64,000 nucleotides of DNA, taken from Aquamicrobium aerolatum DSM 21857. GTDB lineage: Bacteria; Pseudomonadota; Alphaproteobacteria; Rhizobiales; Rhizobiaceae. The stretch lies in NCBI RefSeq assembly GCF_900113935.1, contig NZ_FORF01000002.1:124001-188000 (forward strand), read 5' to 3'. Below, in pieces: positions 1 to 64,000 of the stretch. Position 1 is the first letter of the stretch. The number at the start of each line of letters is the position of its first letter. A program made the position numbers and the translations under genes. A model generated the notes under the pieces. It saw only the letters and a list, made by a program, of their open reading frames with translations, did not search any database and was not told the origin of the DNA.

Positions 1-404
1 GTGAGGCTTCGATCACCAATTCGACGACGCTGGAAGTGACGGTCCTCGACACGCTGTTCAACGGCAAGCATCTTGCGGTCGTCGACTCGTCAATCGAAGC
101 GCATCTGCTGGACCTGCTGATCTACCGCGAGAACGCGCGGATCCTGCCCAATTCCGGCGACCATGAAATCATGATCTGCGGCAAGTCGTGCCTCGCCGGC
201 GATATTTTCGGCACCTTCCGCTTCCCCGAACCGCTGAAAGTCGGCGACCGCATCTCGGTGCAGGACACCGCCGGCTACACCATGGTCAAGAAGAACTGGT
301 TCAACGGCGTCGCGATGCCCGCCATCGCCATTCGCGAACTTGATGGATCGATCCGCACGGTTCGCGAGTTCGGTTACGACGACTATGAAAGCAGCCTTTC
401 CTGA
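1..404 (+). CDS. nspC: Carboxynorspermidine decarboxylase, C-terminal part (5' end outside window)
   Basis: Only the last ~133 codons are present; the open frame runs in from the left edge (first full codon at 3), so no start can be given. The product is the C-terminal barrel part of a fold-III PLP-dependent decarboxylase that converts carboxy(nor)spermidine to (nor)spermidine. The recognisable tail contains HEIMICGKSCLAGD (the cysteine region shared by diaminopimelate and carboxynorspermidine decarboxylases) followed by GDRISVQDTAGYTMVKKNWFNG. The gene for the preceding pathway enzyme follows 40 bp downstream on the same strand, which supports the polyamine assignment over lysA. Identification rests on family recognition; the active-site half is not visible. 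Confidence 0.82.
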   Translation, partial: EASITNSTTLEVTVLDTLFNGKHLAVVDSSIEAHLLDLLIYRENARILPNSGDHEIMICGKSCLAGDIFGTFRFPEPLKVGDRISVQDTAGYTMVKKNWFNGVAMPAIAIRELDGSIRTVREFGYDDYESSLS

Positions 405-444
405 GTTTCATCCCATCATCACAGACACGGAGTATCCCCACGGA

Positions 445-1683
445 ATGAAAAAGAATGTCCTCATCATCGGCGCCGGCGGTGTGGCGCAGGTCGTCGCGCA
501 TAAATGCGCACAGAACAACGACGTGCTCGGCGATATCACTATCGCGTCGCGTACGCTTGAGAAGTGCGAGGCAATCGTCGCTTCCGTCCGTGAGAAGAAT
601 GCGCTCAAGGTCGATGGCAAGCTCGAAGCTCATGCGCTCGACGCGATGGATGTGGAAGCAACCAAGGCGCTGATCACCAAGACCGGCGCGCAGATCGTCA
701 TCAATGTCGGCTCGCCGTTTCTCAACATGTCGGTGATGTCGGCCTGCATCGAAACCGGTGCGGCCTATATCGACACGGCGATCCACGAAGATCCGATGAA
801 GATCTGCGAGACGCCGCCATGGTACGCGAACTACGAGTGGAAGCGCCGCGAGGAATGCGAGAAGGCAGGCGTCACCGCCATTCTCGGCGCCGGCTTCGAT
901 CCGGGCGTCGTCAATGCCTATGCCAAGCTCGCCTATGACGAATATTTCGACAAGATCGAGTCCATCGACATCGTCGATATCAACGCCGGCGATCATGGCC
1001 GCTATTTTGCCACCAACTTCGACCCGGAAATCAATTTCCGCGAATTTACCGGTCAGGTCTGGACGTGGCAGAACAATGAATGGACCTCCAACAAGATGTT
1101 CGAGGTTGGCAAGGAATGGGACCTACCCGTCGTCGGCAAGCGCAAGGCCTACCTGACCGGCCATGACGAAGTGCATTCGCTGTCGCACATCCTCAAGGTT
1201 CCGACCGTGCGCTTCTGGATGGGCTTCGGCGATCACTACATCAACGTCTTCACCGTTCTGAAAAATCTCGGCCTGTTGTCCGAGCAGCCGGTCCTGACGG
1301 CGGAAGGCCAGGAAGTCATCCCGCTGAAAGTGGTCAAGGCGGTGCTGCCCGATCCGGGTTCGCTCGCGCCAGACTATACCGGCAAGACCTGCATCGGCGA
1401 TCTGGTGAAGGGCGTGAAGGACGGCAAGGAACGCGAAGTCTTCATCTACAACGTGGCGGATCACAAGGAAGCGTTCGAGGAAGTCGGCTCGCAGGGCATC
1501 TCCTACACTGCCGGCGTCCCGGCCGTCGCTGCTGCGATGCTGATTGCAACCGGCGAGTGGGACGTCAAGAAGATGGCCAACGTCGAAGAGCTGCCGGCGC
1601 AGCCTTTCCTTGGCCTTCTGAACAAGATCGGCCTGCCGACCCGCATCAAGGACGAGAACGGCGACCGCGCGCTCGAGTTCTGA
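445..1683 (+). CDS. Carboxynorspermidine/carboxyspermidine dehydrogenase (saccharopine dehydrogenase family)
   Basis: This 412-residue protein has an N-terminal Rossmann motif (VLIIGAGGVAQVVAHKCAQN, residues ~4-23) typical of the saccharopine dehydrogenase/CASDH family. It is expected to condense aspartate semialdehyde with putrescine or diaminopropane, using NADPH, to form carboxy(nor)spermidine, the substrate of the decarboxylase encoded just upstream. I chose the ATG at 445 because it directly precedes the nucleotide-binding strand; the open frame extends upstream to 340 but overlaps the previous gene and encodes no family sequence there. A strong terminator follows at 1708. The two genes form a short polyamine operon, probably with more members to the left of the window. 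Confidence 0.88.
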   Translation: MKKNVLIIGAGGVAQVVAHKCAQNNDVLGDITIASRTLEKCEAIVASVREKNALKVDGKLEAHALDAMDVEATKALITKTGAQIVINVGSPFLNMSVMSACIETGAAYIDTAIHEDPMKICETPPWYANYEWKRREECEKAGVTAILGAGFDPGVVNAYAKLAYDEYFDKIESIDIVDINAGDHGRYFATNFDPEINFREFTGQVWTWQNNEWTSNKMFEVGKEWDLPVVGKRKAYLTGHDEVHSLSHILKVPTVRFWMGFGDHYINVFTVLKNLGLLSEQPVLTAEGQEVIPLKVVKAVLPDPGSLAPDYTGKTCIGDLVKGVKDGKEREVFIYNVADHKEAFEEVGSQGISYTAGVPAVAAAMLIATGEWDVKKMANVEELPAQPFLGLLNKIGLPTRIKDENGDRALEF

Positions 1684-1707
1684 TCGGATTGCGAATCTGA
1701 CGAAGAA

Positions 1708-1737
1708 AGCCCGGCCATCGAACGCCGGGCTTTTTTT
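1708..1737 (+). terminator. Rho-independent terminator after the polyamine genes
   Basis: A perfect 8-bp stem (AGCCCGGC / GCCGGGCT) with an 8-nt loop is followed by a run of T residues (1731-1737). It lies 25 bp after the dehydrogenase stop codon and is oriented for plus-strand transcription. Confidence 0.92.
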
Positions 1738-2038
1738 GGCCAGCGCAAAATTGCGATGATGCGCCTCCCGTTCGGGCGGTCAGTCAGATGGTGTAGGTTC
1801 GGAAAGAAACGCCCGATCCGCTCGGCATGGGAATGCCTGCATTACAGATCGGACAGAAGCCAGACGTGATGGCGACGTCGCCGGTTGCGTCGAAACGCAA
1901 CACCTGACGGTTTCACTTCGCTGCGCCACCACGGCAGAATACGCCGTGGTGAGCACATCATGATCGTCGCAGGCGGAAGACAAGCACCCGATCCGCGAAC
2001 AACCGCGTCCTGATCGAGACGAGAGAACGCTTCCGGAG
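1738..2038. other. Intergenic region between convergent units, no gene seen
   Basis: About 300 bp separate the polyamine terminator from the small ORF downstream of minE. A minus-strand open frame (1780-2139) crosses it, but it overlaps the better supported 60-residue ORF, has no clear ribosome-binding site and resembles nothing I know. I see no tRNA-like cloverleaf or repeat. Confidence 0.5.
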
Positions 2039-2221
2039 CTATCGCCCGATTTCACCTGCTTGCCTGGCTGCGGCGGCGCGAACGGCGCCCTCGCATACTT
2101 CCACATGCTTTGCCAGAGCCGCGGTAGACAGCATCGCACTCACGGTCGTGATGTCGCGCTGGCTATGGGTCGGCGTCTGCTGCAGTTCCTTGAGACGTTC
2201 GAGGAGTGTGAGTCGGCTCAT
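2039..2221 (-). CDS. Small conserved-looking ORF downstream of minE (60 aa)
   Basis: This 60-residue ORF starts at ATG 2221, preceded by a good Shine-Dalgarno (GGAAGG ~8 nt upstream), and lies 45 bp after the minE stop on the same strand, so it is probably the last gene of the min operon. The protein (starts MSRLTLLERLKELQQTP) is soluble and largely helical, with no membrane segment or cysteine pair. I do not recognise a family. The reading frame is open from a plausible start to a TAG stop, but with so short a frame chance cannot be ruled out. Its position invites the idea of a min-associated accessory protein; nothing in the sequence itself shows this. Confidence 0.5.
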   Translation of the reverse strand: MSRLTLLERLKELQQTPTHSQRDITTVSAMLSTAALAKHVEVCEGAVRAAAARQAGEIGR

Positions 2222-2266
2222 TGAGACCTTCCTTTCTTTCTTCGACCGCATTGTCGGTGGGCGCTG

Positions 2267-2530
2267 TCAGGCGGCCCGCTTTTTTCCATCAAATGGAATC
2301 TCGATATCGACAGCGAGGGTGGAGACCTGAGCCCCGCGTTCCATCTTGACGCTGACTTTCTCCCTGTCGATTTGCATGTGCTTGGCGATGACCGCCATGA
2401 TCTCGTCGCGCAATGCCGTCACGAGATCGGATTCGTCACCATTGGTACGCTCATGGGCGAGCAGAACCTGCAAGCGCTCGCGCGCTGCGGGTGCCGATGG
2501 TGTTCTGGTAAAGAAACGGAAGATGCTCAT
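2267..2530 (-). CDS. minE: Cell division topological specificity factor MinE
   Basis: MinE (87 aa) stimulates the MinD ATPase and drives Min oscillation, restricting MinC to the poles so that FtsZ assembles at midcell. The N-terminus MSIFRFFTR is the membrane/MinD-contacting segment. Residues ~15-50 (RERLQVLLAHER to DEIMAVIAKHM) match the anti-MinCD helix region, and the C-terminal half (VSVKMERG, STLAVDIEIP) is the dimerisation domain. Length is normal. The ATG overlaps the minD stop (ATGA type), indicating translational coupling. In rhizobia and brucellae the min genes are typically carried on secondary replicons, as here. Confidence 0.97.
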   Translation of the reverse strand: MSIFRFFTRTPSAPAARERLQVLLAHERTNGDESDLVTALRDEIMAVIAKHMQIDREKVSVKMERGAQVSTLAVDIEIPFDGKKRAA

Positions 2531-3342
2531 GCCGCTTTCCTCCCGAAAAGCTTGCCAAAGAAGCCCCGCTTTTCCCCTGGAACTGACACCGAAACGGTTT
2601 CGCCGTTGAGGCGACGCGCCGCGTCGAAATATGCCTTTGCAGGCGCGCTCTGACCATCGGCCAATGTCACCGGCGCCCCAAGGTTTGACGCGCGCAGCAC
2701 ATCCATGCTTTCCGGAATGATCCCCAGAAGCGGGATCGAAAGGATTTCGAGGACGTCATCGACCTTCAGCATGTCGCCACGATCGGCACGCGCAGGATCG
2801 TAACGGGTCAGAAGCAGGTGCTTTTCCATTTCCGCGCCGGCTTCCGCCTTCAACGTCTTGGAATCCAGCAACCCGATGATCCGGTCGGAGTCACGGACCG
2901 AAGAGACTTCCGGATTGGTGACGACAATCGCAACATCGGCATGACGCATGGCAAGGGTCGCGCCGCGCTCGATGCCGGCAGGGCTGTCGCAGATGACCCA
3001 GTCAAACGCCTTCTTGAGCGCCGTGATGACTGTCTCGACACCTTCTTCGGTGAGATTGTCCTTGTCGCGCGTCTGCGACGCCGGCAGCAGGTAGAGGTTC
3101 TCGAGACGCTTGTCCCGGATCAGGGCCTGCGTCAGCTTGGCCTCGCCCTTGATCACGTTGACAAGATCGTAAACGACCCTGCGCTCTGCGCCCATGACCA
3201 GATCAAGGTTGCGCAAGCCAACGTCAAAGTCGACGACGACCACCTTGGCACCGCCCTGCGCCAGAGCAGCTCCCAAAGCGGCGCTGGACGTGGTCTTGCC
3301 CACGCCGCCTTTGCCCGATGTGACTACAAGTACCTTGCCCAT
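2527..3342 (-). CDS. minD: Septum-site determining ATPase MinD
   Basis: This 271-residue MinD is the membrane-cycling ParA-family ATPase that recruits MinC and is released by MinE. The start at 3342 gives MGKVLVVTSGKGGVGKTT with the deviant Walker A (Lys11 and Lys16). Longer open sequence upstream to 3489 overlaps the minC end and is unrelated to the family. The MinD sequence DSPAGIERGATLAMRHAD is present mid-protein, and the C-terminus ends in an amphipathic membrane-targeting helix (RGFFGKLFGRK, ~258-269). It sits 34 bp after minC and overlaps minE by 4 bp, so minCDE is one operon. Confidence 0.97.
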   Translation of the reverse strand: MGKVLVVTSGKGGVGKTTSSAALGAALAQGGAKVVVVDFDVGLRNLDLVMGAERRVVYDLVNVIKGEAKLTQALIRDKRLENLYLLPASQTRDKDNLTEEGVETVITALKKAFDWVICDSPAGIERGATLAMRHADVAIVVTNPEVSSVRDSDRIIGLLDSKTLKAEAGAEMEKHLLLTRYDPARADRGDMLKVDDVLEILSIPLLGIIPESMDVLRASNLGAPVTLADGQSAPAKAYFDAARRLNGETVSVSVPGEKRGFFGKLFGRKAA

Positions 3343-3376
3343 CTTTCTCTCCTGTGTTTGCGCGCGTGAGCCCGGC

Positions 3377-4114
3377 TCAGCCAAGTTGTTCCGCTTCAAT
3401 CTTGTCGCCCTCAAGCCACATCTGCACTGCGCGCCCCCGCAGCCCTGGGTCCAGGTCCTCAGCAGTCTTGTAAAAACCGTCGATTGCAATCAGCTCGGCT
3501 TCGAGCTTGCTGCAGAAAATCCGGGCCGAAGAATTCCCCATCGTGCCCGCCATAACCCGTCCGCGAAGCGTGCCATAGACGTGGATCGAACCGCCCGCCA
3601 CGATCTCCGCCCCGGAAGCGACCGACCCGACAACGGTCACGTCGCCCTCCGTAAAGATCAGCGACTGGCCCGACCGCACCGGCTGCGTCACAACCATCGA
3701 CGGGACGGGCTGTCCGCGTTCGACTGCCACGGGCGTCTCGTCGACCGTCGCGGCAGCAGGCTCCTGCCCTTCCTTCACCGCTGGCGCTTCGAAATCGGCG
3801 GCCGGCCGGCCATCGAACATCGCAGGCGGCAAATCGGCATCGAGCAAGGATGCCCTTGCGCCTTCCAGGCCCATGATCCGAACGTTGCGCTTTGACAGTT
3901 CGTCCACCAACCCGCGCAGTTGCGCACGGTCGATGTTCAGTCCCTCGAGATTCAGAACGGCCGGCTTGCGCAGAAAGAAACCAGCAGAGCGCGCTGCCAG
4001 ATCATCCAGTCCTGCAAGCCACTCGTTGAAGGGCAATTCCGGGGTGAGTGACAGGGCAAGGAATGAGCGACCCTTCAGACGGATCGGCCGGGGTTGACTT
4101 AACACTTCGGTCAT
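3377..4114 (-). CDS. minC: Septum-site determining inhibitor MinC
   Basis: MinC (245 aa) inhibits FtsZ polymerisation at the poles. The N-terminal domain (residues ~8-110; RLKGRSFLALSLTPELPFNEW) is followed by a short acidic/proline linker. The C-terminal beta-helix dimer domain has the glycine-rich signature VRSGQSLIFTEGDVTVVGSVASGAEI and the VYGTLRGRVMAG repeats, which contact MinD. The ATG at 4114 is chosen because it begins the domain; an upstream TTG (4162) would extend into the promoter region and into the CtrA box. First gene of minCDE. Confidence 0.96.
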   Translation of the reverse strand: MTEVLSQPRPIRLKGRSFLALSLTPELPFNEWLAGLDDLAARSAGFFLRKPAVLNLEGLNIDRAQLRGLVDELSKRNVRIMGLEGARASLLDADLPPAMFDGRPAADFEAPAVKEGQEPAAATVDETPVAVERGQPVPSMVVTQPVRSGQSLIFTEGDVTVVGSVASGAEIVAGGSIHVYGTLRGRVMAGTMGNSSARIFCSKLEAELIAIDGFYKTAEDLDPGLRGRAVQMWLEGDKIEAEQLG

Positions 4115-4477
4115 CTTTGTTAATTTTTGGTTGTCCAGCTTTAGGGGTGAAATGGTTAACAAGTAGTTAACAGACCCAGCCTCGAACGCCCCAAAGGGAC
4201 GGCATTAATAAAAAGTGAACAGGCTAAGCCACGGATTTCCGGTTCGATTTTCCGATGACCTCGAATCGCGGCGCTTGCCGGCGCTGCGCGCGGCGAGCGT
4301 CGAATCAGAGCCTTCGATCCGGCTGACACGGCCAGCTGCCCCTGTGTCGAAAGAGCCGCATATCTCATGGCATCAGCCCGGCATGGTGGATAATCACTTA
4401 CCATCGTCTCGCATTTGAAGGACCTGTTAACCAACGCTTCCTATTGCTGGGTGGTCGTCAATTTGTGAGTCTTGAGT
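4115..4477. promoter_or_regulatory. Divergent upstream region of minC and ftsK
   Basis: These 363 bp separate minC (minus) from ftsK (plus). The half nearest minC is AT-rich and holds the CtrA box annotated separately. Near ftsK there is a lone CTGTTAACC half site (about 4424-4432). Short open frames on both strands here look like noise. I cannot assign -10/-35 boxes with confidence. Confidence 0.6.
4156..4171 (-). promoter_or_regulatory. CtrA binding box upstream of minC
   Basis: The 16-mer TTAACAAGTAGTTAAC fits the full CtrA consensus TTAA-N7-TTAA(C) exactly. It lies 42-57 bp upstream of the minC start codon, a position where CtrA could activate or repress. From memory, minC has been reported as a CtrA target in Brucella; the match itself is read directly from the sequence. 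Confidence 0.8.
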
Positions 4478-7066
4478 ATGTCATCCACGCGTCTCTCCCA
4501 GACAAATTTTCAGGGCACTGCTTCCCAGGATCATGGTTCGGACACGTCTGCACCAGAGCAGAAGCCTCTCACCCGTCATGGTAGTGACCATTCCGTGCGC
4601 AGCTATCTTGAGGCGGTGAGAGCTGCCGAGGCGGCACTCGCACGCCCTGCCCCCCAGGCCGCTGCCCGCGCGCCAGCAGACGATGACGAAGCGAATCGGC
4701 CTGCGTGGCAGAACCATTTCTATATGGCTCCGAATGTACGGTTTACGCGCACACCGGAAGCCGATATCCGCAAGCAGCGTGGTGAGGACGAACGTCCTGC
4801 GACCCCGCCTGCAAAGCCCCAGACACCGGCAATCACAGCCGCGCCGGCTGCTCCCGCAAACACAGTGCCAAGCCCCGAAGCCCTGGCCGCACCAACGCCG
4901 ATCGCACCGAAGATCACGCCGGTTGCAGCCCCCATCGCGCGCCCGACTGTTCCGGCAACTGCGACCGTGACGGCTCCGCAGCTGCAAAGCGTGCGGCCAG
5001 CACCGGTCCGTCCCGTCGCACCGGTGATTGCGGCACCCGTTGTCGCTACGCCAGAACAGGTCAAGCAGCCTGTGCGGATCGGGAAATGGAGCCACCTGTC
5101 CGACCATGCCTTCTTCGAATTCGGTCCTGGCATTCTTGACGGCGTCGAGCCCGCGCCTCGCGTGCAGACACCGATTGCTCCCGCTGCCAACATCAAGCCG
5201 GAAGCGGTCGTCGCTTCGCCGGTAGAGGCGATCGCAGCGAAACCGGCTCCGCAGCCGGTCGACATAACGACACTCTACCGGATCATCGAATGCGCCGCCG
5301 CTCAGGTGCCCTTTGCCGCTCCGAGTGAAGAAAAGCCCGTCGAGGCAGAGGCGACGCAGGACGTTGCAGCGCCGCAAGTTGCAGAGGCGCCCTCCGCGCC
5401 AGCCGTTGAAGCGACCGCGACGTCGCCGTCCGCGTCGGGCCGTCGAATTGACGTCACCCCACCCGTTCTGCGGGCGCCATCCTTGCCGATGACAGCGCCA
5501 CTGCCGCTTGCTTCCTCCGATTGCTATGAGTTGCCCACGGCGGAGTTTCTTCAACTTCCACCGGAAAGCCAGGGCTTCTACATGTCGCAGGAGCGACTGG
5601 AGCAGAATGCCGACCTGCTCGAAGGCGTTCTGGAAGATTTCGGCGTGCGTGGAGAAATCATCCACGTTCGGCCCGGACCGGTGGTGACGCTCTACGAATT
5701 CGAGCCTGCACCCGGCGTCAAATCCAGCCGGGTCATCAATCTGGCGGATGACATCGCGCGTTCAATGTCGGCCATTTCGGCGCGTGTCGCCGTGGTGCCC
5801 GGTCGCAATGTGATCGGCATCGAGCTGCCCAACGAGACGCGTGAAACAGTCTATTTCCGCGAACTGATCGAATCTGACGGCTATCGCGACAGCAACTACA
5901 AATTGGCGCTTTGCCTCGGCAAGACCATCGGTGGCGAGTCGGTCATCGCGGAACTCGCCAAGATGCCGCATCTGCTGGTTGCCGGTACCACCGGCTCGGG
6001 CAAATCCGTCGCGATCAACACGATGATTCTGTCACTGCTCTATCGGCTGAAGCCGGAAGAGTGCCGCCTGATCATGGTCGATCCGAAGATGCTAGAATTG
6101 TCGATCTATGATGGCATTCCACACCTTCTCACCCCGGTCGTGACCGACCCGAAGAAGGCGGTAACAGCGCTCAAATGGGCCGTCCGGGAAATGGAAGACC
6201 GCTATCGCAAGATGGCAAGGCTCGGCGTGCGCAACATCGACGGTTACAACCAGCGCGCTGCGGCAGCGCGTGAGAAGGGCGAAACGGTCGTGATGCAGGT
6301 CGAGACCGGCTTCGATCGCTCGACTGGCCAGCCGACCTTCGAGGAACAGGAGATCGACCTGTCGCCGATGCCGTATATCGTCATCATCGTCGACGAGATG
6401 GCTGACCTGATGATGGTGGCCGGAAAAGAGATCGAAGGGGCGATCCAGCGTCTGGCGCAGATGGCACGCGCGGCGGGCATCCACCTGATCATGGCGACGC
6501 AGCGGCCCTCGGTCGACGTGATCACCGGCACGATCAAGGCCAATTTCCCGACGCGCATCTCTTTCGCGGTCACTTCCAAGATCGACAGCCGCACCATCCT
6601 GGGCGAACAGGGCGCTGAGCAATTGCTGGGTCAGGGCGACATGCTGCACACGGCTGGCGGCGGCAGGATTGCACGCGTCCACGGCCCCTTCGTCTCTGAC
6701 GAAGAAGTCGAGCAGGTCGTGGCTTTCCTGAAAACCCAGGGACGCCCGGAATATCTCGATAACGTCACCGCCGATGAGGAGGAAGAGGTCCAGGAGATCG
6801 ACGAAAGCCCGGTTTTCGACAAAAGCTCCATGGGCGCTGAAGAGGGCGACGGCCTGTTCGAGGAAGCGGTGAAAGTCGTCATGCGCGACAAGAAGTGCTC
6901 CACCTCCTACATCCAGCGTCGCCTCGGCGTCGGCTACAACAGGGCTGCGTCGCTGGTCGAGCGCATGGAGCAGGAAGGCCTCGTTGGCGCACCAAACCAT
7001 GTCGGCAAGCGAGAAATCCTGATGGGTCGTCGCGACGCCCCAACGGATGTTATTTCCGCCGAGTAG
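4478..7066 (+). CDS. ftsK: FtsK/SpoIIIE-type DNA translocase lacking the N-terminal membrane domain
   Basis: FtsK-family motors pump DNA through the septum and activate dimer resolution. This 862-residue protein has the motor: RecA-like domain with Walker A GTTGSGKS (~503-510), Walker [11 protein letters not shown] (~634-643), the [20 protein letters not shown] signature, and a C-terminal gamma winged helix that reads KOPS (~790-858). The first ~350 residues are a Pro/Ala-rich linker with no hydrophobic helices, so the usual four-helix membrane anchor is absent. This matches the second, soluble FtsK paralogue that many rhizobia carry (known from family experience). The ATG at 4478 is preferred over the in-frame TTG at 4472. 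It is divergent from minCDE. Confidence 0.93.
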
Positions 7067-7199
7067 TGCATTTGGATTCGCGTTTCTACGCAGTTGCAAA
7101 CGCAAAGCGTCTCTTCCCCGCGGCACAGCTGGTTTCATCCACCTGTGCCGCAACTCACTTAGGCTTGAGCCGAATTGAGATATTATGGGAAGCAAAGCC

Positions 7200-7463
7200 A
7201 TGCATGACCGCTACACGACATTCGCGAGAGGCCTGGAATCGCCGGTGATCGACGGGTTTGAGATCATCCCCGACGACGATGCCGATCTGCCAGAAATGAC
7301 GCGGGCCATCTATGTCGGTGGCTCTGGCAGCCTGTCCGTAACGCTCGCCTCCGGCACGACAGTTACGCTTGAAGGCGTGGCCAGCGGGACAATATTGCCG
7401 CTTCGAGCCTGTCGGCTATTGGCGACCGGCACCACCGCAGCGCATATTGTCGGTCTCGTCTGA
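7200..7463 (+). CDS. GTA head-spike-base-like protein (RCAP_Rcc01079 family)
   Basis: This 87-residue protein contains the compact pattern of the small spike-base proteins named after Rhodobacter capsulatus Rcc01079: FARGLESP, then DADLPEMTRAIYVGG, VTLASGTTVTLEGV, GTILPLRACRLLATGTTA, HIVGL. In R. capsulatus this protein is part of the gene-transfer-agent head spike. ATG 7200 has a GGGAAG ribosome site 8 nt upstream; an in-frame ATG at 7185 would add five residues. No other phage or GTA gene is nearby, and the stop lies 2 bp from the convergent epimerase stop. Family membership is recognised from sequence pattern; a role in a particle is unproven. Confidence 0.75.
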   Translation: MHDRYTTFARGLESPVIDGFEIIPDDDADLPEMTRAIYVGGSGSLSVTLASGTTVTLEGVASGTILPLRACRLLATGTTAAHIVGLV

Positions 7464-7465
7464 GT

Positions 7466-8515
7466 TCAGCATGTCTCCGGAACGGTGGGCACTGCATTGC
7501 GTGCCCACCGATATCCCTCATCATGGTACCAGCTGACAAATTCGCGCACGATTTCCTCAAAGCCGGTTGCAGGCATGATCCCCGTGAGTGCGTGCAACAA
7601 TCTCGAGCACGCCCGCGTTTCAACCGCTTCGCCAAGATGATCGGAACGAAAGCGTCTAGTGATGTTGCATCTGGTCAGACGCTCCACCGTGTCGACCATC
7701 TCCAGGACGCTCACTTGATTTCCACCGGCAATATTGACGGCACGCCACGGTGCCACCGGCGACAGCGAATCCACCACACCATGTGAGGACATCGGGGCGC
7801 CGGCACGCGGCACAACCGACACGAGGCGCGTCATCGCCTCGACAAGGTCGCCCACATAAGTCACTTCACGCAGCATCCCTCCCATGCCGTAAATCTCCAC
7901 CGTACGACCGCGCACAGCCGCGTCAACGAACCGGTACAACGCCATGTCCGGGCGTCCCCATGGGCCGTAAACGGTGAAGAAGCGGATGCAGGTCGTCGGA
8001 ATTTCCCACAGATGAGCATAGGCATGGCTCATCCCCTCACATGCTTTCTTGGTTGCAGCATAGATCGACAAGGGGAAGTCGCTTCGTTGCCCTTCTTCGA
8101 AAGGAAAGACTTCATTTCCGCCGTAAATGGACGAAGTGGAGGCCAGTAAAAGGTGTTGAGGTCGATATTTGCGCGCAATTTCCAACAGTTGATGCGTGCC
8201 CAGAATGTTCGCTGAAACATAGGTATCTGGATGAGCAAGGCTGTGTCGCACACCAGCCTGCGCCGCCAGATGAAAGATAACCTCCGGAGCGAATGCGGCA
8301 ACCAAAGCCTCCAGCTCTGGACGGTCCTGCAACATCACCGGCGCAAACTCGTAGCGATCATAGGCCTGCAACATTGCATTTCGGCGGCGCTTCAGGCCCA
8401 CATCATAGTAGTCCGTCATGCCGTCAACGCCGAGAACGGCATGGCCGTCGTCGAGCAGGCGGCGCGCCAGATGAAATCCAATGAAGCCCGCCGCCCCGGT
8501 CACCAGGAACCTCAT
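7466..8515 (-). CDS. NAD-dependent UDP-glucuronate 4-epimerase-like protein
   Basis: This extended short-chain epimerase (349 aa) probably interconverts UDP-glucuronate and UDP-galacturonate for a surface polysaccharide. Visible features are the nucleotide-binding GAAGFIG (7-13), STSSIYGG (126-133), the catalytic YAATK (Tyr152, Lys156) and the GxxRPDMALYRFVDA segment of the CapI/LpsL group. The start at ATG 8515 overlaps the upstream dehydrogenase stop by 4 bp (ATGA); the open frame reaching 8692 is antisense overlap with that gene. Last gene of a three-gene operon with the dehydrogenase and a sugar transferase, whose chemistry (UDP-Glc to UDP-GlcA to UDP-GalA) fits. Confidence 0.85.
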   Translation of the reverse strand: MRFLVTGAAGFIGFHLARRLLDDGHAVLGVDGMTDYYDVGLKRRRNAMLQAYDRYEFAPVMLQDRPELEALVAAFAPEVIFHLAAQAGVRHSLAHPDTYVSANILGTHQLLEIARKYRPQHLLLASTSSIYGGNEVFPFEEGQRSDFPLSIYAATKKACEGMSHAYAHLWEIPTTCIRFFTVYGPWGRPDMALYRFVDAAVRGRTVEIYGMGGMLREVTYVGDLVEAMTRLVSVVPRAGAPMSSHGVVDSLSPVAPWRAVNIAGGNQVSVLEMVDTVERLTRCNITRRFRSDHLGEAVETRACSRLLHALTGIMPATGFEEIVREFVSWYHDEGYRWARNAVPTVPETC

Positions 8516-9871
8516 TCGGCCGCGTCCAGCTGTCGCCGTTCTTTTGCCGGAAGACCACGCCCGATGCCCGAATAGACAAATCCCGCCCGCTCCGCCTCTT
8601 CGGCGGCAAAAAGGTTGCGCAAATCGACGAGTAGGGCGCTGCGCATCGATGCTCCAAGGCGCGCGAGATCGAGCAAACGGAACTCGTTCCATCCCGTCAC
8701 CACCACCGCACAGTCAGAATCTCTCACCGCGGCGTAGGCATCTGCGGCGAATTCGACATCGCTGACAAGTTTTCGGGCAGAGGGCATGCCCACCGGATCG
8801 TAAACGCGAACGCGCGCCCCGAAATCCAGTAATGTCCGGATGATCGCCAGTGAGGGTGCTTCACGCATATCATCGGTGCCGGCCTTGAACGTCAGTCCCA
8901 GCACGGCAATCGTCTTGCCACGGACCGACCCGCCACAGGCCGCAATCACCCGCCGTCCCATCGCACGCTTTCGCGCTTCGTTTACCGCAACCGTCGCCTC
9001 GACGAGCCGCAACGACACATCATGGTCCTGCGCAGTCTTCAACAGCGCGAGCGTATCCTTCGGCAGGCAACTGCCCCCGAAACCCGGCCCCGGCTCCAGA
9101 TAATCCGGGCCGATCCGAGGGTCGAGGCCAATAGCTTTGGCTACATCCAGAACATCCCCACCGGCCTTCTCGCACAGATCGGCAATCTCGTTGATGAAGC
9201 TGACCTTCATCGCCAGATATGCGTTCGACGCGCATTTGATCACCTCGGCGGTGCGCCGCCCCGTGAACAAGACCTGCTCGTCGCGCAACTGAAGCGGCGC
9301 GTAGACCTTGTCCATCACCACGCGCGCGCGCATGTCCTCCGCCCCAATCACGATCCGGTCCGGGTGTCTGAAGTCTTCGACTGCTGCGCCCTCCCGCAGA
9401 AATTCGGGATTGGACACAACGCAAAACTCTGCGCCCGGATTGACCCGCGCGACGATGCGCTCGACCTCATCGCCTGTTCCGACAGGCACTGTCGATTTGG
9501 TCACGATGACGGTAAAGCCACGCAACGCGGCGGCGATCATCTCAGCAGCACGATAGACGTAAGCCAGATCGGCATGTCCGTCGCCACGACGCGATGGAGT
9601 CCCCCACCGCGATGAACACCACATCGGCGTTCGCCACCGAACCGGCAAGATCTTTGGAGAACTGCAAGCGGCCTGCCACCCTGTTTTTCGCGGCAAGCAG
9701 GCCAAGACCCGGCTCATGGATCGGAATGATCCCGTCACCAAGCAATGCAATTCGTGCTGCATCTTGATCAACGCAGGTCACAAAGTGCCCCATCTCGGCA
9801 AGGCACACACCGCTGACCAGGCCGACATATCCCGTGCCGACAATCGCAATGCGCAATCCGCCCGACATCAT
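8512..9871 (-). pseudogene. UDP-glucose 6-dehydrogenase with a one-base frameshift
   Basis: The gene encodes a UDP-glucose/GDP-mannose dehydrogenase making UDP-glucuronate. From ATG 9871 the Rossmann start GTGYVGLVSGVCLAEMGH is intact up to VVFIAVG; at the minus-strand G5 run (plus-strand C5, 9601-9605) the frame breaks. Removing one G restores VVFIAVGTPSRRGDG and the rest of the enzyme, including KSTVPVGTG, SNPEFLREGAAV and the catalytic cysteine region GPGFGGSCLPKDT. The restored protein would be ~452 aa, normal for the family. The break is in a homopolymer, so a sequencing or assembly error is as likely as a true mutation. The start overlaps the preceding stop (TGATG). Confidence 0.85.
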
Positions 9872-10653
9872 CAGATCCCGGAACCCGACAGGATCTCCTG
9901 TCGAACCGTACGAGCGAGGATGACCAGGTCCAGCCATAGCGAGAAATTCTGGATATAGGCCATGTCATGATCGATGCGCATATGCGCCAGGCGCGCATCG
10001 TCAGTGCGCCCCCGCAGGCCATTGACCTGTGCCCAGCCGGTTATTCCGGGTTTCATCAGGCGATGGCGTTTGCTGTAGTAAGGCACGAGCTGGTCGTAAC
10101 TCACGCCGCCCGCCAGCATCCCGAAAGCATGCGGCCGTGGTCCGACAAGCGACATTTCCCCCTTCAAGACACAGAGCAGCTGCGGCAATTCATCGATACT
10201 TCTGCGGCGCAATCCGCGACCAAGCGGCGTGACGCGAAAATCATCCGCAGTGGCCTGCTGGCGCCCGCCATGATCTGAAAAGCACGCATACATCGAGCGG
10301 AATTTGGCCACTTCAAACGGCCGTCCACGCAGCCCCTCACGCCATTGCCAAAACAGGGCCGGACCTGCGCTTTCCGCTTTGATGCGCACCATGATGAAAA
10401 GAAAAAACGGCGCCAGCAGCAGCAAGGCGCAGAGGCTGACCGCAATATCCAGCATCCGCTTCAGCGCCAATCTCAACCTGAAGCTGTGGCTGAACTCTGG
10501 GACAAGAGGAACATCTGCCAAAAGGACGAGCGAAAGACCTGACTGATGCGTTACGCGGAAATCTGGTGCCGCGCTCAGCCTTGTCGCACCATCACCAGCG
10601 CGAACAAAAGGATGAATAGCAGAGATACCAGAAACAGCCCCACGCTGAACCAT
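9871..10653 (-). CDS. Bacterial sugar transferase (undecaprenyl-phosphate hexose-1-P transferase)
   Basis: This 260-residue protein transfers a sugar-1-phosphate to undecaprenyl phosphate, the priming step of exopolysaccharide or capsule synthesis. It has one clear membrane helix (~68-90, AVSLCALLLLAPFFLFIMV), then the catalytic domain with KFRSM (117-121), DELPQ (154-158), the SLVGPRP motif (168-174) and KPGITGWAQVNG. The long multi-span N-terminus of WcaJ-type enzymes is missing, so it resembles the compact ExoY form with an extra ~48 N-terminal residues of unclear role. ATG 10653 has only a weak ribosome site. First gene of the operon with the UDP-sugar enzymes. Confidence 0.88.
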   Translation of the reverse strand: MVQRGAVSGISAIHPFVRAGDGATRLSAAPDFRVTHQSGLSLVLLADVPLVPEFSHSFRLRLALKRMLDIAVSLCALLLLAPFFLFIMVRIKAESAGPALFWQWREGLRGRPFEVAKFRSMYACFSDHGGRQQATADDFRVTPLGRGLRRRSIDELPQLLCVLKGEMSLVGPRPHAFGMLAGGVSYDQLVPYYSKRHRLMKPGITGWAQVNGLRGRTDDARLAHMRIDHDMAYIQNFSLWLDLVILARTVRQEILSGSGI

Positions 10654-10743
10654 GTCACGCCGGTTACTACCGCCCCAGATTTAACCCCGAAGTAACCTTA
10701 GGTAAGCACTCTGTTAACCTTTTGTCATCAGCAAAATATTAAC
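10654..10743 (-). promoter_or_regulatory. AT-rich upstream region of the polysaccharide operon
   Basis: This short AT-rich stretch has several TTAAC elements. TTAA-N7-GTAAC at 10681-10696 matches the CtrA consensus with one mismatch, and further TTAACC copies occur at about 10714 and 10739. It is the likely promoter region of the sugar transferase; CtrA involvement is only suggested. Confidence 0.35.
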
Positions 10744-10777
10744 CAACAAAAGCAACGGCCGCCCAAGCGGCGGCCGT
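10744..10777 (-). terminator. Rho-independent terminator after kynU
   Basis: A 9-bp GC-rich stem (ACGGCCGCC at 10755-10763 with GGCGGCCGT at 10769-10777) encloses a 5-nt loop. On the minus strand it is followed by TTGCTTTTGTT, fitting termination of the kynureninase transcript. Confidence 0.8.
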
Positions 10778-10806
10778 GACTGGATCAGCTTTTTGTTACC
10801 GCACCG

Positions 10807-12054
10807 TCAGGTGACCGCAGTCCGCACTGCATAGCGCGGGTCCTTCCAGACCTCGGTACGCAGCACGTCCGCCAGAACTGAAGCAGCGTCCCAGACATCA
10901 CGATATCCAATGTAGAGCGGTGTGAACCCGAAACGCAGGGTCGAGGGCGCGCGGAAATCACCGATCACCTTGCGATCGATCAGCGCCTGCATCACTTCAA
11001 ACGCGTTGGCATGTCGAAACGCAACCTGGCTGCCGCGACAGTCGCTGTCGCGAGGACTTTCCAGTGTCAGCCCAAGCCCGGCACATTTTTCCTCGACAAG
11101 CTGGATGAACAATTCAGTCAGTTCCACGCTCTTTTTGCGGACGGCTTCAAGATCGACATCTTCCCAGATATCTAGAGCCCCCTTCAGCGCACGCATCGAC
11201 AGGATGCACTGGGTGCCGCACTGGAAGCGGCGGATGCCGGCGTCCGGCGCAAAGCCCGGCTCCATCGCGAAGGGGCGTGCATGCGCCCACCATCCGCTCA
11301 GAGGCTGGGTGGCCTTGCCGAGATGGCGTTGAGCGACATAGATGAACGCGGGAGCACCGGGACCGCCATTCAGATATTTGTAGGTACAGCCGACAGCGAA
11401 ATCCGCCTGGGCAGAATCGAGAGCAATCGGCATCGCTCCGGCCGTATGACAAAGATCCCACACGACAAGCGCACCGGCCTCGTGCGCGCGCCGCGTCACC
11501 GCCGCCATGTCGCGTAACTTGCCGGTCTTGTAGTTCACATGATTGACGAGGACGACGGCGACGCTTTGGTCGATAAGCTCTTCCAGTGCGGGCCCACCCG
11601 CCTCTTCCAGACGCAGGGACGCGCCGGGCATGGTCGAAACGACACCTTCAGCCATGTACAGATCGGTCGGGAAGCTGCTGCTTTCCGCAACGATCACCTT
11701 GCGGTCCGGCCGCAGGCTGAGCGCTGCATGAAGCGCCTTGTAGACATTGATCGATGTCGTGTCCGCAACCACCACCTGACCTGCCGCCGCTCCTACCAGC
11801 CGTCCGATCCGATCGCCAAGCACGACCGGCAAGTCGAACCAGCCCGCAGTGTTCCAGCTTCGGATCAAGTCGTCCGCCCATTCCACTTTGGCGGCATGCT
11901 CAAGTTCGGCAAGCACCGATGGCGATGCTGCGCCAAGCGAATTGCCGTCGAGATAGATTGTCCCCTCCGGGAGCATGAAGCGCTGGCGGAACGGCCGCAG
12001 CGGGTCACTCGCGTCACGGGCATCAATCGCGGCAAGGTCAAGCATCGCAGACAT
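10807..12054 (-). CDS. kynU: Kynureninase
   Basis: Kynureninase, a PLP enzyme of tryptophan degradation, cleaves kynurenine to anthranilate and alanine. The 415-residue protein shows the family signatures IYLDGNSLG near the N-terminus, the VVWDLCHTAGAMP aspartate region, and the PLP lysine in CTYKYLNGGPGAPAF (about residue 225), followed by GWWAH. ATG 12054 is chosen because GAGG lies 9 nt upstream; ATG 12063 would add three residues but sits directly on that GAGG. No kynA or kynB is adjacent. A terminator follows and an Lrp-like palindrome precedes it. Confidence 0.95.
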   Translation of the reverse strand: MSAMLDLAAIDARDASDPLRPFRQRFMLPEGTIYLDGNSLGAASPSVLAELEHAAKVEWADDLIRSWNTAGWFDLPVVLGDRIGRLVGAAAGQVVVADTTSINVYKALHAALSLRPDRKVIVAESSSFPTDLYMAEGVVSTMPGASLRLEEAGGPALEELIDQSVAVVLVNHVNYKTGKLRDMAAVTRRAHEAGALVVWDLCHTAGAMPIALDSAQADFAVGCTYKYLNGGPGAPAFIYVAQRHLGKATQPLSGWWAHARPFAMEPGFAPDAGIRRFQCGTQCILSMRALKGALDIWEDVDLEAVRKKSVELTELFIQLVEEKCAGLGLTLESPRDSDCRGSQVAFRHANAFEVMQALIDRKVIGDFRAPSTLRFGFTPLYIGYRDVWDAASVLADVLRTEVWKDPRYAVRTAVT

Positions 12055-12137
12055 ATTGGTCATCCTCAGACATCGGTGGCAATGCGGCAGCAGATTGGCC
12101 GCCTTACCTTTCTATTGCACATCAAGTACGGACGCAC

Positions 12138-12153
12138 GAATAATATTTTATTC
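12138..12153 (-). promoter_or_regulatory. Lrp/AsnC-type palindrome upstream of kynU
   Basis: The sequence GAATAATATTTTATTC has 6-bp complementary arms (GAATAA / TTATTC) around an AT core, typical of Lrp/AsnC-family operators. It lies ~84 bp upstream of the kynU start. Kynureninase genes are often controlled by the Lrp-type regulator KynR, but no kynR is adjacent here; the nearest Lrp genes start at 16514 and 19130. Confidence 0.5.
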
Positions 12154-12335
12154 TTAAACTAAATTTGGACGGCACCACACGGCCAGTGTTCCTCATCATG
12201 GATGGGCAGGGACGAAAGCCGGGCTGACACTTGATGCAAGCGGAAAACCGCCGTCCGAAGCTTATTTCTGGTGACCACATTGCGAGACGAACGGGCACAG
12301 ACTTGGCACTGCGCCGGGACGTGGTAAACGACGGC

Positions 12336-12932
12336 ATGGTCGCGCTCAGAACTCTCATCAACGTCGAAACCGCTCGACAGGAAATCAAGAAGAGCCGTTT
12401 CGTTGCTGTCGCGGGCGCGGTATCCACCGAGGCGGAAGCGAAAGCCTTCATTGCCTCGCATTCGGACCCGTCAGCCAACCACAATTGCTGGGCCTGGCGT
12501 ATCGGGCAGAATTATCGTTTCAATGACGATGGTGAACCAAGCGGAACCGCCGGCAAGCCAATCTTGCAAGCCATCGACGGGCAATCGCTGGATGCGGTCG
12601 CTGTCGTTGTAACCCGCTGGTTCGGCGGCGTCCTGCTTGGCAGCGGCGGCCTGATCCGCGCCTATGGGGGCACCGCCGCTCAATGTCTGCGAGAAGCCGA
12701 GACTGAACCTCTGATCGCCCGAGTCAGCGCCTTTGCCGAGTGCGGCTTCAGCGATCTTGCACTCGTCCAGTCGCGACTTGCCGCCCTTTCAACGGTCGAG
12801 ATCATCGATCAGGCATTTACCGGCAATGGCGCAACCCTCGATCTATTGGTTCATGAAGGGCATCTGGTGGAAGTGGATCAGTTCATCGCCGATCTGACCA
12901 GCGGCAAGGTTCGCGTCACGCAGCGGCTGTAA
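12336..12932 (+). CDS. YigZ/IMPACT family protein (UPF0029)
   Basis: This 198-residue protein belongs to the YigZ/IMPACT family, proteins of poorly defined function linked in eukaryotes to GCN1/GCN2 translation control. The N-terminal domain carries the family signature: KKSRFVAVAGAV, then HNCWAWRIG, FNDDGEPSGTAGKPIL (~65-80), VVVTRWFGGVLLGSGGLIRAYGG. A ~60-residue ferredoxin-like C-terminal domain follows. ATG 12336 gives the usual length (~200 aa); the frame open from 12231 is probably untranslated. Its 3' end overlaps the convergent oxidoreductase gene by 17 bp. Confidence 0.9.
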   Translation: MVALRTLINVETARQEIKKSRFVAVAGAVSTEAEAKAFIASHSDPSANHNCWAWRIGQNYRFNDDGEPSGTAGKPILQAIDGQSLDAVAVVVTRWFGGVLLGSGGLIRAYGGTAAQCLREAETEPLIARVSAFAECGFSDLALVQSRLAALSTVEIIDQAFTGNGATLDLLVHEGHLVEVDQFIADLTSGKVRVTQRL

Positions 12933-15900
12933 CCCTTACCCAATCGAGCTCTTCCAGACGCGCCGCAACTTCGGCCTGCACTTTGCGAACCGCTTCCTCC
13001 TTCACCGGACCATAGCCACGGATCTGCATCGGCGCGTTCGCAATAGCGGCAAGTTTGCCACGATCCTGAATGTCCAGCTTCGACAATATCTCTTCGATCA
13101 ATCCTTCGTACCAAGCAATCAAGCCCCGCTCCATGCGCCGCTCTGCGGTGTAGCCGAAGACGTCAAGCGCGGTTCCTCGCAGTCGCTTCATCCGCGCCAG
13201 AACATGAAACGGCGTGCGGATCCAGCTCCCGAATTCGCGCTTGCGCGGACGTCCTCTTGCATCTTGTCCCGCAGACAGAAGCGGCGGCGCAAGGTGGTAG
13301 CGCACGCGGAAATCGCCTTCGAACTTTTGCTTCAGCTCGTCGTGAAAGCCGGTTTGCGTATGCAGGCGCGCGACTTCATATTCATCCTTGTAGGACATCA
13401 GCTTGAAGAGCGAACGGGCCACGGCATCCGTCACGATTTCCGTTCCGTAGGCGCTTTCCGCAATGCGCACCCTGTCGACCGCGCGCCGATAGCGTGCGGC
13501 CCACGCCTTGTTCTGATAGTCGACCAGAAACGCCTCTCTCCGCGCGATGACCTCGTCAAGCGTTTCAGGCGCTGCGGACACATCCGCCTCGCCTCCGATT
13601 TCTCTTTCATGCGTCAGACGCCCGACCGCCAGAGCAGCCAGATTCTTTTCGATTTCCACCCCATTGAGCTGCACAGCTCGGTGAAGAGCGTCGAGCGAGA
13701 CAGGCACCAGTCCCGCCTGCCACGCAAAGCCAAGCATGATCATGTTGGCATAGACGGCATCGCCAAAATGCAGCTCCGACAGTGCATTTGCGTCAAGTGT
13801 CTGCAGATCGCGCTCGCCGACAACCCGCCCAATGGCCGCGAGGCGCCGCGGCGCGGCAAGCTCGGCATCGCGATGCCGCACGAGATCACCCGTGGGCATT
13901 TCCGCCGTATTGACGACACATCTCGTGCCTGACCGATATGCAGAGGATGCCTTGGGGGAAGAGGATACCACCAGATCACAGCCGATCAGGGCATCGGCGG
14001 AGCCTTCATCAATACGCACCTGATTGATGTCGTCAGGCGATGCACCGATCCGCAGATAGCTCAGAACCGGGCCAAATTTCTGCGCAAAGCCGGTAAAGTC
14101 GAGAACCGAGACGCCCTTGCCTTCCAGATGCGCTGCCATTGCAATGACGGCACCAACGGTGATGACGCCGGTGCCGCCGACGCCCGTGACGAGAAGATCG
14201 TAGGGCCTTTCCAGATCCCTGAAGGGGATCGTTGGCAGCTGGCGCGCATGTTCGATCAAGGCCGCTGTCGGCGTCTCTTTCTTGCGACGCGTAGCCCCCT
14301 CCACGGTGACGAAGGAGGGGCAAAAACCGTTCAGGCAAGAAAAGTCCTTGTTGCAGCTCGACAAGTTGATCTGCCGCTTGCGCCCGAAAGGTGTTTCCTT
14401 CGGCTCGACCGAAAGACAATTGGATTCCACCGAACAGTCGCCGCACCCCTCGCAGACCAGATCGTTGATGACCGCAAAACGGCCCGGATCCTCGAGCGTG
14501 CCACGCTTGCGTCGACGACGCTTCTCCGTTGCGCAAGTCTGCTCATAGATGAGCACAGAAACACCCGCGACATCGCGCAACTCGCGCTGGACCGCATCCA
14601 GATCATCGCGGCGATTGAGCGTTGTGCCCGCTGGAAAATCCGCAAGCGAGAATTTGGACGGTTCGTCTGAAACGAGCGCAATCCGTTCGACGCCCTCGGC
14701 CCGCACCGCATGTGCGATCGCCTGCACGCTGACCGGTCCGTCGACCGGCTGGCCGCCGGTCATCGCCACCGCGTCATTATAGAGAATCTTGTAGGTTATG
14801 TTGGTTCGGGCCGCGACCGCCTGGCGGATCGCCATCGAGCCGGAATGATACCACGTGCCTTCGCCGAGATTCTGGAAAATATGGCCACGCCCGGTGAAAA
14901 GTGAGGACGCAGCCCAATTCACCCCCTCGCCGCCCATCTGGATCAGAGAGCTTGTCTCCCGATCCATCCAGCTCGCCATGAAATGGCAACCGATGCCGGC
15001 CAGCGCCTTGGATCCTTCTGGAACCTTGGTCGACGTATTATGCGGACAGCCAGAACAAAAATACGGGGTACGCGTCGCGCCGGGAATCTGGATGAGACGT
15101 TCAGCATCAGGAAAGAGTGCGTGCACGCGCGCTGGCAGATCGAGCTGCGGGAATAGGCGTGCCAACCTTTTCGCGATCAGCGGTGCGAGCAAGCGGGGCG
15201 ACAATTCGCCCGTCCAGGGCACCAGACGCTGACCCGCCTCATCATTCTTGCCGACCATCACCCGCGGCTTGTGGCCGGGATAGTCGTAAAAATATTCTTT
15301 CAGCTGGCTTTCAACGATGCCGCGCTTCTCTTCAACGACCAGAACCTCGACTTTCTCCCGCACGAAATTGAGCGCATCGCGGCGGGCAAGTGGCCAGACC
15401 ATGCCGACCTTGTAGATATCAAGGCCGATGCGGCGGCACTCGCGCTCGTCCAGGCCAAGCAGGCGCAGCGCCTCCATCGTATCGAGATGAGCCTTTCCGG
15501 TGGTGACGATGCCATAGCTTGCATCGGGCAGATCGTAGATCTTGCGATCAATCGGGTTTGCCTCGACGAAAGCCCGCACTGCGTGTTTCTTGGCTTCAAG
15601 CCGCTCTTCGATCTGCGGCCCCGGAAGGTCCGGCCAGCGATAGTGCAATCCGCCGGGCGGTGGCGTGAAATCTGGCGGGAGGAATTGGCGCGGCGCAGAC
15701 AATTTCACCGAGGCACCCGATTCCACCGCCTCGGAAATCGCCTTGAAACCAATCCACATCCCCGAATATCGCGACAATGCGTAGCCAAATTCGGCAAAGG
15801 GCAGATATTCCGCGACTGACGACGGGCTCAGCGTCGGCATGAGCCAGGCCATGAACGCAACATCGGACTGGTGAGACATGGAGGATGAGACGCAGCCGTG

Positions 15901-16362
15901 ATCGTCGCCCGCGACGACCAGCACGCCGCCATGCGCAGATGAGCCATAGGCATTGCCATGCTTCAATGCATCCCCGGCCCGGTCGACCCCCGGTCCCTTG
16001 CCGTACCAGAGACCGAAAACAGCCTCCACCGTCCGGTCCGGGTTGGTCTCGACCTGCTGGGATCCCAGCACGGCCGTGGCTGCCAGATCTTCATTGACCG
16101 CCGGCAAGAATTCGATGTTGTTCTCGCGCAGCAAGGCTGACGCGCGCCACATCTCCAGATCGACGGAGCCAAGCGGCGAGCCGCGATAACCCGACACGAA
16201 ACCCGCCGTGTTCAACCCGCTTGAGCGATCGCGACGCGCCTGATCCAGAACCGCGCGCACGAGCGCCTGTGTGCCAGTGAGAAATACACGCCCCTCGCCC
16301 AGCGTGTAGCGATCCTCCAGCCGATAATCCGCCAGGTCAGGGCTCTTTGCGACGTGAAGCAT
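12916..16362 (-). CDS. Indolepyruvate:ferredoxin oxidoreductase, fused alpha-beta subunits
   Basis: This large cytoplasmic enzyme (1148 aa) oxidatively decarboxylates aryl-pyruvates, formed from aromatic amino acids, to aryl-acetyl-CoA. The N-terminal pyrimidine-type domain includes VSGYRGSPLGSVD (~57-69). The TPP domain (~440-560) carries GIGCHFMASWMDRE and MGGEGVNW. A cysteine-rich iron-sulfur segment CEGCGDCSVESNC follows (~638-650, with more Cys to ~680). The gamma-type domain has VTGVGGTGVITVGAV (~715-730), then the extra C-terminal region of the fused proteobacterial form. It is divergent from an Lrp-family regulator whose gene starts 151 bp away. Substrate choice within aromatic 2-oxo acids is inferred. 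Confidence 0.92.
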   Translation of the reverse strand: MLHVAKSPDLADYRLEDRYTLGEGRVFLTGTQALVRAVLDQARRDRSSGLNTAGFVSGYRGSPLGSVDLEMWRASALLRENNIEFLPAVNEDLAATAVLGSQQVETNPDRTVEAVFGLWYGKGPGVDRAGDALKHGNAYGSSAHGGVLVVAGDDHGCVSSSMSHQSDVAFMAWLMPTLSPSSVAEYLPFAEFGYALSRYSGMWIGFKAISEAVESGASVKLSAPRQFLPPDFTPPPGGLHYRWPDLPGPQIEERLEAKKHAVRAFVEANPIDRKIYDLPDASYGIVTTGKAHLDTMEALRLLGLDERECRRIGLDIYKVGMVWPLARRDALNFVREKVEVLVVEEKRGIVESQLKEYFYDYPGHKPRVMVGKNDEAGQRLVPWTGELSPRLLAPLIAKRLARLFPQLDLPARVHALFPDAERLIQIPGATRTPYFCSGCPHNTSTKVPEGSKALAGIGCHFMASWMDRETSSLIQMGGEGVNWAASSLFTGRGHIFQNLGEGTWYHSGSMAIRQAVAARTNITYKILYNDAVAMTGGQPVDGPVSVQAIAHAVRAEGVERIALVSDEPSKFSLADFPAGTTLNRRDDLDAVQRELRDVAGVSVLIYEQTCATEKRRRRKRGTLEDPGRFAVINDLVCEGCGDCSVESNCLSVEPKETPFGRKRQINLSSCNKDFSCLNGFCPSFVTVEGATRRKKETPTAALIEHARQLPTIPFRDLERPYDLLVTGVGGTGVITVGAVIAMAAHLEGKGVSVLDFTGFAQKFGPVLSYLRIGASPDDINQVRIDEGSADALIGCDLVVSSSPKASSAYRSGTRCVVNTAEMPTGDLVRHRDAELAAPRRLAAIGRVVGERDLQTLDANALSELHFGDAVYANMIMLGFAWQAGLVPVSLDALHRAVQLNGVEIEKNLAALAVGRLTHEREIGGEADVSAAPETLDEVIARREAFLVDYQNKAWAARYRRAVDRVRIAESAYGTEIVTDAVARSLFKLMSYKDEYEVARLHTQTGFHDELKQKFEGDFRVRYHLAPPLLSAGQDARGRPRKREFGSWIRTPFHVLARMKRLRGTALDVFGYTAERRMERGLIAWYEGLIEEILSKLDIQDRGKLAAIANAPMQIRGYGPVKEEAVRKVQAEVAARLEELDWVRVTAAA

Positions 16363-16513
16363 GACGAACCTCCCTCGTCTGTTCAGGTCCGTTCAGATTA
16401 CGTCAGCCTCGCCGGCGAAACTCACCAGAATTCCCGATATTTCGAGTTCATATGGAGATTCATTCCGAAAAGATGCATTATTGTGGCAATTTCATTCAAT
16501 ACGGATCTTTTCC
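16363..16513. promoter_or_regulatory. Divergent promoter region between the oxidoreductase and its Lrp regulator
   Basis: This AT-rich 151-bp region contains repeated ATTC/GAAT-type half sites (for example around 16440-16500), the usual substrate for Lrp/AsnC octamers. It is probably the operator region for both genes; I do not see one clean palindrome. Confidence 0.4.
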
Positions 16514-16972
16514 ATGGACATCACGGAAGCAGACAAGCGGCTTCTCCGGCAACTTCAAAGAAACTCTCAAATCTCCAATCAGGAGCTTGCGGAGAGCGTC
16601 GGCATGTCGGCGTCAGCCTGCTGGCGCAGGATCAAGACGTTCGAGGAAAACGGTGTCATCGTCGAATATCCGGCGGTTCTGGACACCGCAAAGGCGGGGT
16701 TCCAGTTCGAGGCAATCGTCCATGTCAGCCTCGCACGCCACGAACTCACGCCCGTCGAAGCCTTCATCGAAAAAGTCGCCTCGCGACCGGAAGTGGTCGA
16801 GTGCTTTTCAACGACGGGCGAGGCTGACTACCATTTGCGCGTGGTGTGCCGCGACAAGGAAGCCTACAACATGTTTCTCGAGGAATTCATGTTCAAGCTG
16901 CCGGGCATTGCGCATGTGCGCACGAACCTTGTCCTCAAGGTCATCAAGCTCACCAGCCAATTGCCGCTCTGA
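16514..16972 (+). CDS. Lrp/AsnC family transcriptional regulator
   Basis: This 152-residue regulator has an N-terminal winged-helix DNA-binding domain (MDITEADKRLLRQLQRNSQI, ASACWRRIKTFEENGVI; residues ~2-55) and a C-terminal RAM/AsnC ligand domain (~65-145; VVECFSTTGEADYHLRVV, LPGIAHVRTNLVLK). Start ATG 16514 begins the family domain; the frame is open back to 16361 without family sequence. Because it diverges from the indolepyruvate oxidoreductase gene, an aromatic amino acid or its 2-oxo acid is the likely signal. This is inference from position only. Confidence 0.92.
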   Translation: MDITEADKRLLRQLQRNSQISNQELAESVGMSASACWRRIKTFEENGVIVEYPAVLDTAKAGFQFEAIVHVSLARHELTPVEAFIEKVASRPEVVECFSTTGEADYHLRVVCRDKEAYNMFLEEFMFKLPGIAHVRTNLVLKVIKLTSQLPL

Positions 16973-16978
16973 AAATGA

Positions 16979-17644
16979 TCAGTCGAGATCAGGGTCGTCG
17001 CCCATGCGCGGGATGGCAGCAGGATCGTCTTTTCGCAGACCGGGCTCGTCCAGCAGGCCGGCATCCTCCATCATCTCGATCGCCGGAAGATCACCAAGGG
17101 TCTGGAGGCTGAAATACTCCAGAAAACGCCTGGTGGTGACATAGGAGTACGGTGCGCCCGGCCGCGGGGCACGCGGACCCGCCGCGATGAGAGCCTGGTC
17201 CCGCAATTGGGCAATGATATCCCGGCTGACATCGCGCCCGGTGATTTCAGACAATGCAGCGCGCGTCACCGGCTGGTGATAGGCGATCGCCGCCAGCACA
17301 AGCATTTCCGTCGCGCTCAGCTTTGCTGCCGACTTCTTGCGCGCCGCAGCAGCGTGCAGCACATCTGCATGTCGCGGTCGCGTCCGAAACTGCCAACCAC
17401 CGCCAACGAAGACGATTTCGTATGGCCTTGCCGCAAGTTCGGCGCTGATATCGTCGATCAGAAGATCAAGGTTGCAGTCACGACCGACCACCCGCCGCAG
17501 GACTTCAAGCGAAACCGGCTCGGCGGCAGCAAACAGGACGGCCTCGACCCGGCTCATCCACTCCCGCCATCGTGACTGCGCGGGAAGGTCTGCCAGTTCT
17601 GTATCAAACAGCGACGACTGCGGAATATGCGCACGTTTGGCCAT
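16979..17644 (-). CDS. ScpB-like winged-helix protein (SMC-Scp subunit paralogue)
   Basis: This 221-residue protein matches ScpB, the kite subunit of bacterial condensin: two winged-helix domains, with RVEAVLFAAAEPVSLEVLRRVVG (~32-54) and LSATEMLVLAAIAYHQPVTRAALSEITGRDVS (~109-140), followed by YVTTRRFLEYFSLQTLGDLP. No scpA or smc is adjacent. It is paired with a DUF1403 gene that ends 2 bp before its start codon, so the two are surely co-transcribed. From memory, this ScpB/DUF1403 pairing recurs on rhizobial replicons and is distinct from the housekeeping scpAB pair. A role in organising or protecting the replicon is inferred. Confidence 0.85.
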   Translation of the reverse strand: MAKRAHIPQSSLFDTELADLPAQSRWREWMSRVEAVLFAAAEPVSLEVLRRVVGRDCNLDLLIDDISAELAARPYEIVFVGGGWQFRTRPRHADVLHAAAARKKSAAKLSATEMLVLAAIAYHQPVTRAALSEITGRDVSRDIIAQLRDQALIAAGPRAPRPGAPYSYVTTRRFLEYFSLQTLGDLPAIEMMEDAGLLDEPGLRKDDPAAIPRMGDDPDLD

Positions 17645-17646
17645 GG

Positions 17647-18600
17647 CTATAGACCATAGAGCCTGAAAGTGTCGCGACCCGACAATTCGCGCACCGCGCC
17701 CAGCTGAAGCAGACGGTCAAACAATCTCCTGCTGGCCCAGCGTGACAATGTGCTGGTGGTGAGCGATCCGGAGACGGAATCATCGCCCAGCAACTGCGCG
17801 ATCACCAAGGGGGCCGATTTCGAACGCAATTTCGGTTCTGCCGACAGCAGTTTCTCAGCCTGTGCCGCCAACTCCTCTCCAAGCGTGCAGGCGTGAGCGC
17901 CAGCAAGCACCGATGCAACAAGAAGCGCGCGGCGGAACTGCGCACTGCCCGGTCTGGCACGCTGGCGCTCCTCACCGAGACGCAACATTGGCGCATGGAT
18001 CTGCGTCGCAAAAAACGGCACATAGACCGGCCAGCGCATCCGCATCGACAATGCGCAATCTGCAACCCACCACGCCAACAATTCCGCTTTGGGGTCGATC
18101 TTCACGACCAGTTCGGCAGCATCGGCCGCAACCAGCGGCGCCGGCAGTCCGAAGTCTACCAATTCAGTGAGCCTCTCTCCCAACTCACCGAAATCGGCAA
18201 GCCAGGAAATGCCCAATTGTGCGGTTACCTTCTGCATCAATTGGGCGTCAGGGGGGCTCGAGCGCGCTGCCAGCCGTCGCCAGGCGTGGAAGATTTCTCC
18301 GGCAGGCCCCAACGCATCATTGGCTTGCCGCAGGTGCCAGGCGTCCCGCAGGTCGGGCTCCTCTTCCCGGCGGCCGGCAAGTCTTGACGCTTGCGCCGCA
18401 GCCTTCAACGCAAGGCGATGACGCCACGCACCAAGCCAGATCGCATCGGTTCGCACCAGTTGATCAACGGCAGTGAGAGCTGCCCCGGCAGCATAGGCGG
18501 CATCAATGTCAGATGCGTCCGTTCCACGCAGCATCGCCCAGGCAGGCACCTTGGGCAAAGGCGCAGCCGGCCGACGCAACGAATCAGGTTTCTTCCCCAT
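17647..18600 (-). CDS. DUF1403 family protein
   Basis: This 317-residue alanine/leucine-rich helical protein I recognise as DUF1403 (WAMLRGTDASDIDAAYAAGAALTAVD, EEPDLRDAWHLR, WWVADCALSMRMRWP, RALLVASVLAGAHACTLGEELA). No catalytic motif, signal peptide or clear membrane helix is visible. The last ~45 residues (LTTSTLSRWASRRLFDRLLQLGAVRELSGRDTF region) resemble a winged helix, as at the C-terminus of kleisins. It is translated just before a ScpB-like protein (2-bp gap). An ScpA-like partner role would fit that context but is my inference; the family has no function I know of. Confidence 0.82.
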   Translation of the reverse strand: MGKKPDSLRRPAAPLPKVPAWAMLRGTDASDIDAAYAAGAALTAVDQLVRTDAIWLGAWRHRLALKAAAQASRLAGRREEEPDLRDAWHLRQANDALGPAGEIFHAWRRLAARSSPPDAQLMQKVTAQLGISWLADFGELGERLTELVDFGLPAPLVAADAAELVVKIDPKAELLAWWVADCALSMRMRWPVYVPFFATQIHAPMLRLGEERQRARPGSAQFRRALLVASVLAGAHACTLGEELAAQAEKLLSAEPKLRSKSAPLVIAQLLGDDSVSGSLTTSTLSRWASRRLFDRLLQLGAVRELSGRDTFRLYGL

Positions 18601-18674
18601 GAAGGCAAACTAGTGCAACGGTGCGCCTTCCACCACAAACCCTCACCAAACCGCACAACTTCATGTCAGAGGTA

Positions 18675-19130
18675 TCACCGCCGCCTAGAAGCCAGCACAT
18701 TGCGGATCGAGAAGCTTGAGTGAATGCGCAGAACGCCGGGCATCGCGGAGAGTATCTCCTTGTGAATGCGCTCAAAGTCCCCCGCAGTCGCGACCTCGAC
18801 ACGCAGAAGATAGTCAGCGCCGCCGGTCATCAGAAAACACTCCCGGATTTCCGGGTATTTTCGAACCGCTGCTTCAAAGCGGTCGAGATATTCTTCCGTC
18901 TGCCGCTCCAGCGTGATGTTGATGATGACAGCAATCATCGCTTCCGCCTTGGAGGAATCGACGATGGCCGTGTAGCCACGAATGATACCGGCTTCTTCCA
19001 TCAGCTTCACACGCCGCAAACAGGCAGAAGGCGACAGTCCGACCTCTTCTGCCAGCCTGGCATTCGTCATGCGCCCGTCGAGCCGAAGTAGCCTGACAAT
19101 TTCACGGTCCGTACGATCATATGTTGGCAT
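18675..19130 (-). CDS. Lrp/AsnC family transcriptional regulator (DadR-like)
   Basis: This 151-residue Lrp-family regulator has a winged-helix domain (YDRTDREIVRLLRLDGRMTN, PSACLRRVKLMEEAGII; residues ~3-55) and a RAM domain (~65-145; IRECFLMTGGADYLLRV, MPGVLRIHSSFSIRNVL). ATG 19130 starts the domain; the open frame up to 19184 is within the promoter. It diverges from alanine racemase and D-amino-acid dehydrogenase genes, the arrangement of DadR (alanine-responsive) with dadX-dadA, so alanine is the probable effector. Confidence 0.92.
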   Translation of the reverse strand: MPTYDRTDREIVRLLRLDGRMTNARLAEEVGLSPSACLRRVKLMEEAGIIRGYTAIVDSSKAEAMIAVIINITLERQTEEYLDRFEAAVRKYPEIRECFLMTGGADYLLRVEVATAGDFERIHKEILSAMPGVLRIHSSFSIRNVLASRRR

Positions 19131-19272
19131 GGCAGAATATTCGTTCCATTGATTGAATATGCGGAAAATCATCTTTCCGCGCACGTCTCTTTCATCTCAC
19201 AGTAAGAAATTTCACCGAAAATTCAATATGATCTTGCCCAGAGGGAACATCCGGCCGATCACGGAGATTGAA
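19131..19272. promoter_or_regulatory. Divergent regulatory region between the Lrp gene and alr-dadA
   Basis: GAATATTC, a perfect 8-bp palindrome, is at 19135-19142 and a second GAATAT starts at 19155, 20 bp (two helical turns) later. A TTCAATATG occurs at about 19222. This spacing is typical of Lrp-family oligomer binding and suggests autoregulation plus control of alr-dadA. Confidence 0.55.
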
Positions 19273-20403
19273 GTGAACATAGGGCTGCGCCAGAAACACA
19301 TCGTCGCTGACGAGAGCGAGGTTGCAGCGTCCGGCTACCTGGCGATCGACCTTGCAGCGCTTCAGCGCAATTATGAACGGATTGCTGCGCAGGCAGCACC
19401 GGCGCGCGCCGCCGCCGTCGTCAAGGCAAATGCGTATGGATTGGGCGCATTGCAGATCTCTCGTGCGCTTCTTACCCAAGGATGCCGCGATTTTTTCGTC
19501 GCAGAATTCGTTGAAGCAATGGAGCTTCACGCTGACCTGCCCGGCGCAACGCTTTATGTTCTGAACGGCCTTCAACCCGGAAACGAGGTGATGTGCGCGC
19601 AAGCAAACATTGTCCCGGTGGCCAATTCGCTCGAACAGTTGAAGCGCTGGCATGCCACGGCAGTTAAACTCGGCAGGAAACTCCCTGTCATCCTTCAGTT
19701 CGACACCGGCATGAGCAGGCTTGGCATCCCGCCTGAAGACAGACCGGAAGCAAAAGCGCTTGCAGCCGAGAGCGAGAGTCTCGACCTTCTTTATGTCATG
19801 AGCCATCTGGCTTCAGCCGACGACAATGAAAGCGATCAGAATCCGGCCCAGCTTGTCGAAATGCAGCAGGTCTCGGAGGAATTTTCAGGCATGTCTGTCT
19901 GCTTCGCCAATTCCGGCGGCGTATTCCTTGGCACGCAATACCACGCAGATCTGGTGCGCCCAGGCATTGCCCTTTATGGCGGCGCGCCCACGGGCGGGCG
20001 TCAGAACCCGATGGAGCCCGTGGTGAAACTGGACGTCGCGGTTGTGCAGACACGGACGGTCCCGCCCGGCGCGGCCATCGGTTACAGCAGCAGCTTCATT
20101 GCGGCATCTCAGATGCGCCTGGCTACACTGGCCATTGGCTATGCGGATGGGTTGCCCCGAAGCCTCAGCAACCGCGGTGCATTCTACCATGGGGGCGTGC
20201 GCCTTCCGATCGTCGGCAGAGTGTCGATGGACAGCACCATCGTCGATGTCTCGGCGCTGGCGCCGGATGCGCTGCAACTTGGCAGTCTGGTCGAAGTTAT
20301 CGGGCAACACCAGACGATCGACGACATCGCCAGCGCAGCCGATACCATTTCATACGAAATCCTAACACGTCTCGGCACGCGCTACCGGCGCACCTACTGC
20401 TGA
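19273..20403 (+). CDS. alr: Alanine racemase (catabolic, DadX type by context)
   Basis: This fold-III PLP racemase interconverts L- and D-alanine. The PLP lysine lies in [12 protein letters not shown] (Lys51 from the chosen start); [24 protein letters not shown] and the catalytic tyrosine region AIGYSSSF follow, and the C-terminal domain has [15 protein letters not shown] chose GTG 19273, which has GGAG 6-7 nt upstream, giving 376 aa; ATG 19228 would add 15 residues but lacks a ribosome site. Followed 26 bp later by dadA, it most likely feeds D-alanine into degradation rather than cell-wall synthesis. Confidence 0.93.
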
Positions 20404-20429
20404 ACAATTCGGACCCAGGGGCAACCAAC

Positions 20430-21680
20430 ATGAAAGTCATCGTTCTCGGGGCAGGCATCATCGGTGTCACCACCGCCTATCAGCTTGCAAAGGCGGGACA
20501 TGAGGTCACCGTCATCGACCGGCAGCCCGGACCGGCGCTGGAAACCAGCTTTGCCAATGCAGGCGAAGTCTCGTTCGGCTACTGCTCGCCCTGGGCTGCA
20601 CCGGGCATTCCAATGAAGGCGCTGAAATGGGTGTTCATGGAACACGCTCCGCTGATCCTGCGTCCAAAGCTCGACTGGACGATGATCTCGTGGATGCTCC
20701 GGATGCTGTCCAACTGCACGTCATCGCGCTACGCCATCAACAAGAGCCGAATGCTGCAACTGGCCGATTACAGCCGAACCGCCTTTGCCGATCTGCGGGC
20801 CGAGACCGGGATTGACTACGACCACCGGATGCAAGGCACGCTGCAATTGTTCCGCACCCAGCAGCAGCTGGATGCATCAGGCAAGGACGTCAAGGCGCTC
20901 GCAGCGGACGGTATCCCCTATGAGGTGCTGGACCGCGACGCTTGCCTGGCGGTCGAGCCAGCTCTGCGCCATGTCTCGGATAAATTCGTCGGCGGTCTTC
21001 TGACGCCGAAAGACGAGACCGGCGACTGCTTCAAGTTCACCAATTCGCTGGCGGAAAAGGCCGCAGCTCTGGGCGTAAAGTTCCGCTATAATACCGGCGT
21101 CAACGGCCTGGATATCGAGGGCGGCAAGGTTCGCGGAGTTATCTGCGAACAGGAACGGATTGCAGCCGACAAGGTGGTTGTCGCACTCGGCAGCTACACT
21201 CCGCTGCTGCTGAAGCGCTATGGCATCGCTCTGCCGGTCTATCCGGTGAAGGGCTATTCGCTCACGCTCCCAATCGTCGATGCCTCCCGCGCACCTGAAT
21301 CGACGGTCATGGACGAAACCTACAAGATCGCGATCACCCGTCTCGGCGACCGGATCAGGGTGGGCGGAATGGCAGAAATCTCAGGCTATACGAACGATCT
21401 GGGACAAGCCCGCAAGCGGACGCTCGCTCATTCGGTGACAGATCTGTTTCCGGGCGGCGATATGGACCAGGCCACGTTCTGGTCAGGTCTGCGCCCGATG
21501 ACGCCGGACGGGACGCCGGTGATCGGCCCGACCAAGATCGACGGGCTTTATCTCAACACCGGCCATGGCACCCTGGGCTGGACCATGAGCACCGGATCCG
21601 CGCTCGTGATCAGCGATCTCGTCAGTGGACGCAAGCCGCAGATCGACGCGACAGATCTTGCCGTCAGCCGCTACGGTTGA
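20430..21680 (+). CDS. dadA: D-amino acid dehydrogenase, small subunit
   Basis: DadA (416 aa) is a membrane-associated flavoprotein that oxidises D-alanine and other D-amino acids to 2-oxo acids and ammonia. It has the N-terminal FAD fold [21 protein letters not shown] (residues ~3-23), the [20 protein letters not shown] segment characteristic of Dad[11 protein letters not shown], and the C-terminal [15 protein letters not shown]. Length is normal. ATG 20430 has an AGGGGC-type ribosome site. Together with the upstream racemase it forms the alanine catabolic dad operon, with the divergent Lrp gene as probable regulator. Confidence 0.96.
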
Positions 21681-21691
21681 CGGCAAGGCCG

Positions 21692-22096
21692 TCAGCTCGG
21701 CAATTGCATCAGTTCGATGCGAACATCCTCGGGTGTCGCGACAAATGCGATGAGGGTGCCGTCGGCGAGCTCGGCCTGCTCGCCGATCAAGGTCGCGCCA
21801 TGAGCGCAAGCCTTCTCGATCAGTTTCTCAAGGTTGTCGGTGACAATAGCGAAATGCTCGAGGCCCAGCGTCAGTTCGGTCTGGCCCTTTGGCAATTTCA
21901 AACCCGGCGCAGGATTTGAGAAGATCAGCAACGGGCCGTCCTTGCCACCCAGCGCACAGCGAATGAGCCGCTCTCCCGACGGGCGCGTTGCATCCATCAC
22001 GACCGAAGCGCCGAACACCTGCCCATACCATGCGGCAGCGGCCTGAGGATCGTCGCACTTGATGTGGATGTGATGGATGAAATTTGGATTGGGCAT
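21692..22096 (-). CDS. VOC superfamily (glyoxalase/dioxygenase-fold) protein
   Basis: This 134-residue protein has the paired beta-alpha-beta-beta-beta fold of the vicinal oxygen chelate superfamily. HHIHIKCDDPQAAAAWYGQVFG gives the first metal-ligand histidine region, GLEHFAIVTDNLEKLIEKACAHGA the second module, and DVRIELMQL near the end the usual final glutamate. The specific reaction cannot be read from sequence; glyoxalase, fosfomycin-resistance-like and ring-cleavage roles all occur. Start ATG 22096 was chosen over 22108 because it begins the conserved region. Its stop lies 11 bp from the convergent dadA stop. Confidence 0.82.
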   Translation of the reverse strand: MPNPNFIHHIHIKCDDPQAAAAWYGQVFGASVVMDATRPSGERLIRCALGGKDGPLLIFSNPAPGLKLPKGQTELTLGLEHFAIVTDNLEKLIEKACAHGATLIGEQAELADGTLIAFVATPEDVRIELMQLPS

Positions 22097-22175
22097 GGCT
22101 GATTCCATAGAGGTCGCTGCAATCTGCGGCGGTCATGCTTTCATCCGAAAATGTACTTTCGCCGCTCTGTCGGGC

Positions 22176-22745
22176 TTACGCCACAGCCCACAGCTCAATG
22201 TCAAGCATCGACACCGAAACCGGGCCAAGAGTAAAGCTCTCCCCATCCTCGATCATCAGGCAGTCGAATGGACCGAACCTCACTTCTTCGGTTTGCGTCA
22301 TGATGCTGCCCGCAGATGCCGGAACGAGAAACCGGATCGACTTTGCCGTGATTTTGCTCTCCGCCTCAAACACACGGCGCTCCATCCGGTGCGCAAAGCG
22401 ACCGCGCCGCGTCATGACGTTGAGATCCATCGTGCCGCCATTCACATTGCGGCTGGAGATCTGCCATTCGCCCGGAAACGGGAAAGGTGTTCCGCCGGGC
22501 GAAAGCAGGTGTTCGCTCTCGTCCGGCAGATCAAGGATAAGCCCTGCGCCTTCAAGCAGTGCGATGGTCCGGTCGATGCCCGGAAAGAGCGAAAACGGAC
22601 CATCCGCGCCGACATGGGCGATGCTGATGCGCCAGTCGAACGCATCAACAGTGCTGCCTTCAGGAAAGGTCAGGACCTCTTCGGTGAGGCCCTGTCCGTT
22701 CTTCCATGGCATTTGCCGGTAGCCGGCGCGGCGCAGGATCTGCAT
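22176..22745 (-). CDS. hutD: HutD family protein
   Basis: HutD is a cupin-fold protein conserved in hut operons and thought to restrain histidine utilisation, perhaps by sensing urocanate. This 189-residue copy shows the family pattern YRQMPWKNGQGLTEEVLTFP (~9-28), FDWRISIAHVGADGPFSLFPGIDRTIALLEG and the conserved RNVNGGTMDLNVMTRRG. ATG 22745 lies 1 bp after the hutU stop (TGAGATG), so translation is coupled. It is the last gene of the hutI-hutH-hutG-hutU-hutD series. Confidence 0.93.
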   Translation of the reverse strand: MQILRRAGYRQMPWKNGQGLTEEVLTFPEGSTVDAFDWRISIAHVGADGPFSLFPGIDRTIALLEGAGLILDLPDESEHLLSPGGTPFPFPGEWQISSRNVNGGTMDLNVMTRRGRFAHRMERRVFEAESKITAKSIRFLVPASAGSIMTQTEEVRFGPFDCLMIEDGESFTLGPVSVSMLDIELWAVA

Positions 22746-22746
22746 C

Positions 22747-24420
<1,674 letters not shown>

Positions 24421-24434
24421 ATCGATCTGTCTCC

Positions 24435-25238
24435 TCAGCGTTTCAGGCCGAGCGCGATGGTCTCGATGCGCTCAAGTAACTGTTTCAGGTGGATGCGCAG
24501 GCGGTCGGCTTTCGCCGCGTCATAGGCAAAGGGCGGGGCTTCGGTGGCGAGATGGTTGATCTGCGCGAGTTCCATCTGGATGGCGTGGACGCCGGTCCCC
24601 GGCTTGCCGTAGTGCCGCGTCGTCCAGCCACCACGAAAGCGGCCGTTGAGCACCGACGAATAGCCATCAGCTGCCGCTGTGACATCGACCACAGCCTGCT
24701 CGATGGCCGGATCGCAGGTCATGCCACCGTCGGTGCCGATGTTGAAATCGGGCAGTCGGCCCTCAAACAGGAACGGGATCAGCGAGCGGATCGAATGGCA
24801 GTCATAGAGCACAGCAACGCCATGTTCGGCGCGCACACGCTCGATCTCCGCCTCAAGGGTAGCATGATACGGGCGGTGAAAATTGTCGCGGCGAAGTGCG
24901 ATGTCGGCCTCGGACGGCTCTTCGCCGTCCTTCCAGATCGGATTGCCGTCAAAGTCGCTGGTGGGGACCAGACCGGTGGTGTTCTGGCCGGGGTAGAGGC
25001 TGACACCGGATGGGTCGCGGTTGGCGTCGATGACATAGCGATGAAACGTGGCTCGCACGGTCGTCGCATTGGGCAAGAGGCCGGCATAGAGCTGGTGAAT
25101 GTGCCAATCGGTGTCTGCGAGCAGACGGCCATTGTCGTTGAGACGGTCCCAGATATCGGCGGGAACGTTGGTTCCGGTGTGCGGAAATGCGAGAATGACC
25201 GGCGACGACCCACGCGAGATTTCGTAAAGATCGCTCAT
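24435..25238 (-). CDS. hutG: N-formylglutamate deformylase
   Basis: HutG (267 aa) hydrolyses N-formylglutamate to glutamate and formate, the last step of the five-step histidine pathway. It carries [23 protein letters not shown] (metal-binding Asp/His), [21 protein letters not shown], and a C-terminal [23 protein letters not shown], all typical of the N-formylglutamate amidohydrolase family. Its partner enzyme hutF is encoded across the divergent promoter, confirming the deiminase/deformylase route. Start codon lies 2 bp after the hutH stop. Confidence 0.97.
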
Positions 25239-25240
25239 CC

Positions 25241-26776
25241 TCAGGCTTCCAGCGCCGGCAGGATGTTGGCGGATACGGAACCAACCAGCGCGCCATCTGC
25301 GATGAGACGGGTCGCGGCTTCAAGGTCGTTGGCCATGTAGCGATCTTCCTCAAGCGATGGCACCACATTGCGCACGCAGGCAATCGCCTTCTGCAGTTCG
25401 GCGCTGGTGATCAGCGGTGCGCGCAGTTCGACGCCCAGCGCACCGGCCAGCGCCTCGATGCCGATGATGGCGAACAGATTTTCGGTCATCTGCAACAGGC
25501 GGCGCGCACCGTGGCAGGCCATCGACACATGGTCTTCCTGATTGGCCGAAGTGGGCGTCGAATCGACCGATGCGGGGTGCGACATCTGCTTGTTTTCGCT
25601 CATCAGCGCGGCAGACGTGACCTCGGCGATCATCAGGCCGGAGTTAAGGCCGGGCTTCTTCGCAAGGAACGGCGGCAGTCCGTAGGACAGCGCCGGGTCG
25701 ACCAGAAGCGCGATACGGCGCTGCGCGATGGCACCGATCTCGCAGACGGCAAGCGCGATCTGGTCAGCGGCAAAGGCGACTGGCTCCGCGTGGAAATTTC
25801 CTCCCGAAACGACGCTGTCATCGGACAGGACGAGCGGATTATCGGTCACCGCGTTGGCTTCTATCTCCAGCGTGCGTGCAACTTGACGCAGCAGGTCGAG
25901 ACAGGCGCCGTCGACCTGCGGCTGGCAGCGGATGCAGTACGGATCCTGAACGCGCTCGTCGCCCTCGATATGGCTTTCGCGGATCACCGAGCCGTCAAGC
26001 AATGCGCGCAGCGCGGCAGCCGTGTCGATCTGGCCGCGATGACCGCGCAGCGTGTGAATGTCTTCCACGAACGGCGCGGACGAGCCCATCGCCGCGTCGG
26101 TCGAAAGCGCGCCAGTGATGAGGGCCGCCTGCGCCGCCCTATGGGCACGGAAGAGACCGGCCAGTGCAAGCGCAGTGGATGCCTGCGTGCCGTTGATCAG
26201 CGCCAAGCCTTCCTTGGCAGCGAGCACGACTGGCGACAGACCGGCGCGGGAAAGCGCATCGGCACCCGGCAGGCGCTCGCCGTTGAAGAAGGCTTCGCCT
26301 TCGCCCATCATCACGGCGGCAAAATGCGCCAGTGGGGCAAGGTCGCCCGACGCACCGACAGAACCCTTTTCGGGGATCACCGGGAGGACGTTCTTTTCCA
26401 GCATCGCTTCGATAAGACGGACCAGTTCGAGCCGCACGCCGGACGCGCCGCGGCCGAGCGAAACGAGCTTCAGCGCCATGATCAGGCGCACGACATTGTC
26501 GGGCATCGGTGCGCCAACGCCGCAGCAATGCGACAGGATGAGGTTGCGCTGCAGCGTCGCTGTATCGGCACTGTCGATCTTGATCGAGGCGAGTTTGCCG
26601 AAGCCGGTATTGACGCCATAGACGGGAGCATTCCCGGCAGCGATGGCGGCGATGCGCGCAGCCGCGCGTTCGATGCCAGCATCAAAGCTGCGGTCGAGCA
26701 CGGCATTGGTGCCGTTCCAATAGATGTCGGCGAGCTGCGAAAGCGGGACAGAACCGGGATGGAGCGTAATGGTCAT
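25241..26776 (-). CDS. hutH: Histidine ammonia-lyase
   Basis: HutH (511 aa) deaminates histidine to urocanate. The catalytic MIO group forms autocatalytically from the Ala-Ser-Gly in [14 protein letters not shown] (~residues 140-145). Other hallmarks are [14 protein letters not shown] near the N-terminus, [24 protein letters not shown] and [17 protein letters not shown] start at ATG 26776 ([12 protein letters not shown]); the open frame continues ~600 bp further upstream but this is antisense-type noise overlapping hutI. Position second in the operon, 14 bp after hutI. Confidence 0.98.
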
Positions 26777-26790
26777 GAGAATGTTCCAGA

Positions 26791-28020
26791 CTAGGCGGTG
26801 ATATGGGTGCGGCCGGCGCGAACGCGCGCGTGCAGCGGATTGAATCCGAAGCGGTAGACGAGTTCGGCGGGTTCGCTGATCGACCAGAGAGCGAAATCGG
26901 CGTCCTTGCCGGCTTCCAACGTGCCGATGCGGTCGAGCTTGCCCAGCGCCCGGGCGGCCTCGCGGGTAGTCCCGGCGATGCACTCCTCGACCGTCATGGC
27001 AAACAGCGTCGCGCCCATATTCATGGTCAGGAGCAGCGAGGTCAGCGGCGAGGTGCCGGGATTGTTGTCGGTGGCAAGCGCCATATGCGTGCCGTGCTTG
27101 CGGAAGAGCTCGACCGGCGGCTTCTTCGTCTCGCGGATGAAGTAGAATGCGCCCGGAAGCAGCACGGCGACCGTGCCTGCCTTGGCCATCGCCGCAGCGC
27201 CAGCATCGTCGGTATATTCGAGATGATCGGCGGACAGAGCGCCGTAGCCGGCGGCAAGCGCTGCGCCGTGGAGGTTGGAAAGCTGGTCGGCGTGCAGCTT
27301 GACAGGCAAGCCTAGACGCTGCGCGGCGTCGAAGACGAGCTTCATCTCGTCGGGCGAAAAGGCGATGCCCTCGCAAAAGCCGTCTACCGCATCAATAAGG
27401 CCTTCGGCGTGACCGGCTTCAAGACCGGGCAGCACAACCTCGCGGATGAAATCGACATTGCGGCCCTTGTACTCGGCGGGCGTTGCGTGGGCGCCAAGAT
27501 AGGTGGTGGTGATCGCGACATCGCGTGCATCGGCCAGCTGGCGTGCCGCGCGCAACATCTTCAACTCGTCCGCGACAGTGAGGCCGTAGCCGGACTTGAT
27601 CTCAACCGTGGTGACGCCCTCGCCGATCAGCGCATCCAGCCGTGGCAGGGTTTCTGCCACAAGATCGGCTTCGGAGGCTTCACGAACATTGCGAACGGAC
27701 GAGACGATGCCACCGCCAGCACGCGCAATCTCCTCATAGGAAGCGCCTGCGAGCCGCATCTCGAATTCACGGGCGCGGTTGCCGGCATGGACGAGATGGG
27801 TGTGGCAGTCGACGAGACCGGGCGTGATCCAGCGCCCCTCGCAATCCGTCGTCGTCGCGCCGGACAGTTCTGATGACGGCAGATCAGCGGCAGGGCCCGC
27901 GAAGACGATCTTTCCCTCACGCACGGCAATCGCAGCGCTCTCGACAAGCCCAAGGCCCTGCGAGGCAGGATCGAGCGTCATGAGACGCGCGTTGGTCCAG
28001 ATCTGATCGCCCTTTGCCAC
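26791..28020 (-). CDS. hutI: Imidazolonepropionase
   Basis: HutI (409 aa), an amidohydrolase-fold metalloenzyme, opens imidazolone propionate to formiminoglutamate. The first metal site is in [19 protein letters not shown], with [44 protein letters not shown], and [11 protein letters not shown] near the C-terminus. I place the start at GTG 28020, which has an excellent GGGAGG 5 nt upstream and begins immediately before the family N-terminus; the ORF start at 28101 would run through the HutC operator. First gene of the minus-strand hut operon. Confidence 0.96.
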
Positions 28021-28126
28021 TGCTACCTCCCGACAAGCCGTTGCGTCTGCGACGTTAATATGTATATACTTAATCAAATGGCTCGCGGGCCAAAATGTCA
28101 AGCCCGATTGCGGAGGAGATTTGCTG
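28021..28126. promoter_or_regulatory. Divergent hut promoter with HutC-family operator (GTATATAC at 28062-28069)
   Basis: This 106-bp region drives hutI-H-G-U-D leftward and hutF-hutC rightward. At 28062-28069 the sequence GTATATAC matches exactly the GT-N-TA-N-AC consensus described for HutC-subfamily GntR regulators, inside an AT-rich ~20-bp block (28055-28074). A strong ribosome site GGAGGAG for hutF lies at 28112-28118. HutC binding here, relieved by urocanate, would coordinate both transcripts. Confidence 0.75.
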
Positions 28127-29470
28127 ATGGCTGCGATTCACGCTGAAAACGCGCTGTTGCCCGAGGGGCTGGCCCGTGATGTGCGCATCGTTTTTTCAGC
28201 GACAGGCATCGAAAGCGTCACGCCGGGAGCGACGGCGCAGGCGGGCGACGAGCGCCATTCTTTCGTGGTGCCGACAATGGCGAACTTGCACAGCCATGCA
28301 TTTCAAAGGGCGATGGCGGGGCTCGCCGAAACCCGCGGCCCTGCGGAAGACAGTTTCTGGAGCTGGCGCACTGAGATGTATCGTCTGGCGCTGTCGATGA
28401 GCCCAGACGATGTGCAGGCGGTCGCGGCGCAGCTCTACATGGAGATGCTGGAAGCAGGATTTTGCCGCGTCGGCGAGTTTCACTATCTCCACCACGACAA
28501 GGACGGCGCGCCTTACGCCGATCCTGCCGAGATGGCGGTGCGCATCGCGGCTGCGAGCGTTGAAACCGGCATCTCGCTGACCTTGCTTCCAGTGTTTTAC
28601 GCGCATTCGGGTTTTGGCGGGGCTGCACCGATCGAAGGACAGCGGCGTTTCATTCATGATCTCGACGGGTTTGCGCGGCTGATCGAGCGCTCCTCCGAGA
28701 TTTTCTCCGATGTTTCAGGCTCGGTATTGGGCGTCGCTCCGCACAGCCTTCGTGCGGTGACGCCGCAGGAACTGGATACCGTAACGCAGCTGCTTCCGAA
28801 CAAGCCGGTGCATATTCATGTCGCCGAGCAGATCAAGGAAGTTGAGGACTGCGTTGCATGGTCGGGCAAGCGCCCGGTGGAATGGCTGCTCGACAACGCT
28901 GACGTCAACGAGCACTGGTGCCTGATCCACGCCACGCATATGAGCGACGATGAAACAACAGGGATGGCGCGAAGCGGTGCCATCGCCGGTCTCTGTCCGA
29001 TCACGGAAGCGAATCTTGGCGACGGTGTCTTCAATGCGCCTGGCTTCATCGCCAATGGCGGTCGCTTTGGCGTGGGATCGGACAGCAATATTCTGATCTC
29101 TTTGCCGGAAGAGCTGCGGACGCTGGAATATTCGCAGCGTCTCTTGCGCCGCTCGCGCAATGTCGTCGCCGAGCCCGGCCAGTCGACTGGCGTCTCGCTC
29201 TATCAACATGCGCTGGCAGGGGGCGCGCAGGCCACAGGCGCGGTCGGCGGCATCCTCGCGGGCGCACCCGCCGACCTCCTGGCACTCGACACCTCACCGG
29301 CTGCATATCTTCCCGCACACAAGGTGCTCGACCATTTCGTCTTTGCCCGCGATATCGGCGTTGATTGTGTCTGGGTGCGCGGCAGGAAACTGGTCGAAAG
29401 CGGGCGACACCGCGACCATGATCGGATCTCCGCGCGTTTCCGCAAGACAATGTCACACCTTGCCGACTAG
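28127..29470 (+). CDS. hutF: Formimidoylglutamate deiminase
   Basis: HutF (447 aa) is an amidohydrolase that converts formiminoglutamate to N-formylglutamate and ammonia. Signatures include [19 protein letters not shown] (metal His), [50 protein letters not shown] and [12 protein letters not shown] (catalytic Asp region). ATG 28127 is chosen over the in-frame TTG 28121 because GGAGGAG lies ~8 nt upstream. With HutG this defines the formylglutamate branch; hutC follows 24 bp later. Confidence 0.97.
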
Positions 29471-29494
29471 CGCTGCGCAGGACATAAGTCGCCG

Positions 29495-30277
29495 ATGCGC
29501 GATGAGAAATCTGTGACTAGACCCGGCCAGACGACGACGCTTCACCAGACGATACTGCGAGAGATCGAAGGAAAGATCGTGTCCGGCGAATGGCCTCCCG
29601 GACATCGCTTGCCGTTCGAGGTCAATCTTGCCGAGCAATATGGCTGCTCGCGCATGACTGTGAACAAGGTGATGACCCAATTGGCCAAAGCTGGCCTGAT
29701 CGAACGTCATCGCAAGGCAGGAAGCTTTGTCACGGCACCTCGCGCGCAATCCGCGATCCTGGAAATTCACGATGTCGAGGGCGAGGTCCGATCTCTCGGC
29801 CTGCCCTATGCCTATGTCCTGAAAGCTCAGTCGCAAGGCAAAACGACTGCCGACGAGCGACTGCAGATGGAAATCGCGCGCGGCACTCTCCTGCGCAGGA
29901 TCGTCGCCGTACATATGGGCGGCGGAAAACCCTTCTGTCTGGAAGAGCGGCTGATCAACACGACCGTTGTGGCCGAAGCTGCCGATGTCGATTTTGAGCA
30001 AACACCGCCCGGCCCATGGCTGATCGCCCAAGTGCCATGGACAACGGCTGAGCATCGCATCAGCGCCATCAGTGCCTCAAGAGAAACTGCAAGGCTGCTC
30101 GACAAGCCGGCGGGAACCAGTTGTCTCGTCATTGAACGCAGAACCTGGAGTATGACGGGTGCGGTAACCTTTGTGCGCTTCACCTACCCCGGCGAGCTTC
30201 ACACGCTGGTGGCGCGTTTCACGCCTGCCCAAAGTGCGAATTCGGACGGAAGCAACCAAGCGCTCGACCGCGCCTGA
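29495..30277 (+). CDS. hutC: Histidine utilisation repressor HutC (GntR family)
   Basis: HutC (260 aa) is the urocanate-responsive repressor of hut genes. The N-terminal GntR winged helix (LHQTILREIEGKIVSGEWPPGHRLPFEVNLAEQYGCSRMTVNK, ~16-58) is followed by the UTRA effector domain (~95-235; PFCLEERLINTTV, TAEHRISAISASRETARLL, CLVIERRTWSMTG, FVRFTYPGELHTL), the arrangement of the HutC subfamily. It is co-transcribed with hutF, and an operator of matching type sits in the hutI/hutF region. Confidence 0.96.
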   Translation: MRDEKSVTRPGQTTTLHQTILREIEGKIVSGEWPPGHRLPFEVNLAEQYGCSRMTVNKVMTQLAKAGLIERHRKAGSFVTAPRAQSAILEIHDVEGEVRSLGLPYAYVLKAQSQGKTTADERLQMEIARGTLLRRIVAVHMGGGKPFCLEERLINTTVVAEAADVDFEQTPPGPWLIAQVPWTTAEHRISAISASRETARLLDKPAGTSCLVIERRTWSMTGAVTFVRFTYPGELHTLVARFTPAQSANSDGSNQALDRA

Positions 30278-30287
30278 GCGGTCAATG

Positions 30288-30998
30288 TCACAGGTATGAT
30301 GCTTGTAGATCGGCGCGCGGAGGCATTCTCCACCCTTCCCGCTGCGGCAGGTCTTCACTGGTGATGGCACAAAGCAGGTCGAAGACCTCCCATTCGGCCT
30401 TCACTTTCGGAGCAAGCCGCAATATCGGCGCGCCCAGCGCTCGCACCACATCGTTCAATTGCTGGACCGTGGTCGCCTCGACGACGACAACAGCAACCGC
30501 ACAAGCATCGCCGCCGACTGAATTCTGGTGAAAAACCTTGTATTGCGGCCTGGGCGTCGACAGTCCGAGCCTGAACGATGTCAGGGCGCCTCGCTTTAAT
30601 TGGTCCTGAAGCGGCTCGACTATCTGTTCGGCATCGGAAGCCCGTTCCAGCGGCAGGATCAACGTTGCGATCTTACCCGCAATACCTCGTCCGCCAGAGG
30701 CCACAAGCTCGCACGGATAGCGACGAAAATCGCTGAAATACTGGCGCATGCGCGCCGACCAGTCGCTCGGCTGATCGACAAGCTCCCTGTAGGCGGTTGT
30801 CTCAAGCACCTGCAGCGACTCGATTTCGTAGAGCGTGAAAAAGACACGCTCTCCTCCCTCCCCGCGCGCGTAGCGTCTGGCACCCAGAAATCCGGGAACA
30901 CTGACCCGCTCGGGCACATGCTCAAATGTGTGCCAGCACTCATACTCGTCAAGCAGTGATGGATCGAATTTATTCCACAATGGAAGAAATGCAGTCAT
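30288..30998 (-). CDS. Hypothetical protein with dimeric alpha-beta barrel (EthD/NIPSNAP-like) pattern
   Basis: I do not recognise a precise family for this 236-residue protein. The N-terminal stretch YECWHTFEHVPERVSVPGFLGARRY has the H-x4-H-x-PER-x-PGF arrangement seen in small EthD- and NIPSNAP-type ferredoxin-fold proteins, and a second weaker unit may occupy residues ~110-215. ATG 30998 is chosen (AGGATTG 6 nt upstream); a TTG at 31007 would overlap the upstream stop. It is the last gene after the Zn-alcohol dehydrogenase in the catabolic island, so an accessory or isomerase-like role is possible but unproven. Confidence 0.6.
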   Translation of the reverse strand: MTAFLPLWNKFDPSLLDEYECWHTFEHVPERVSVPGFLGARRYARGEGGERVFFTLYEIESLQVLETTAYRELVDQPSDWSARMRQYFSDFRRYPCELVASGGRGIAGKIATLILPLERASDAEQIVEPLQDQLKRGALTSFRLGLSTPRPQYKVFHQNSVGGDACAVAVVVVEATTVQQLNDVVRALGAPILRLAPKVKAEWEVFDLLCAITSEDLPQREGWRMPPRADLQASYL

Positions 30999-31003
30999 TC
31001 GTA

Positions 31004-32047
31004 TCAATCCTGCGGATGTTGAATGACGACTTTCGAGGCTGTCTTGGACTGCGCCAGATCAAACCCCTTTGCTGCATCCCCAAGATCAAACCGGTGGGTG
31101 ATCAAACCTCGAACGCGCTGCTGATTGGCAGCCAAGTAATCGACCACGCGACCCCAAGTTGCCAATGGCGAGCGATAGGAGCCACGCAACTGCTGGTGGT
31201 TACGGACAAGGACTGTCAGGTCGACGGAAGCCGGGCGGGGATGAATCCCGGCAATCACCATGATGCCGCGCTTTTTCAGACATGAAAGGGCTTCGGGCAC
31301 CACGTGCGGCGCTCCGGTCGCCTCGATCACAACATCAAAGCCGCCACGCTCCAGATATGAAGCCAGCGCATCGCGAAGAGACGATCCGGCAGTGTCGACG
31401 GTATTCTTGAAACCTATCGCGTTGAGCGTTGCCAAGCGCGGCCCGTCATTGTGGCCACAAATCACGATCTCGGAGGCTCCCGCCGCCTCACAAAACAGCG
31501 CGATGCCCTGGCCGATGAAACCAGGCCCAAGCACCAGTACCCGGTCGCCCGTCGCCACTTCGCCTGTATCGACAGCTTCCGCGCACACCGTCATTGGTTC
31601 CGTCAGCGCCGCGATCTCAAAATCCAATCCGGACGGCAGTGGCACGCAGTTGGCTTCTGGCACAGCGACATGGGAGGCAAACGCACCGTTGCGTCCGATA
31701 CCTATCCCACGCCGGCCGGTACAATTGTCCTCATCGCCGGCGCGACATGCCGCACAGGTTCCGCACAGAACGGAAGGGCGCGCGGTGACGTTCATGCCAA
31801 CCATGCCGTGGTCAACATTCGCGCCAACGGCGACGATCGTACCGGCAAATTCGTGACCGAGGGTCACCGGCATGGCGGACTGCATCGATTCATATCCAGG
31901 CGTCCAGGCCGCGATGTGCAGATCCGTTCCACAAATTCCCGTCGCCCGAACACGCACCAGAACTTCGTCGGGTGACAGCGTGGAAATTTCGGGGATTTGG
32001 CGCAATTCAAAGCCAGCGCCAGGCTGCATTTTCTGCAAGGCCAGCAT
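31004..32047 (-). CDS. Zinc-dependent medium-chain alcohol/polyol dehydrogenase
   Basis: This 347-residue MDR-family dehydrogenase has the catalytic zinc residues in VRATGICGTDLHI (Cys ~39) and LGHEFAG (His, Glu ~64-65), a structural zinc lobe CGTCAACRAGDEDNC (~96-110), and the NAD(P) fold VLVLGPGFIGQGIALF (~170-185). Members oxidise sorbitol, threonine, 2,3-butanediol or related secondary alcohols; the exact substrate cannot be deduced. It lies 80 bp after the ABC permease gene on the same strand; the intervening DNA has a GGCTC/GAGCC hairpin without a T tract, so read-through is likely. Confidence 0.9.
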   Translation of the reverse strand: MLALQKMQPGAGFELRQIPEISTLSPDEVLVRVRATGICGTDLHIAAWTPGYESMQSAMPVTLGHEFAGTIVAVGANVDHGMVGMNVTARPSVLCGTCAACRAGDEDNCTGRRGIGIGRNGAFASHVAVPEANCVPLPSGLDFEIAALTEPMTVCAEAVDTGEVATGDRVLVLGPGFIGQGIALFCEAAGASEIVICGHNDGPRLATLNAIGFKNTVDTAGSSLRDALASYLERGGFDVVIEATGAPHVVPEALSCLKKRGIMVIAGIHPRPASVDLTVLVRNHQQLRGSYRSPLATWGRVVDYLAANQQRVRGLITHRFDLGDAAKGFDLAQSKTASKVVIQHPQD

Positions 32048-32127
32048 CTTGGTACTTTCGGTTTGTTAAGCGGACGGCTCTTCGACTGGCAAGGAGCCGC
32101 CCGACAGGTGTCCGGGACTACCGCGGA

Positions 32128-32922
32128 TCAGCGCCAGCCCAGGAAACGTTTCTCGATCAATCCGATAAGCCAGTTCGTGACCAGACCCATCACGGACAGG
32201 ATCGTCACGCCGGCAAACAGGCGCTCAAGATCATACAGCGCCCCCGCCTCCAGAATGTAGGAGCCGACGCCATATTCCGCGCCAAGCATCTCGGCGGCCA
32301 CGAGCAGGATGATCGCAATGGAGATCGAAACGCGCAGACCGGACAAGATTGCCGGAAACGCACCGGGGAGCACGATCTTGCGTACGATCGACCACCACGA
32401 CAGGCCGAAACTCTGCCCCATGCGGATGAGGCTGCGATCCACATTGTCGACCGCGCCATAGGTCGCCACGACGGTCGGCGTAAAGGTTCCAAATGCGATC
32501 AGCGCATATTTGGACGTTTCGTCGATGCCAAACCAGATGACGAACAGCGGCAGCAGCGCGATCTTCGGGATCGGGAACAGCGCGGCGACCAGCGGGACAA
32601 GCCCAGCGCGCACGAGACTGAACAAGCCAATCAGCACACCCAGGCCAATGCCGGCGGCAATCCCCAGAGACGCGCCAACAACCAGACGATTCAGCGACGG
32701 CAACAGATGCTTCCAGAGCAGACCGGTGTTGTAAAGCTGGACCAGCGTCTCCAGAACCGCCGACGGATGCGGCAGTGTCAGGGAAGAGATGAAACCGCTG
32801 CGGGTTCCAAGCTCTGCGATGGCAATCAGCATGATGAACACAACAAGGCCCACGCCGCGCACATGCGTCGGCTCGAAGCCACGGCCCCGGAATTTAACCT
32901 TACGCACCACGGCATCAGACAT
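32128..32922 (-). CDS. ABC transporter permease, SsuC/TauC/NrtB type
   Basis: This 264-residue inner-membrane permease has about six hydrophobic helices and the family EAA loop (IRMGQSFGLSWWSIVRKIVLPGAFPAILSGLRVSI, ~155-190). It belongs to the BPD family used for aliphatic sulfonates, taurine, nitrate and aromatic carboxylates. Start ATG 32922 overlaps the ATPase stop by 8 bp. With the adjacent ATPase and binding protein it forms a complete importer; substrate unknown. Confidence 0.93.
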   Translation of the reverse strand: MSDAVVRKVKFRGRGFEPTHVRGVGLVVFIMLIAIAELGTRSGFISSLTLPHPSAVLETLVQLYNTGLLWKHLLPSLNRLVVGASLGIAAGIGLGVLIGLFSLVRAGLVPLVAALFPIPKIALLPLFVIWFGIDETSKYALIAFGTFTPTVVATYGAVDNVDRSLIRMGQSFGLSWWSIVRKIVLPGAFPAILSGLRVSISIAIILLVAAEMLGAEYGVGSYILEAGALYDLERLFAGVTILSVMGLVTNWLIGLIEKRFLGWR

Positions 32923-33682
32923 TGAGCAACTCCTGATCTGCAGCCGCAGCCTCTTCGCGCATCAGCTCCCACAGTTCCTGCTGCTTGGCTTCAAGCTCGA
33001 CATTCGCAAGCGCTCGTTCATCGAGCGGCATGTCGATATCGACAATAGCGCGGATACGGCCCGGACGGCGCGACAGAACAACAATGCGATGGCCAAGGCG
33101 GACAGCTTCGGCAAGATTGTGCGTGACATAGACGGCAGTGAATGGCTGGCGCGTCCACAACCCGACAAGATCATCCATCAGCAATTCGCGCGTCTGGCTA
33201 TCCAGCGCCGACAGGGGCTCGTCCATCAACATGACAGCCGGGCGCACGGCAAGAGCGCGGGCAATCGCCACGCGCTGTTTCATGCCGCCGGACAGCTGTT
33301 TTGGCAGCGCCGTGCGGAAATCAGACAGCCTTGTGCGGGCAAGCACATCCGTCACAATCTTGTCCATCTCGCTGCCGCTGATGCCATGGTCTTCCAGCAC
33401 CAGCTTGATATTGCCCTCAACCGTACGCCAGGGCAGCAAAGCGAAGTGCTGGAAGACATAGGTCAAAGGATTGAGCGAGTCGCTATCGGGCTCACCAATC
33501 TGAAGGACGGAACCGGATGTTGGCTGTTCGAGCCCCCCGAGAAACCGCAACAGCGTCGACTTTCCGCAACCGGAAGGGCCGATGAGACAGACAATCTGCC
33601 CCTGAGGGATGTCGAGCGAAATATCACGCAAGACCTCTACTGAACCATAAGTATGGCTGACTTTGTCGATCCGCAAATCCAT
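32915..33682 (-). CDS. ABC transporter ATP-binding protein, SsuB/TauB type
   Basis: This 255-residue ATPase energises the neighbouring importer. Walker A GPSGCGKS (~36-43), the Q-loop YVFQHFALLPW, signature LSGGMKQRVAIARAL (~130-144), Walker B VMLMDEPLSALD and the H-loop VYVTHNLAEAV are all intact. The FQ-x-LLPW Q-loop form is characteristic of the nitrate/sulfonate/taurine subfamily. Ribosome site CTGGAG precedes ATG 33682; an intercistronic hairpin separates it from the binding-protein gene. Confidence 0.95.
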   Translation of the reverse strand: MDLRIDKVSHTYGSVEVLRDISLDIPQGQIVCLIGPSGCGKSTLLRFLGGLEQPTSGSVLQIGEPDSDSLNPLTYVFQHFALLPWRTVEGNIKLVLEDHGISGSEMDKIVTDVLARTRLSDFRTALPKQLSGGMKQRVAIARALAVRPAVMLMDEPLSALDSQTRELLMDDLVGLWTRQPFTAVYVTHNLAEAVRLGHRIVVLSRRPGRIRAIVDIDMPLDERALANVELEAKQQELWELMREEAAAADQELLNV

Positions 33683-33695
33683 GGCGAACTCCAGC

Positions 33696-33716
33696 GGAGG
33701 CCCGTTACGGGCCTCC
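33696..33716 (-). other. Intercistronic hairpin between binding-protein and ATPase genes
   Basis: A perfect 9-bp stem (GGAGGCCCG / CGGGCCTCC) with a 3-nt loop follows the binding-protein gene without a T run on the minus strand. Such structures usually stabilise the upstream mRNA 3' end, allowing more binding protein than ATPase/permease. Confidence 0.6.
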
Positions 33717-33741
33717 CGCGATTTTCAATAATGTCGAAAGA

Positions 33742-34770
33742 TCAGAGAATTTCGACGTAGGAAGTGTCGAAAAGCATCTCTGGCGTAATGGTGTCCTTGA
33801 CCATGCCTTCCGACTTGAACCAGTCCAGCTGCTCGGTGACCGAGCCTAGCGACATTGCCAGGTTGTTGTTGATGCGCATCGAGCCTTCAACCAGATTTGT
33901 CTTGGCCTGCTCGAATGGGAGATCCGCCTCGACATATTTGTGAACGATCTTGGCGAGTGCATCGACGTCTTCGGCTGAAGCGGTCTTGTCGACGAACGCC
34001 GCGTTGTAGTCGGCGACGGCCTTCGAATAAGCGCGGATGAAGGCCTCGGTCTTCTCACGCTCATTGGCCGCGTTGTTGGTCGACGTGAACACCGTCGTCA
34101 CCTGGTAGTCAGGTGCGTAATCGGAAACCAGACCAATCTGCTTGGCTGCGCCGTCAGCAATGAGCTTCTTGGCGATGCTCGGCTGGATCGCCCAGGCGTC
34201 GATCTGACCCGACGACAGTGCACCAACAACTGCGCCGACCTTCTGCAACGGACGCAGGCTGATCTCGGACAACGGAATGTTGTTGGCCTGTGCGATCTTG
34301 TGCGCCATGAAATGGAAGGACGAACCGGTCGTGGTGATGCCGAAGGACTTGCCTGCCAGCTCCTTAGGCGAGGTCAGACCGGCTTCATAAGCCTTGTTCG
34401 AGGCGAGAATAATCGCACCGACGAGACCCTTCTCTTCGGTCAGAGCGCCGCCGATAACCTTGATGACCTCTTTTTCAGCGAGGCTGATCAGGCCGCCGCT
34501 CATCGCGGTCACGCCATAGTCAGCATCGCCCGAGGCGATGGCAACGGCCATCGGCTGAGCTGCTTCAAAGTACTTCAGCTCAACATCCAGACCTTCGTCC
34601 TTGTAGTATCCGCGCTCGAACGCAATGAAGCTGGGCGCATGGCTGGCCAGCCGGATCACGCCCAGATTGACTTTCATCTCTGCACGGGCAGGCACGCCAA
34701 ACCCGACCACCGCAGCGGCAGCACCGGCGCTCAGAAGAGCCTGACGACGAGTCAATGTGAACTTGTTCAT
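33742..34770 (-). CDS. ABC transporter periplasmic substrate-binding protein (SsuA/NMT1 family)
   Basis: This 342-residue binding protein has a signal peptide with a twin-arginine-like start (LTRRQALLSAGAAAA) and a likely cut after PARA (~30). The mature part matches the NMT1/SsuA fold: LGVIRLASHAPSFIAFERGYYKDEGLDVEL, AVAIASGDADYGVTA, GKSFGITTTGSS, LSSGQIDAWAIQPSIAKKL. Such proteins bind sulfonates, nitrate, pyrimidine precursors or aromatic acids; none can be selected from sequence. It heads the transporter operon, 94 bp after the LysR gene. Confidence 0.92.
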   Translation of the reverse strand: MNKFTLTRRQALLSAGAAAAVVGFGVPARAEMKVNLGVIRLASHAPSFIAFERGYYKDEGLDVELKYFEAAQPMAVAIASGDADYGVTAMSGGLISLAEKEVIKVIGGALTEEKGLVGAIILASNKAYEAGLTSPKELAGKSFGITTTGSSFHFMAHKIAQANNIPLSEISLRPLQKVGAVVGALSSGQIDAWAIQPSIAKKLIADGAAKQIGLVSDYAPDYQVTTVFTSTNNAANEREKTEAFIRAYSKAVADYNAAFVDKTASAEDVDALAKIVHKYVEADLPFEQAKTNLVEGSMRINNNLAMSLGSVTEQLDWFKSEGMVKDTITPEMLFDTSYVEIL

Positions 34771-34864
34771 GTAACTTTCCTTCCTAAGTTTAACCTCTTT
34801 GGGTCATTAGACGGCGTTGTTGCCAGTTACAACGCGCACCATCAATAACCGAATTGCTTACTTG

Positions 34865-35839
34865 TCATGCCCTCAAGGCATAGCTTTGGCATTCATCTCC
34901 CGGTGTCTTCTCCTCCAGCCTTTTTCGCAGAATATGAATCAGGTTCTTCAAATTATTGGAACGCGGACGCATGCGGTTCCAGAGAACAGAAACCTGAAAA
35001 GATGGCGGATCCAGCAGGGGCCTGACGACGACCCCGTCGCCGATCGGCCCCATCACGGCGAGCGCATCGACAAGGGCGATACCCATCCCCTGATTGGCCA
35101 GCGCCAGTGCCGTGTCAGAAAAGCGTACCACGGCCTTGATGTTCACGTTAACCGAGGTCGTCTTGAGATATTTGTCGATCACGGCGTGATGCGCGCCAAA
35201 ATCGGGAAAAGCAATAAAATCAACACCTTCCAGATCGGCCGCTGAAAGCGTCTCGCGATCTGCAAGAGGATGCGAGCTTGGTACGACCGCAACAAGCCGT
35301 GCTGTTCCGACCCGCTCGCTGCCGATCAGGGGATGGTCGACCTCAGCGATCGTGACAATCGCTTCGCCGCGTCCGCTCACCAGATAGTCATCCATCTGGT
35401 CCACCGACAGAACATCGAAAAACAGCTCCAGCGAGGGAACTCTGACGGAAAGCGCCTTCAACGCCTGGGGCACCAGCGCACGGGCGGGACTTGCCGTTGC
35501 ACCGACGCGAAAAACCGCCGCTTCTCCGCCGATAATGCGCGAAATCTGTCCCGAAAGACCAGAAATCTGTCGTACGATCCCGTCAATCTCAGCGAAAATC
35601 AGCAGCGCTTCCGAGGTTGGGATCAACCCGCCTCGTTCTCGTGCAAACAGTTCGATCCCAAGAAGATCCTCCATTCTTCGAATGGTGCGGCTCAGCGAAG
35701 GCTGAGATACATTGAGAACCTTGGACGCCGCCGTGATCGAGCGGGCCAGAACAACCGCGTGAAACACCTCGATTTGTCGCAGGCTCAGTGCCGGTTCGGC
35801 CCCATTTGAAGATGGTTCGTCCCGAGCTTCCTGCTTCAT
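34865..35839 (-). CDS. LysR family transcriptional regulator
   Basis: This 324-residue regulator has the LysR winged helix (LSLRQIEVFHAVVLARSITAASKVLNVSQPSLSRTIRRMEDLLG, ~19-62) and an effector domain from ~105 (FRVGATASPARALVPQALKAL, GVDFIAFPDFGAHHAVIDKYL). ATG 35839 is 1 bp after the hydrolase stop (TGAGATG), so unusually the regulator is embedded inside the catabolic operon it probably controls. The effector domain resembles that of the other LysR in this island (plus strand, 41055), suggesting related inducers. Identity of the inducer is unknown. Confidence 0.92.
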   Translation of the reverse strand: MKQEARDEPSSNGAEPALSLRQIEVFHAVVLARSITAASKVLNVSQPSLSRTIRRMEDLLGIELFARERGGLIPTSEALLIFAEIDGIVRQISGLSGQISRIIGGEAAVFRVGATASPARALVPQALKALSVRVPSLELFFDVLSVDQMDDYLVSGRGEAIVTIAEVDHPLIGSERVGTARLVAVVPSSHPLADRETLSAADLEGVDFIAFPDFGAHHAVIDKYLKTTSVNVNIKAVVRFSDTALALANQGMGIALVDALAVMGPIGDGVVVRPLLDPPSFQVSVLWNRMRPRSNNLKNLIHILRKRLEEKTPGDECQSYALRA

Positions 35840-35840
35840 C

Positions 35841-36734
35841 TCAGTTTCGCTCCAGAAACGGAATGAGGTCAGCAAGAACGTCGGCGGCGGCATTTTCGGC
35901 TAGCAGGTGGCCCCCTGCCAAACCACGCCCCGAGACATCGGCAGCCCACTGTCGCCAGATATCAATCGGGATTCGGCCGCCGCCGAACGTTCTGCCTTCT
36001 TCCCACAGCACCAGCACCGGCTGAGCCAGCATTCTGCCGCTGCTGCGGTCATCCAGATCCAGGCGCTCGTCACTACCCGCACCGGACCGATAGTCCTCAC
36101 ACATTGCATGGCGCACTGACGGCTCCCGAAATGCCCGCCGATATTCGGCAAGCGCGACAGGATGCAGCCGTTCGAGGCCACCGCTCATTTTTTCCAGCGT
36201 AAGGTCGAGGAAATAGTCCGGGTCGGCAGACAACAGCCTTTCTGGCAGGTCGTGAGGCTGCGCGAGCATGTACCAATGGAATGCACCCATGCCGAAATTC
36301 TTGTCGGCCCCCCTCCACATCTCTGAGGTGGGAACAACCGCAAGGGAAGCGAATGCGCGCACGGAATCGGGCAAGTCCAACGCCATGCGATAGCCCACCC
36401 GGCCACCACGGTCGTGCCCGACCACTGCGTAATTCTGATATCCCAGCGACATCATCAGCTCGTGGAGCTGGGCACCCATCCAGCGTTTGCTGCCCCAATC
36501 CTGCGGAGGGTCGATAACGCGGCTGTCACCATAGCCCGGAAGATCCGGTGCAATGACCGTGAATTTTTCAGCGAGCGGCCCGGCGACACGATGCCATGCC
36601 GCCTTGGTTTGTGGATAGCCATGAAGCAGCAGCACCGGTGCGCCCGCCCCACCCACGACCGCGGACAGGCGTGCACCGGAGGTCTCGACCTCGACAGAGC
36701 GAAAATTCGGGAAGAGAGTTTCTGCGGCGTTCAT
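35841..36734 (-). CDS. Alpha/beta hydrolase, haloacetate dehalogenase family
   Basis: This 297-residue alpha/beta hydrolase has the oxyanion HGYP (38-41), the nucleophile region GHDRGGR with Asp108 and the two arginines, HWY at 153-155, EYRRAF, the CEDYR segment, and catalytic His276 in GGHLLAEN. This set is that of fluoroacetate/haloacetate dehalogenases, in which the arginines bind a carboxylate; epoxide hydrolases share only part of it. A dehalogenase activity is therefore possible, but many relatives hydrolyse other substrates. ATG 36734 is preferred; GTG 36758 would overlap the NIPSNAP gene. Confidence 0.85.
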   Translation of the reverse strand: MNAAETLFPNFRSVEVETSGARLSAVVGGAGAPVLLLHGYPQTKAAWHRVAGPLAEKFTVIAPDLPGYGDSRVIDPPQDWGSKRWMGAQLHELMMSLGYQNYAVVGHDRGGRVGYRMALDLPDSVRAFASLAVVPTSEMWRGADKNFGMGAFHWYMLAQPHDLPERLLSADPDYFLDLTLEKMSGGLERLHPVALAEYRRAFREPSVRHAMCEDYRSGAGSDERLDLDDRSSGRMLAQPVLVLWEEGRTFGGGRIPIDIWRQWAADVSGRGLAGGHLLAENAAADVLADLIPFLERN

Positions 36735-36754
36735 GCTGTCCGTTTCAAGTTGCT

Positions 36755-37075
36755 TCACGCCAAGGGCGAAAAATCGGTTGGCTTGAGAATTGTTGATTTC
36801 AGCTCGACAACTGCGTCGAGTTCCTTGTTCTTTGCGCCAAACTCGGCCCAGCGTGGGTCTGCAGCCATGCGCGCGCGACGCTCTGCACGGTCATCAAGGC
36901 TTTCATATGCCCAGATATGGACCACCTGATTGGCTGTTCCAAACTCTGTGGTGAAAAATCCGACCAGATTGCCAAGATATTCCTGTTGCACCGCCAGAGC
37001 ATGGTTCTTGTAGAGCGCCAGCCAGTCGGGCATCCGGGTCGGCCGCAGCGTGTAGGTTCTCATTTCGTAGATCAT
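36755..37075 (-). CDS. NIPSNAP family protein
   Basis: This 106-residue single-domain protein matches NIPSNAP: MIYEMRTYTLRPTRMPDWLALY at the start, VGFFTTEFGTANQVVHIWAYESLDDRAERRARMAADPRW in the middle. NIPSNAP proteins are ferredoxin-like dimers of unknown catalytic role that recur in degradative operons. ATG 37075 is chosen, 4 bp after the stop of the FAD enzyme; the frame open to 37189 lies inside that gene. Confidence 0.9.
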   Translation of the reverse strand: MIYEMRTYTLRPTRMPDWLALYKNHALAVQQEYLGNLVGFFTTEFGTANQVVHIWAYESLDDRAERRARMAADPRWAEFGAKNKELDAVVELKSTILKPTDFSPLA

Positions 37076-37079
37076 CTGA

Positions 37080-38795
37080 TCATCCCTCCTGAACTTGATC
37101 TTGTAGCCGCGCGACTGCGTCCTTCGCGGCGATGTAACCGAATGTGAGTGCAGGCCCGAGCGTAATGCCGGGGCCAGGATAGGTTCCATTCATGATGGAA
37201 TTCATGTCGTTGCCTGCAGCGTAAAGCCCGGGAATCGGCCGACCTTCGAGATCAATCGCGCGTGCCGCACTGTCTGTACAGATTCCGCGCGCCGACCCAA
37301 GATCTCCTGTCATCAATTTCACGGCATAAAACGGCGCCTGTGCAACCGGTGCAAGGCACGGGTTGGGCCGATGGCCTGCATCGCCCATCGAGCGGTTGTA
37401 CGAACTGCTGCCCTTGCCGAACTCGCCATCGACGCCTGTTTCCGCCGCAGAATTGTAACGGGTAACCGTGTCCGCAAGCGCGGCGGCTGGAACGCCGATA
37501 TGTCTCGCCAGTTCTTCGATGGTATCGGCCTTGATGAGATAGCCGTTCCTGACCAGCGCAGTGTTCGACCCGGGAGCCGGTCGAGCCAGCCCCATTCCAT
37601 ATGCCGCCAGCGCCTTGGCATCACAAATCAGGTAGCAAGGCGAGTTTCGTTGCGGATCACTCTGCATTGCCATCACAAAACGATGATAGGAATCCGCCTC
37701 GTTCACGAAACGGCGTCCCTCCTTGTTCACGGCAATGAGGCCCGGCTTGGCGCGATCCGTCACCAGATGCGGAAACTTTTCCTCAGTCCCGTCGGGTTTG
37801 ACCATCACCGAGATGGGCGCCCAATAGAAATTCGAGACCAGCCCCTCGCCCATGGCCGCCCCGGCCTGCGCCGCGAAACGAAGCCCTTCCCCGACATTCG
37901 CCTGCGGTGACATCGAGCGATGATCATTGCTGGTCGCCGGGCGCCATTTCCCAGCATCGCCGGAAGCACCAAATCCACCAGTCGCCAACACCACACCCGC
38001 CCGAGCGCGGATCTCGCGCTCACCATTTTCGGAGGCAATGACGATGCCCCGCACCACGCCATCGTCGACGATCAACCTGTGTGTCGACACATTCGTGCGC
38101 AGATCCACTCCAAGGTCCATCACTGAACGCGCCAGCCTCGCCATCAGTGCGTTGCCGACAACAAGTCGCGTGCCGCGAGAATGGGAGATCCGGTCTTTGA
38201 GATAGCCGAGGATCAGTCTGGTACAGTGCGCCAACGACGTGAATGAGCGACGCATGTTGAGAAAATGCTGAATATCGACACGGTTGACCATCATGCCGCC
38301 GAAGAGCAGCATTCCTTCCGGCGGCTTGCGAAGTTCAGCGAAACGCGCGCCCAGCCAACTGCCGTCATATTCGACAATCTCGAGTGCCCGACCACCCTCC
38401 GACGCACCATCGATCTCCATATGGTAGTCAGGCGAAACTGGTCTCACTCGAAATTCCAGCTCGGTGTTTTGTTCCAGATAGGCCAGCGCCTCTGCACCGC
38501 GCGCAAGAAATGCGTCAATCAAATGGGTGTGGGCACCGTCGCCAGCGAGCTTCATCAGAAATTTACGCGCTGTCTCAAGCGAGCTATCCAGTTGCGCTTC
38601 GATGGCTTGGGCCGTGCCCGGAATCCAGATTGTTCCACCTGAAATTGCCGAAGCGCCACCGAAGTGCCGGTCTTTTTCTGCAACAAGAACCCTGAATCCG
38701 TGGCTGGCGGCGGTAGCTGCAGCGGCCAGGCCTGCGGCTCCACTTCCCAGCACGATTAAATCGTAATTGTCTGAAACCGCAGCCGCAGGCTCCAT
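37080..38795 (-). CDS. FAD-dependent dehydrogenase, fumarate reductase/3-ketosteroid delta1-dehydrogenase family
   Basis: This 571-residue flavoprotein has the N-terminal dinucleotide motif VLGSGAAGLAAAATAASHG (~15-33), the FAD segment FGGASAISGGTIWIPG (~48-63), a mid-protein VVLATGGFG, and the C-terminal GPGITLGPALTFGYIAAKDA, matching the FAD_binding_2 family that includes fumarate reductases and KstD-type dehydrogenases. It probably introduces or reduces a C=C bond next to a carbonyl in the unknown substrate of this operon. ATG 38795 has GGAGAG 7 nt upstream; the TTG at 38822 is rejected. Confidence 0.85.
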   Translation of the reverse strand: MEPAAAVSDNYDLIVLGSGAAGLAAAATAASHGFRVLVAEKDRHFGGASAISGGTIWIPGTAQAIEAQLDSSLETARKFLMKLAGDGAHTHLIDAFLARGAEALAYLEQNTELEFRVRPVSPDYHMEIDGASEGGRALEIVEYDGSWLGARFAELRKPPEGMLLFGGMMVNRVDIQHFLNMRRSFTSLAHCTRLILGYLKDRISHSRGTRLVVGNALMARLARSVMDLGVDLRTNVSTHRLIVDDGVVRGIVIASENGEREIRARAGVVLATGGFGASGDAGKWRPATSNDHRSMSPQANVGEGLRFAAQAGAAMGEGLVSNFYWAPISVMVKPDGTEEKFPHLVTDRAKPGLIAVNKEGRRFVNEADSYHRFVMAMQSDPQRNSPCYLICDAKALAAYGMGLARPAPGSNTALVRNGYLIKADTIEELARHIGVPAAALADTVTRYNSAAETGVDGEFGKGSSSYNRSMGDAGHRPNPCLAPVAQAPFYAVKLMTGDLGSARGICTDSAARAIDLEGRPIPGLYAAGNDMNSIMNGTYPGPGITLGPALTFGYIAAKDAVARLQDQVQEG

Positions 38796-38814
38796 CGTTT
38801 TCTCTCCAAAGCGG

Positions 38815-40077
38815 TCAGACAAGTGCGCCTTGCTCCAAAAGCGTTTTCCTCAACAGCCCTATTTCGGCTGCGCCGTCTTGCGAGGCCAGGGCCGCAGACA
38901 CACCGGCTGCGTGGCCAGAGGCAAATGCAGTGCCCATGACGCGCACAGAGCCATAAGCGCGGCTGTCGGCACCGATCACACGGCCAGCAAGACGCAGATT
39001 GTCCACCTGTGCAGCTTCGAGCGCACCTGCGCGAATGTCGAAGAAGCCATCGCCGCCAATATCGACGAAACGCGCGCGGCCTGGAGCTTCGTGAACTTCA
39101 GCTGGCCAACTGCCCCGGCCAATGCCGTCATCGTAACGCCTGCCTTCAATCACATCGACTTCCTGGACATCGGCGCGCGAGAGTGGCCGCCTTGTTTCAC
39201 GCACACCGATCTGTGGACCGGTGGAAACGAGATATGCACGCTCAAATCCGGGATGGCGGCGCAACACTTCAAGATTACGCCAAGCCAGTTCTCGCGCAGT
39301 TGTCTCGACCGCGCTGAGGCTCTTATTGGTAATCCCGTCAGTTTCAAGGTCGATTGCCATCCACCAGAACTGGTCCGTCAACGGCAGACGAGACATAACG
39401 CCTCCATCCGCACGCAGGATCGGCATTTCAGCCGTCTCATTATGTTGGGCGATCAGCCCGGCCATGATTTCGCGGTCAAACTCGACGCCATCCGGCACAC
39501 CGCCAATCCGCACAGGAAATGACGACGGCTGCAGATGCGCGTCGGCCCCGCCTTCAAGCGTCAACGGCACACCGGCCAAGACCGACAATGTCGCTTCGCC
39601 GCTGGCATCCACGAACGCCCCGGCTTCAACAGTGACCAGTCCGGCATGATCGGCCAAGGTCACAGAACGAATGCGGTTGTCGCAAACCTGCGCGCTGACA
39701 ACGCGGCTGTGCAGCGCAATTTCAACGTTGTTCTGAAGCGCGAGCCGATCAAAGGCGAGCTTCGTCGCTTCCGGATCGAGCATGATGATCCAGTAACCAC
39801 TTTTTGAGACGATCGGCTGAATGTCGACGCCGAGGCTCTTCAGCTGCTGAAGAAGCTCCTGCCCGACGCCATACACCATCTGCCGCGCGGTATCTCCACA
39901 GGCATAAAAGCCGCAATATGCCAGTACCTGCGAATTGGTCGCCGCGCCGCCCATGAAGCCATAGCGCTCGATCAAAAGTGTGCGCGCGCCGGTACGCGCA
40001 GCACCGACGGCAGCGGCTATACCACCCGCGCCAGCGCCGACGACCACGACGTCATACTTCTCCACTGCCCTGTCCAT
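38815..40077 (-). CDS. FAD-dependent oxidoreductase (FAD_oxidored family)
   Basis: This 420-residue flavoprotein begins with VVVVGAGAGGIAAAVGAARTGARTLLIE (~9-36) and GFMGGAATNSQVLAYCGFY, diagnostic of the FAD_oxidored family, whose members often act on carboxylate or hydroxy substrates. FVDASGEATLSVLAGVP and the C-terminal VRVMGTAFASGHAAGVSAAL complete the FAD fold. The C-terminus approaches the next FAD gene with a 19-bp gap; two different flavoenzymes in tandem suggest consecutive redox steps. Substrate unknown. ATG 40077 (GGAAAG upstream) is preferred to TTG 40098. Confidence 0.87.
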   Translation of the reverse strand: MDRAVEKYDVVVVGAGAGGIAAAVGAARTGARTLLIERYGFMGGAATNSQVLAYCGFYACGDTARQMVYGVGQELLQQLKSLGVDIQPIVSKSGYWIIMLDPEATKLAFDRLALQNNVEIALHSRVVSAQVCDNRIRSVTLADHAGLVTVEAGAFVDASGEATLSVLAGVPLTLEGGADAHLQPSSFPVRIGGVPDGVEFDREIMAGLIAQHNETAEMPILRADGGVMSRLPLTDQFWWMAIDLETDGITNKSLSAVETTARELAWRNLEVLRRHPGFERAYLVSTGPQIGVRETRRPLSRADVQEVDVIEGRRYDDGIGRGSWPAEVHEAPGRARFVDIGGDGFFDIRAGALEAAQVDNLRLAGRVIGADSRAYGSVRVMGTAFASGHAAGVSAALASQDGAAEIGLLRKTLLEQGALV

Positions 40078-40110
40078 ACCGCTTTCCGTCTTCTTCAAAC
40101 CGTGATTGTT

Positions 40111-40920
40111 TCAATCGCCTGGCGACAGCACGCCCATGAAAGCTCCCAGCAGTCCAAGCTGCGCTCTGGCCATCTCCGGTCCGGTTTGAATGGACAAACC
40201 GCGCGCGCGTGCTGCTGCAAGGAACGGCGTCACCTCCGGTGAGGTGACGACATCAGCGACATGAGCCGTCGGCTTTAGCAGTGCGATTGCCGGCGCAGAC
40301 AGCGGGAGGGGATCGCCAGCCTGCATCCCAAGTGGCGTGGCGTTGGCGACAAGATCGTAGCGCGAGTGATCCCCGATCTCGGTCGCGATCGAAATTTGAG
40401 GAAATTCCGCCGCCAACGCGGACGCCAGCCGGCCTACACGCTGCGCATCCGGATCGCAGATCGCCAGAACCGAGACGCCTGCTTCACACAACGCATGAGC
40501 GATTGCACTGCCGGCACCACCGCAGCCGATGACGAGCGCCTCGCGGCCATTGGGCGTGAAGCCGTGGCTTTCCGCAGCGCGCACAAAACCCAACCCGTCC
40601 ACCATGTCGCCGATCAGCTGCCCGTCGGCACCGCGTCGCACCACATTGACCGCGCCAAGCAAAGCCGCACGCTGTGTGACACTATCAATCCCGGAGGCGA
40701 TGGCCTGCTTATGAGGGATCGTGACCACGAAACCATCAAGGTTTTGCCAGGTTCGGGCCAAAGAAAGGAACGCGTCGATGCCATCGCTGGGAATGTCCAT
40801 CGCGATCATCGCAACATCGCTGCCAGCCTGCGCAAAAGCGTTGTTGAAATTCTCGGGCGACTTCACCTGCACAACAGGGGAACCAATAATCGCAACGAGG
40901 CGGGTGCTGCCCTTGATCAT
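40111..40920 (-). CDS. Shikimate dehydrogenase-like protein with altered substrate motif
   Basis: This 269-residue AroE-family protein keeps the catalytic Lys71 (IPHK), Asn92 (GAVNVV) and Asp108, and the NADP fold EALVIGCGGAGSAIAHAL. However, the substrate loop normally written S-x-S-P-x-x-H-N reads VKSPENFN (19-26), so the first serine is valine and His is Phe, and the usual NTDG before the catalytic Asp is MVDG (106-109). I infer a paralogue acting on a shikimate-like cyclic hydroxy acid other than shikimate. It heads a minus-strand catabolic operon and diverges from a LysR gene. Confidence 0.82.
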   Translation of the reverse strand: MIKGSTRLVAIIGSPVVQVKSPENFNNAFAQAGSDVAMIAMDIPSDGIDAFLSLARTWQNLDGFVVTIPHKQAIASGIDSVTQRAALLGAVNVVRRGADGQLIGDMVDGLGFVRAAESHGFTPNGREALVIGCGGAGSAIAHALCEAGVSVLAICDPDAQRVGRLASALAAEFPQISIATEIGDHSRYDLVANATPLGMQAGDPLPLSAPAIALLKPTAHVADVVTSPEVTPFLAAARARGLSIQTGPEMARAQLGLLGAFMGVLSPGD

Positions 40921-41009
40921 TCTATGTCTCCACCACCGGCAGCAACTGCCACCTGAGCGAAGCATGGCGCGCTTCCAATGGGGACACCAATAGTTTAAGC
41001 ACGACACAT

Positions 41010-41026
41010 CATAACTGAAAGTTATG
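41010..41026. promoter_or_regulatory. Inverted repeat, likely LysR operator
   Basis: CATAAC-N5-GTTATG is a perfect 6-bp inverted repeat, with the T-N11-A geometry expected for LysR regulators. It lies 28 bp upstream of the LysR start and ~90 bp upstream of the AroE-like start, suitable for control of both. Confidence 0.65.
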
Positions 41027-41054
41027 CAGATGAAGCATTTCAAGTGGACAGGTA

Positions 41055-41948
41055 ATGGCTAGGCCGCGACTGAAGGATCGGCAAATCGAGGTATTTCGGG
41101 CCGTGATGGCGACCGGCTCGCTCACTTCCGCGTCGCAGCAACTGGGCGTTTCGCAACCCAGTGTGACCATGACTATCAAGCGCTTCGAAGACGAGTTGGG
41201 CACGACGCTGTTCGAACGCATAGGGGGTCGCCTCGTTCCAACCGAGGAAGCCAAGCTGATCCTTGTTGAGGTCGAGCGGGTGTATGGCCAGTTCGACCGG
41301 TTATCCGAGGCGATCTCATCCATCGTCGCTGGCGACGGCGCAAGGTTCCGGTTCGGAACGACGCCAAGCATCGGAATGCGCCTGATACCCAAGGCGCTCA
41401 AGCGTATGCGCGACAATCATCCCGCTCGGGTTTTCTATTGCGACTTCCTCGCCCAGAAGGACGTCCGCGACTATCTTTTGTTCGGACAGGGCGCCTGTGT
41501 CACGACCATCGCCAAGGCTGATGACCCGACACTGGAAACGACGATCGTCGCACGCGGAAAACTGGTCTGTCTCATGCCTCAAACGCATGCGCTTGCCAGA
41601 CTACCGTCCATTTCGCCCAAAATGCTGGCGGGTGAAACGCTCATCTCGTTTGCCCCGGAGACGCCGCACGGCAAGTATATCGACGCCACCTATGCACGCG
41701 CAGGTTTCGAACGAAAAATCGATGTCTTCGTGCATTTCGTCGAGGCAGCGATCTCCTTTGTTGCCGAGGAGATCGGCGTATCTATCGTCGATGAGTTTTC
41801 GGCGATGGATTGCGAACGGATGGGGTTGGTCGCCGTGCCGGTGGAAGACAGCGTTGAAATTCCAGCATATCTTTACTGGTGTCGTTTTCGACCGCGCAGC
41901 ACGGCGGTGGAGGAATTGATCGATACCCTGAAATCACTTGCATCGTGA
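41055..41948 (+). CDS. LysR family transcriptional regulator
   Basis: This 297-residue LysR protein has an N-terminal winged helix (LKDRQIEVFRAVMATGSLTSASQQLGVSQPSVTMTIKRFEDELG, ~6-49) and an effector domain (FRFGTTPSIGMRLIPKALKRM, ETLISFAPETPHGKYID). ATG 41055 follows AGGTA. It is divergent from the AroE-like gene with an inverted repeat between, so it probably activates the whole minus-strand operon. Its overall plan resembles the second LysR of the island (34865-35839). Confidence 0.92.
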   Translation: MARPRLKDRQIEVFRAVMATGSLTSASQQLGVSQPSVTMTIKRFEDELGTTLFERIGGRLVPTEEAKLILVEVERVYGQFDRLSEAISSIVAGDGARFRFGTTPSIGMRLIPKALKRMRDNHPARVFYCDFLAQKDVRDYLLFGQGACVTTIAKADDPTLETTIVARGKLVCLMPQTHALARLPSISPKMLAGETLISFAPETPHGKYIDATYARAGFERKIDVFVHFVEAAISFVAEEIGVSIVDEFSAMDCERMGLVAVPVEDSVEIPAYLYWCRFRPRSTAVEELIDTLKSLAS

Positions 41949-41981
41949 AGGCAGGCCACCAGACACGCGAGCCGGTTGGCG

Positions 41982-43817
41982 TCAGGTGGAGTGCCCCGCG
42001 ATAACTGCAAGAAATGCCGGCCCGTAGCGCTCGAGCTTGGTTTCGCCAACACCGGGTACATTTGCCATTTCAGCCCGCGACGCCGGGCGCGCAGACGCCA
42101 GTTCGATCAGCGTCTTGTCGTGGAAGATCACGTAAGGCGGCAGATTTTGCGTTCGGGCGATTTGCGAGCGCTTTTCGCGCAATGCCTGAAACAGTGCCTG
42201 ATCGGCTTCCGGCAACTCGATTGCAACGGTGCCCGCAACTCTCCCCCGCGAAGCCCGCTTTGCAGGCTTGCGAAGCTGGAGTGTCGCCTTGTCGCGGAGA
42301 AACTGACGGCCGCTCTCCGAGATCGACAGCCCGCCATGGCCGCCAAGGTCTACATCAATCAGCCTCAACGCAATCAACTGGCGAAGGATCGCACGCCAGC
42401 TTCGACTGTCATGTTCCTGTCCGATGCCATAGGTCGAAATCTGATGGTGCCCCATGCGGGTGATGCGGTCATCCTCAACGCCCAGAAGAACGTCGACAAT
42501 ATAGCCCTGTCCGAACCTCTCGCCGGTACGGTGGATGCAGGACAGTGCCTTTTGCGCCGCGACAGTGCCATCGAACAAAAGCGGTGGCTCAATGCACGTG
42601 TCGCAATTGCCGCAGGGATCGCAATCGTCGCCGAAATAGGACAGCAGTACCCTGCGCCGACACTCGGCCGTCTCCGCCAAGCCAAGTAACGCATCCAGCT
42701 TTTGCCGCTCTGTGCGTTTACGCAAGTCCGGCGCATCTGAGTCCTCGATGAACCTGGCGCGTAGCGCGATATCGTCGGTGCCGTAGAGCATCAACGTATC
42801 GGATGGCAGCCCGTCCCTCCCCGCTCGCCCCGTTTCCTGATAATAGGCTTCAATACTGCCCGGCAGATCGAGATGCGCGACAAACCTCACATCCGGCTTG
42901 TCGATCCCCATCCCGAACGCGATGGTCGCCACCATGATGACCGCTTCGCCATGCTGGAAACGTGCCTGGTTCGAGGCGCGTTGATCCTTGTCCATTCCCC
43001 CATGGTAGGCCAGTGCGTCATAGCCCTGTGCGCACAACCACTCTGCTGTCTCTTCCGTTTTGCGCTTCGACAGGCAATAGACGATGCCACTTTCGCCCGG
43101 GTGCCGCTTGAGAAAGCGGCTCAGCTGCGCCCTCGGATTATCCTTCTCCTCAATGGCGTAGCGAATATTGGGACGATCAAAGCCCGCGATGAAAGCGTCG
43201 CGTGGCGAGATCTGCAGAAGCTCCAGAATCTCTGTGCGAGTCGGCTCGTCAGCGGTGGCCGTCAAAGCCATGCGTGGAGTGTCAGGAAATTGCGCGGCCA
43301 GAATATTAAGTTGACGATAAGACGGCCGAAAATCATGCCCCCATTGTGACAGACAATGCGCCTCATCAATGGCGATCAACGACAGAGGCACGGATCGCAG
43401 GCGCTCCACGACATCCGCTCTAAGGAGCGTTTCAGGCGCAACATACAACAGATCGAGCCGTCCCGAAAAAATCTCGTTCCACAGAGCACGTCGCTCTTCT
43501 AATGCGAGGTCGGAGTTAAGGGCGGCGGCGCGAACGCCGGCCTGACGAAGCGCCTCGACCTGATCTGCCATCAGGGCGATCAGCGGCGAGATCACCAGCC
43601 CCACACCGGAACGCGCCAATGCCGGGATCTGATAGCACAACGACTTGCCTCCGCCGGTAGGCATCAGAACGAAGGCGTTGTTCCCAGTCATGACATGATT
43701 GACGATCTCAGCCTGTGGGCCGCGAAACGCATCATAACCATAGACCGTCTTGAGAATATGAACTGGATCTGCGGTCAATCTTGCCTGCATGGAAAAAACA
43801 AAGGGAAGCGGTCTCAT
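41982..43817 (-). CDS. recQ: ATP-dependent DNA helicase RecQ
   Basis: RecQ (611 aa) is a 3'-5' helicase of recombination and fork repair. Walker A MPTGGGKS (52-59), [18 protein letters not shown] (Walker B and the aromatic-rich loop, ~150), the [13 protein letters not shown] motif IV, and [12 protein letters not shown] (motif VI) are present. The zinc-binding cysteines lie in [23 protein letters not shown] (~380-405), then the RQC winged helix and one HRDC domain (~525-605). Length is that of E. coli RecQ. It stands alone, convergent with the LysR gene. Confidence 0.97.
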
Positions 43818-44356
43818 AGCAGATTCGCCGACTCCCGCATCATCAGCTCACAAGTGACAACTCGCTGGAGAGAAGTACCTGCGCTGCATTGCCAGTTCCA
43901 AGAAACATTCAACCGTGCCGTCATCTGGCGCACAGCCGCTCCACTATCTACTTGTCGTATCGTGGCGCGAAGGTCTGAAGCGCGCCCATATTCCCTAACT
44001 GCAGCGTGAAACACGATCAGGCATTGCAAATCGCCCAGACGTTGCAGGCCGAAATTGAATAGCATCAAGTGCGAATTATTGCGCTTTGAGAAGCAAAAGC
44101 GCACCGCCCGTCGTCTCATTAAAATCGGCCAACAGCGTCGGCCATGACATCGCTTGGCGTCAGTCAAGGCAATCCACTGCGCAGCTTGGCCTCGTCTGAA
44201 ACAATTGGCGCGCTCTCATGACGGCTTTACGGTCATGCCTCGTGCATGCATGGTGGCGCCGTGCGGGTGTGCGGGCACTGCGATAGCGCAGGCGTAGTGG
44301 GAAGTAGGCTCAATTCAGGCATTCAGCGCACACGTTGAATCAAGGGAGGAAACACC
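43818..44356. other. 539-bp intergenic region between recQ and the amidase gene
   Basis: No credible gene is seen: a 117-codon minus-strand open frame (43814-44167) would overlap the recQ start and has an unusual Arg/Cys-rich composition. Near the amidase there is an inverted repeat CATGAC-N9-GTCATG (44217-44237), possibly an operator. An excellent ribosome site (GGGAGG) precedes the amidase start. Confidence 0.5.
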
Positions 44357-45679
44357 ATGAACAAGCCAGGGATTGCTTCGACTGCGCCGAGGCGCAGTGT
44401 GATTGTCGACCGTTACACCAACGCCGTTCTGGACCCTGACGCCCCGATGTTGGGTCCGGTCGAAAACGGCGGCACGATCATCGCCAATACGGCGCCGGGA
44501 TGCTGGGGCCCGATGATCACGCCAAGTCTGCGCGGCGGGCATGAAGTCACACAACCTGTCTATGTCGATGGTGCGGAACCGGGCGACGGCATTGCGATCA
44601 GGATCCGCGACGTGACCGTGACGGCGATTGCGACGGCCTCGGGACACGATTCCTCGCCGGAAGGTTTCTGCCTCGGCGATCCATATGTAGCCGCGAGGTG
44701 CCCCTCCTGTGACGAAGTCTGGCCGGAGACGCATCTCGAGGGCATCGGGCAGGATGCAGTCAAATGCAACAAATGCGGGAACGCGGTCACGCCGTTCGAA
44801 ATCGTCCACGGTTACACGGTCGTCTTCGATGAGACGCGACGTGTCGGTGTGACCGTTCCACGCGCCGCCGCCGAGACAATTGCGCGCGATCCCTACCACT
44901 ACGCCGCGCTGCCGGACGGTTCCGTGCAGCATCCGATCCTCGCCTTTGCGCCCTCTGACATGCCCGGCGTGATGGTGCGCATGCGCCCGTTCCTTGGCCA
45001 ACTCGGCACCACCCCTTCCCGCGCAATGCCAGATTCGCACAATGCGGGTGATTTCGGCGCATTTCTTGTCGGCGCACCCCATGCCTACGGGCTGACGCCG
45101 GAGGAACTGCTTGAGCACAAGACCGACGGACATCTCGACATCGATGCTGTCAGGCCCGGCGCCATCCTCATTGCACCCGTGAAGGTAAAGGGCGGCGGCG
45201 TCTATATGGGCGACATGCACGCGGCGCAGGGAGACGGCGAGATCGCCGGCCACACGATGGACGTCGCCGGCAGCGTCACGTTGCAAGTAGAGGTGGTCAA
45301 GAACTACCCGATCGATGGGCCCGTCCTGTTCCCGCTGCTGGAAGACCTGCCGCCACTGGCCCGACCATTCTCGGCGGATGAGCGGGCGCGAGCTGAAAAG
45401 CTTGCGCGCAGCTGGGGCCTCGCTGCCGTCGAGGAACTGGCCCCGATCTCGGTCATCGGCACCGCACCCAACATGAACGCTGCCATCGATAATGGGCTGG
45501 AGCGCGCCGCAAAACTGCTTGGCATCAGCGTGCCAGAAGTGCGCAACCGCGCAACGATCAATGGCGCGATCGAGATTGGGCGTGCGCCAGGCGTCATCCA
45601 GGTGACGTTCCTTGCGCCGCTGGCAAAGCTTGATGCCGTTGGACTGGGTGGCTACGCCCGCGAGCAATATAATCTGTGA
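44357..45679 (+). CDS. Acetamidase/formamidase family protein with zinc-ribbon insert
   Basis: This 440-residue member of the FmdA/AmdA family should hydrolyse small amides (formamide, acetamide) to ammonia and the acid. Family sequences include GPVENGGTIIANTAPGCWGP, YVDGAEPGDGIAI, GDMHAAQGDGE and GTAPNMNAAIDNG. A two-CxxC segment (CPSCDEVW ... CNKCG, ~115-140) inserted in the first half resembles a zinc ribbon; I believe this occurs in a subgroup of the family. ATG 44357 has GGGAGG 8 nt upstream. It is transcribed alone, toward repC. A second family member lies at the window's right end. Confidence 0.9.
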   Translation: MNKPGIASTAPRRSVIVDRYTNAVLDPDAPMLGPVENGGTIIANTAPGCWGPMITPSLRGGHEVTQPVYVDGAEPGDGIAIRIRDVTVTAIATASGHDSSPEGFCLGDPYVAARCPSCDEVWPETHLEGIGQDAVKCNKCGNAVTPFEIVHGYTVVFDETRRVGVTVPRAAAETIARDPYHYAALPDGSVQHPILAFAPSDMPGVMVRMRPFLGQLGTTPSRAMPDSHNAGDFGAFLVGAPHAYGLTPEELLEHKTDGHLDIDAVRPGAILIAPVKVKGGGVYMGDMHAAQGDGEIAGHTMDVAGSVTLQVEVVKNYPIDGPVLFPLLEDLPPLARPFSADERARAEKLARSWGLAAVEELAPISVIGTAPNMNAAIDNGLERAAKLLGISVPEVRNRATINGAIEIGRAPGVIQVTFLAPLAKLDAVGLGGYAREQYNL

Positions 45680-45732
45680 CGCGACTGGCACGGTCGTCCG
45701 CATCTGCATGGCCGTGCCAGTCTCCCTGCCCA

Positions 45733-47067
45733 TCAGGCGCTACCCTTAGGCTTGCCGAAGCTTCGCTTCAGAGCTTCGCTGATCTCGAGCGGCCGCGACG
45801 ATGATTGCGGGACTTCATTTTTTGGTGAAGCCCCCTCCCCTCCCCCGCCGTCTGGTTTCCGGGCATCGTCTAACCGTGCCCGCAGCAGCGCCATGATCAT
45901 CGGCAGCGCAGAATATTTGCCCTCACGCGCCTTGTCGGTGAGGCTGCGCAAATAACCGCCCGCGCTGCTGATCTGCTCTGAACGTTGATAAATCCCGGCA
46001 ATCGTGATCGCAGCCTGCTTGTCGCCCATGGCCGTGCGCGCTTCTTCCCACGCGCTGGGGCTCACGCCGAGCGTTGAACGCGCTATTCCCGCCGCCGCCA
46101 GCAATTCCCGCCAGCTCCGGATTGGCTCACCGCCCTTTGCGAGCCAACCGATAGTGGGGCAAGCGTCCAAAACTATGGTTAACGGAAGCTCTCGCTCTGG
46201 CAGAACGTGTACGTTGTTGGTCGTGGGATCTACCGCTGCGGCCGACTTCTTTTTTTCTGAGTCTATAGATTCAAGATTAGAGTCTGGTTTTGAATTCTGT
46301 ATGTGGCGACCGGAATGGGACTCATTGGCAACCGAAATCTGAGTTTTTGCAAATGATTCCAACACCTCACGCAGTTCCGTCCAAAGTCCGTGGAGATCAG
46401 TGGCTACGTCCTCGGCAACCAGCCTTCCAGCGTTGCGCGGCAGCCTGCTGATGATCTCCTGGTAGGTGAGCAGCACCCTCCCCCAATTCCCGGGCACCTT
46501 CTCCTCGATCGCCGTGTCGATCATCTTGACGATATCACGACGCAGAAGCGTCAGCCGTTCCCTGGCAACACGCAGCGCTTTCTTTTCAGCCTGAACGCTT
46601 TCTGCGAGCGCCCCGAACTCGGCCGCACGGGCGAGCACCGGCGACAGATCGAAGCCATAGGCCTGCTGGATCTCGCCATCACGTCCCTTGCGGGCAAATC
46701 GTTTTCCATTGGGGCTGTCGCGGCGGATGATGAGACCGCAATCAACAAGAATGGCGAGATGGCGGCGCAAGGTCGTCGCCGGCATGCCATTGGCGCGTGC
46801 CATCAATTGTTCGTTGGACGGCCATACGACAAGCTCGCCGTCTCCGGCCAACTCGGGCTCTGGATGGAAAGAAAGCAACGCGTTGAGGATTGCCAGGCCC
46901 CGATCGGTCGCGCCGATGAGATCCCTTGCCTCGCGGATGTGACGAAACACTTCCCATTTGTTCGCACGCGTGCCGGCCGGGATATCCCGCGCAGCTGCCT
47001 GACTTGCGATCATGCCAAGCGACATCGCTCGCCGCCCAAAGGGCGTCGCTACGAAATGCGTCTGCAT
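45733..47067 (-). CDS. repC: Replication initiator RepC
   Basis: RepC (444 aa) is the initiator that binds the origin located within its own gene. The N-terminal domain matches the family: FGRRAMSLGMIASQAA, KWEVFRHIREARDLIGATDRGLAILNALLSFHPE, VVWPSNEQLMARANGMPATTLRRHLAILVDCGLIIRRDSPNGKRFARKG. A Ser/Asn-rich low-complexity linker (~250-285) coincides with an AT-rich DNA stretch, then the C-terminal domain. ATG 47067 has a good AGGTGGGAG site. It lies 180 bp after repB, with a ctRNA encoded on the other strand between them; expression is expected to be limited by that RNA. Confidence 0.97.
   Translation of the reverse strand: MQTHFVATPFGRRAMSLGMIASQAAARDIPAGTRANKWEVFRHIREARDLIGATDRGLAILNALLSFHPEPELAGDGELVVWPSNEQLMARANGMPATTLRRHLAILVDCGLIIRRDSPNGKRFARKGRDGEIQQAYGFDLSPVLARAAEFGALAESVQAEKKALRVARERLTLLRRDIVKMIDTAIEEKVPGNWGRVLLTYQEIISRLPRNAGRLVAEDVATDLHGLWTELREVLESFAKTQISVANESHSGRHIQNSKPDSNLESIDSEKKKSAAAVDPTTNNVHVLPERELPLTIVLDACPTIGWLAKGGEPIRSWRELLAAAGIARSTLGVSPSAWEEARTAMGDKQAAITIAGIYQRSEQISSAGGYLRSLTDKAREGKYSALPMIMALLRARLDDARKPDGGGGEGASPKNEVPQSSSRPLEISEALKRSFGKPKGSA
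46225..46360. other. Putative replication origin (oriV) inside repC, AT-rich with clustered GANTC
   Basis: The repABC origin is known to lie in an AT-rich part of repC. Here an AT-rich block interrupts GC-rich coding and contains three GANTC (CcrM) sites within 26 bp (46259, 46268, 46280) and a fourth at 46355. Boundaries are approximate and the assignment is by analogy. Confidence 0.6.
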
Positions 47068-47137
47068 TTTTCTCCCACCTTCTTTCAGGCAAAAGAAATC
47101 CGCTCGCCAAAACGGCGCGATGGAGCCAAAAAGACTC

Positions 47138-47166
47138 TTGACGCTGATTCCAGGAAATGCGATTCT
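47138..47166 (+). promoter_or_regulatory. Predicted ctRNA promoter
   Basis: TTGACG (47138-47143) and GATTCT (47161-47166) are separated by exactly 17 bp on the plus strand, opposite to repABC, and stand a correct distance before the ctRNA terminator. GATTC sites for CcrM methylation occur in the spacer (47146) and in the -10 itself (47161). Confidence 0.65.
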
Positions 47167-47172
47167 CTAGCT

Positions 47173-47225
47173 ACCACACTACGAGAAGGGCTTCCGGGAT
47201 ACTGTTTCGGGGGCCTTTTTCTTTT
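47173..47225 (+). ncRNA. Counter-transcribed RNA (ctRNA, incA-type) of the repABC locus
   Basis: In repABC replicons a ~50-60-nt RNA encoded between repB and repC, antisense to the operon, represses repC and sets copy number and incompatibility. Here a plus-strand promoter is followed by a predicted ~50-nt RNA starting near 47173 and ending in an intrinsic terminator: stem AGG(G)CTTCCG with CGGGGGCCT (one bulge, G-U pairs) and TTTTTCTTTT (47187-47225). Position, orientation and length all fit the known class; exact ends are predicted. Confidence 0.8.
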
Positions 47226-47247
47226 GCGGTTCAGTTCTCCGTTAGAC

Positions 47248-48267
47248 TTACTGGTTTGATTTGCGGAAGGCGTCGTAGAGGTTGTCCAGATTGTCGGACA
47301 GCCACGTACCAAACGGCTTCGCATCCCTGTCTGTGAGCTGCAGCGTCATCCCCTGACGGCCAACCTTGGTTGCCACCGCCACGGTCTTGTCAGCCGCACG
47401 CCACGTGTGAGCGTCCTGCGCCCGCCGTCCTGGCTTCACCTCGGCGCGATCAAGCTCGGCAGCAAGAAACTCCAACCTGCGATCACTATCGAGCGCCACG
47501 AAATCGGAAGTCTGGGCAATCTTGCGCGCGCGGGATGCAACATCATCGTCGCGCAGTTTCACTGCCAGCCTGTACCACCGGTCGCGACCACTGGCGCGCG
47601 CGGCGCCGATCGACGCCACGAGGTCAGTCGGCATATCCTTTGCGACCGACAACATCTTTGACACCACCGTCTTGTCGACGGAAAGCGCAGACATGATAAC
47701 GTCTCGATCGTAGCCGCGCGTTTCCAGGCTATGGGCAAAGACAGCCTTCTCGATGAAGGAGAGGTCCGCGCGTGCGCTGTTTTCCTGGCCCTGGGCGATG
47801 ACGTGCGCCCGGTCGTCGAGCTGCTTGATGACCGCGCGAACCTTGCGGTCAAGTGCCTTGGCAGCCCGGACGCGACGGTGGCCGAAAACGGTCATGTAGC
47901 GACCTTCGGCTTGCGGATGCGGACGCACCAGAACGGGACTGTCCTGCCCCCTCTCCCGGATGGCGGCGAGCAGCTCCTCGAACGCCTCGCTGTCATCATC
48001 CAATCGGTCGGCGATGAACGACACGTCGATCAATCCCGGGTCGAGATCGATCACTGTTTCGCCGTCGAGGAGCCTGGCTTCAAATTCCTTGACCGCTTGC
48101 GCCTTCTCGGCGAGTTCGTCGATCGAGCGCGTGATTGCACCGAACGCACCGCGTCCGCGGTTGCGCTCCATTGCGGGGGACAGCGAAGCCTCCGGCGCTT
48201 CTTCGGCCGGGTTGACCGCAGTCAACTTTCTCTCGGTCAACGAAACAAGGAGGTTCTTCCGAGCCAT
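47248..48267 (-). CDS. repB: Plasmid partitioning protein RepB (ParB family)
   Basis: RepB (339 aa) binds parS and, with RepA, segregates the replicon. Family features are MARKNLLVSL at the start, the nuclease-like ParB core (QDSPVLVRPHPQAEGRYMTVFGHRRVRAAKALDRKVRAVI, ~110-150), the HTH (FIEKAVFAHSLETRGYDRDVIMSALSVDKTVVSKMLSV, ~165-205), and a C-terminal dimerisation part. ATG 48267 overlaps the repA stop (TGATG); a further in-frame ATG at 48282 is possible. A parS copy lies inside its 5' coding end (48211-48226). Confidence 0.96.
   Translation of the reverse strand: MARKNLLVSLTERKLTAVNPAEEAPEASLSPAMERNRGRGAFGAITRSIDELAEKAQAVKEFEARLLDGETVIDLDPGLIDVSFIADRLDDDSEAFEELLAAIRERGQDSPVLVRPHPQAEGRYMTVFGHRRVRAAKALDRKVRAVIKQLDDRAHVIAQGQENSARADLSFIEKAVFAHSLETRGYDRDVIMSALSVDKTVVSKMLSVAKDMPTDLVASIGAARASGRDRWYRLAVKLRDDDVASRARKIAQTSDFVALDSDRRLEFLAAELDRAEVKPGRRAQDAHTWRAADKTVAVATKVGRQGMTLQLTDRDAKPFGTWLSDNLDNLYDAFRKSNQ
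48211..48226. repeat. parS partition site within the 5' end of repB
   Basis: GTTGACCGCAGTCAAC fits the repABC parS consensus GTT-NN-C-N-GC-N-G-NN-AAC and is identical to the copy upstream of repA (49598-49613). It encodes residues near RepB position 14-19 (TAVNP region), so the site is constrained both as DNA and protein. Confidence 0.9.
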
Positions 48268-49463
48268 CACCGACGTCCCCATGCAGCATTAATCAGGTCA
48301 GCAATCTCCCCATTGACGAGCCGTAGTGATTCCATCGCACGGTCATAGGTCGCCCGGGTGAACTGGGAACGGTCGACCTCGTAAAGCGTCTGCTTTGTGA
48401 TGCCCGCGTCCGAAATCGCTGTGCTCTTGAGCATTTCATTGACAAGCACGTGACTCTTGAAGATCGCACGCATGAACGCGACCATCTGGCTTTGCGGCCC
48501 GTCGGTGGGCTCGTAACGCGTCACCAGATAGCGCAGCCAGTCAAGTTGCATATTTGCGCCGGCGCGTTTGAGCGTGCCCATCACCTCGCCCATCATCATC
48601 AGGAACTGGCACATCGACATGACGTCGAGCATCTGCGGGTGGACGGTAATCAGAACGCTCGTCGACGACGATAGCGCCGTCAGCGTCAGATACCCCAGCT
48701 GCGGTGGGCAATCGATAACCACCACGTCGTAATCGTCCGCGACATCGGCGAGCGCGTCATCGAGACGACCGAAGAAGATCCGCCCCATCGACCCGTCATT
48801 GCGAGCGAGCGCCAGCGGCGTATCGTATTCGTATTCCTGCAGTTCCAGATTGGCCGGAACAATGTGCAGGCCGGGGAAATTGGTCGGACGCACCAGATCC
48901 TTGAGCGACTTGCGTTGATCGTCATAACGCAGCGCTTCGTACAACGACTCATTGTGGTCGATCTCGGGCTGGAAGCCGTGCAGCGCAGACAATGACGCCT
49001 GCGGATCAAGGTCGATCGCCAACACCCGGTAGCCCTCAAGCGCTAAATGCTGGGCGAGGTGAGCGGTGGTCGTCGTCTTGGCGCTGCCGCCCTTGAAGTT
49101 GACCACCGACAAGATCTGCAGGTGTTCGGCTCCGCGACGGTGCGGCACATATTTAGGAATGCGCGCGCTCTTGTCGAGGAAATGACGCATCTCCAGCATC
49201 TGCTCAGCCGTATAGGACCGGCGACCGGTCGGCGTCACAGCGGGGAGGGGCCCTTTGCCCTCAAGCGACAGGTTCTTCAGATAACCGGCGCTGACACCAA
49301 GATAGGAGGCGACTTCGGCGATCTGGAACGGGCGCAGCGTCTTGTGCGCGTTGGGGGGAAACATCTCCAGCCGATGCTCGTGCAACATCGCAGAGAGGTC
49401 GCTGGCCTGCTGTGTTACAAGCAGATCAACGTCATCAATTTCCCTCTGGGCTTTCACTTGCAT
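48267..49463 (-). CDS. repA: Plasmid partitioning ATPase RepA (ParA family)
   Basis: RepA (398 aa) is the ParA-type ATPase of replicon segregation and autorepressor of repABC with RepB. An N-terminal MerR-like helix-turn-helix region (FQIAEVASYLGVSAGYLKNLSLEGKG) precedes the deviant Walker A NFKGGSAKTTTT (~122-133), the Walker B stretch VVVIDCPPQLGYL and the ParA tail. ATG 49463 is chosen; a GTG at 49484 would add seven residues. It is first in the operon, with a parS and a CtrA box upstream. Confidence 0.96.
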   Translation of the reverse strand: MQVKAQREIDDVDLLVTQQASDLSAMLHEHRLEMFPPNAHKTLRPFQIAEVASYLGVSAGYLKNLSLEGKGPLPAVTPTGRRSYTAEQMLEMRHFLDKSARIPKYVPHRRGAEHLQILSVVNFKGGSAKTTTTAHLAQHLALEGYRVLAIDLDPQASLSALHGFQPEIDHNESLYEALRYDDQRKSLKDLVRPTNFPGLHIVPANLELQEYEYDTPLALARNDGSMGRIFFGRLDDALADVADDYDVVVIDCPPQLGYLTLTALSSSTSVLITVHPQMLDVMSMCQFLMMMGEVMGTLKRAGANMQLDWLRYLVTRYEPTDGPQSQMVAFMRAIFKSHVLVNEMLKSTAISDAGITKQTLYEVDRSQFTRATYDRAMESLRLVNGEIADLINAAWGRR

Positions 49464-49559
49464 ATTCACTGAAAAATCTCGCACATGCGTTTTGAAGGCT
49501 ATTTTAGCCGTACAACCGCATCTAGCTCTGATTCTCAGTTTGCAGCAAGGATTTTAAAG

Positions 49560-49575
49560 TTAACGAGAGGTTAAC
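49560..49575 (-). promoter_or_regulatory. CtrA binding box upstream of repA
   Basis: TTAACGAGAGGTTAAC is a perfect TTAA-N7-TTAAC match, ~97 bp upstream of the chosen repA start and 22 bp from parS. It has the same form as the box in front of minC. Confidence 0.75.
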
Positions 49576-49597
49576 AGTCACAAGTGTTTACGCTGAG

Positions 49598-49613
49598 GTT
49601 GACCGCAGTCAAC
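49598..49613. repeat. parS partition site upstream of repA
   Basis: GTTGACCGCAGTCAAC, a perfect match to the repABC parS consensus, identical to the copy in repB. RepB binding here would serve both segregation and autoregulation of the operon. Confidence 0.92.
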
Positions 49614-49924
49614 TACGAAAATGCGAATTAAGTTTGATACCTTCACTTCGCGGCGTCGTCGGGTCCAACGCCCACAATGAATGGCAGATCGATACCCCTA
49701 CAGTCACTCCTCCACTCTCTTTCCTGCGAAGAGAAAGCAAAGGGGGAGGGGAGGGTCGATGGCCCTAAAGAATTTCACCCGCAATATCAATTGCCTAGGC
49801 TTCGACATCCGCGATGTACCTCTTGAAGAATCGACAGAGGATAAACATCTATCAGGCGGCTGCGTCTCCACCGTCTCTTCAATCGGTGACCCCGCCAGCC
49901 CTTATTTCGAATGGAGCTCACCTT

Positions 49925-50530
49925 ATGAAATTGTATTACATGCCGGGCGCTTGCTCGCTCGCAGCGCATATCGTTGCCAACGAAGCAGGGCTTTCGCCGG
50001 AACTCGTCAAGGTTGACGGGAAGACCAAGCAGACGGACAACAACGACGACTTCCTCGCCATCAATCCTCATGGCTATGTCCCGGCGCTGGTTACTCAAGA
50101 CGGTGACGTCCTGACCGAAGCGCAGCTGGTCGTGCAGTACCTTGCCGATCAAAAGCCGGAGAGTGGCCTGATGCCGGCGGGAGGCAATATGGCCCGTTAC
50201 CGTGTCCAGCAGTGGCTGGCATTCATTTCATCGGAACTGCACAAGAGCTTCGGAGTCTTCTTCAAGCCGGGCGCCACGGACGAGGCCAAGGCAGCTGCGA
50301 GCGCGCACCTCACCAAACGCTTCACCCATGTTGACGCACAGCTGGCCGGCAAGACCTATCTGACCGGTGACACCTTCACAGCGGCAGATGCGTATTTGTG
50401 GACGATCCTCGGCTGGACCAGATTTACAGGTTTCGACCTGTCGCCCTTTACGAACATCCAGAAGTTCATGGGCACAGTGGCTGCACGTCCGGCCGTGCAG
50501 AAGAGCCTCAAGGCCGAAGGCCTGGCATAA
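49925..50530 (+). CDS. Glutathione S-transferase
   Basis: This 201-residue cytosolic GST has an N-terminal thioredoxin-fold domain (MKLYYMPGACSLAAHIVANEAGL; the catalytic Cys/Ser10-11 region of beta-class enzymes), the cis-proline PHGYVPAL (~51-58), the glutathione-binding TEAQLVVQYL (~66-75), and the helical C-terminal domain (KTYLTGDTFTAADAYLW). It is closest in plan to proteobacterial GstA (beta class), which conjugates electrophiles and protects from oxidants. ATG 49925 has GGAG ~9 nt upstream; an open frame from 49814 is upstream noise. Confidence 0.93.
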   Translation: MKLYYMPGACSLAAHIVANEAGLSPELVKVDGKTKQTDNNDDFLAINPHGYVPALVTQDGDVLTEAQLVVQYLADQKPESGLMPAGGNMARYRVQQWLAFISSELHKSFGVFFKPGATDEAKAAASAHLTKRFTHVDAQLAGKTYLTGDTFTAADAYLWTILGWTRFTGFDLSPFTNIQKFMGTVAARPAVQKSLKAEGLA

Positions 50531-50596
50531 TCGCTAGGCCATCCCTATCGGCTGATGTGCGCTGACCACGCCTCGGCTTTCAGAGCTCCGGCTCGC

Positions 50597-50631
50597 AAAA
50601 AGACATGTCCGCGACCAGGGGCGCGGACATG
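50597..50631 (-). terminator. Rho-independent terminator of the pyr operon
   Basis: A perfect 10-bp stem (CATGTCCGCG 50604-50613 / CGCGGACATG 50622-50631) is followed on the minus strand by TCTTTTT. It lies ~140 bp after the last minus-strand gene of the pyr series. Confidence 0.85.
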
Positions 50632-50767
50632 AAAAAAGGCGACACTGATCGCCTCGCAATTTTTTGATTTCCATCCCCCCGCCGGACAACGAACCGGACC
50701 CTTGCGGGTACCGGTTCGTGACGGCAACAGGAATTTTACGGACCGGCCCAAGAAGCCAGCCGAACAA

Positions 50768-51091
50768 TCAGCTCGGGTCGACCAGCTTTGCAGCGGCCGC
50801 GTTGAGCACAGCCAGCTTTTCTTCAGCCGAAGCGCCACCGGCATATGCCTTGTCGAGCGAAGTCAGCAACGTGCTGAAAAGCTGGAACTCCTCGGCAGCT
50901 TCGTCGGCCGTCAGCGGCTGATCGTCGTAAGCGTCCACGAAATGCTGGGCAGCGTATGAGATCATCAGAAGTGCCGCCGCATTGTCGGGTTCACCGGCAA
51001 CACGGGCACGAGCAGCACGAACGACCGCATCGTAGGCACGAACGCCACCACCATGCTCGTTCAGGTCCTTCATGAAAACGTCAAACATCAT
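50768..51091 (-). CDS. Hypothetical helical protein downstream of pyrE
   Basis: This 107-residue protein is acidic and mostly helical (MMFDVFMKDLNEHGGG, RARVAGEPDNAAALLMISYAAQHFVDAYDDQPL, LLTSLDKAYAGG). I recognise no domain. It starts at ATG 51091, 14 bp after the pyrE stop, with AAGGA as ribosome site, so it is translated from the pyr transcript, and a terminator follows. A companion role for pyrE is possible; nothing in the sequence proves it. Confidence 0.75.
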   Translation of the reverse strand: MMFDVFMKDLNEHGGGVRAYDAVVRAARARVAGEPDNAAALLMISYAAQHFVDAYDDQPLTADEAAEEFQLFSTLLTSLDKAYAGGASAEEKLAVLNAAAAKLVDPS

Positions 51092-51105
51092 GCATTCCTT
51101 ACATG

Positions 51106-51801
51106 CTAGCGCGGCAACTCCGAAATACCGCCATTGTTGGCCGACCACTGCACGGGTGCAGAAAGGAAGCTTTCCACCTGTTCAATGGTTTCGTTCGAGA
51201 AACGCTTTTGTTCCTTGGCAACCTTGAGGATGTCCCACCAAGTCGCAAGATAATGAAGACGGATCCCCGCAGCCTCGAGCTTCTGCGGCGTGTCGGGGAA
51301 GATGTCGTAATAGAACACGGCAAAGGTATCGGTGACCGTCGCGCCTGTCTTGGCAACCGCTTCGGCAAACTTGATCTTGCTGCCGCCATCGGTGGTCAGG
51401 TCTTCCACGAGAAGAACCCGCGCGCCTTCGGCGAGCGAACCTTCAATCTGCGCGTCACGTCCAAAGCCCTTAGGCTTCTTGCGCACATACACCATCGGCA
51501 AGCCGAGACGATCGGACAGCCATGCTGCAAAGGGGATCCCCGCCGTTTCGCCACCGGCGACAGCGTCGAACTGTTCGAAGCCAACGTTGCGGAAGATCAC
51601 CGACGCGGCGAAGTCCATGATGGCCGAGCGGATGCGCGGGTAGGAGATCAGCTTCCGGCAGTCGATATAGACCGGGCTCGCAAGGCCGGAAGTGAACGTA
51701 TAGGGCTGATCGGTACGGAAGTGCACGGCATTAATTTCGAGCAGCATCTTGGCTACTGTCTCAGAAATTACCGCGCGATCCGGGAATGTGTTTGAGAACA
51801 T
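51106..51801 (-). CDS. pyrE: Orotate phosphoribosyltransferase
   Basis: PyrE (231 aa) joins orotate and PRPP to give orotidine 5'-phosphate. It has [20 protein letters not shown] (36-55), [21 protein letters not shown] (106-114, active-site loop) and the PRPP-binding motif [12 protein letters not shown] (129-140). Length and motifs are those of the alphaproteobacterial enzyme. It starts 59 bp after pyrC, the largest gap in the downstream part of the cluster, and could have its own promoter. It may serve de novo synthesis, orotate salvage, or both. Confidence 0.97.
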
Positions 51802-51860
51802 GGCTGCATCCTTCTGTTGACCGCGCCTCTCGCTATCAACTTAGCCGCTTTCTCGCCAGC

Positions 51861-52901
51861 CTAGTGTTCGAGATTCCAGTGGATCGCGAACATTGGATCG
51901 AACAGTGTGACTTGACCATCGCCAGTTTCGATCTTCGCAGGGAAGGCTACCGGCTCATCATAACGCCGAAGCGTCACCATCTGTTCGCTCACCGGAAGCC
52001 GGTAGAACGCCGGCCCGTTCAACGAAACAAAGGCTTCCAGCTTGTCGAGCGCGTTTTCCTCTTCGAAGACATGCGCAAGGCAACCCAGCGTATTGGTCGA
52101 CGAAAAGACGCCGGCACACCCACACGCGCTTTCCTTCAGCGGATCAACATGCGGTGCCGAATCGGTGCCAAGGAAGAAACGGGAGTTTCCGGAGGTGGCA
52201 GCTTTGCGCAGGGCCAGCCGGTGGACTTCGCGCTTTGCGATCGGCAGACAGTAATAATGTGGACGGATGCCGCCCATGAACAGCGCGTTGCGGTTGATGA
52301 TCAAATGATGCGTGGTGATCGTCGCGCCGATATTGTCACCGCCGCCACTGACATAATCAACGCCGTCCTTGGTGGTGACGTGTTCCATGATCACGCGCAA
52401 TTGCGGGATGCGCTGGCGCAGCGGCTCGAGAACCTTCTCGATGAACACCGCCTCACGATCGAAGATGTCCACGGAAGGATCGGTGACTTCGCCATGGACG
52501 CAGAGTGGCACGCCAGCTTCGGCCATGCGCTCCAGAACCGGCAGCACATTCTCGAAGTTGCGAACGCCGCTTTGCGAGTTCGTGGTCGCACCTGCCGGAT
52601 AGAGTTTCACTGCGGTGATTGCGCCGCTCTCAAAACCGGCCACGACATCGGCGGCGTCGGTCGCTTCCGTCAGATAGAGGGTCATCAGGGGCGTGAAATC
52701 GTGGCCCGCGGGGAGGGCGGCCATGATCCGCTCGCGGTAGGCGTTGGCCTGCGCCGTCGTGACCACGGGCGGCACCAGGTTGGGCATGACGATCGCACGC
52801 CCAAAATGTTCAGACGTATGCGGCAGGACCGCATTCAACACCGCGCCATCGCGAAGGTGAAGGTGCCAGTCATCCGGTCGGCGGATCGTCAGGGTCGTCA
52901 T
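51861..52901 (-). CDS. pyrC: Dihydroorotase, class II (PyrC)
   Basis: Dihydroorotase reversibly interconverts dihydroorotate and N-carbamoyl-aspartate. This 346-residue E. coli-type enzyme has the metal motif HLHLR (13-17), the carboxylated Lys99 in [28 protein letters not shown], and the catalytic [10 protein letters not shown] (~250). ATG 52901 overlaps the amidohydrolase stop by 4 bp (ATGA). Coupling to a carbamoyl-amino-acid hydrolase is unexpected for a purely biosynthetic enzyme and suggests it can also run toward carbamoyl-aspartate. Confidence 0.97.
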
Positions 52902-54175
52902 TCGTGCCTCTTGAGAAACTCGTGAACGATATCTGTGGCGGCGATGAAATCGTCCAGTTCCATCGCTTCCTGCGGATTGTGCGAGCCATTGGCGTTGCGC
53001 ACGAAGACCATTCCCGAAGGAACGCCAGCGGCAGCAAAGACAGCGGCGTCGTGGCCGCCACCCGACGGCATCACGAAGGGCTCTTGCCCCACACGTTCCA
53101 TAGCAGCCTTGAGCCCTTCTACAAGATGCGGCGCGCATAAGGCCGGCTCGACGCTCATCTCTTCGTCAAGCTCAAAGCGAATGCGACGCTCCTTCTCGAC
53201 CTGCTGCATCTCGGCATGCAGAAGGCGGCGCATGTCGTTCAGCGTCTTGGGGCTCTGGCTGCGCACATCGAGGCTGAAGGTGATTTCATCCGGGATACGC
53301 GACATGGCGTGCTGGGCAGGATCGGTTCCCACCATGCCGCTGGTCAGCACCAGGTCATCACCCATGTTGAGGATGGTCGACCAGCTTTCGTCGAGTCGCC
53401 CCAAGAGGTCGGCCATGGCAAAAACCGGATCGCGGCGGAACGCGCGCGGAACGGCGCCGGAATGACCTGCTTCACCAATGCAACGCACGTGACGGTGGCG
53501 GAAATTGCCACGAATACCGGAAACTACCGCTGCAGGAATTCCCTTGCCGACGAGGAGGGGGCCTTGCTCGATGTGAAGCTCGATATAGGCCTCGACCTGC
53601 GAGAGATCCATGAGAGGAACAGCGGAGCGGATCCGGTCCATCGGCAGACCGGTATCGGCCATATGATCGTCGAGCGAGCGCCCATCACCCTTGTGGGTCG
53701 CTTTCAGTTCGCCTTCGGCCAGCGTCCCGGTCAGAGCCTTCGAGCCGATATAGCAGGGGCCGAACCAGGCGCTTTCCTCGCCGCGCATCGCCAGCACATG
53801 AACCGGTCGCGCAAAACGCTCGCCCGCGCGATGGGCGCGCAGGAGGCAGACGAGCCCGGCGACAATACCAGCCAGCCCGTCGAAATTGCCGCCGAACGGC
53901 ACACTGTCGACGTGGGAACCAACGAGCACGTAACGCTCGGCGTCCTTGTCATGGGGAAGGCTGAACCTTGCGTTCAGACCGGCGTCATACCAGACGGCCA
54001 GACCTTCCTTGCGCGCGAAACTCTCCAGAAACTGCAGCGTCGCAGTTTCGATGGACGAGAAGGCCGGACGGCTGACCCCCTCGACATCGCGTGTCTGCGC
54101 GGCGATCTCCTCGAAGAGGTAACGCGCGATTTCGATGTCGGACGTTTCGTCGAGGCGCTCGCGCAGGGCTGTCAT
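52898..54175 (-). CDS. M20-family Zn-dependent amidohydrolase (N-carbamoyl-L-amino acid hydrolase/allantoate amidohydrolase type); candidate ureidosuccinase
   Basis: This 425-residue member of the carbamoylase/allantoate amidohydrolase group has metal residues in [16 protein letters not shown] (~86-101) and [20 protein letters not shown], the family mark [12 protein letters not shown], the lid segment [11 protein letters not shown], and HDAAVF near the C-terminus. Such enzymes hydrolyse N-carbamoyl groups to amine, CO2 and NH3. Lying between pyrD and pyrC with 4-bp overlaps on both sides, its natural substrate is most simply N-carbamoyl-aspartate, the product of reversed PyrC. That substrate is inferred; carbamoyl-beta-alanine or allantoate are alternatives. 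Confidence 0.88.
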
Positions 54176-55116
54176 GGAGCAGCCTCCATGAAGACGACCC
54201 CGGGGTCCTGTTCCTCGTCGATGACACTGCCGATGACGTCGCGGACCGAACTGTAGCCGCCGCTCGCCAGCAGAGCCTCAAGATCGGTGACGATCTTGGG
54301 CATGATTGCCGGATCGATGAAGGTGGCGGTCCCTACCTGCACAGCTGTGGCCCCGGCAATCAGGAATTCCAGCACGTCCTCGGCATTGGAAATGCCACCG
54401 CAGCCGATCACTGGAATATTGGTGGCGCGGGCACATTGATAGGCCATACGCAGAGCGATCGGCTTCAGCGACGGGCCGGACAGGCCACCCATCAGATTGC
54501 CGAGTTTCGGCTTGCGCGTGCGAATGTCGATGGCCATGGCCAGAATGGTGTTGGCCACCACCAATGCATCAGCACCACCTTCTTCCGCAGCACGCGCGAC
54601 TTCTGGCGTCTCGCCAGTGTTTGGCGTCAGCTTGGCCCAGAGCGGGAGATGCGTCGCCTGGCGCAGCTTGCACATCACATCGTAAGTGGAGGAGGGGCGT
54701 ATCGCGAACGCCTTGCCGTCTTCCTCGATATTCGGGCAGGAAATGTTGACTTCGATGGCGTCAACACCCTCGACAGTGACTTCCGAGCACAAGGTCGCAA
54801 ACTCATCGGCGGTGTTGCCGGAGATGCTGACGACCAACGGTGTCTTGTACTGCTGGTAGAAGGGGACAACCTTCTCGATGAAGTAACCGACGCCCTTGCT
54901 GGGGATGCCGATGGAATTGAGCATCGAGCCCGACACTTCGCACACGCGCGGCGTCGGGTTGCCATCTCGCAGACCGCGCGTGATGGTCTTGGTCACATGC
55001 GCGCCGATCAGATCGAGATCGAACACGTCCGCCAACTCCTCAGAGAACGTTCCCGAGGCAGGCATGATCGGATTTTTCAGCTTCAGCGAGCCGACGTCGA
55101 CACCAAGATCTACCAT
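54172..55116 (-). CDS. pyrD: Dihydroorotate dehydrogenase, class 1B catalytic subunit
   Basis: This 314-residue FMN enzyme matches the NAD-linked class 1B rather than the quinone-linked class 2 usual in proteobacteria. It has NPIMPASGTF (15-24), TKTITRGLRDGNPTPR, the catalytic cysteine loop NISCPN (Cys127), KLTPN, VANTILAMAIDIRTRKP, GGLSGPSLKPIALR and GCGGISNAEDVLEFLIAGATAVQVGTA. Class 1B works only with a PyrK partner, encoded immediately upstream with a 7-bp overlap. Class 1B can run either direction with NADH, so it could reduce orotate. Confidence 0.95.
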   Translation of the reverse strand: MVDLGVDVGSLKLKNPIMPASGTFSEELADVFDLDLIGAHVTKTITRGLRDGNPTPRVCEVSGSMLNSIGIPSKGVGYFIEKVVPFYQQYKTPLVVSISGNTADEFATLCSEVTVEGVDAIEVNISCPNIEEDGKAFAIRPSSTYDVMCKLRQATHLPLWAKLTPNTGETPEVARAAEEGGADALVVANTILAMAIDIRTRKPKLGNLMGGLSGPSLKPIALRMAYQCARATNIPVIGCGGISNAEDVLEFLIAGATAVQVGTATFIDPAIMPKIVTDLEALLASGGYSSVRDVIGSVIDEEQDPGVVFMEAAP

Positions 55117-55952
55117 GGCATGGCCTCCTGCATGTCAAAGACCGGGCCTTCGCGGCAAACGCGAAGATTGACCTGGCCGCCATCCTTGCGGAACGGGCGG
55201 ACGCAGCAGTGGCACATGCCAAGGCCGCAGGCCATTTGCTGTTCCAGCGCGATTTCACCGGGAATATCGTGGCGCTCGCCGATTTTCTGCAAGAGGCGCA
55301 GGATGCGGTTTGATCCACAGGTATAAAACGCATCGACGCCATCCAGCGCGACGAGCTGCTCGATTACCGCTTCTAGGTTTTCGATGCTCGACGTGCCATC
55401 CGTGTCGGTAACCGTAATGACGCGTGCGCCGAGCGCCTCGAAATACTCCACTGACATCAGAACGTCAGCGCTACGCGCGCTGCAGATTGCCGTCAGCTTG
55501 CGACCAAGCCGCTTGGCTTCGAGCGCCAGGGGGGCAAGCGTTGCAAGGCCAACGCCACGCGCCACCAACACCAAATGGTCCCAGTCATCTTCAATGGTAA
55601 ATCCGCGCCCCAGCGGACCGAGAACGTTCAGCGTGTCGCCTGTCTTCAAATGCGACAGAGCGCGCGTGCCTTCGCCCGTCACCTTGTAGAGAAAGTGCAG
55701 TTCACCCTTCTCGGGGTAGAAGCCGTAAATGCTCATCGGACGGCGCAGATATGGCGTCTCGCCGCCGATCTGCGGGCAAAGCAGATGAAAGAACTGGCCG
55801 GCATGGCACTGTTCGAGCAGTTCAACCGGAGCCGAAAGGATCATCAGTCGGTACTCGCCGTTGACCGGCTCATTGGAAATAACGGGCAGATCACGCTCGA
55901 AGGCAACCGGGTTGGTTGGTTCGAGCGCGCTGCTTCTCACTACAGCATTCAT
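55110..55952 (-). CDS. pyrK: Dihydroorotate dehydrogenase electron-transfer subunit PyrK
   Basis: PyrK (280 aa) carries FAD and a 2Fe-2S cluster and links class 1B PyrD to NAD. The FAD domain has LRRPMSIYGF (~69-78) and the NAD domain GPLGRGFTI and VARGVGLATLAPLA. The cluster cysteines are Cys242, Cys247, Cys250 and Cys266 in CGLGMCHCC and RVCREGPVF. It starts 7 bp after the TRAP dctM stop, so transporter and oxidoreductase share one transcript. PyrK is typical of Firmicutes and uncommon in alphaproteobacteria, which hints at transfer. Confidence 0.94.
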   Translation of the reverse strand: MNAVVRSSALEPTNPVAFERDLPVISNEPVNGEYRLMILSAPVELLEQCHAGQFFHLLCPQIGGETPYLRRPMSIYGFYPEKGELHFLYKVTGEGTRALSHLKTGDTLNVLGPLGRGFTIEDDWDHLVLVARGVGLATLAPLALEAKRLGRKLTAICSARSADVLMSVEYFEALGARVITVTDTDGTSSIENLEAVIEQLVALDGVDAFYTCGSNRILRLLQKIGERHDIPGEIALEQQMACGLGMCHCCVRPFRKDGGQVNLRVCREGPVFDMQEAMPW

Positions 55953-55959
55953 ATTTCCA

Positions 55960-57243
55960 TCAACCCATTACGAGATTTGGCAGGAAGGTGGATACCGGCG
56001 GGATGTAGGTGATGATCATCAGCGTCGCGAGATTGGCGACGATGAACGGTCCGATGCCGGAAATAATCAGCATCACCGGCTTGGACAGCGTCGACGAAGC
56101 GACAAACAGGTCCAGTCCAAACGGCGGCGTGATCATGCCGACGGTAATGTTCAGTGTCACGATGACGCCAAAGTGGACCGGGTCGATGCCAAGCGCCATC
56201 GCGACCGGATAAAGCGGCGGAACGAGGATCAGCAATGCCGAATTCGGGTCAACGAACATTCCGAAAACCAGGAAAATCACGTTGATCACGATCAGGAAGA
56301 CAAAAGGACCGGCGTCAATGTAGCTGATGAACGTCAGAATCGCCTGCGGAACCTGCGCCAGCGTCACAAAATAGGAAAGCAGACCGCCCAGTGCGAGGAG
56401 GATGAAGATGATTGCGGTCGAAAGAGCAGCACGCTCCGTAATGGCAAACAGCTTCTTCAACGTCAGAGTACGGAAGATCACGCTTTCCACGAAGATTGCA
56501 TAGACAACGCTAGCAGCAGCAGCTTCAGTCGGCGTGAAATAACCGGTGTAGATGCCACCAAGGATGATCACAGGCATCCCGAGCGCCCACTTGGCGCGGG
56601 AGATCGACTGCAGCCGCTCGCGCCAGCTGGCCTTTTCGCCGCGAGCCACGCCGTGCTTGCGCGCTTCCCACCACACGAGAAGGGCAAATGAGAGAGCGAG
56701 CACCAGCCCTGGCACGATACCTGCAAGAAACAGCCGAGCCACGGACGTACCGGTCATCCAGCCATAGATGATGAAGGTAATCGACGGCGGCAACAGCAGC
56801 GAGGTTTCCGCGCTCGACGCGATCAGACCAAGGCTGAACTTATCCTTGAAGCCGGCCTTCTGCATTTCCGGGAACACCATACGTCCCATTGCTGCAACTG
56901 TTGCCGGGGCAGAACCCGAGACGGAGCCAAATGCAAGCGAGCCGCCAATGGCAGTGTAGCCCGAACCGCCGCGGAAATGGCGCAGAAACGCGTCAGCAGT
57001 TGAGGTCAAGCGACGCGCGATCTGGCCATCGCCCATCAATTCGGCAGCAAGAATGAAGAACGGGATGGCCAGAAGGGTCGAGTGGTTGATGCCACCAACG
57101 ATCTTCTGCACGATTACCGGGTCCGGCAGCGAGCCGTAGAAGAATTCCTTGACCATGAGAGCCGGCACGCCGAGCACGAGAAGCATCTCGAAGCCCAGCA
57201 CCAGCATAGCCACTGCTGTGACTGCAACGACCAAAAGAAGCAT
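55960..57243 (-). CDS. dctM: TRAP transporter large permease (DctM)
   Basis: This 427-residue inner-membrane protein, with ~11-12 hydrophobic helices, is the proton/sodium-coupled permease of a TRAP importer. Family landmarks are PFFILAAELMGDGQIARRL, GSLAFGSVSGSAPATVAAMG, SSAETSLLLPPSITFIIYGWMTG, YTGYFTPTEAAAASVVYAI and ITPPFGLDLFVASS. The start overlaps the dctQ stop (TGATG). The stop is 7 bp before pyrK, tying transport to dihydroorotate metabolism. Confidence 0.96.
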   Translation of the reverse strand: MLLLVVAVTAVAMLVLGFEMLLVLGVPALMVKEFFYGSLPDPVIVQKIVGGINHSTLLAIPFFILAAELMGDGQIARRLTSTADAFLRHFRGGSGYTAIGGSLAFGSVSGSAPATVAAMGRMVFPEMQKAGFKDKFSLGLIASSAETSLLLPPSITFIIYGWMTGTSVARLFLAGIVPGLVLALSFALLVWWEARKHGVARGEKASWRERLQSISRAKWALGMPVIILGGIYTGYFTPTEAAAASVVYAIFVESVIFRTLTLKKLFAITERAALSTAIIFILLALGGLLSYFVTLAQVPQAILTFISYIDAGPFVFLIVINVIFLVFGMFVDPNSALLILVPPLYPVAMALGIDPVHFGVIVTLNITVGMITPPFGLDLFVASSTLSKPVMLIISGIGPFIVANLATLMIITYIPPVSTFLPNLVMG

Positions 57244-57740
57244 CAGTGTCCCCCGTCCTGTGCGGAATAGCGGTCGATCACGCCAAAAAGGCTCAGGGCA
57301 TAGCGCAGCGCCAGCAACAAAAACCCGATGGTCGGAGCCAGATAGATCCAGAAAATAGGCATGTTCAGCGTCGGGCTGATCTGGCCGGTCGAATAGACGA
57401 AAACGGTCATCCCATAGCCAAGCCACGCGAGATACACGCAGAACAGAACAGCGACGACGTCAATAAGCTTGCGAATTGGCAACCCAAGGCGCTTGGCGAT
57501 ACGGTCACGCCAGCTGTAGACGCCAACCTGGCGGCCCTGTTCGAGCGCAAGCCCAAGGCCAAAGAACACCAGGAACAGGCTCATCAGACGGACGGCCTCC
57601 TCGATCCAGGCGAAATTGGTGGCGAAAGTGCCCCCAACCTGGCGCGACATCACGTTGACGAAATAGAGAGTGACCATGACCAGAAAGATCGTCACAACAG
57701 TGACTCTTTCCATGATCCGCAAAGCATTGAGCGCCTTCAT
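57243..57740 (-). CDS. dctQ: TRAP transporter small permease (DctQ)
   Basis: The small TRAP permease (165 aa) has four membrane helices (~10-30, 45-68, 86-108, 128-150) and the family pattern NFAWIEEAVRLMSLFLVFFGLGLALEQGRQVGV. ATG 57740 is preceded by GGGGGGA; a TTG 17 codons earlier is rejected. It follows dctP after a gap containing a strong terminator-like hairpin, so the permeases are probably expressed at lower level than the binding protein. Confidence 0.93.
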   Translation of the reverse strand: MKALNALRIMERVTVVTIFLVMVTLYFVNVMSRQVGGTFATNFAWIEEAVRLMSLFLVFFGLGLALEQGRQVGVYSWRDRIAKRLGLPIRKLIDVVAVLFCVYLAWLGYGMTVFVYSTGQISPTLNMPIFWIYLAPTIGFLLLALRYALSLFGVIDRYSAQDGGH

Positions 57741-57785
57741 ACGGCTTTCCCCCCAAGGCCCTGCAACATCTTCAGAGGCCTGAAA

Positions 57786-57820
57786 CAAAAAAGGCGACGT
57801 CTACATAAGCAGACGTCGCC
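57786..57820 (-). terminator. Terminator/attenuator between dctP and dctQ
   Basis: A perfect 10-bp stem (GGCGACGTCT 57793-57802 / AGACGTCGCC 57811-57820, 8-nt loop) is followed on the minus strand by six T residues. It begins 15 bp after the dctP stop and probably ends most transcripts, giving excess binding protein while some read through to the permease and pyr genes. Confidence 0.85.
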
Positions 57821-57834
57821 CGTTCAATTCGTCA

Positions 57835-58857
57835 TTACTTCGTGACGGAAGCGTATTCTTCTTCGTAGATCGAGATCAGGCTCTGGCCTTCATCACCGGT
57901 ACGGCTGAGAAATGCCGCGCGGGTGGCCGGATACATCTTCTCGCGAAACTCTGCCTTCTCAGCAGCTTCCATTTCGCGAACGTCGATACCCGACGCCTTG
58001 ATCTCTTCAAGGGCAGCCTTCACCGACTCAGCCTTATGAGCAATCAGTTCCGGGACCACCTCGACGAATGCGTCGGTAATAACGGTCTGGTACTCAGCCG
58101 GCAGGCTGTTCCAGAACGTCGGGTTGAACAGGACAACGTCTTCCATTGCGCCATGATCGGAGACCACGAGATGCTTCTGCACTTCGTAGTACTTCATGCG
58201 CTGGATGGTATCCATCGGGTTTTCCTGCGCGTCGATGACGCCAGTCTGCAGTGCGGTGTACAACTCACCGAACGGCATCGCAATAGCCGACGCACCAAGT
58301 GCGTTGAACTGCTCGATCAGGATATTTGAATCCATGACGCGGAACTTCTGTCCGGCGAAATCGCCAACATTTGCCAGCGGGCGGTTCGACGTGAAGTGCT
58401 TCTTGCCATTCGGCCACAGCGTTACGCAATGAACACCACGGCTCGTGAACGTATCACAAAGCGCCTTGCCAAACGCACCACTGCGAATTTTCTGAGCCTG
58501 CTCATCATTGTCCGGCAGCAGGAAAGGAATGTCGAGAATGGAAACGACCGGGTTGAAGCCGCCGAGGAATGCCGCCGGGGCAACCGTTGCCTCAAGCGTC
58601 CCAAGCTGGACACCTTCGGTCATCTCGCGCTGCTGGCCGAGCTGGCCCTGCGGGAAGATCTGGAATTCGACAGCGCCATTGGTGCGCTCTGCGACGAGAG
58701 CCGCAACCTTTTCAAGGTGCACATGGCGCGACTGCTGTGCAGCCTCCAGGTGACCAATCTTCGCTACGAAGTCTGCTGCCCAGACGGAGGAAACTGCCGC
58801 CACACTGACGACACCTGCCATTGCAATTGACTTAAGCCCGCGAACAACGCTGTTCAT
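57835..58857 (-). CDS. dctP: TRAP transporter periplasmic solute-binding protein (DctP)
   Basis: This 340-residue periplasmic protein has a Sec signal peptide (~1-28, ending SVWA) and the DctP fold: HVHLEKVAALVAERTNGAVEFQIFPQGQLGQQREMTEGVQLGTLE, LDIPFLLPD, the ligand-carboxylate arginine region GQKFRVMDSN, GELYTALQTGVIDAQENP. TRAP proteins bind organic acids; the downstream pyr enzymes make orotate, dihydroorotate or carbamoyl-aspartate plausible ligands, all carboxylates. ATG 58857 has an excellent GGAGGTGGGGA site. First gene of the operon. Confidence 0.95.
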   Translation of the reverse strand: MNSVVRGLKSIAMAGVVSVAAVSSVWAADFVAKIGHLEAAQQSRHVHLEKVAALVAERTNGAVEFQIFPQGQLGQQREMTEGVQLGTLEATVAPAAFLGGFNPVVSILDIPFLLPDNDEQAQKIRSGAFGKALCDTFTSRGVHCVTLWPNGKKHFTSNRPLANVGDFAGQKFRVMDSNILIEQFNALGASAIAMPFGELYTALQTGVIDAQENPMDTIQRMKYYEVQKHLVVSDHGAMEDVVLFNPTFWNSLPAEYQTVITDAFVEVVPELIAHKAESVKAALEEIKASGIDVREMEAAEKAEFREKMYPATRAAFLSRTGDEGQSLISIYEEEYASVTK

Positions 58858-58898
58858 TCCCCACCTCCACTTGGTGCTAGTTGAATCCGGAGAAAAAT

Positions 58899-58968
58899 TC
58901 GTATCGGACAATCTCTCAACTTGTCAATCTTGTTTCTCAAAAATGAGACAGATTGGCAGGTTGTCTCA
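58899..58968 (-). promoter_or_regulatory. dctP promoter with upstream inverted repeat operator
   Basis: On the minus strand TTGACA (plus 58922-58927) and ATACGA (58899-58904) are 17 bp apart. Just upstream lies the inverted repeat TGAGACA (58944-58950) with TGTCTCA (58962-58968), and a further degenerate copy TTTCTCA at ~58933. The repeat is a candidate site for the divergent XRE regulator. Confidence 0.65.
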
Positions 58969-59059
58969 CAACTGATCCGCGTGCTAAAAATTTCATTGAC
59001 ATGATCCGACCAAACCGGATGCGTTGACGACGCATTCAACAGCATCAGTGAGGCGCGAC

Positions 59060-59983
59060 GTGACCAATCAGACAGCCGATGGAATACGTTTCAGCGATAT
59101 CGGCGCCCGTCTGCGTGCTCACAGGTTGGGAAAGTCCCTATCGGCAGAACAGCTAGCCGCAAAACTCGGCATCTCGCGCGCCGCACTCTATCGCGCTGAA
59201 AAGGGCGAAATCCGCAAGATCGAGACACTGACCAGCATTGCCGGAGAACTGGGCGTGTCACTGCCAAGCCTGATGGGCGTCGGCGTCGAATACGTCAATA
59301 CAGCAATCACTTTCTTTGAACGGATGCGTCAACTGGAAGAGGATTGTAACCAGATTGTCGGGCTTTTCAGTCCGGTTTCCTATCTGCTGACCTCAGATCG
59401 ATATGACGATCTGCTCTCACGCGTACTCAAGGAATCAGTACCTGATGGAATCGACGCCGAAGGCATTCGCGCCGTCGATGCGCTGCTGGAGATCCTGCAC
59501 GCGCGAAAATCGGCCTTCCGGCTTCGTCGGCCGCTAATCGTCAGCCTGATCTCGTCGGTCGACCTGGAGCGGTTCCTGCTTCACGGCATGATCGGGCGGC
59601 ACGACCTGCCGACGGCAGTGGCAGCCGAAAGGCGGCTGGCTGCTCGCCGCGAGGCGGAGCATATCCTGCATCTCCTCGAAGACCAGCCGATCGGCATCCA
59701 GATTGGAATCGTCCGTGAAGCAGTGCCGGCGACGAGCTTCCAGATTTTCCGTCAAGCCGACCGATCGGTCCTGGCCATCAGTCCGTTCCGGCTTGGCGAA
59801 CAGCCGAATGTCAGCCTTGGCGTTGCCCTGATCACCTCCGCTCCGGAGGCGATGGATCTGCATGAAGAGATTGCCGACCGGCTGTGGAACAGCGCGCTCA
59901 AGGGTACCGATGCCGCCGACTATCTGCGCGGCATGATTGCCAAATACGCGATCGAACCGGAGCGGGCACTTCAGCTTTCGTAA
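59060..59983 (+). CDS. XRE-family transcriptional regulator
   Basis: This 307-residue regulator has an N-terminal helix-turn-helix (FSDIGARLRAHRLGKSLSAEQLAAKLGISRAALYRAEKGE, ~10-50) and a long C-terminal domain (~95-300) that I do not recognise and that may sense a ligand (AERRLAARREAEHILHLLEDQPIGIQIG). GTG 59060 with GAGG upstream is the chosen start; TTG 59024 and GTG 59048 are alternatives. It diverges from the TRAP/pyr operon with an inverted repeat between, so it is the probable regulator of that system; inducer unknown. Confidence 0.85.
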   Translation: MTNQTADGIRFSDIGARLRAHRLGKSLSAEQLAAKLGISRAALYRAEKGEIRKIETLTSIAGELGVSLPSLMGVGVEYVNTAITFFERMRQLEEDCNQIVGLFSPVSYLLTSDRYDDLLSRVLKESVPDGIDAEGIRAVDALLEILHARKSAFRLRRPLIVSLISSVDLERFLLHGMIGRHDLPTAVAAERRLAARREAEHILHLLEDQPIGIQIGIVREAVPATSFQIFRQADRSVLAISPFRLGEQPNVSLGVALITSAPEAMDLHEEIADRLWNSALKGTDAADYLRGMIAKYAIEPERALQLS

Positions 59984-60116
59984 TCGTCCGCGACACATCT
60001 TCAAGGGCTCCAAAGATCGTTTCGCAGCTATGCCTCGATCCGTATTCACCTTGCCGGGAGGATGAAATCCGCTTCGCAAAGAGCTATGTGTCGCCGCCCG
60101 CAGATGGAGAAATCTC

Positions 60117-61043
60117 ATGAAACACAAGATCATTCTGGATTGCGATCCCGGCGTCGACGATGCCGTGGCGCTGATGCTGGCACTGGGAGCGCCTGAGTCC
60201 ATCGAGCTTGTGGGCGTCACCACAGTCGCCGGAAATGTCTCGATTGACGACGTGACGCGCAATGCGCGCGGGTTGCTGGCGCTGGCCGGGCGCACGGACA
60301 TTCCAGTCTATCAGGGATGTTCCCGACCGCTGATGAAAGCAACCGGTCCTCGCGCCTCGGTTCATGGCGAGGGCGGGCTCGGCAATGTCAGGCTCGATCC
60401 CACAGCGGTACCGCTGGGTGACAAGCACGCCGTGGATTTCATCATCGAGACGGTGATGGCAAATCCGGGTGAGATCACGCTTTGCCCGATTGGCCCGATG
60501 ACCAATGTGGCGCTGGCGATGGTGAAGGAACCCCGCCTTGCCGAAAATTTGCGCGAGATCGTCTTCATGGGCGGCGCTGCATTCAGCCCCGGCAACAGCA
60601 CGCCGGCGGCGGAGTTCAACTTCTATGTCGACCCGCACGCGGCACAGATCATGGTTTCGAGCGGGGCAAAGCTGACGATGTTCGGCCTCGACGTGACACG
60701 CAACGTGACTGCGGACCAAAGCTGGTATGCGCAACTCGAGGCGATGCGAGGCGAAATCCCGCCGACCATGGCGCGCATGATGCAGGTCTATGCAAAGGGC
60801 GATCCGTGCATGCACGACCCGTGCGTCATCGCATGGCTGATCGACAGTTCACTATTTTCCGGCGTCGACGCCTATGTCGAGGTCGACCACAGCGCAGGCA
60901 TCAGCTTTGGCCGCTCGCTGGCCTACATGACCGAAAAGCATCGCGCCGGACGCGACATCAACTGCAAGATCATCACGCAGGCCGACAGCGTCGCGGTGTT
61001 CGACCTCATTGCCCAGCGACTGGGCTCGCTTCAATCTTCGTGA
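60117..61043 (+). CDS. Inosine-uridine-type nucleoside hydrolase
   Basis: This 308-residue IunH-family enzyme cleaves the N-glycosidic bond of ribonucleosides to base and ribose. The calcium-binding DCDPGVDDA (8-16), VYQGCSRPL, the HGEGGLG loop (~82-88), PIGPMTNVALA, FMGGA, EFNFYVDPHAA and the catalytic-end segment MHDPCVIAW are all present. It lies 133 bp after the XRE gene on the same strand, next to the pyrimidine operon, so a pyrimidine nucleoside (uridine, perhaps orotidine) is the likely substrate. This is inferred from position. Confidence 0.93.
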   Translation: MKHKIILDCDPGVDDAVALMLALGAPESIELVGVTTVAGNVSIDDVTRNARGLLALAGRTDIPVYQGCSRPLMKATGPRASVHGEGGLGNVRLDPTAVPLGDKHAVDFIIETVMANPGEITLCPIGPMTNVALAMVKEPRLAENLREIVFMGGAAFSPGNSTPAAEFNFYVDPHAAQIMVSSGAKLTMFGLDVTRNVTADQSWYAQLEAMRGEIPPTMARMMQVYAKGDPCMHDPCVIAWLIDSSLFSGVDAYVEVDHSAGISFGRSLAYMTEKHRAGRDINCKIITQADSVAVFDLIAQRLGSLQSS

Positions 61044-61242
61044 CGGGCGTCGGTGGGAGCGGGTCGAGCAGATCGCTGTAGCGGGACCGCAGGAACGCCT
61101 CGTCTCGCGGGTCGCAGACATGGATCAACAACTGACCGTGATCTTTCTCGATCCAATGGTGCCCCGAGCCATGCGCTCGCAAATAGTCGCCGATGGCCCG
61201 GATGGTTGTGAAGCCAAACTGTTCGCGCAGCAAGAATGTCAT
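61006..61242 (-). CDS. Small hypothetical protein (78 aa)
   Basis: This 78-residue ORF begins at ATG 61242 with GGAG ~10 nt upstream and ends inside the 3' end of the convergent nucleoside hydrolase (38-bp overlap). The protein (MTFLLREQFGFTTIRAIGDYLRAHG, HHWIEKDHGQLLIHVCDPRDEAFLRSRY) has no membrane segment and balanced composition. I do not recognise a family. It fills an otherwise empty interval, and a real gene is plausible. Confidence 0.5.
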   Translation of the reverse strand: MTFLLREQFGFTTIRAIGDYLRAHGSGHHWIEKDHGQLLIHVCDPRDEAFLRSRYSDLLDPLPPTPVTKIEASPVAGQ

Positions 61243-61291
61243 GGTCGATCACGCTCCTGCCGGCCGGCACCGCGCCGGTCGACCCATGCAC

Positions 61292-61564
61292 TTATGTAGG
61301 GTTCGAGGTGGCAGGTTTGCCAGGGTCGACATAGCCGCGATTGCGTTTTGATCGCTCAAGGCGCGCAAGGGCGTTCTGGACATCGTCCGGCGTGTCGAAT
61401 GTCTCTATTTTTGCCTGCCCACAAGAGCCGATGCGACCCCAATTGCGAACCAGCGAGAGCTGACCGAACAGCGTTGGCTGAACCGACAGCAGATAGAACC
61501 GTGCCATGTTGCGGGCACTGTCAACGCGGTGAAGGTAAACGGGGGAGGGGGAGGGCGTTTTCAT
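61292..61564 (-). CDS. WGR domain protein
   Basis: This 90-residue protein consists almost wholly of a WGR domain (VYLHRVDSARNMARFYLLSVQPTLFGQLSLVRNWGRIGS, TFDTPDDVQNALARLERSKRNRGY), named for the Trp-Gly-Arg motif seen in PARPs and in MolR; it probably binds DNA or RNA ends. Stand-alone WGR proteins are common in rhizobia and their role is unknown. ATG 61564 is chosen (GAGAG upstream); ATG 61585 is possible. The C-terminus is truncated relative to no family feature I can see. Confidence 0.85.
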   Translation of the reverse strand: MKTPSPSPVYLHRVDSARNMARFYLLSVQPTLFGQLSLVRNWGRIGSCGQAKIETFDTPDDVQNALARLERSKRNRGYVDPGKPATSNPT

Positions 61565-61683
61565 GGCGCGATTCTCTCGCGCCATGGGACAATCGTCCAA
61601 CGAGTTCGATGAATCAATCCGCCGGTATCGATTCACGCAATTGATGGAAGCGATGGTTCAGCCACCGCTCTCGCAGCGACGAC

Positions 61684-63453
61684 TTATTGGGCGACGAGGT
61701 GTCCGTCGCCGATATCGACCAGACGCACGCGCTCCGGCTCTTCCCCGACCTTCCACACCGGGCTTGGAATCTCGCCGGAAAGACGCAGCACCGGTGCGCG
61801 CTCGCGGCGTGGATCGGGAACCGGCACCGCGGCCAGCAGGCGCTTGGTGTAGTCGTGCTGGGGATTGCCGAACAGTTGCGCGCGGGTGCCCATCTCGACG
61901 ATCTGGCCCAGATACATCACGGCAACGCGGTCGGAGATGTTTTCCACCACTGCCATGTCGTGACTGATGAAGAGGTAGGTGACGCCGCTTTCCTTCTGCA
62001 GATCGCGCAGCAGGTCGAGCACCTTGGCCTGGATCGAAACGTCAAGCGCGGCCACACTTTCATCACAGACGATCAGCTTCGGCTTCAGCGCAAGGGCGCG
62101 CGCAATGCAGATACGCTGACGCTGGCCGCCAGAGAACTGATGCGGATAGCGATTGTAGACGCTGGGCGACATTTCCACCCGCTCCAGCAATTCATGCACC
62201 CGCGCCCGCTGTTCCTGCGCGGTGCCGATGCCGTGGATGACGAGCGGCTCGCGGATGAGTTCGCCAATTGTCATGCGCGCATCCAGCGCCGCCATCGGGT
62301 CCTGGAACACGATCTGCAGGTCACGGCGCAATTCCTTGCGTCCGGCGGTGTTGAGATCGTCGAACGCCTTGCCGTTGATTTCGATGCGGCCGGTATGCGG
62401 CACGAGGCCGACCAGTGCCTTGGCCATGGTCGACTTGCCACAGCCGGATTCGCCGACGAGAGAGAGCGTTTCGCCGCGATAGATTTCCAGCGAGACATGC
62501 TCGACGGCGTGCACGCGCGCGGCGACACGGCTCAACAGCCCCTGACGGATCGGGAAATTCACCGAAACATCGTCGTAACGCACTAGCACGTCACGCCCCT
62601 CATGCAGCGGACGCGACGCCCCTGCGCCAAGGCGCGGCACAGCGGCGAGCAGGTCACGCGTATATTGCTCCTGCGGGGCGTCGAACAGGTCGATGGTCGA
62701 GGCCGTCTCGACCATCTTGCCCTTGCGCATGACAATGACACGGTCAGCCATTTCGGCGACGACGCCCATGTCATGGGTAATGAGGACGATGGCGGTGCCG
62801 AGTTCTTTCTGAAGATCGCGCAGCAGATCGAGCACTTCGCGCTGGACCGTGACGTCGAGCGCAGTGGTCGGCTCGTCGGCAATCAGCACATCCGGGCGTA
62901 GCGCAATCGCCATGGCGATCATGACGCGCTGGCGCATGCCCCCGGACAGTTCATGCGGATATTGTTCGAGGCGCTTTTCCGGCTGTGACAGGCGAACCGA
63001 GCGCACGGCCTCAAGCGCACGCGCACGAGCCTGCGCAACCGACAGCGGTTCATGGGCCCGGATCGCTTCAACCAGCTGACGGCCGATTGTCATCACCGGA
63101 TTGAGCGCTGTCATCGGCTCCTGGAAGATCATGGCGATGCGCGCGCCGCGCATCTCCTGGAGTTTTTTCTCAGGCAAGGTGGTCAGTTCGGTTTCGCCGA
63201 AGCGAATGGAACCGCCGGTCACGCGCACTGCCGGGGCTGGTAAAAGCCCCATGCAGGCAAGCGAGGTGATCGACTTGCCCGAGCCGCTTTCCCCCGCGAT
63301 CGCAAGTGTCTGGCCGCGATGAAGATCGAAGCTGAGCCCTTCGACCAGGGGGATGAGCCCCTGATCCGAACGGGCTGAAACCTGCAGGTCGCGAACCGAC
63401 AAAACGACGTCGGAAGCTGTATCGACCACGGGAGAAAGCATAGCGGAGGTCAT
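61684..63453 (-). CDS. ABC transporter ATP-binding protein with two ATPase domains (dipeptide/oligopeptide type)
   Basis: This 589-residue cytoplasmic protein fuses the two ATPases of a peptide/amide-type importer (DppD-DppF or GsiA organisation). Domain 1: Walker A GESGSGKS (54-61), [20 protein letters not shown]. Domain 2: Walker A GESGCGKS (~365), [15 protein letters not shown] (~470), [12 protein letters not shown], and the oligopeptide C-terminal tail ([18 protein letters not shown]). ATG 63453 overlaps the amidase stop (ATGA). Permeases and binding protein are presumably to the right of the window; coupling to an amidase suggests uptake of a small amide. Confidence 0.95.
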
Positions 63454-64000
63454 TCGAAGACGGCCCTCGGGAAGTAGAAGCTGACCACGACGTTCGGCAT
63501 GTCGACGATTTCGGAAATGCGAAGATCGCCGCAGGTCGAGACGAGCATGTAGGCGTCGACCGGATCGAGCTTTTGCGTTGCGCAAAGAAGATCGATCATG
63601 TTGGCAACGGCATCCTTGGCCGCAGCCCACAGGTCCGGACCGATGCCGGTGGTGACTTCATAGCCCTTCGCGTCGAGGTGGCGCGTAACCGGTCCCGGCG
63701 TCGTGAAGCGCGGCGTCTTCAGCGGCTGGTCCTTGATCAGGTCGAGCGTCAGGACGACATCGAACGGGCTTTCGATTGCGGTGCCGCAAACCTCGCCATC
63801 GCCCTGTGCGGCGTGGGTATCGCCAACCGAGAACAGCGCGCCGTCAACTTCTACCGGCAGGTAGAGCGTCGTGCCCGCGGCAAGGTCGCGAATGTCGAGA
63901 TTGCCGCCGACACGGCGCGGCGGAACCACCGAGTGAAGTCCGTTTTCGGCCAGCGCATTGCCGATGGTGCCGGCAAATGGCTTGAGCGGCACGCGGCCAT
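63450..64000 (-). CDS. Acetamidase/formamidase family protein, C-terminal part (5' end outside window)
   Basis: Only the last ~183 codons are in the window; the frame is open through the right edge. The sequence PLKPFAGTIGNA, PPRRVGGNLDIRDLAAGTTLYLPVEVDGALFSVGDTHAAQGDGEVCGTAIE matches the FmdA/AmdA family, as does the DLLCATQKLDPVDAYMLVSTCGDLRISEIVD end. It is translationally coupled to the ABC ATPase downstream. Compared with the family member at 44357-45679 it belongs to a clearly different subgroup. Confidence 0.92.
   Translation of the reverse strand, partial: GRVPLKPFAGTIGNALAENGLHSVVPPRRVGGNLDIRDLAAGTTLYLPVEVDGALFSVGDTHAAQGDGEVCGTAIESPFDVVLTLDLIKDQPLKTPRFTTPGPVTRHLDAKGYEVTTGIGPDLWAAAKDAVANMIDLLCATQKLDPVDAYMLVSTCGDLRISEIVDMPNVVVSFYFPRAVFE

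Follow-up and report, generated by a model that had tools for sequence, protein, structure and literature searches.

Why would a bacterium keep genes for a solute transporter, a dihydroorotate dehydrogenase (DHODH), a carbamoylase, and two enzymes of pyrimidine synthesis in a single operon? The question is raised by a locus in Aquamicrobium aerolatum DSM 21857, within the window, i.e., the whole stretch of 64,000 nucleotides that was analyzed. The likely answer, in our judgment, is a nine-gene regulated operon for orotate scavenging, which would take orotate up, reduce it, open its ring, and hydrolyze the product to aspartate, CO2, and ammonia. This is the best explanation of the gene families, their order and conservation, the homology to an orotate-bound protein, and the copy numbers of the enzymes.

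Gene content and proposed pathway

The operon and its control region comprise the following features:

57835-58857, minus strand: dctP, TRAP solute-binding protein of the orotate-binding 4NN3 type (PDB sequence match and Foldseek)
57243-57740, minus strand: dctQ, small TRAP permease subunit (Pfam DctQ)
55960-57243, minus strand: dctM, large TRAP permease subunit (Pfam DctM, TIGR00786)
55110-55952, minus strand: pyrK, FAD/[2Fe-2S] electron-transfer subunit of class 1B DHODH (Pfam PF10418; PDB 1EP3 chain B)
54172-55116, minus strand: pyrD, class 1B catalytic subunit, NISCPN motif (PRK07259; PDB 5UE9, 5KSW, 1EP1)
52898-54175, minus strand: M20-family hydrolase, proposed N-carbamoyl-L-aspartate amidohydrolase (TIGR01879; metal-site residues; three subfamily-specific Arg positions)
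51861-52901, minus strand: pyrC, class II dihydroorotase (TIGR00856; best PDB matches are dihydroorotases)
51106-51801, minus strand: pyrE, orotate phosphoribosyltransferase (NF001729; no other copy found in the genome)
50768-51088, minus strand: ninth gene, last in the operon, conserved small helical protein, family unassigned (conservation; fusion to the M20 C-terminus in two loci)
50604-50655, minus strand: two terminator-like hairpins 3' of the ninth gene, probable operon end (consensus scan, no excess over shuffles)
57792-57821, minus strand: 13-pair hairpin and T run in the dctP-dctQ spacer, probable partial terminator or mRNA-stabilizing element
58935-58948, no strand: palindrome TCTCAAAAATGAGA, proposed site for the XRE-type regulator (alignment of intergenic rows and operator count)
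58922-58927, minus strand: TTGACA, proposed -35 box for dctP (identical across 20 aligned intergenic rows)
59024-59983, plus strand: XRE-type helix-turn-helix regulator, divergent from dctP, proposed operon regulator (Pfam HTH_3)

The eight genes from dctP to pyrE are open, all lie on the minus strand, and belong to the families that a preliminary description had named (Pfam and NCBIfam profiles). The junctions are also arranged as it claimed, except that the dctP-dctQ spacer is 94 nt, with the dctQ start ATG at 57740, and not 102 nt. Overlaps are 1 nt at dctQ/dctM, 7 nt at pyrK/pyrD, and 4 nt at both pyrD/M20 and M20/pyrC; dctM and pyrK are separated by 7 nt and pyrC and pyrE by 59 nt. The listed open reading frame of dctM begins upstream of the gene, and homology begins near the ATG of 55960-57243 (Pfam DctM covers residues 70-477 of the long frame). 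The ninth gene, the regulator, and the palindrome were absent from the preliminary description.

A purely biosynthetic pyr operon would have no transporter and no carbamoylase; here, the arrangement puts the TRAP genes and M20 into one unit, they are conserved together, and the three-enzyme set for orotate degradation (PyrKD, PyrC, and M20) is complete within it. In the proposed pathway, the DctPQM transporter would take up orotate, the NAD-linked class 1B PyrKD would reduce it to dihydroorotate, and PyrC would open the ring to give N-carbamoyl-L-aspartate, which M20, probably with the ninth protein, would hydrolyze to aspartate, CO2, and ammonia. PyrE would offer an alternative branch from orotate through OMP to UMP. 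The XRE-type regulator would control dctP through TCTCA-N4-TGAGA, just upstream of the -35 box. De novo synthesis would also use the operon's PyrC and PyrE, with the oxidation step performed by a quinone-type PyrD encoded elsewhere. The substrate, the direction of flux, the specificity of M20, the partner role of the ninth protein, and the binding of regulator to operator are the inferred parts of this explanation.

Recurrence of the gene order

The preliminary description had suggested searching genomes for the order TRAP-pyrK-pyrD-M20. The order recurs in dozens of genomes, so the arrangement is more than chance. pyrK, pyrD, and M20 are all present in 48 of the 65 loci whose DctP is at least 50% identical and in none of the 14 loci below 50%, and 46 of the 48 operons are colinear on one strand. 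PyrC is found in 26 of the 48; operons without it may use a PyrC encoded elsewhere.

The dehydrogenase genes are out of line or missing at some loci. Two Desulfovibrio loci have TRAP, M20, pyrC, and pyrE with no in-line pyrKD. One of the 48, L066, carries a PyrD-like gene (45%) and a PyrK-like gene (30%) on the opposite strand about 4 kb away, and these may be the biosynthetic pair. In L046, a PyrK-like gene stands alone, cut by the contig end. Since some loci have no in-line pyrKD, dihydroorotate or carbamoyl-aspartate could be imported there.

The transporter and its ligand

TRAP transporters are Na+-driven. The best PDB sequence match of the window's DctP is 4NN3 (E 2.1e-136, with the runner-up at E 2.9e-50), with 61% identity over the sequence, and 4NN3 also ranks first by Foldseek (63% identity) for the predicted model (pLDDT 88.7). 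4NN3 is a TRAP protein crystallized with orotic acid bound, in which the TRAP ligand Arg and Asn are kept and Lys replaces the second Arg (PMC11668362). By our own position matching, these residues are R173, N213, and K153, invariant in 53 operon rows, 16 TRAP-only rows, and 12 distant rows. Since they also occur in TRAP-only and distant DctP proteins, they do not tell the classes apart, and the residues tested are mostly common to the TRAP-only proteins (exceptions: L076 and L077). The homology suggests that the window's DctP binds orotate. The preliminary description knew of no TRAP-coupled system of this kind; orotate as a TRAP ligand is in fact already published and structurally known, and it is for the TRAP-PyrKD-M20 operon that no published description was found, in a literature search made largely outside subscription journals.

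One could consider that the transporter imports dihydroorotate, N-carbamoyl-aspartate, or a related ureide acid, with PyrKD working oxidatively or as a side branch. The two Desulfovibrio loci would fit such a role, as would two genomes that encode PyrE, M20, an ABC-type binding protein, and a GntR regulator, with no PyrKD in the stretch examined. However, the closest solved relative of DctP was crystallized with orotic acid, and 46 of the 48 operons have PyrKD in line behind the TRAP genes; we regard this import as very unlikely.

DctP identity was rejected as sufficient proof of function: M20 is missing from 16 of the 65 loci in the group with DctP identity of 50% or more, several with unrelated neighbors. 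Three of them (L027, L051, and L071) lie near contig ends, but others adjoin amylases, a mandelate-racemase-type gene, NadA, or a Rieske oxygenase. Some of these TRAP-only loci probably carry other substrates.

A second dihydroorotate dehydrogenase

PyrD matches the PRK07259 equivalog at 353 bits (cut-off 269), its best PDB matches being 5UE9, 5KSW, and 1EP1, and it has the NISCPN motif. PyrK carries the DHODB Fe-S domain, with its cysteines aligned to those of its best PDB match, 1EP3_B. As in class 1B DHODH, an active-site-Cys PyrD is thereby paired with an FAD/NAD and [2Fe-2S] PyrK. The genome has three DHO_dh-family matches: the operon PyrD, a class 2 quinone-type PyrD, and PreA, which lies near a dihydropyrimidinase and its own M20 (contig C6), 27% identical to the operon M20. 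Since a quinone-type PyrD and a uracil pathway are encoded separately in the genome, PyrKD and M20 seem to be reserved for orotate. The neighboring genes and the separate class 2 enzyme point to an operon PyrKD that would be NAD-linked and reductive in vivo.

The carbamoylase and the ninth protein

M20 matches TIGR01879 (hydantoinase/carbamoylase) at 262 bits (cut-off 204), and no NCBIfam equivalog is above cut-off among the best 25 of its 33 matches. Residues H88, D99, E133, E134, H201, H375, and H399, among which we take the metal ligands to lie, are invariant in 33 of 33 operon-type rows, as are R131 and R222, with R293 being Arg or Lys throughout. The counterparts of these three positions hold no Arg or Lys in any of the five PDB alignments listed, two of which are the wild type and a mutant of one enzyme. 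Extra arginines would suit a dicarboxylic substrate and, together with the operon context, suggest that M20 is an N-carbamoyl-L-aspartate amidohydrolase (ureidosuccinase). Ureidosuccinase (EC 3.5.1.7) is not known to have an assigned gene, and none was found in the literature search; the subfamily is a new gene candidate for it.

M20 carbamoylases vary in substrate (allantoate, N-carbamoyl amino acids, and N-carbamoyl-beta-alanine, by PDB names), and this variety, with the lack of an equivalog among the matches just given, would allow M20 to act on an unrelated carbamoyl or ureide compound and to sit beside pyrimidine genes for another reason. Yet, the TRAP genes aside, no gene is as constant as M20 (49 of the 65 loci with DctP at least 50% identical), which overlaps pyrD in the window and whose Arg positions are subfamily-wide; we consider this the least probable of the alternatives. 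A profile search of 349 genomes gave five M20 matches besides the genome's own, 38-48% identical, with pyrK and pyrD absent from the surrounding 16-18 kb and PyrE present in two.

The ninth gene is present in 42 of the 48 operons, and in L009 and L031, its product forms a fusion with the C-terminal end of M20, which rules out a chance neighbor. This uncharacterized helical protein fused to M20 in two loci is new here and is probably a partner of M20. No PDB entry matches its predicted fold (pLDDT 93.7) at E <= 0.001. A search of 385 genomes of the class gave 3 matches, and the protein is not exclusive to orotate operons: a match in G731 lies beside a dihydropyrimidinase and an ABC transporter, with no M20 in the 15-kb stretch examined. 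An annotated small gene near pyrE in L010, considered as a relative, proved unrelated by alignment.

Regulation

The XRE-type regulator gene is found in 46 of the 65 loci in the group with DctP identity of 50% or more. Of 54 operon loci, 27 have an exact TCTCA-N4-TGAGA in the 500 bp before dctP, and 48 have it when up to one mismatch is allowed; the same counts are 0 and 2 of 17 for TRAP-only loci and 0 and 1 of 14 for loci with DctP below 50%. The palindrome is proposed to be the operator of the regulator, and the resulting regulon, usual at operon loci, is proposed here as new. The dctP promoter of the window has a poor -10 box and is missing from the output of the promoter scan.

The hairpin in the dctP-dctQ spacer had been described as an attenuator. 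The 13-pair stem and T run (57821-57792) are present and form the longest stem in the terminator scan, which overall gave 12 sites, about equal to the shuffle mean of 10.0 (sd 3.8). However, 66 of 70 dctP-dctQ gaps at related loci hold a hairpin of at least 6 pairs, without conserved sequence and with a T-rich tail in only 19 of the 70, so such hairpins are a general feature of this spacer. The Rfam scan of the window at the gathering threshold gave one match, outside the operon, and a specific orotate-sensing element was rejected.

PyrC and PyrE in two pathways

PyrC matches TIGR00856 (class II) at 433 bits (cut-off 293) and aligns near full length to solved dihydroorotases; PyrE matches NF001729 at 393 bits (cut-off 245). 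Used as a query against the genome, the window's PyrE matches itself alone at E <= 0.001. A thermophile-type PyrE model has two other matches, both below cut-off: one is an adenine phosphoribosyltransferase and was rejected, and the other is C26:69166-69450, at 22.9 bits. A class I dihydroorotase homologue (L093; NCBIfam name dihydroorotase) lies beside pyrB on contig C42. Active dihydroorotases have a DxHxH motif; this homologue reads DARVHIGEPG and is perhaps dead; an active homologue would mean that PyrC is not alone as a dihydroorotase. Judging from these searches, the operon PyrE appears to be the genome's only working copy, and so, apparently, does PyrC. The PyrE of this lineage nests among stand-alone PyrE proteins. 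The contig is 301 kb long, and a repABC-like block lies about 1.3 kb away from the window's pyrC-pyrE.

An operon that holds the one working PyrE of the genome, and apparently also its one working PyrC, is more than a catabolic unit. Their sole-copy status and the nesting of PyrE speak against the preliminary description, which had made PyrE a mere salvage branch and PyrC a catabolic enzyme. It had also argued that a carbamoyl-aspartate hydrolase would be futile beside a purely biosynthetic pyrC-pyrD; with PyrC and PyrE looking like sole copies, the argument fails in that form here. Regulation or flux must keep synthesis separate from breakdown. The core of its proposal, orotate import and reductive degradation to aspartate, is well supported by the orotate-bound DctP homologue, the gene order, and the separate PyrD and uracil pathway.

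These copy numbers would also agree with a transporter that feeds PyrE and UMP, with PyrKD and M20 only draining surplus or balancing the pathway. PyrE is present in 35 of the 48 operons, and L060 retains the TRAP genes, the regulator, and an operator with one mismatch but has neither pyrKD nor M20. On the other hand, 13 of the 48 have no PyrE in the searched stretch, and salvage does not need an NAD-linked reductive enzyme or a carbamoylase in a genome with its own quinone-type PyrD. Such salvage is unlikely, and orotate scavenging with breakdown is preferred.

Tentatively, the system may be a widespread orotate-scavenging regulon with a two-part N-carbamoyl-L-aspartate hydrolase (the M20 subfamily with its extra Arg positions and the five-helix protein, encoded apart in most operons and fused in two). 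One Phyllobacteriaceae lineage would have absorbed the housekeeping pyrC-pyrE, so that de novo synthesis depends on an operon that consumes its intermediates and one regulator sets whether orotate goes to nucleotides or is burned.

Significance and comparison with known systems

Orotate is usually seen only as a biosynthetic intermediate. If the scavenging reading is right, the operon gives dozens of genomes, most of them alphaproteobacterial, a genetic basis for the use of dissolved orotate, puts forward a candidate gene for ureidosuccinase, and ties a known TRAP ligand to a pathway. It also offers a regulator-operator pair, an uncharacterized protein family, and housekeeping genes inside a catabolic operon, all amenable to ordinary genetics.

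Known transporter and enzyme types are joined here in a combination without a published description found, most likely for orotate uptake and breakdown for nitrogen and carbon. 4NN3 is Desal_2161 of Maridesulfovibrio (Desulfovibrio) salexigens, the best sequence and structure match to DctP (61-63% identity); the comparison concerns the binding protein alone, and two other Desulfovibrio loci have a related operon with no in-line pyrKD. Classical anaerobic orotate degradation in Clostridium (Zymobacterium) oroticum uses dihydroorotate dehydrogenase, dihydroorotase, and ureidosuccinase, the same three reactions in the same order as predicted for the window's operon. The C. oroticum dehydrogenase is listed as class 1B (PMC10395836). 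Unlike the classical pathway, the operon is mostly found in Alphaproteobacteria, and it includes a TRAP transporter of its own, PyrE, the ninth protein, and an XRE-type regulator for which an operator is proposed. DctA belongs to a different transporter family than TRAP. In E. coli and Salmonella, orotate uptake depends on DctA and is described as salvage (PMC13328217); the likeness is that a dicarboxylate-type carrier supplies orotate to PyrE. The reductive uracil pathway of the same genome (PreA and its partner, dihydropyrimidinase, and M20 on C6) follows a parallel logic of reducing, opening, and decarbamoylating, with other enzymes and another substrate. Finally, the operon's pyrC-pyrE corresponds by sequence and adjacency to the rhizobial-type de novo pair but, unlike it, sits in a transporter operon, between a carbamoylase gene and the ninth gene.

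Layout of the operon and its setting

The operon comprises nine genes on the minus strand, namely dctP, dctQ, dctM, pyrK, pyrD, a gene for an M20 hydrolase, pyrC, pyrE and a small ORF, the ninth gene. Its intergenic gaps measure 94 nt (dctP-dctQ), 7 nt (dctM-pyrK), 59 nt (pyrC-pyrE) and 17 nt (pyrE to the ninth gene), and at every remaining junction the two genes overlap. The gene families and arrangement read in the window bear out the eight-gene, same-strand operon of the preliminary description, along with its overlaps and its 7-bp and 59-bp gaps, but the 102 bp it gave between dctP and dctQ is 94 nt here. That spacer holds a 13-pair hairpin with a T run, and two terminator-like hairpins lie 3' of the ninth gene; a terminator scan of the window gives no clear excess over shuffles. 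The contig carrying the operon has 301,358 bases, in a genome of 3.64 Mb rated 100% complete. The features that flank the operon are as follows.

45733-49484, repABC-like replication block, about 1.3 kb from the operon on its downstream side
47065-47143, S-element RNA (Rfam RF00490), in keeping with the repABC-like block
58935-58948, palindrome TCTCA-N4-TGAGA, before dctP
59024-59983, plus strand, XRE-type regulator gene, divergent relative to dctP
60117-61043, nucleoside hydrolase gene (IU_nuc_hydro), downstream of the regulator

The genes of the replication block are ones we take to be repABC, and its closeness to the operon puts essential-looking genes on a plasmid-type replicon. The best NCBIfam model for the nucleoside hydrolase is the uridine-preferring UriH, with a score below the cut-off, and tblastn against the other operon loci detects no such gene.

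The transporter and its conserved partners

Among PDB entries, DctP is closest to 4NN3 (E 2.1e-136, with E 2.9e-50 for the runner-up), a TRAP solute-binding protein with bound orotic acid, titled as Desulfovibrio salexigens Desal_2161. The sequences are 61% identical, and a fold search with the AlphaFold2 model of DctP (mean pLDDT 88.7) also ranks 4NN3 first, at 63% identity. This gives structural backing to the earlier suggestion that the ligand is orotate. Orotate as a TRAP ligand is not new in itself.

A DctP scan with a four-row alignment, taking one genome per species across 84,980 species, led to 79 loci, which represent the best 80 of at least 550 DctP relatives and were searched with twelve window proteins. 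Among the 65 loci in this best-80 sample whose DctP is at least 50% identical, M20 is present in 49, pyrK, pyrD and M20 together in 48, the regulator in 46, the ninth gene in 42, PyrE in 36 and PyrC in 27. In the 14 loci of the same best-80 sample with DctP below 50%, none of M20, pyrKD, the regulator, the ninth gene, PyrE and PyrC scores above the limit. The order TRAP-pyrK-pyrD-M20, for which a genome search had been proposed, does recur, and 46 of the 48 pyrK-pyrD-M20 loci (again from the best 80 of at least 550) are colinear on one strand. The exceptions are L073 and the Desulfovibrio locus L066, which has PyrD-like (45%) and PyrK-like (30%) genes on the opposite strand. Another Desulfovibrio locus whose pyrKD is not in line, L046, has a PyrK-like gene only, at a contig end.

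Carriers include, among the matches listed, Phyllobacteriaceae, Stappia, Pseudovibrio, Rhodobacterales, Chelatococcus and Desulfovibrio. The TRAP-pyrKD-M20 set also occurs in at least six records of a plasmid collection; in all four of those inspected pyrE is followed by a small ORF, and in none is pyrC within the operon. The enzyme core also pairs with a different transporter, since the Variovorax order is porin-MFS-pyrK-pyrD-M20-pyrC-regulator-pyrE-small ORF.

Of the 65 loci whose DctP reaches 50% identity (best 80 of at least 550), 16 have no M20, and some of these 16 probably carry other substrates. Three of these M20-less loci (L027, L051 and L071) are close to contig ends. Neighbors of others include amylases (L059), a mandelate-racemase-type gene (L062), NadA (L067) and a Rieske-type oxygenase (L076). 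In L076 the DctP relative lies beside this oxygenase and an amidohydrolase, and L077 has neighbors of the same gene lengths. These two DctP proteins, 55-57% identical, have S42, T44 and N240 in place of the Q42, R44 and D240 of operon proteins, and their substrate is likely a different one. The 4NN3-type TRAP gene set near nadA (L067:7602-8882) could serve a pyridine acid such as quinolinate.

The M20 hydrolase and the case for degradation

Three DHO_dh-family proteins are encoded in the genome: the operon PyrD, a class 2 quinone-type PyrD (contig C13) and PreA (C6). PreA clusters with an NAD(P)-binding partner, an M20 protein and a dihydropyrimidinase, likely a full reductive uracil pathway. 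As this pathway has its own M20, 27% identical to that of the operon, the operon M20 is probably not needed for uracil.

Within the operon-type M20 family, R131 and R222 are present in all 33 rows, as is Arg or Lys at 293, while among the alignments listed none of five PDB relatives has Arg or Lys at the counterparts of these positions. Judging from the alignment, these additional positively charged residues would fit a substrate that carries two carboxylates. An M20 profile search of 349 genomes of the phylum (E <=1e-110, at most five candidates scored per genome) gives at least six matches, own genome included. The five others are 38-48% identical to the operon M20, and no PyrK or PyrD is found in the 16-18 kb around them, so distant members of the subfamily are not tied to PyrKD. 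Two of the five (L150 and L151) have M20 beside PyrE, an ABC-type binding protein and a GntR regulator, clusters that may represent another kind of uptake system for orotate or a ureide.

The ninth protein

Pfam, PHROGs and NCBIfam give no match for the window's ninth protein and, for its relatives, weak ones only, below cut-offs. A profile of it finds the protein in 42 of 48 operons (from the best 80 of at least 550 DctP relatives). In Agrobacterium (L009:7592-9250) and Martelella limonii (L031:13917-15575) it is fused to M20 in one reading frame as the C-terminal part, giving 552 and 553 residues; the remaining 53 rows have 416-436, apart from L041, whose 501 residues are probably due to an early start. 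The model (pLDDT 93.7) has five helices and no PDB match at E 0.001. In a survey of 385 genomes of the class, where up to 12 candidates were scored for each genome, the protein occurs in at least three: the genome studied here, G476 and G731. G476 has a TRAP-pyrK operon with the exact palindrome about 7 kb from the ninth gene, the rest of the operon being outside the fetched stretch. In G731 (L166:2421-8036) the ninth gene adjoins a dihydropyrimidinase and a taurine/nitrate-like ABC transporter in place of the orotate operon. The simplest reading is that the ninth protein works alongside hydrolases of cyclic ureides or carbamoyl compounds.

Regulation

In a 20-row alignment of the regulator-dctP spacer, in which some rows are one genome from two collections, the TCTCA half-site and TTGACA are invariant and the TGAGA half-site is largely conserved. 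Of 54 operon loci, 27 have the exact palindrome TCTCA-N4-TGAGA in the 500 bp preceding dctP and 48 have it with at most one mismatch, compared to 0 and 2 of 17 TRAP-only loci; before distant dctP genes the counts are 0 and 1 of 14. Exact sites number 34 in 1.59 Mb. Additional ones lie in the pyrK-pyrF interval of the Agrobacterium locus and before pyrK in L031 and L073, and L026 has one at another place. The XRE protein would be expected to bind this palindrome. Variovorax (L008) and Roseomonas (L010) have no palindrome with at most one mismatch, and the L008 regulator is nonetheless related.

Copy number and origin of pyrC and pyrE

A search of the genome finds a single class II PyrC and a single PyrE, each encoded in the operon. 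A class I dihydroorotase homologue on C42 adjoins what is presumably pyrB. The first His of what we take to be the metal motif is missing from this homologue; its NCBIfam name is still dihydroorotase. The best other PyrE-like match is an adenine phosphoribosyltransferase.

DctP is found at E <=1e-90 in 14 of 121 sampled genomes of the family, own included. In G098 (same genus) and G055 the sole PyrE and the sole class II PyrC match are likewise both in the operon, and the picture appears the same in G043 (76% complete). Others have second copies, or pyrC or pyrE located elsewhere. In G007, PyrE is present twice and PyrC gives four partial matches, at places scattered over contigs C1, C12, C23 and C27, which looks like a recent rearrangement of the pair. 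A PyrE tree of 71 rows requires six or more switches between the operon and the stand-alone state, and the window PyrE is nested, with starred support, among stand-alone PyrE of its family. This means that the operon probably took in the housekeeping pyrC-pyrE in this lineage. Pyrimidine synthesis and orotate breakdown would in that case draw on common genes and would have to be separated by regulation.

Comparison with known systems

The 4NN3 match, the conserved order, and the separate PyrD and uracil pathway indicate that the main interpretation of the preliminary description, orotate import and degradation, is likely right. The classical route of orotate degradation includes a ureidosuccinase. 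The most interesting parts are the specificity of M20, the ninth protein, and the shared pyrC and pyrE. E. coli and Salmonella are known to take up orotate through DctA (PMC13328217), and a listing in PMC10395836 places the Clostridium oroticum dihydroorotate dehydrogenase in class 1B. The literature searched holds no description of a TRAP-PyrKD-M20 operon. Compared to known systems, then, it is the conserved regulated unit that is undescribed in that literature, whereas both the pathway and the transporter family are known.
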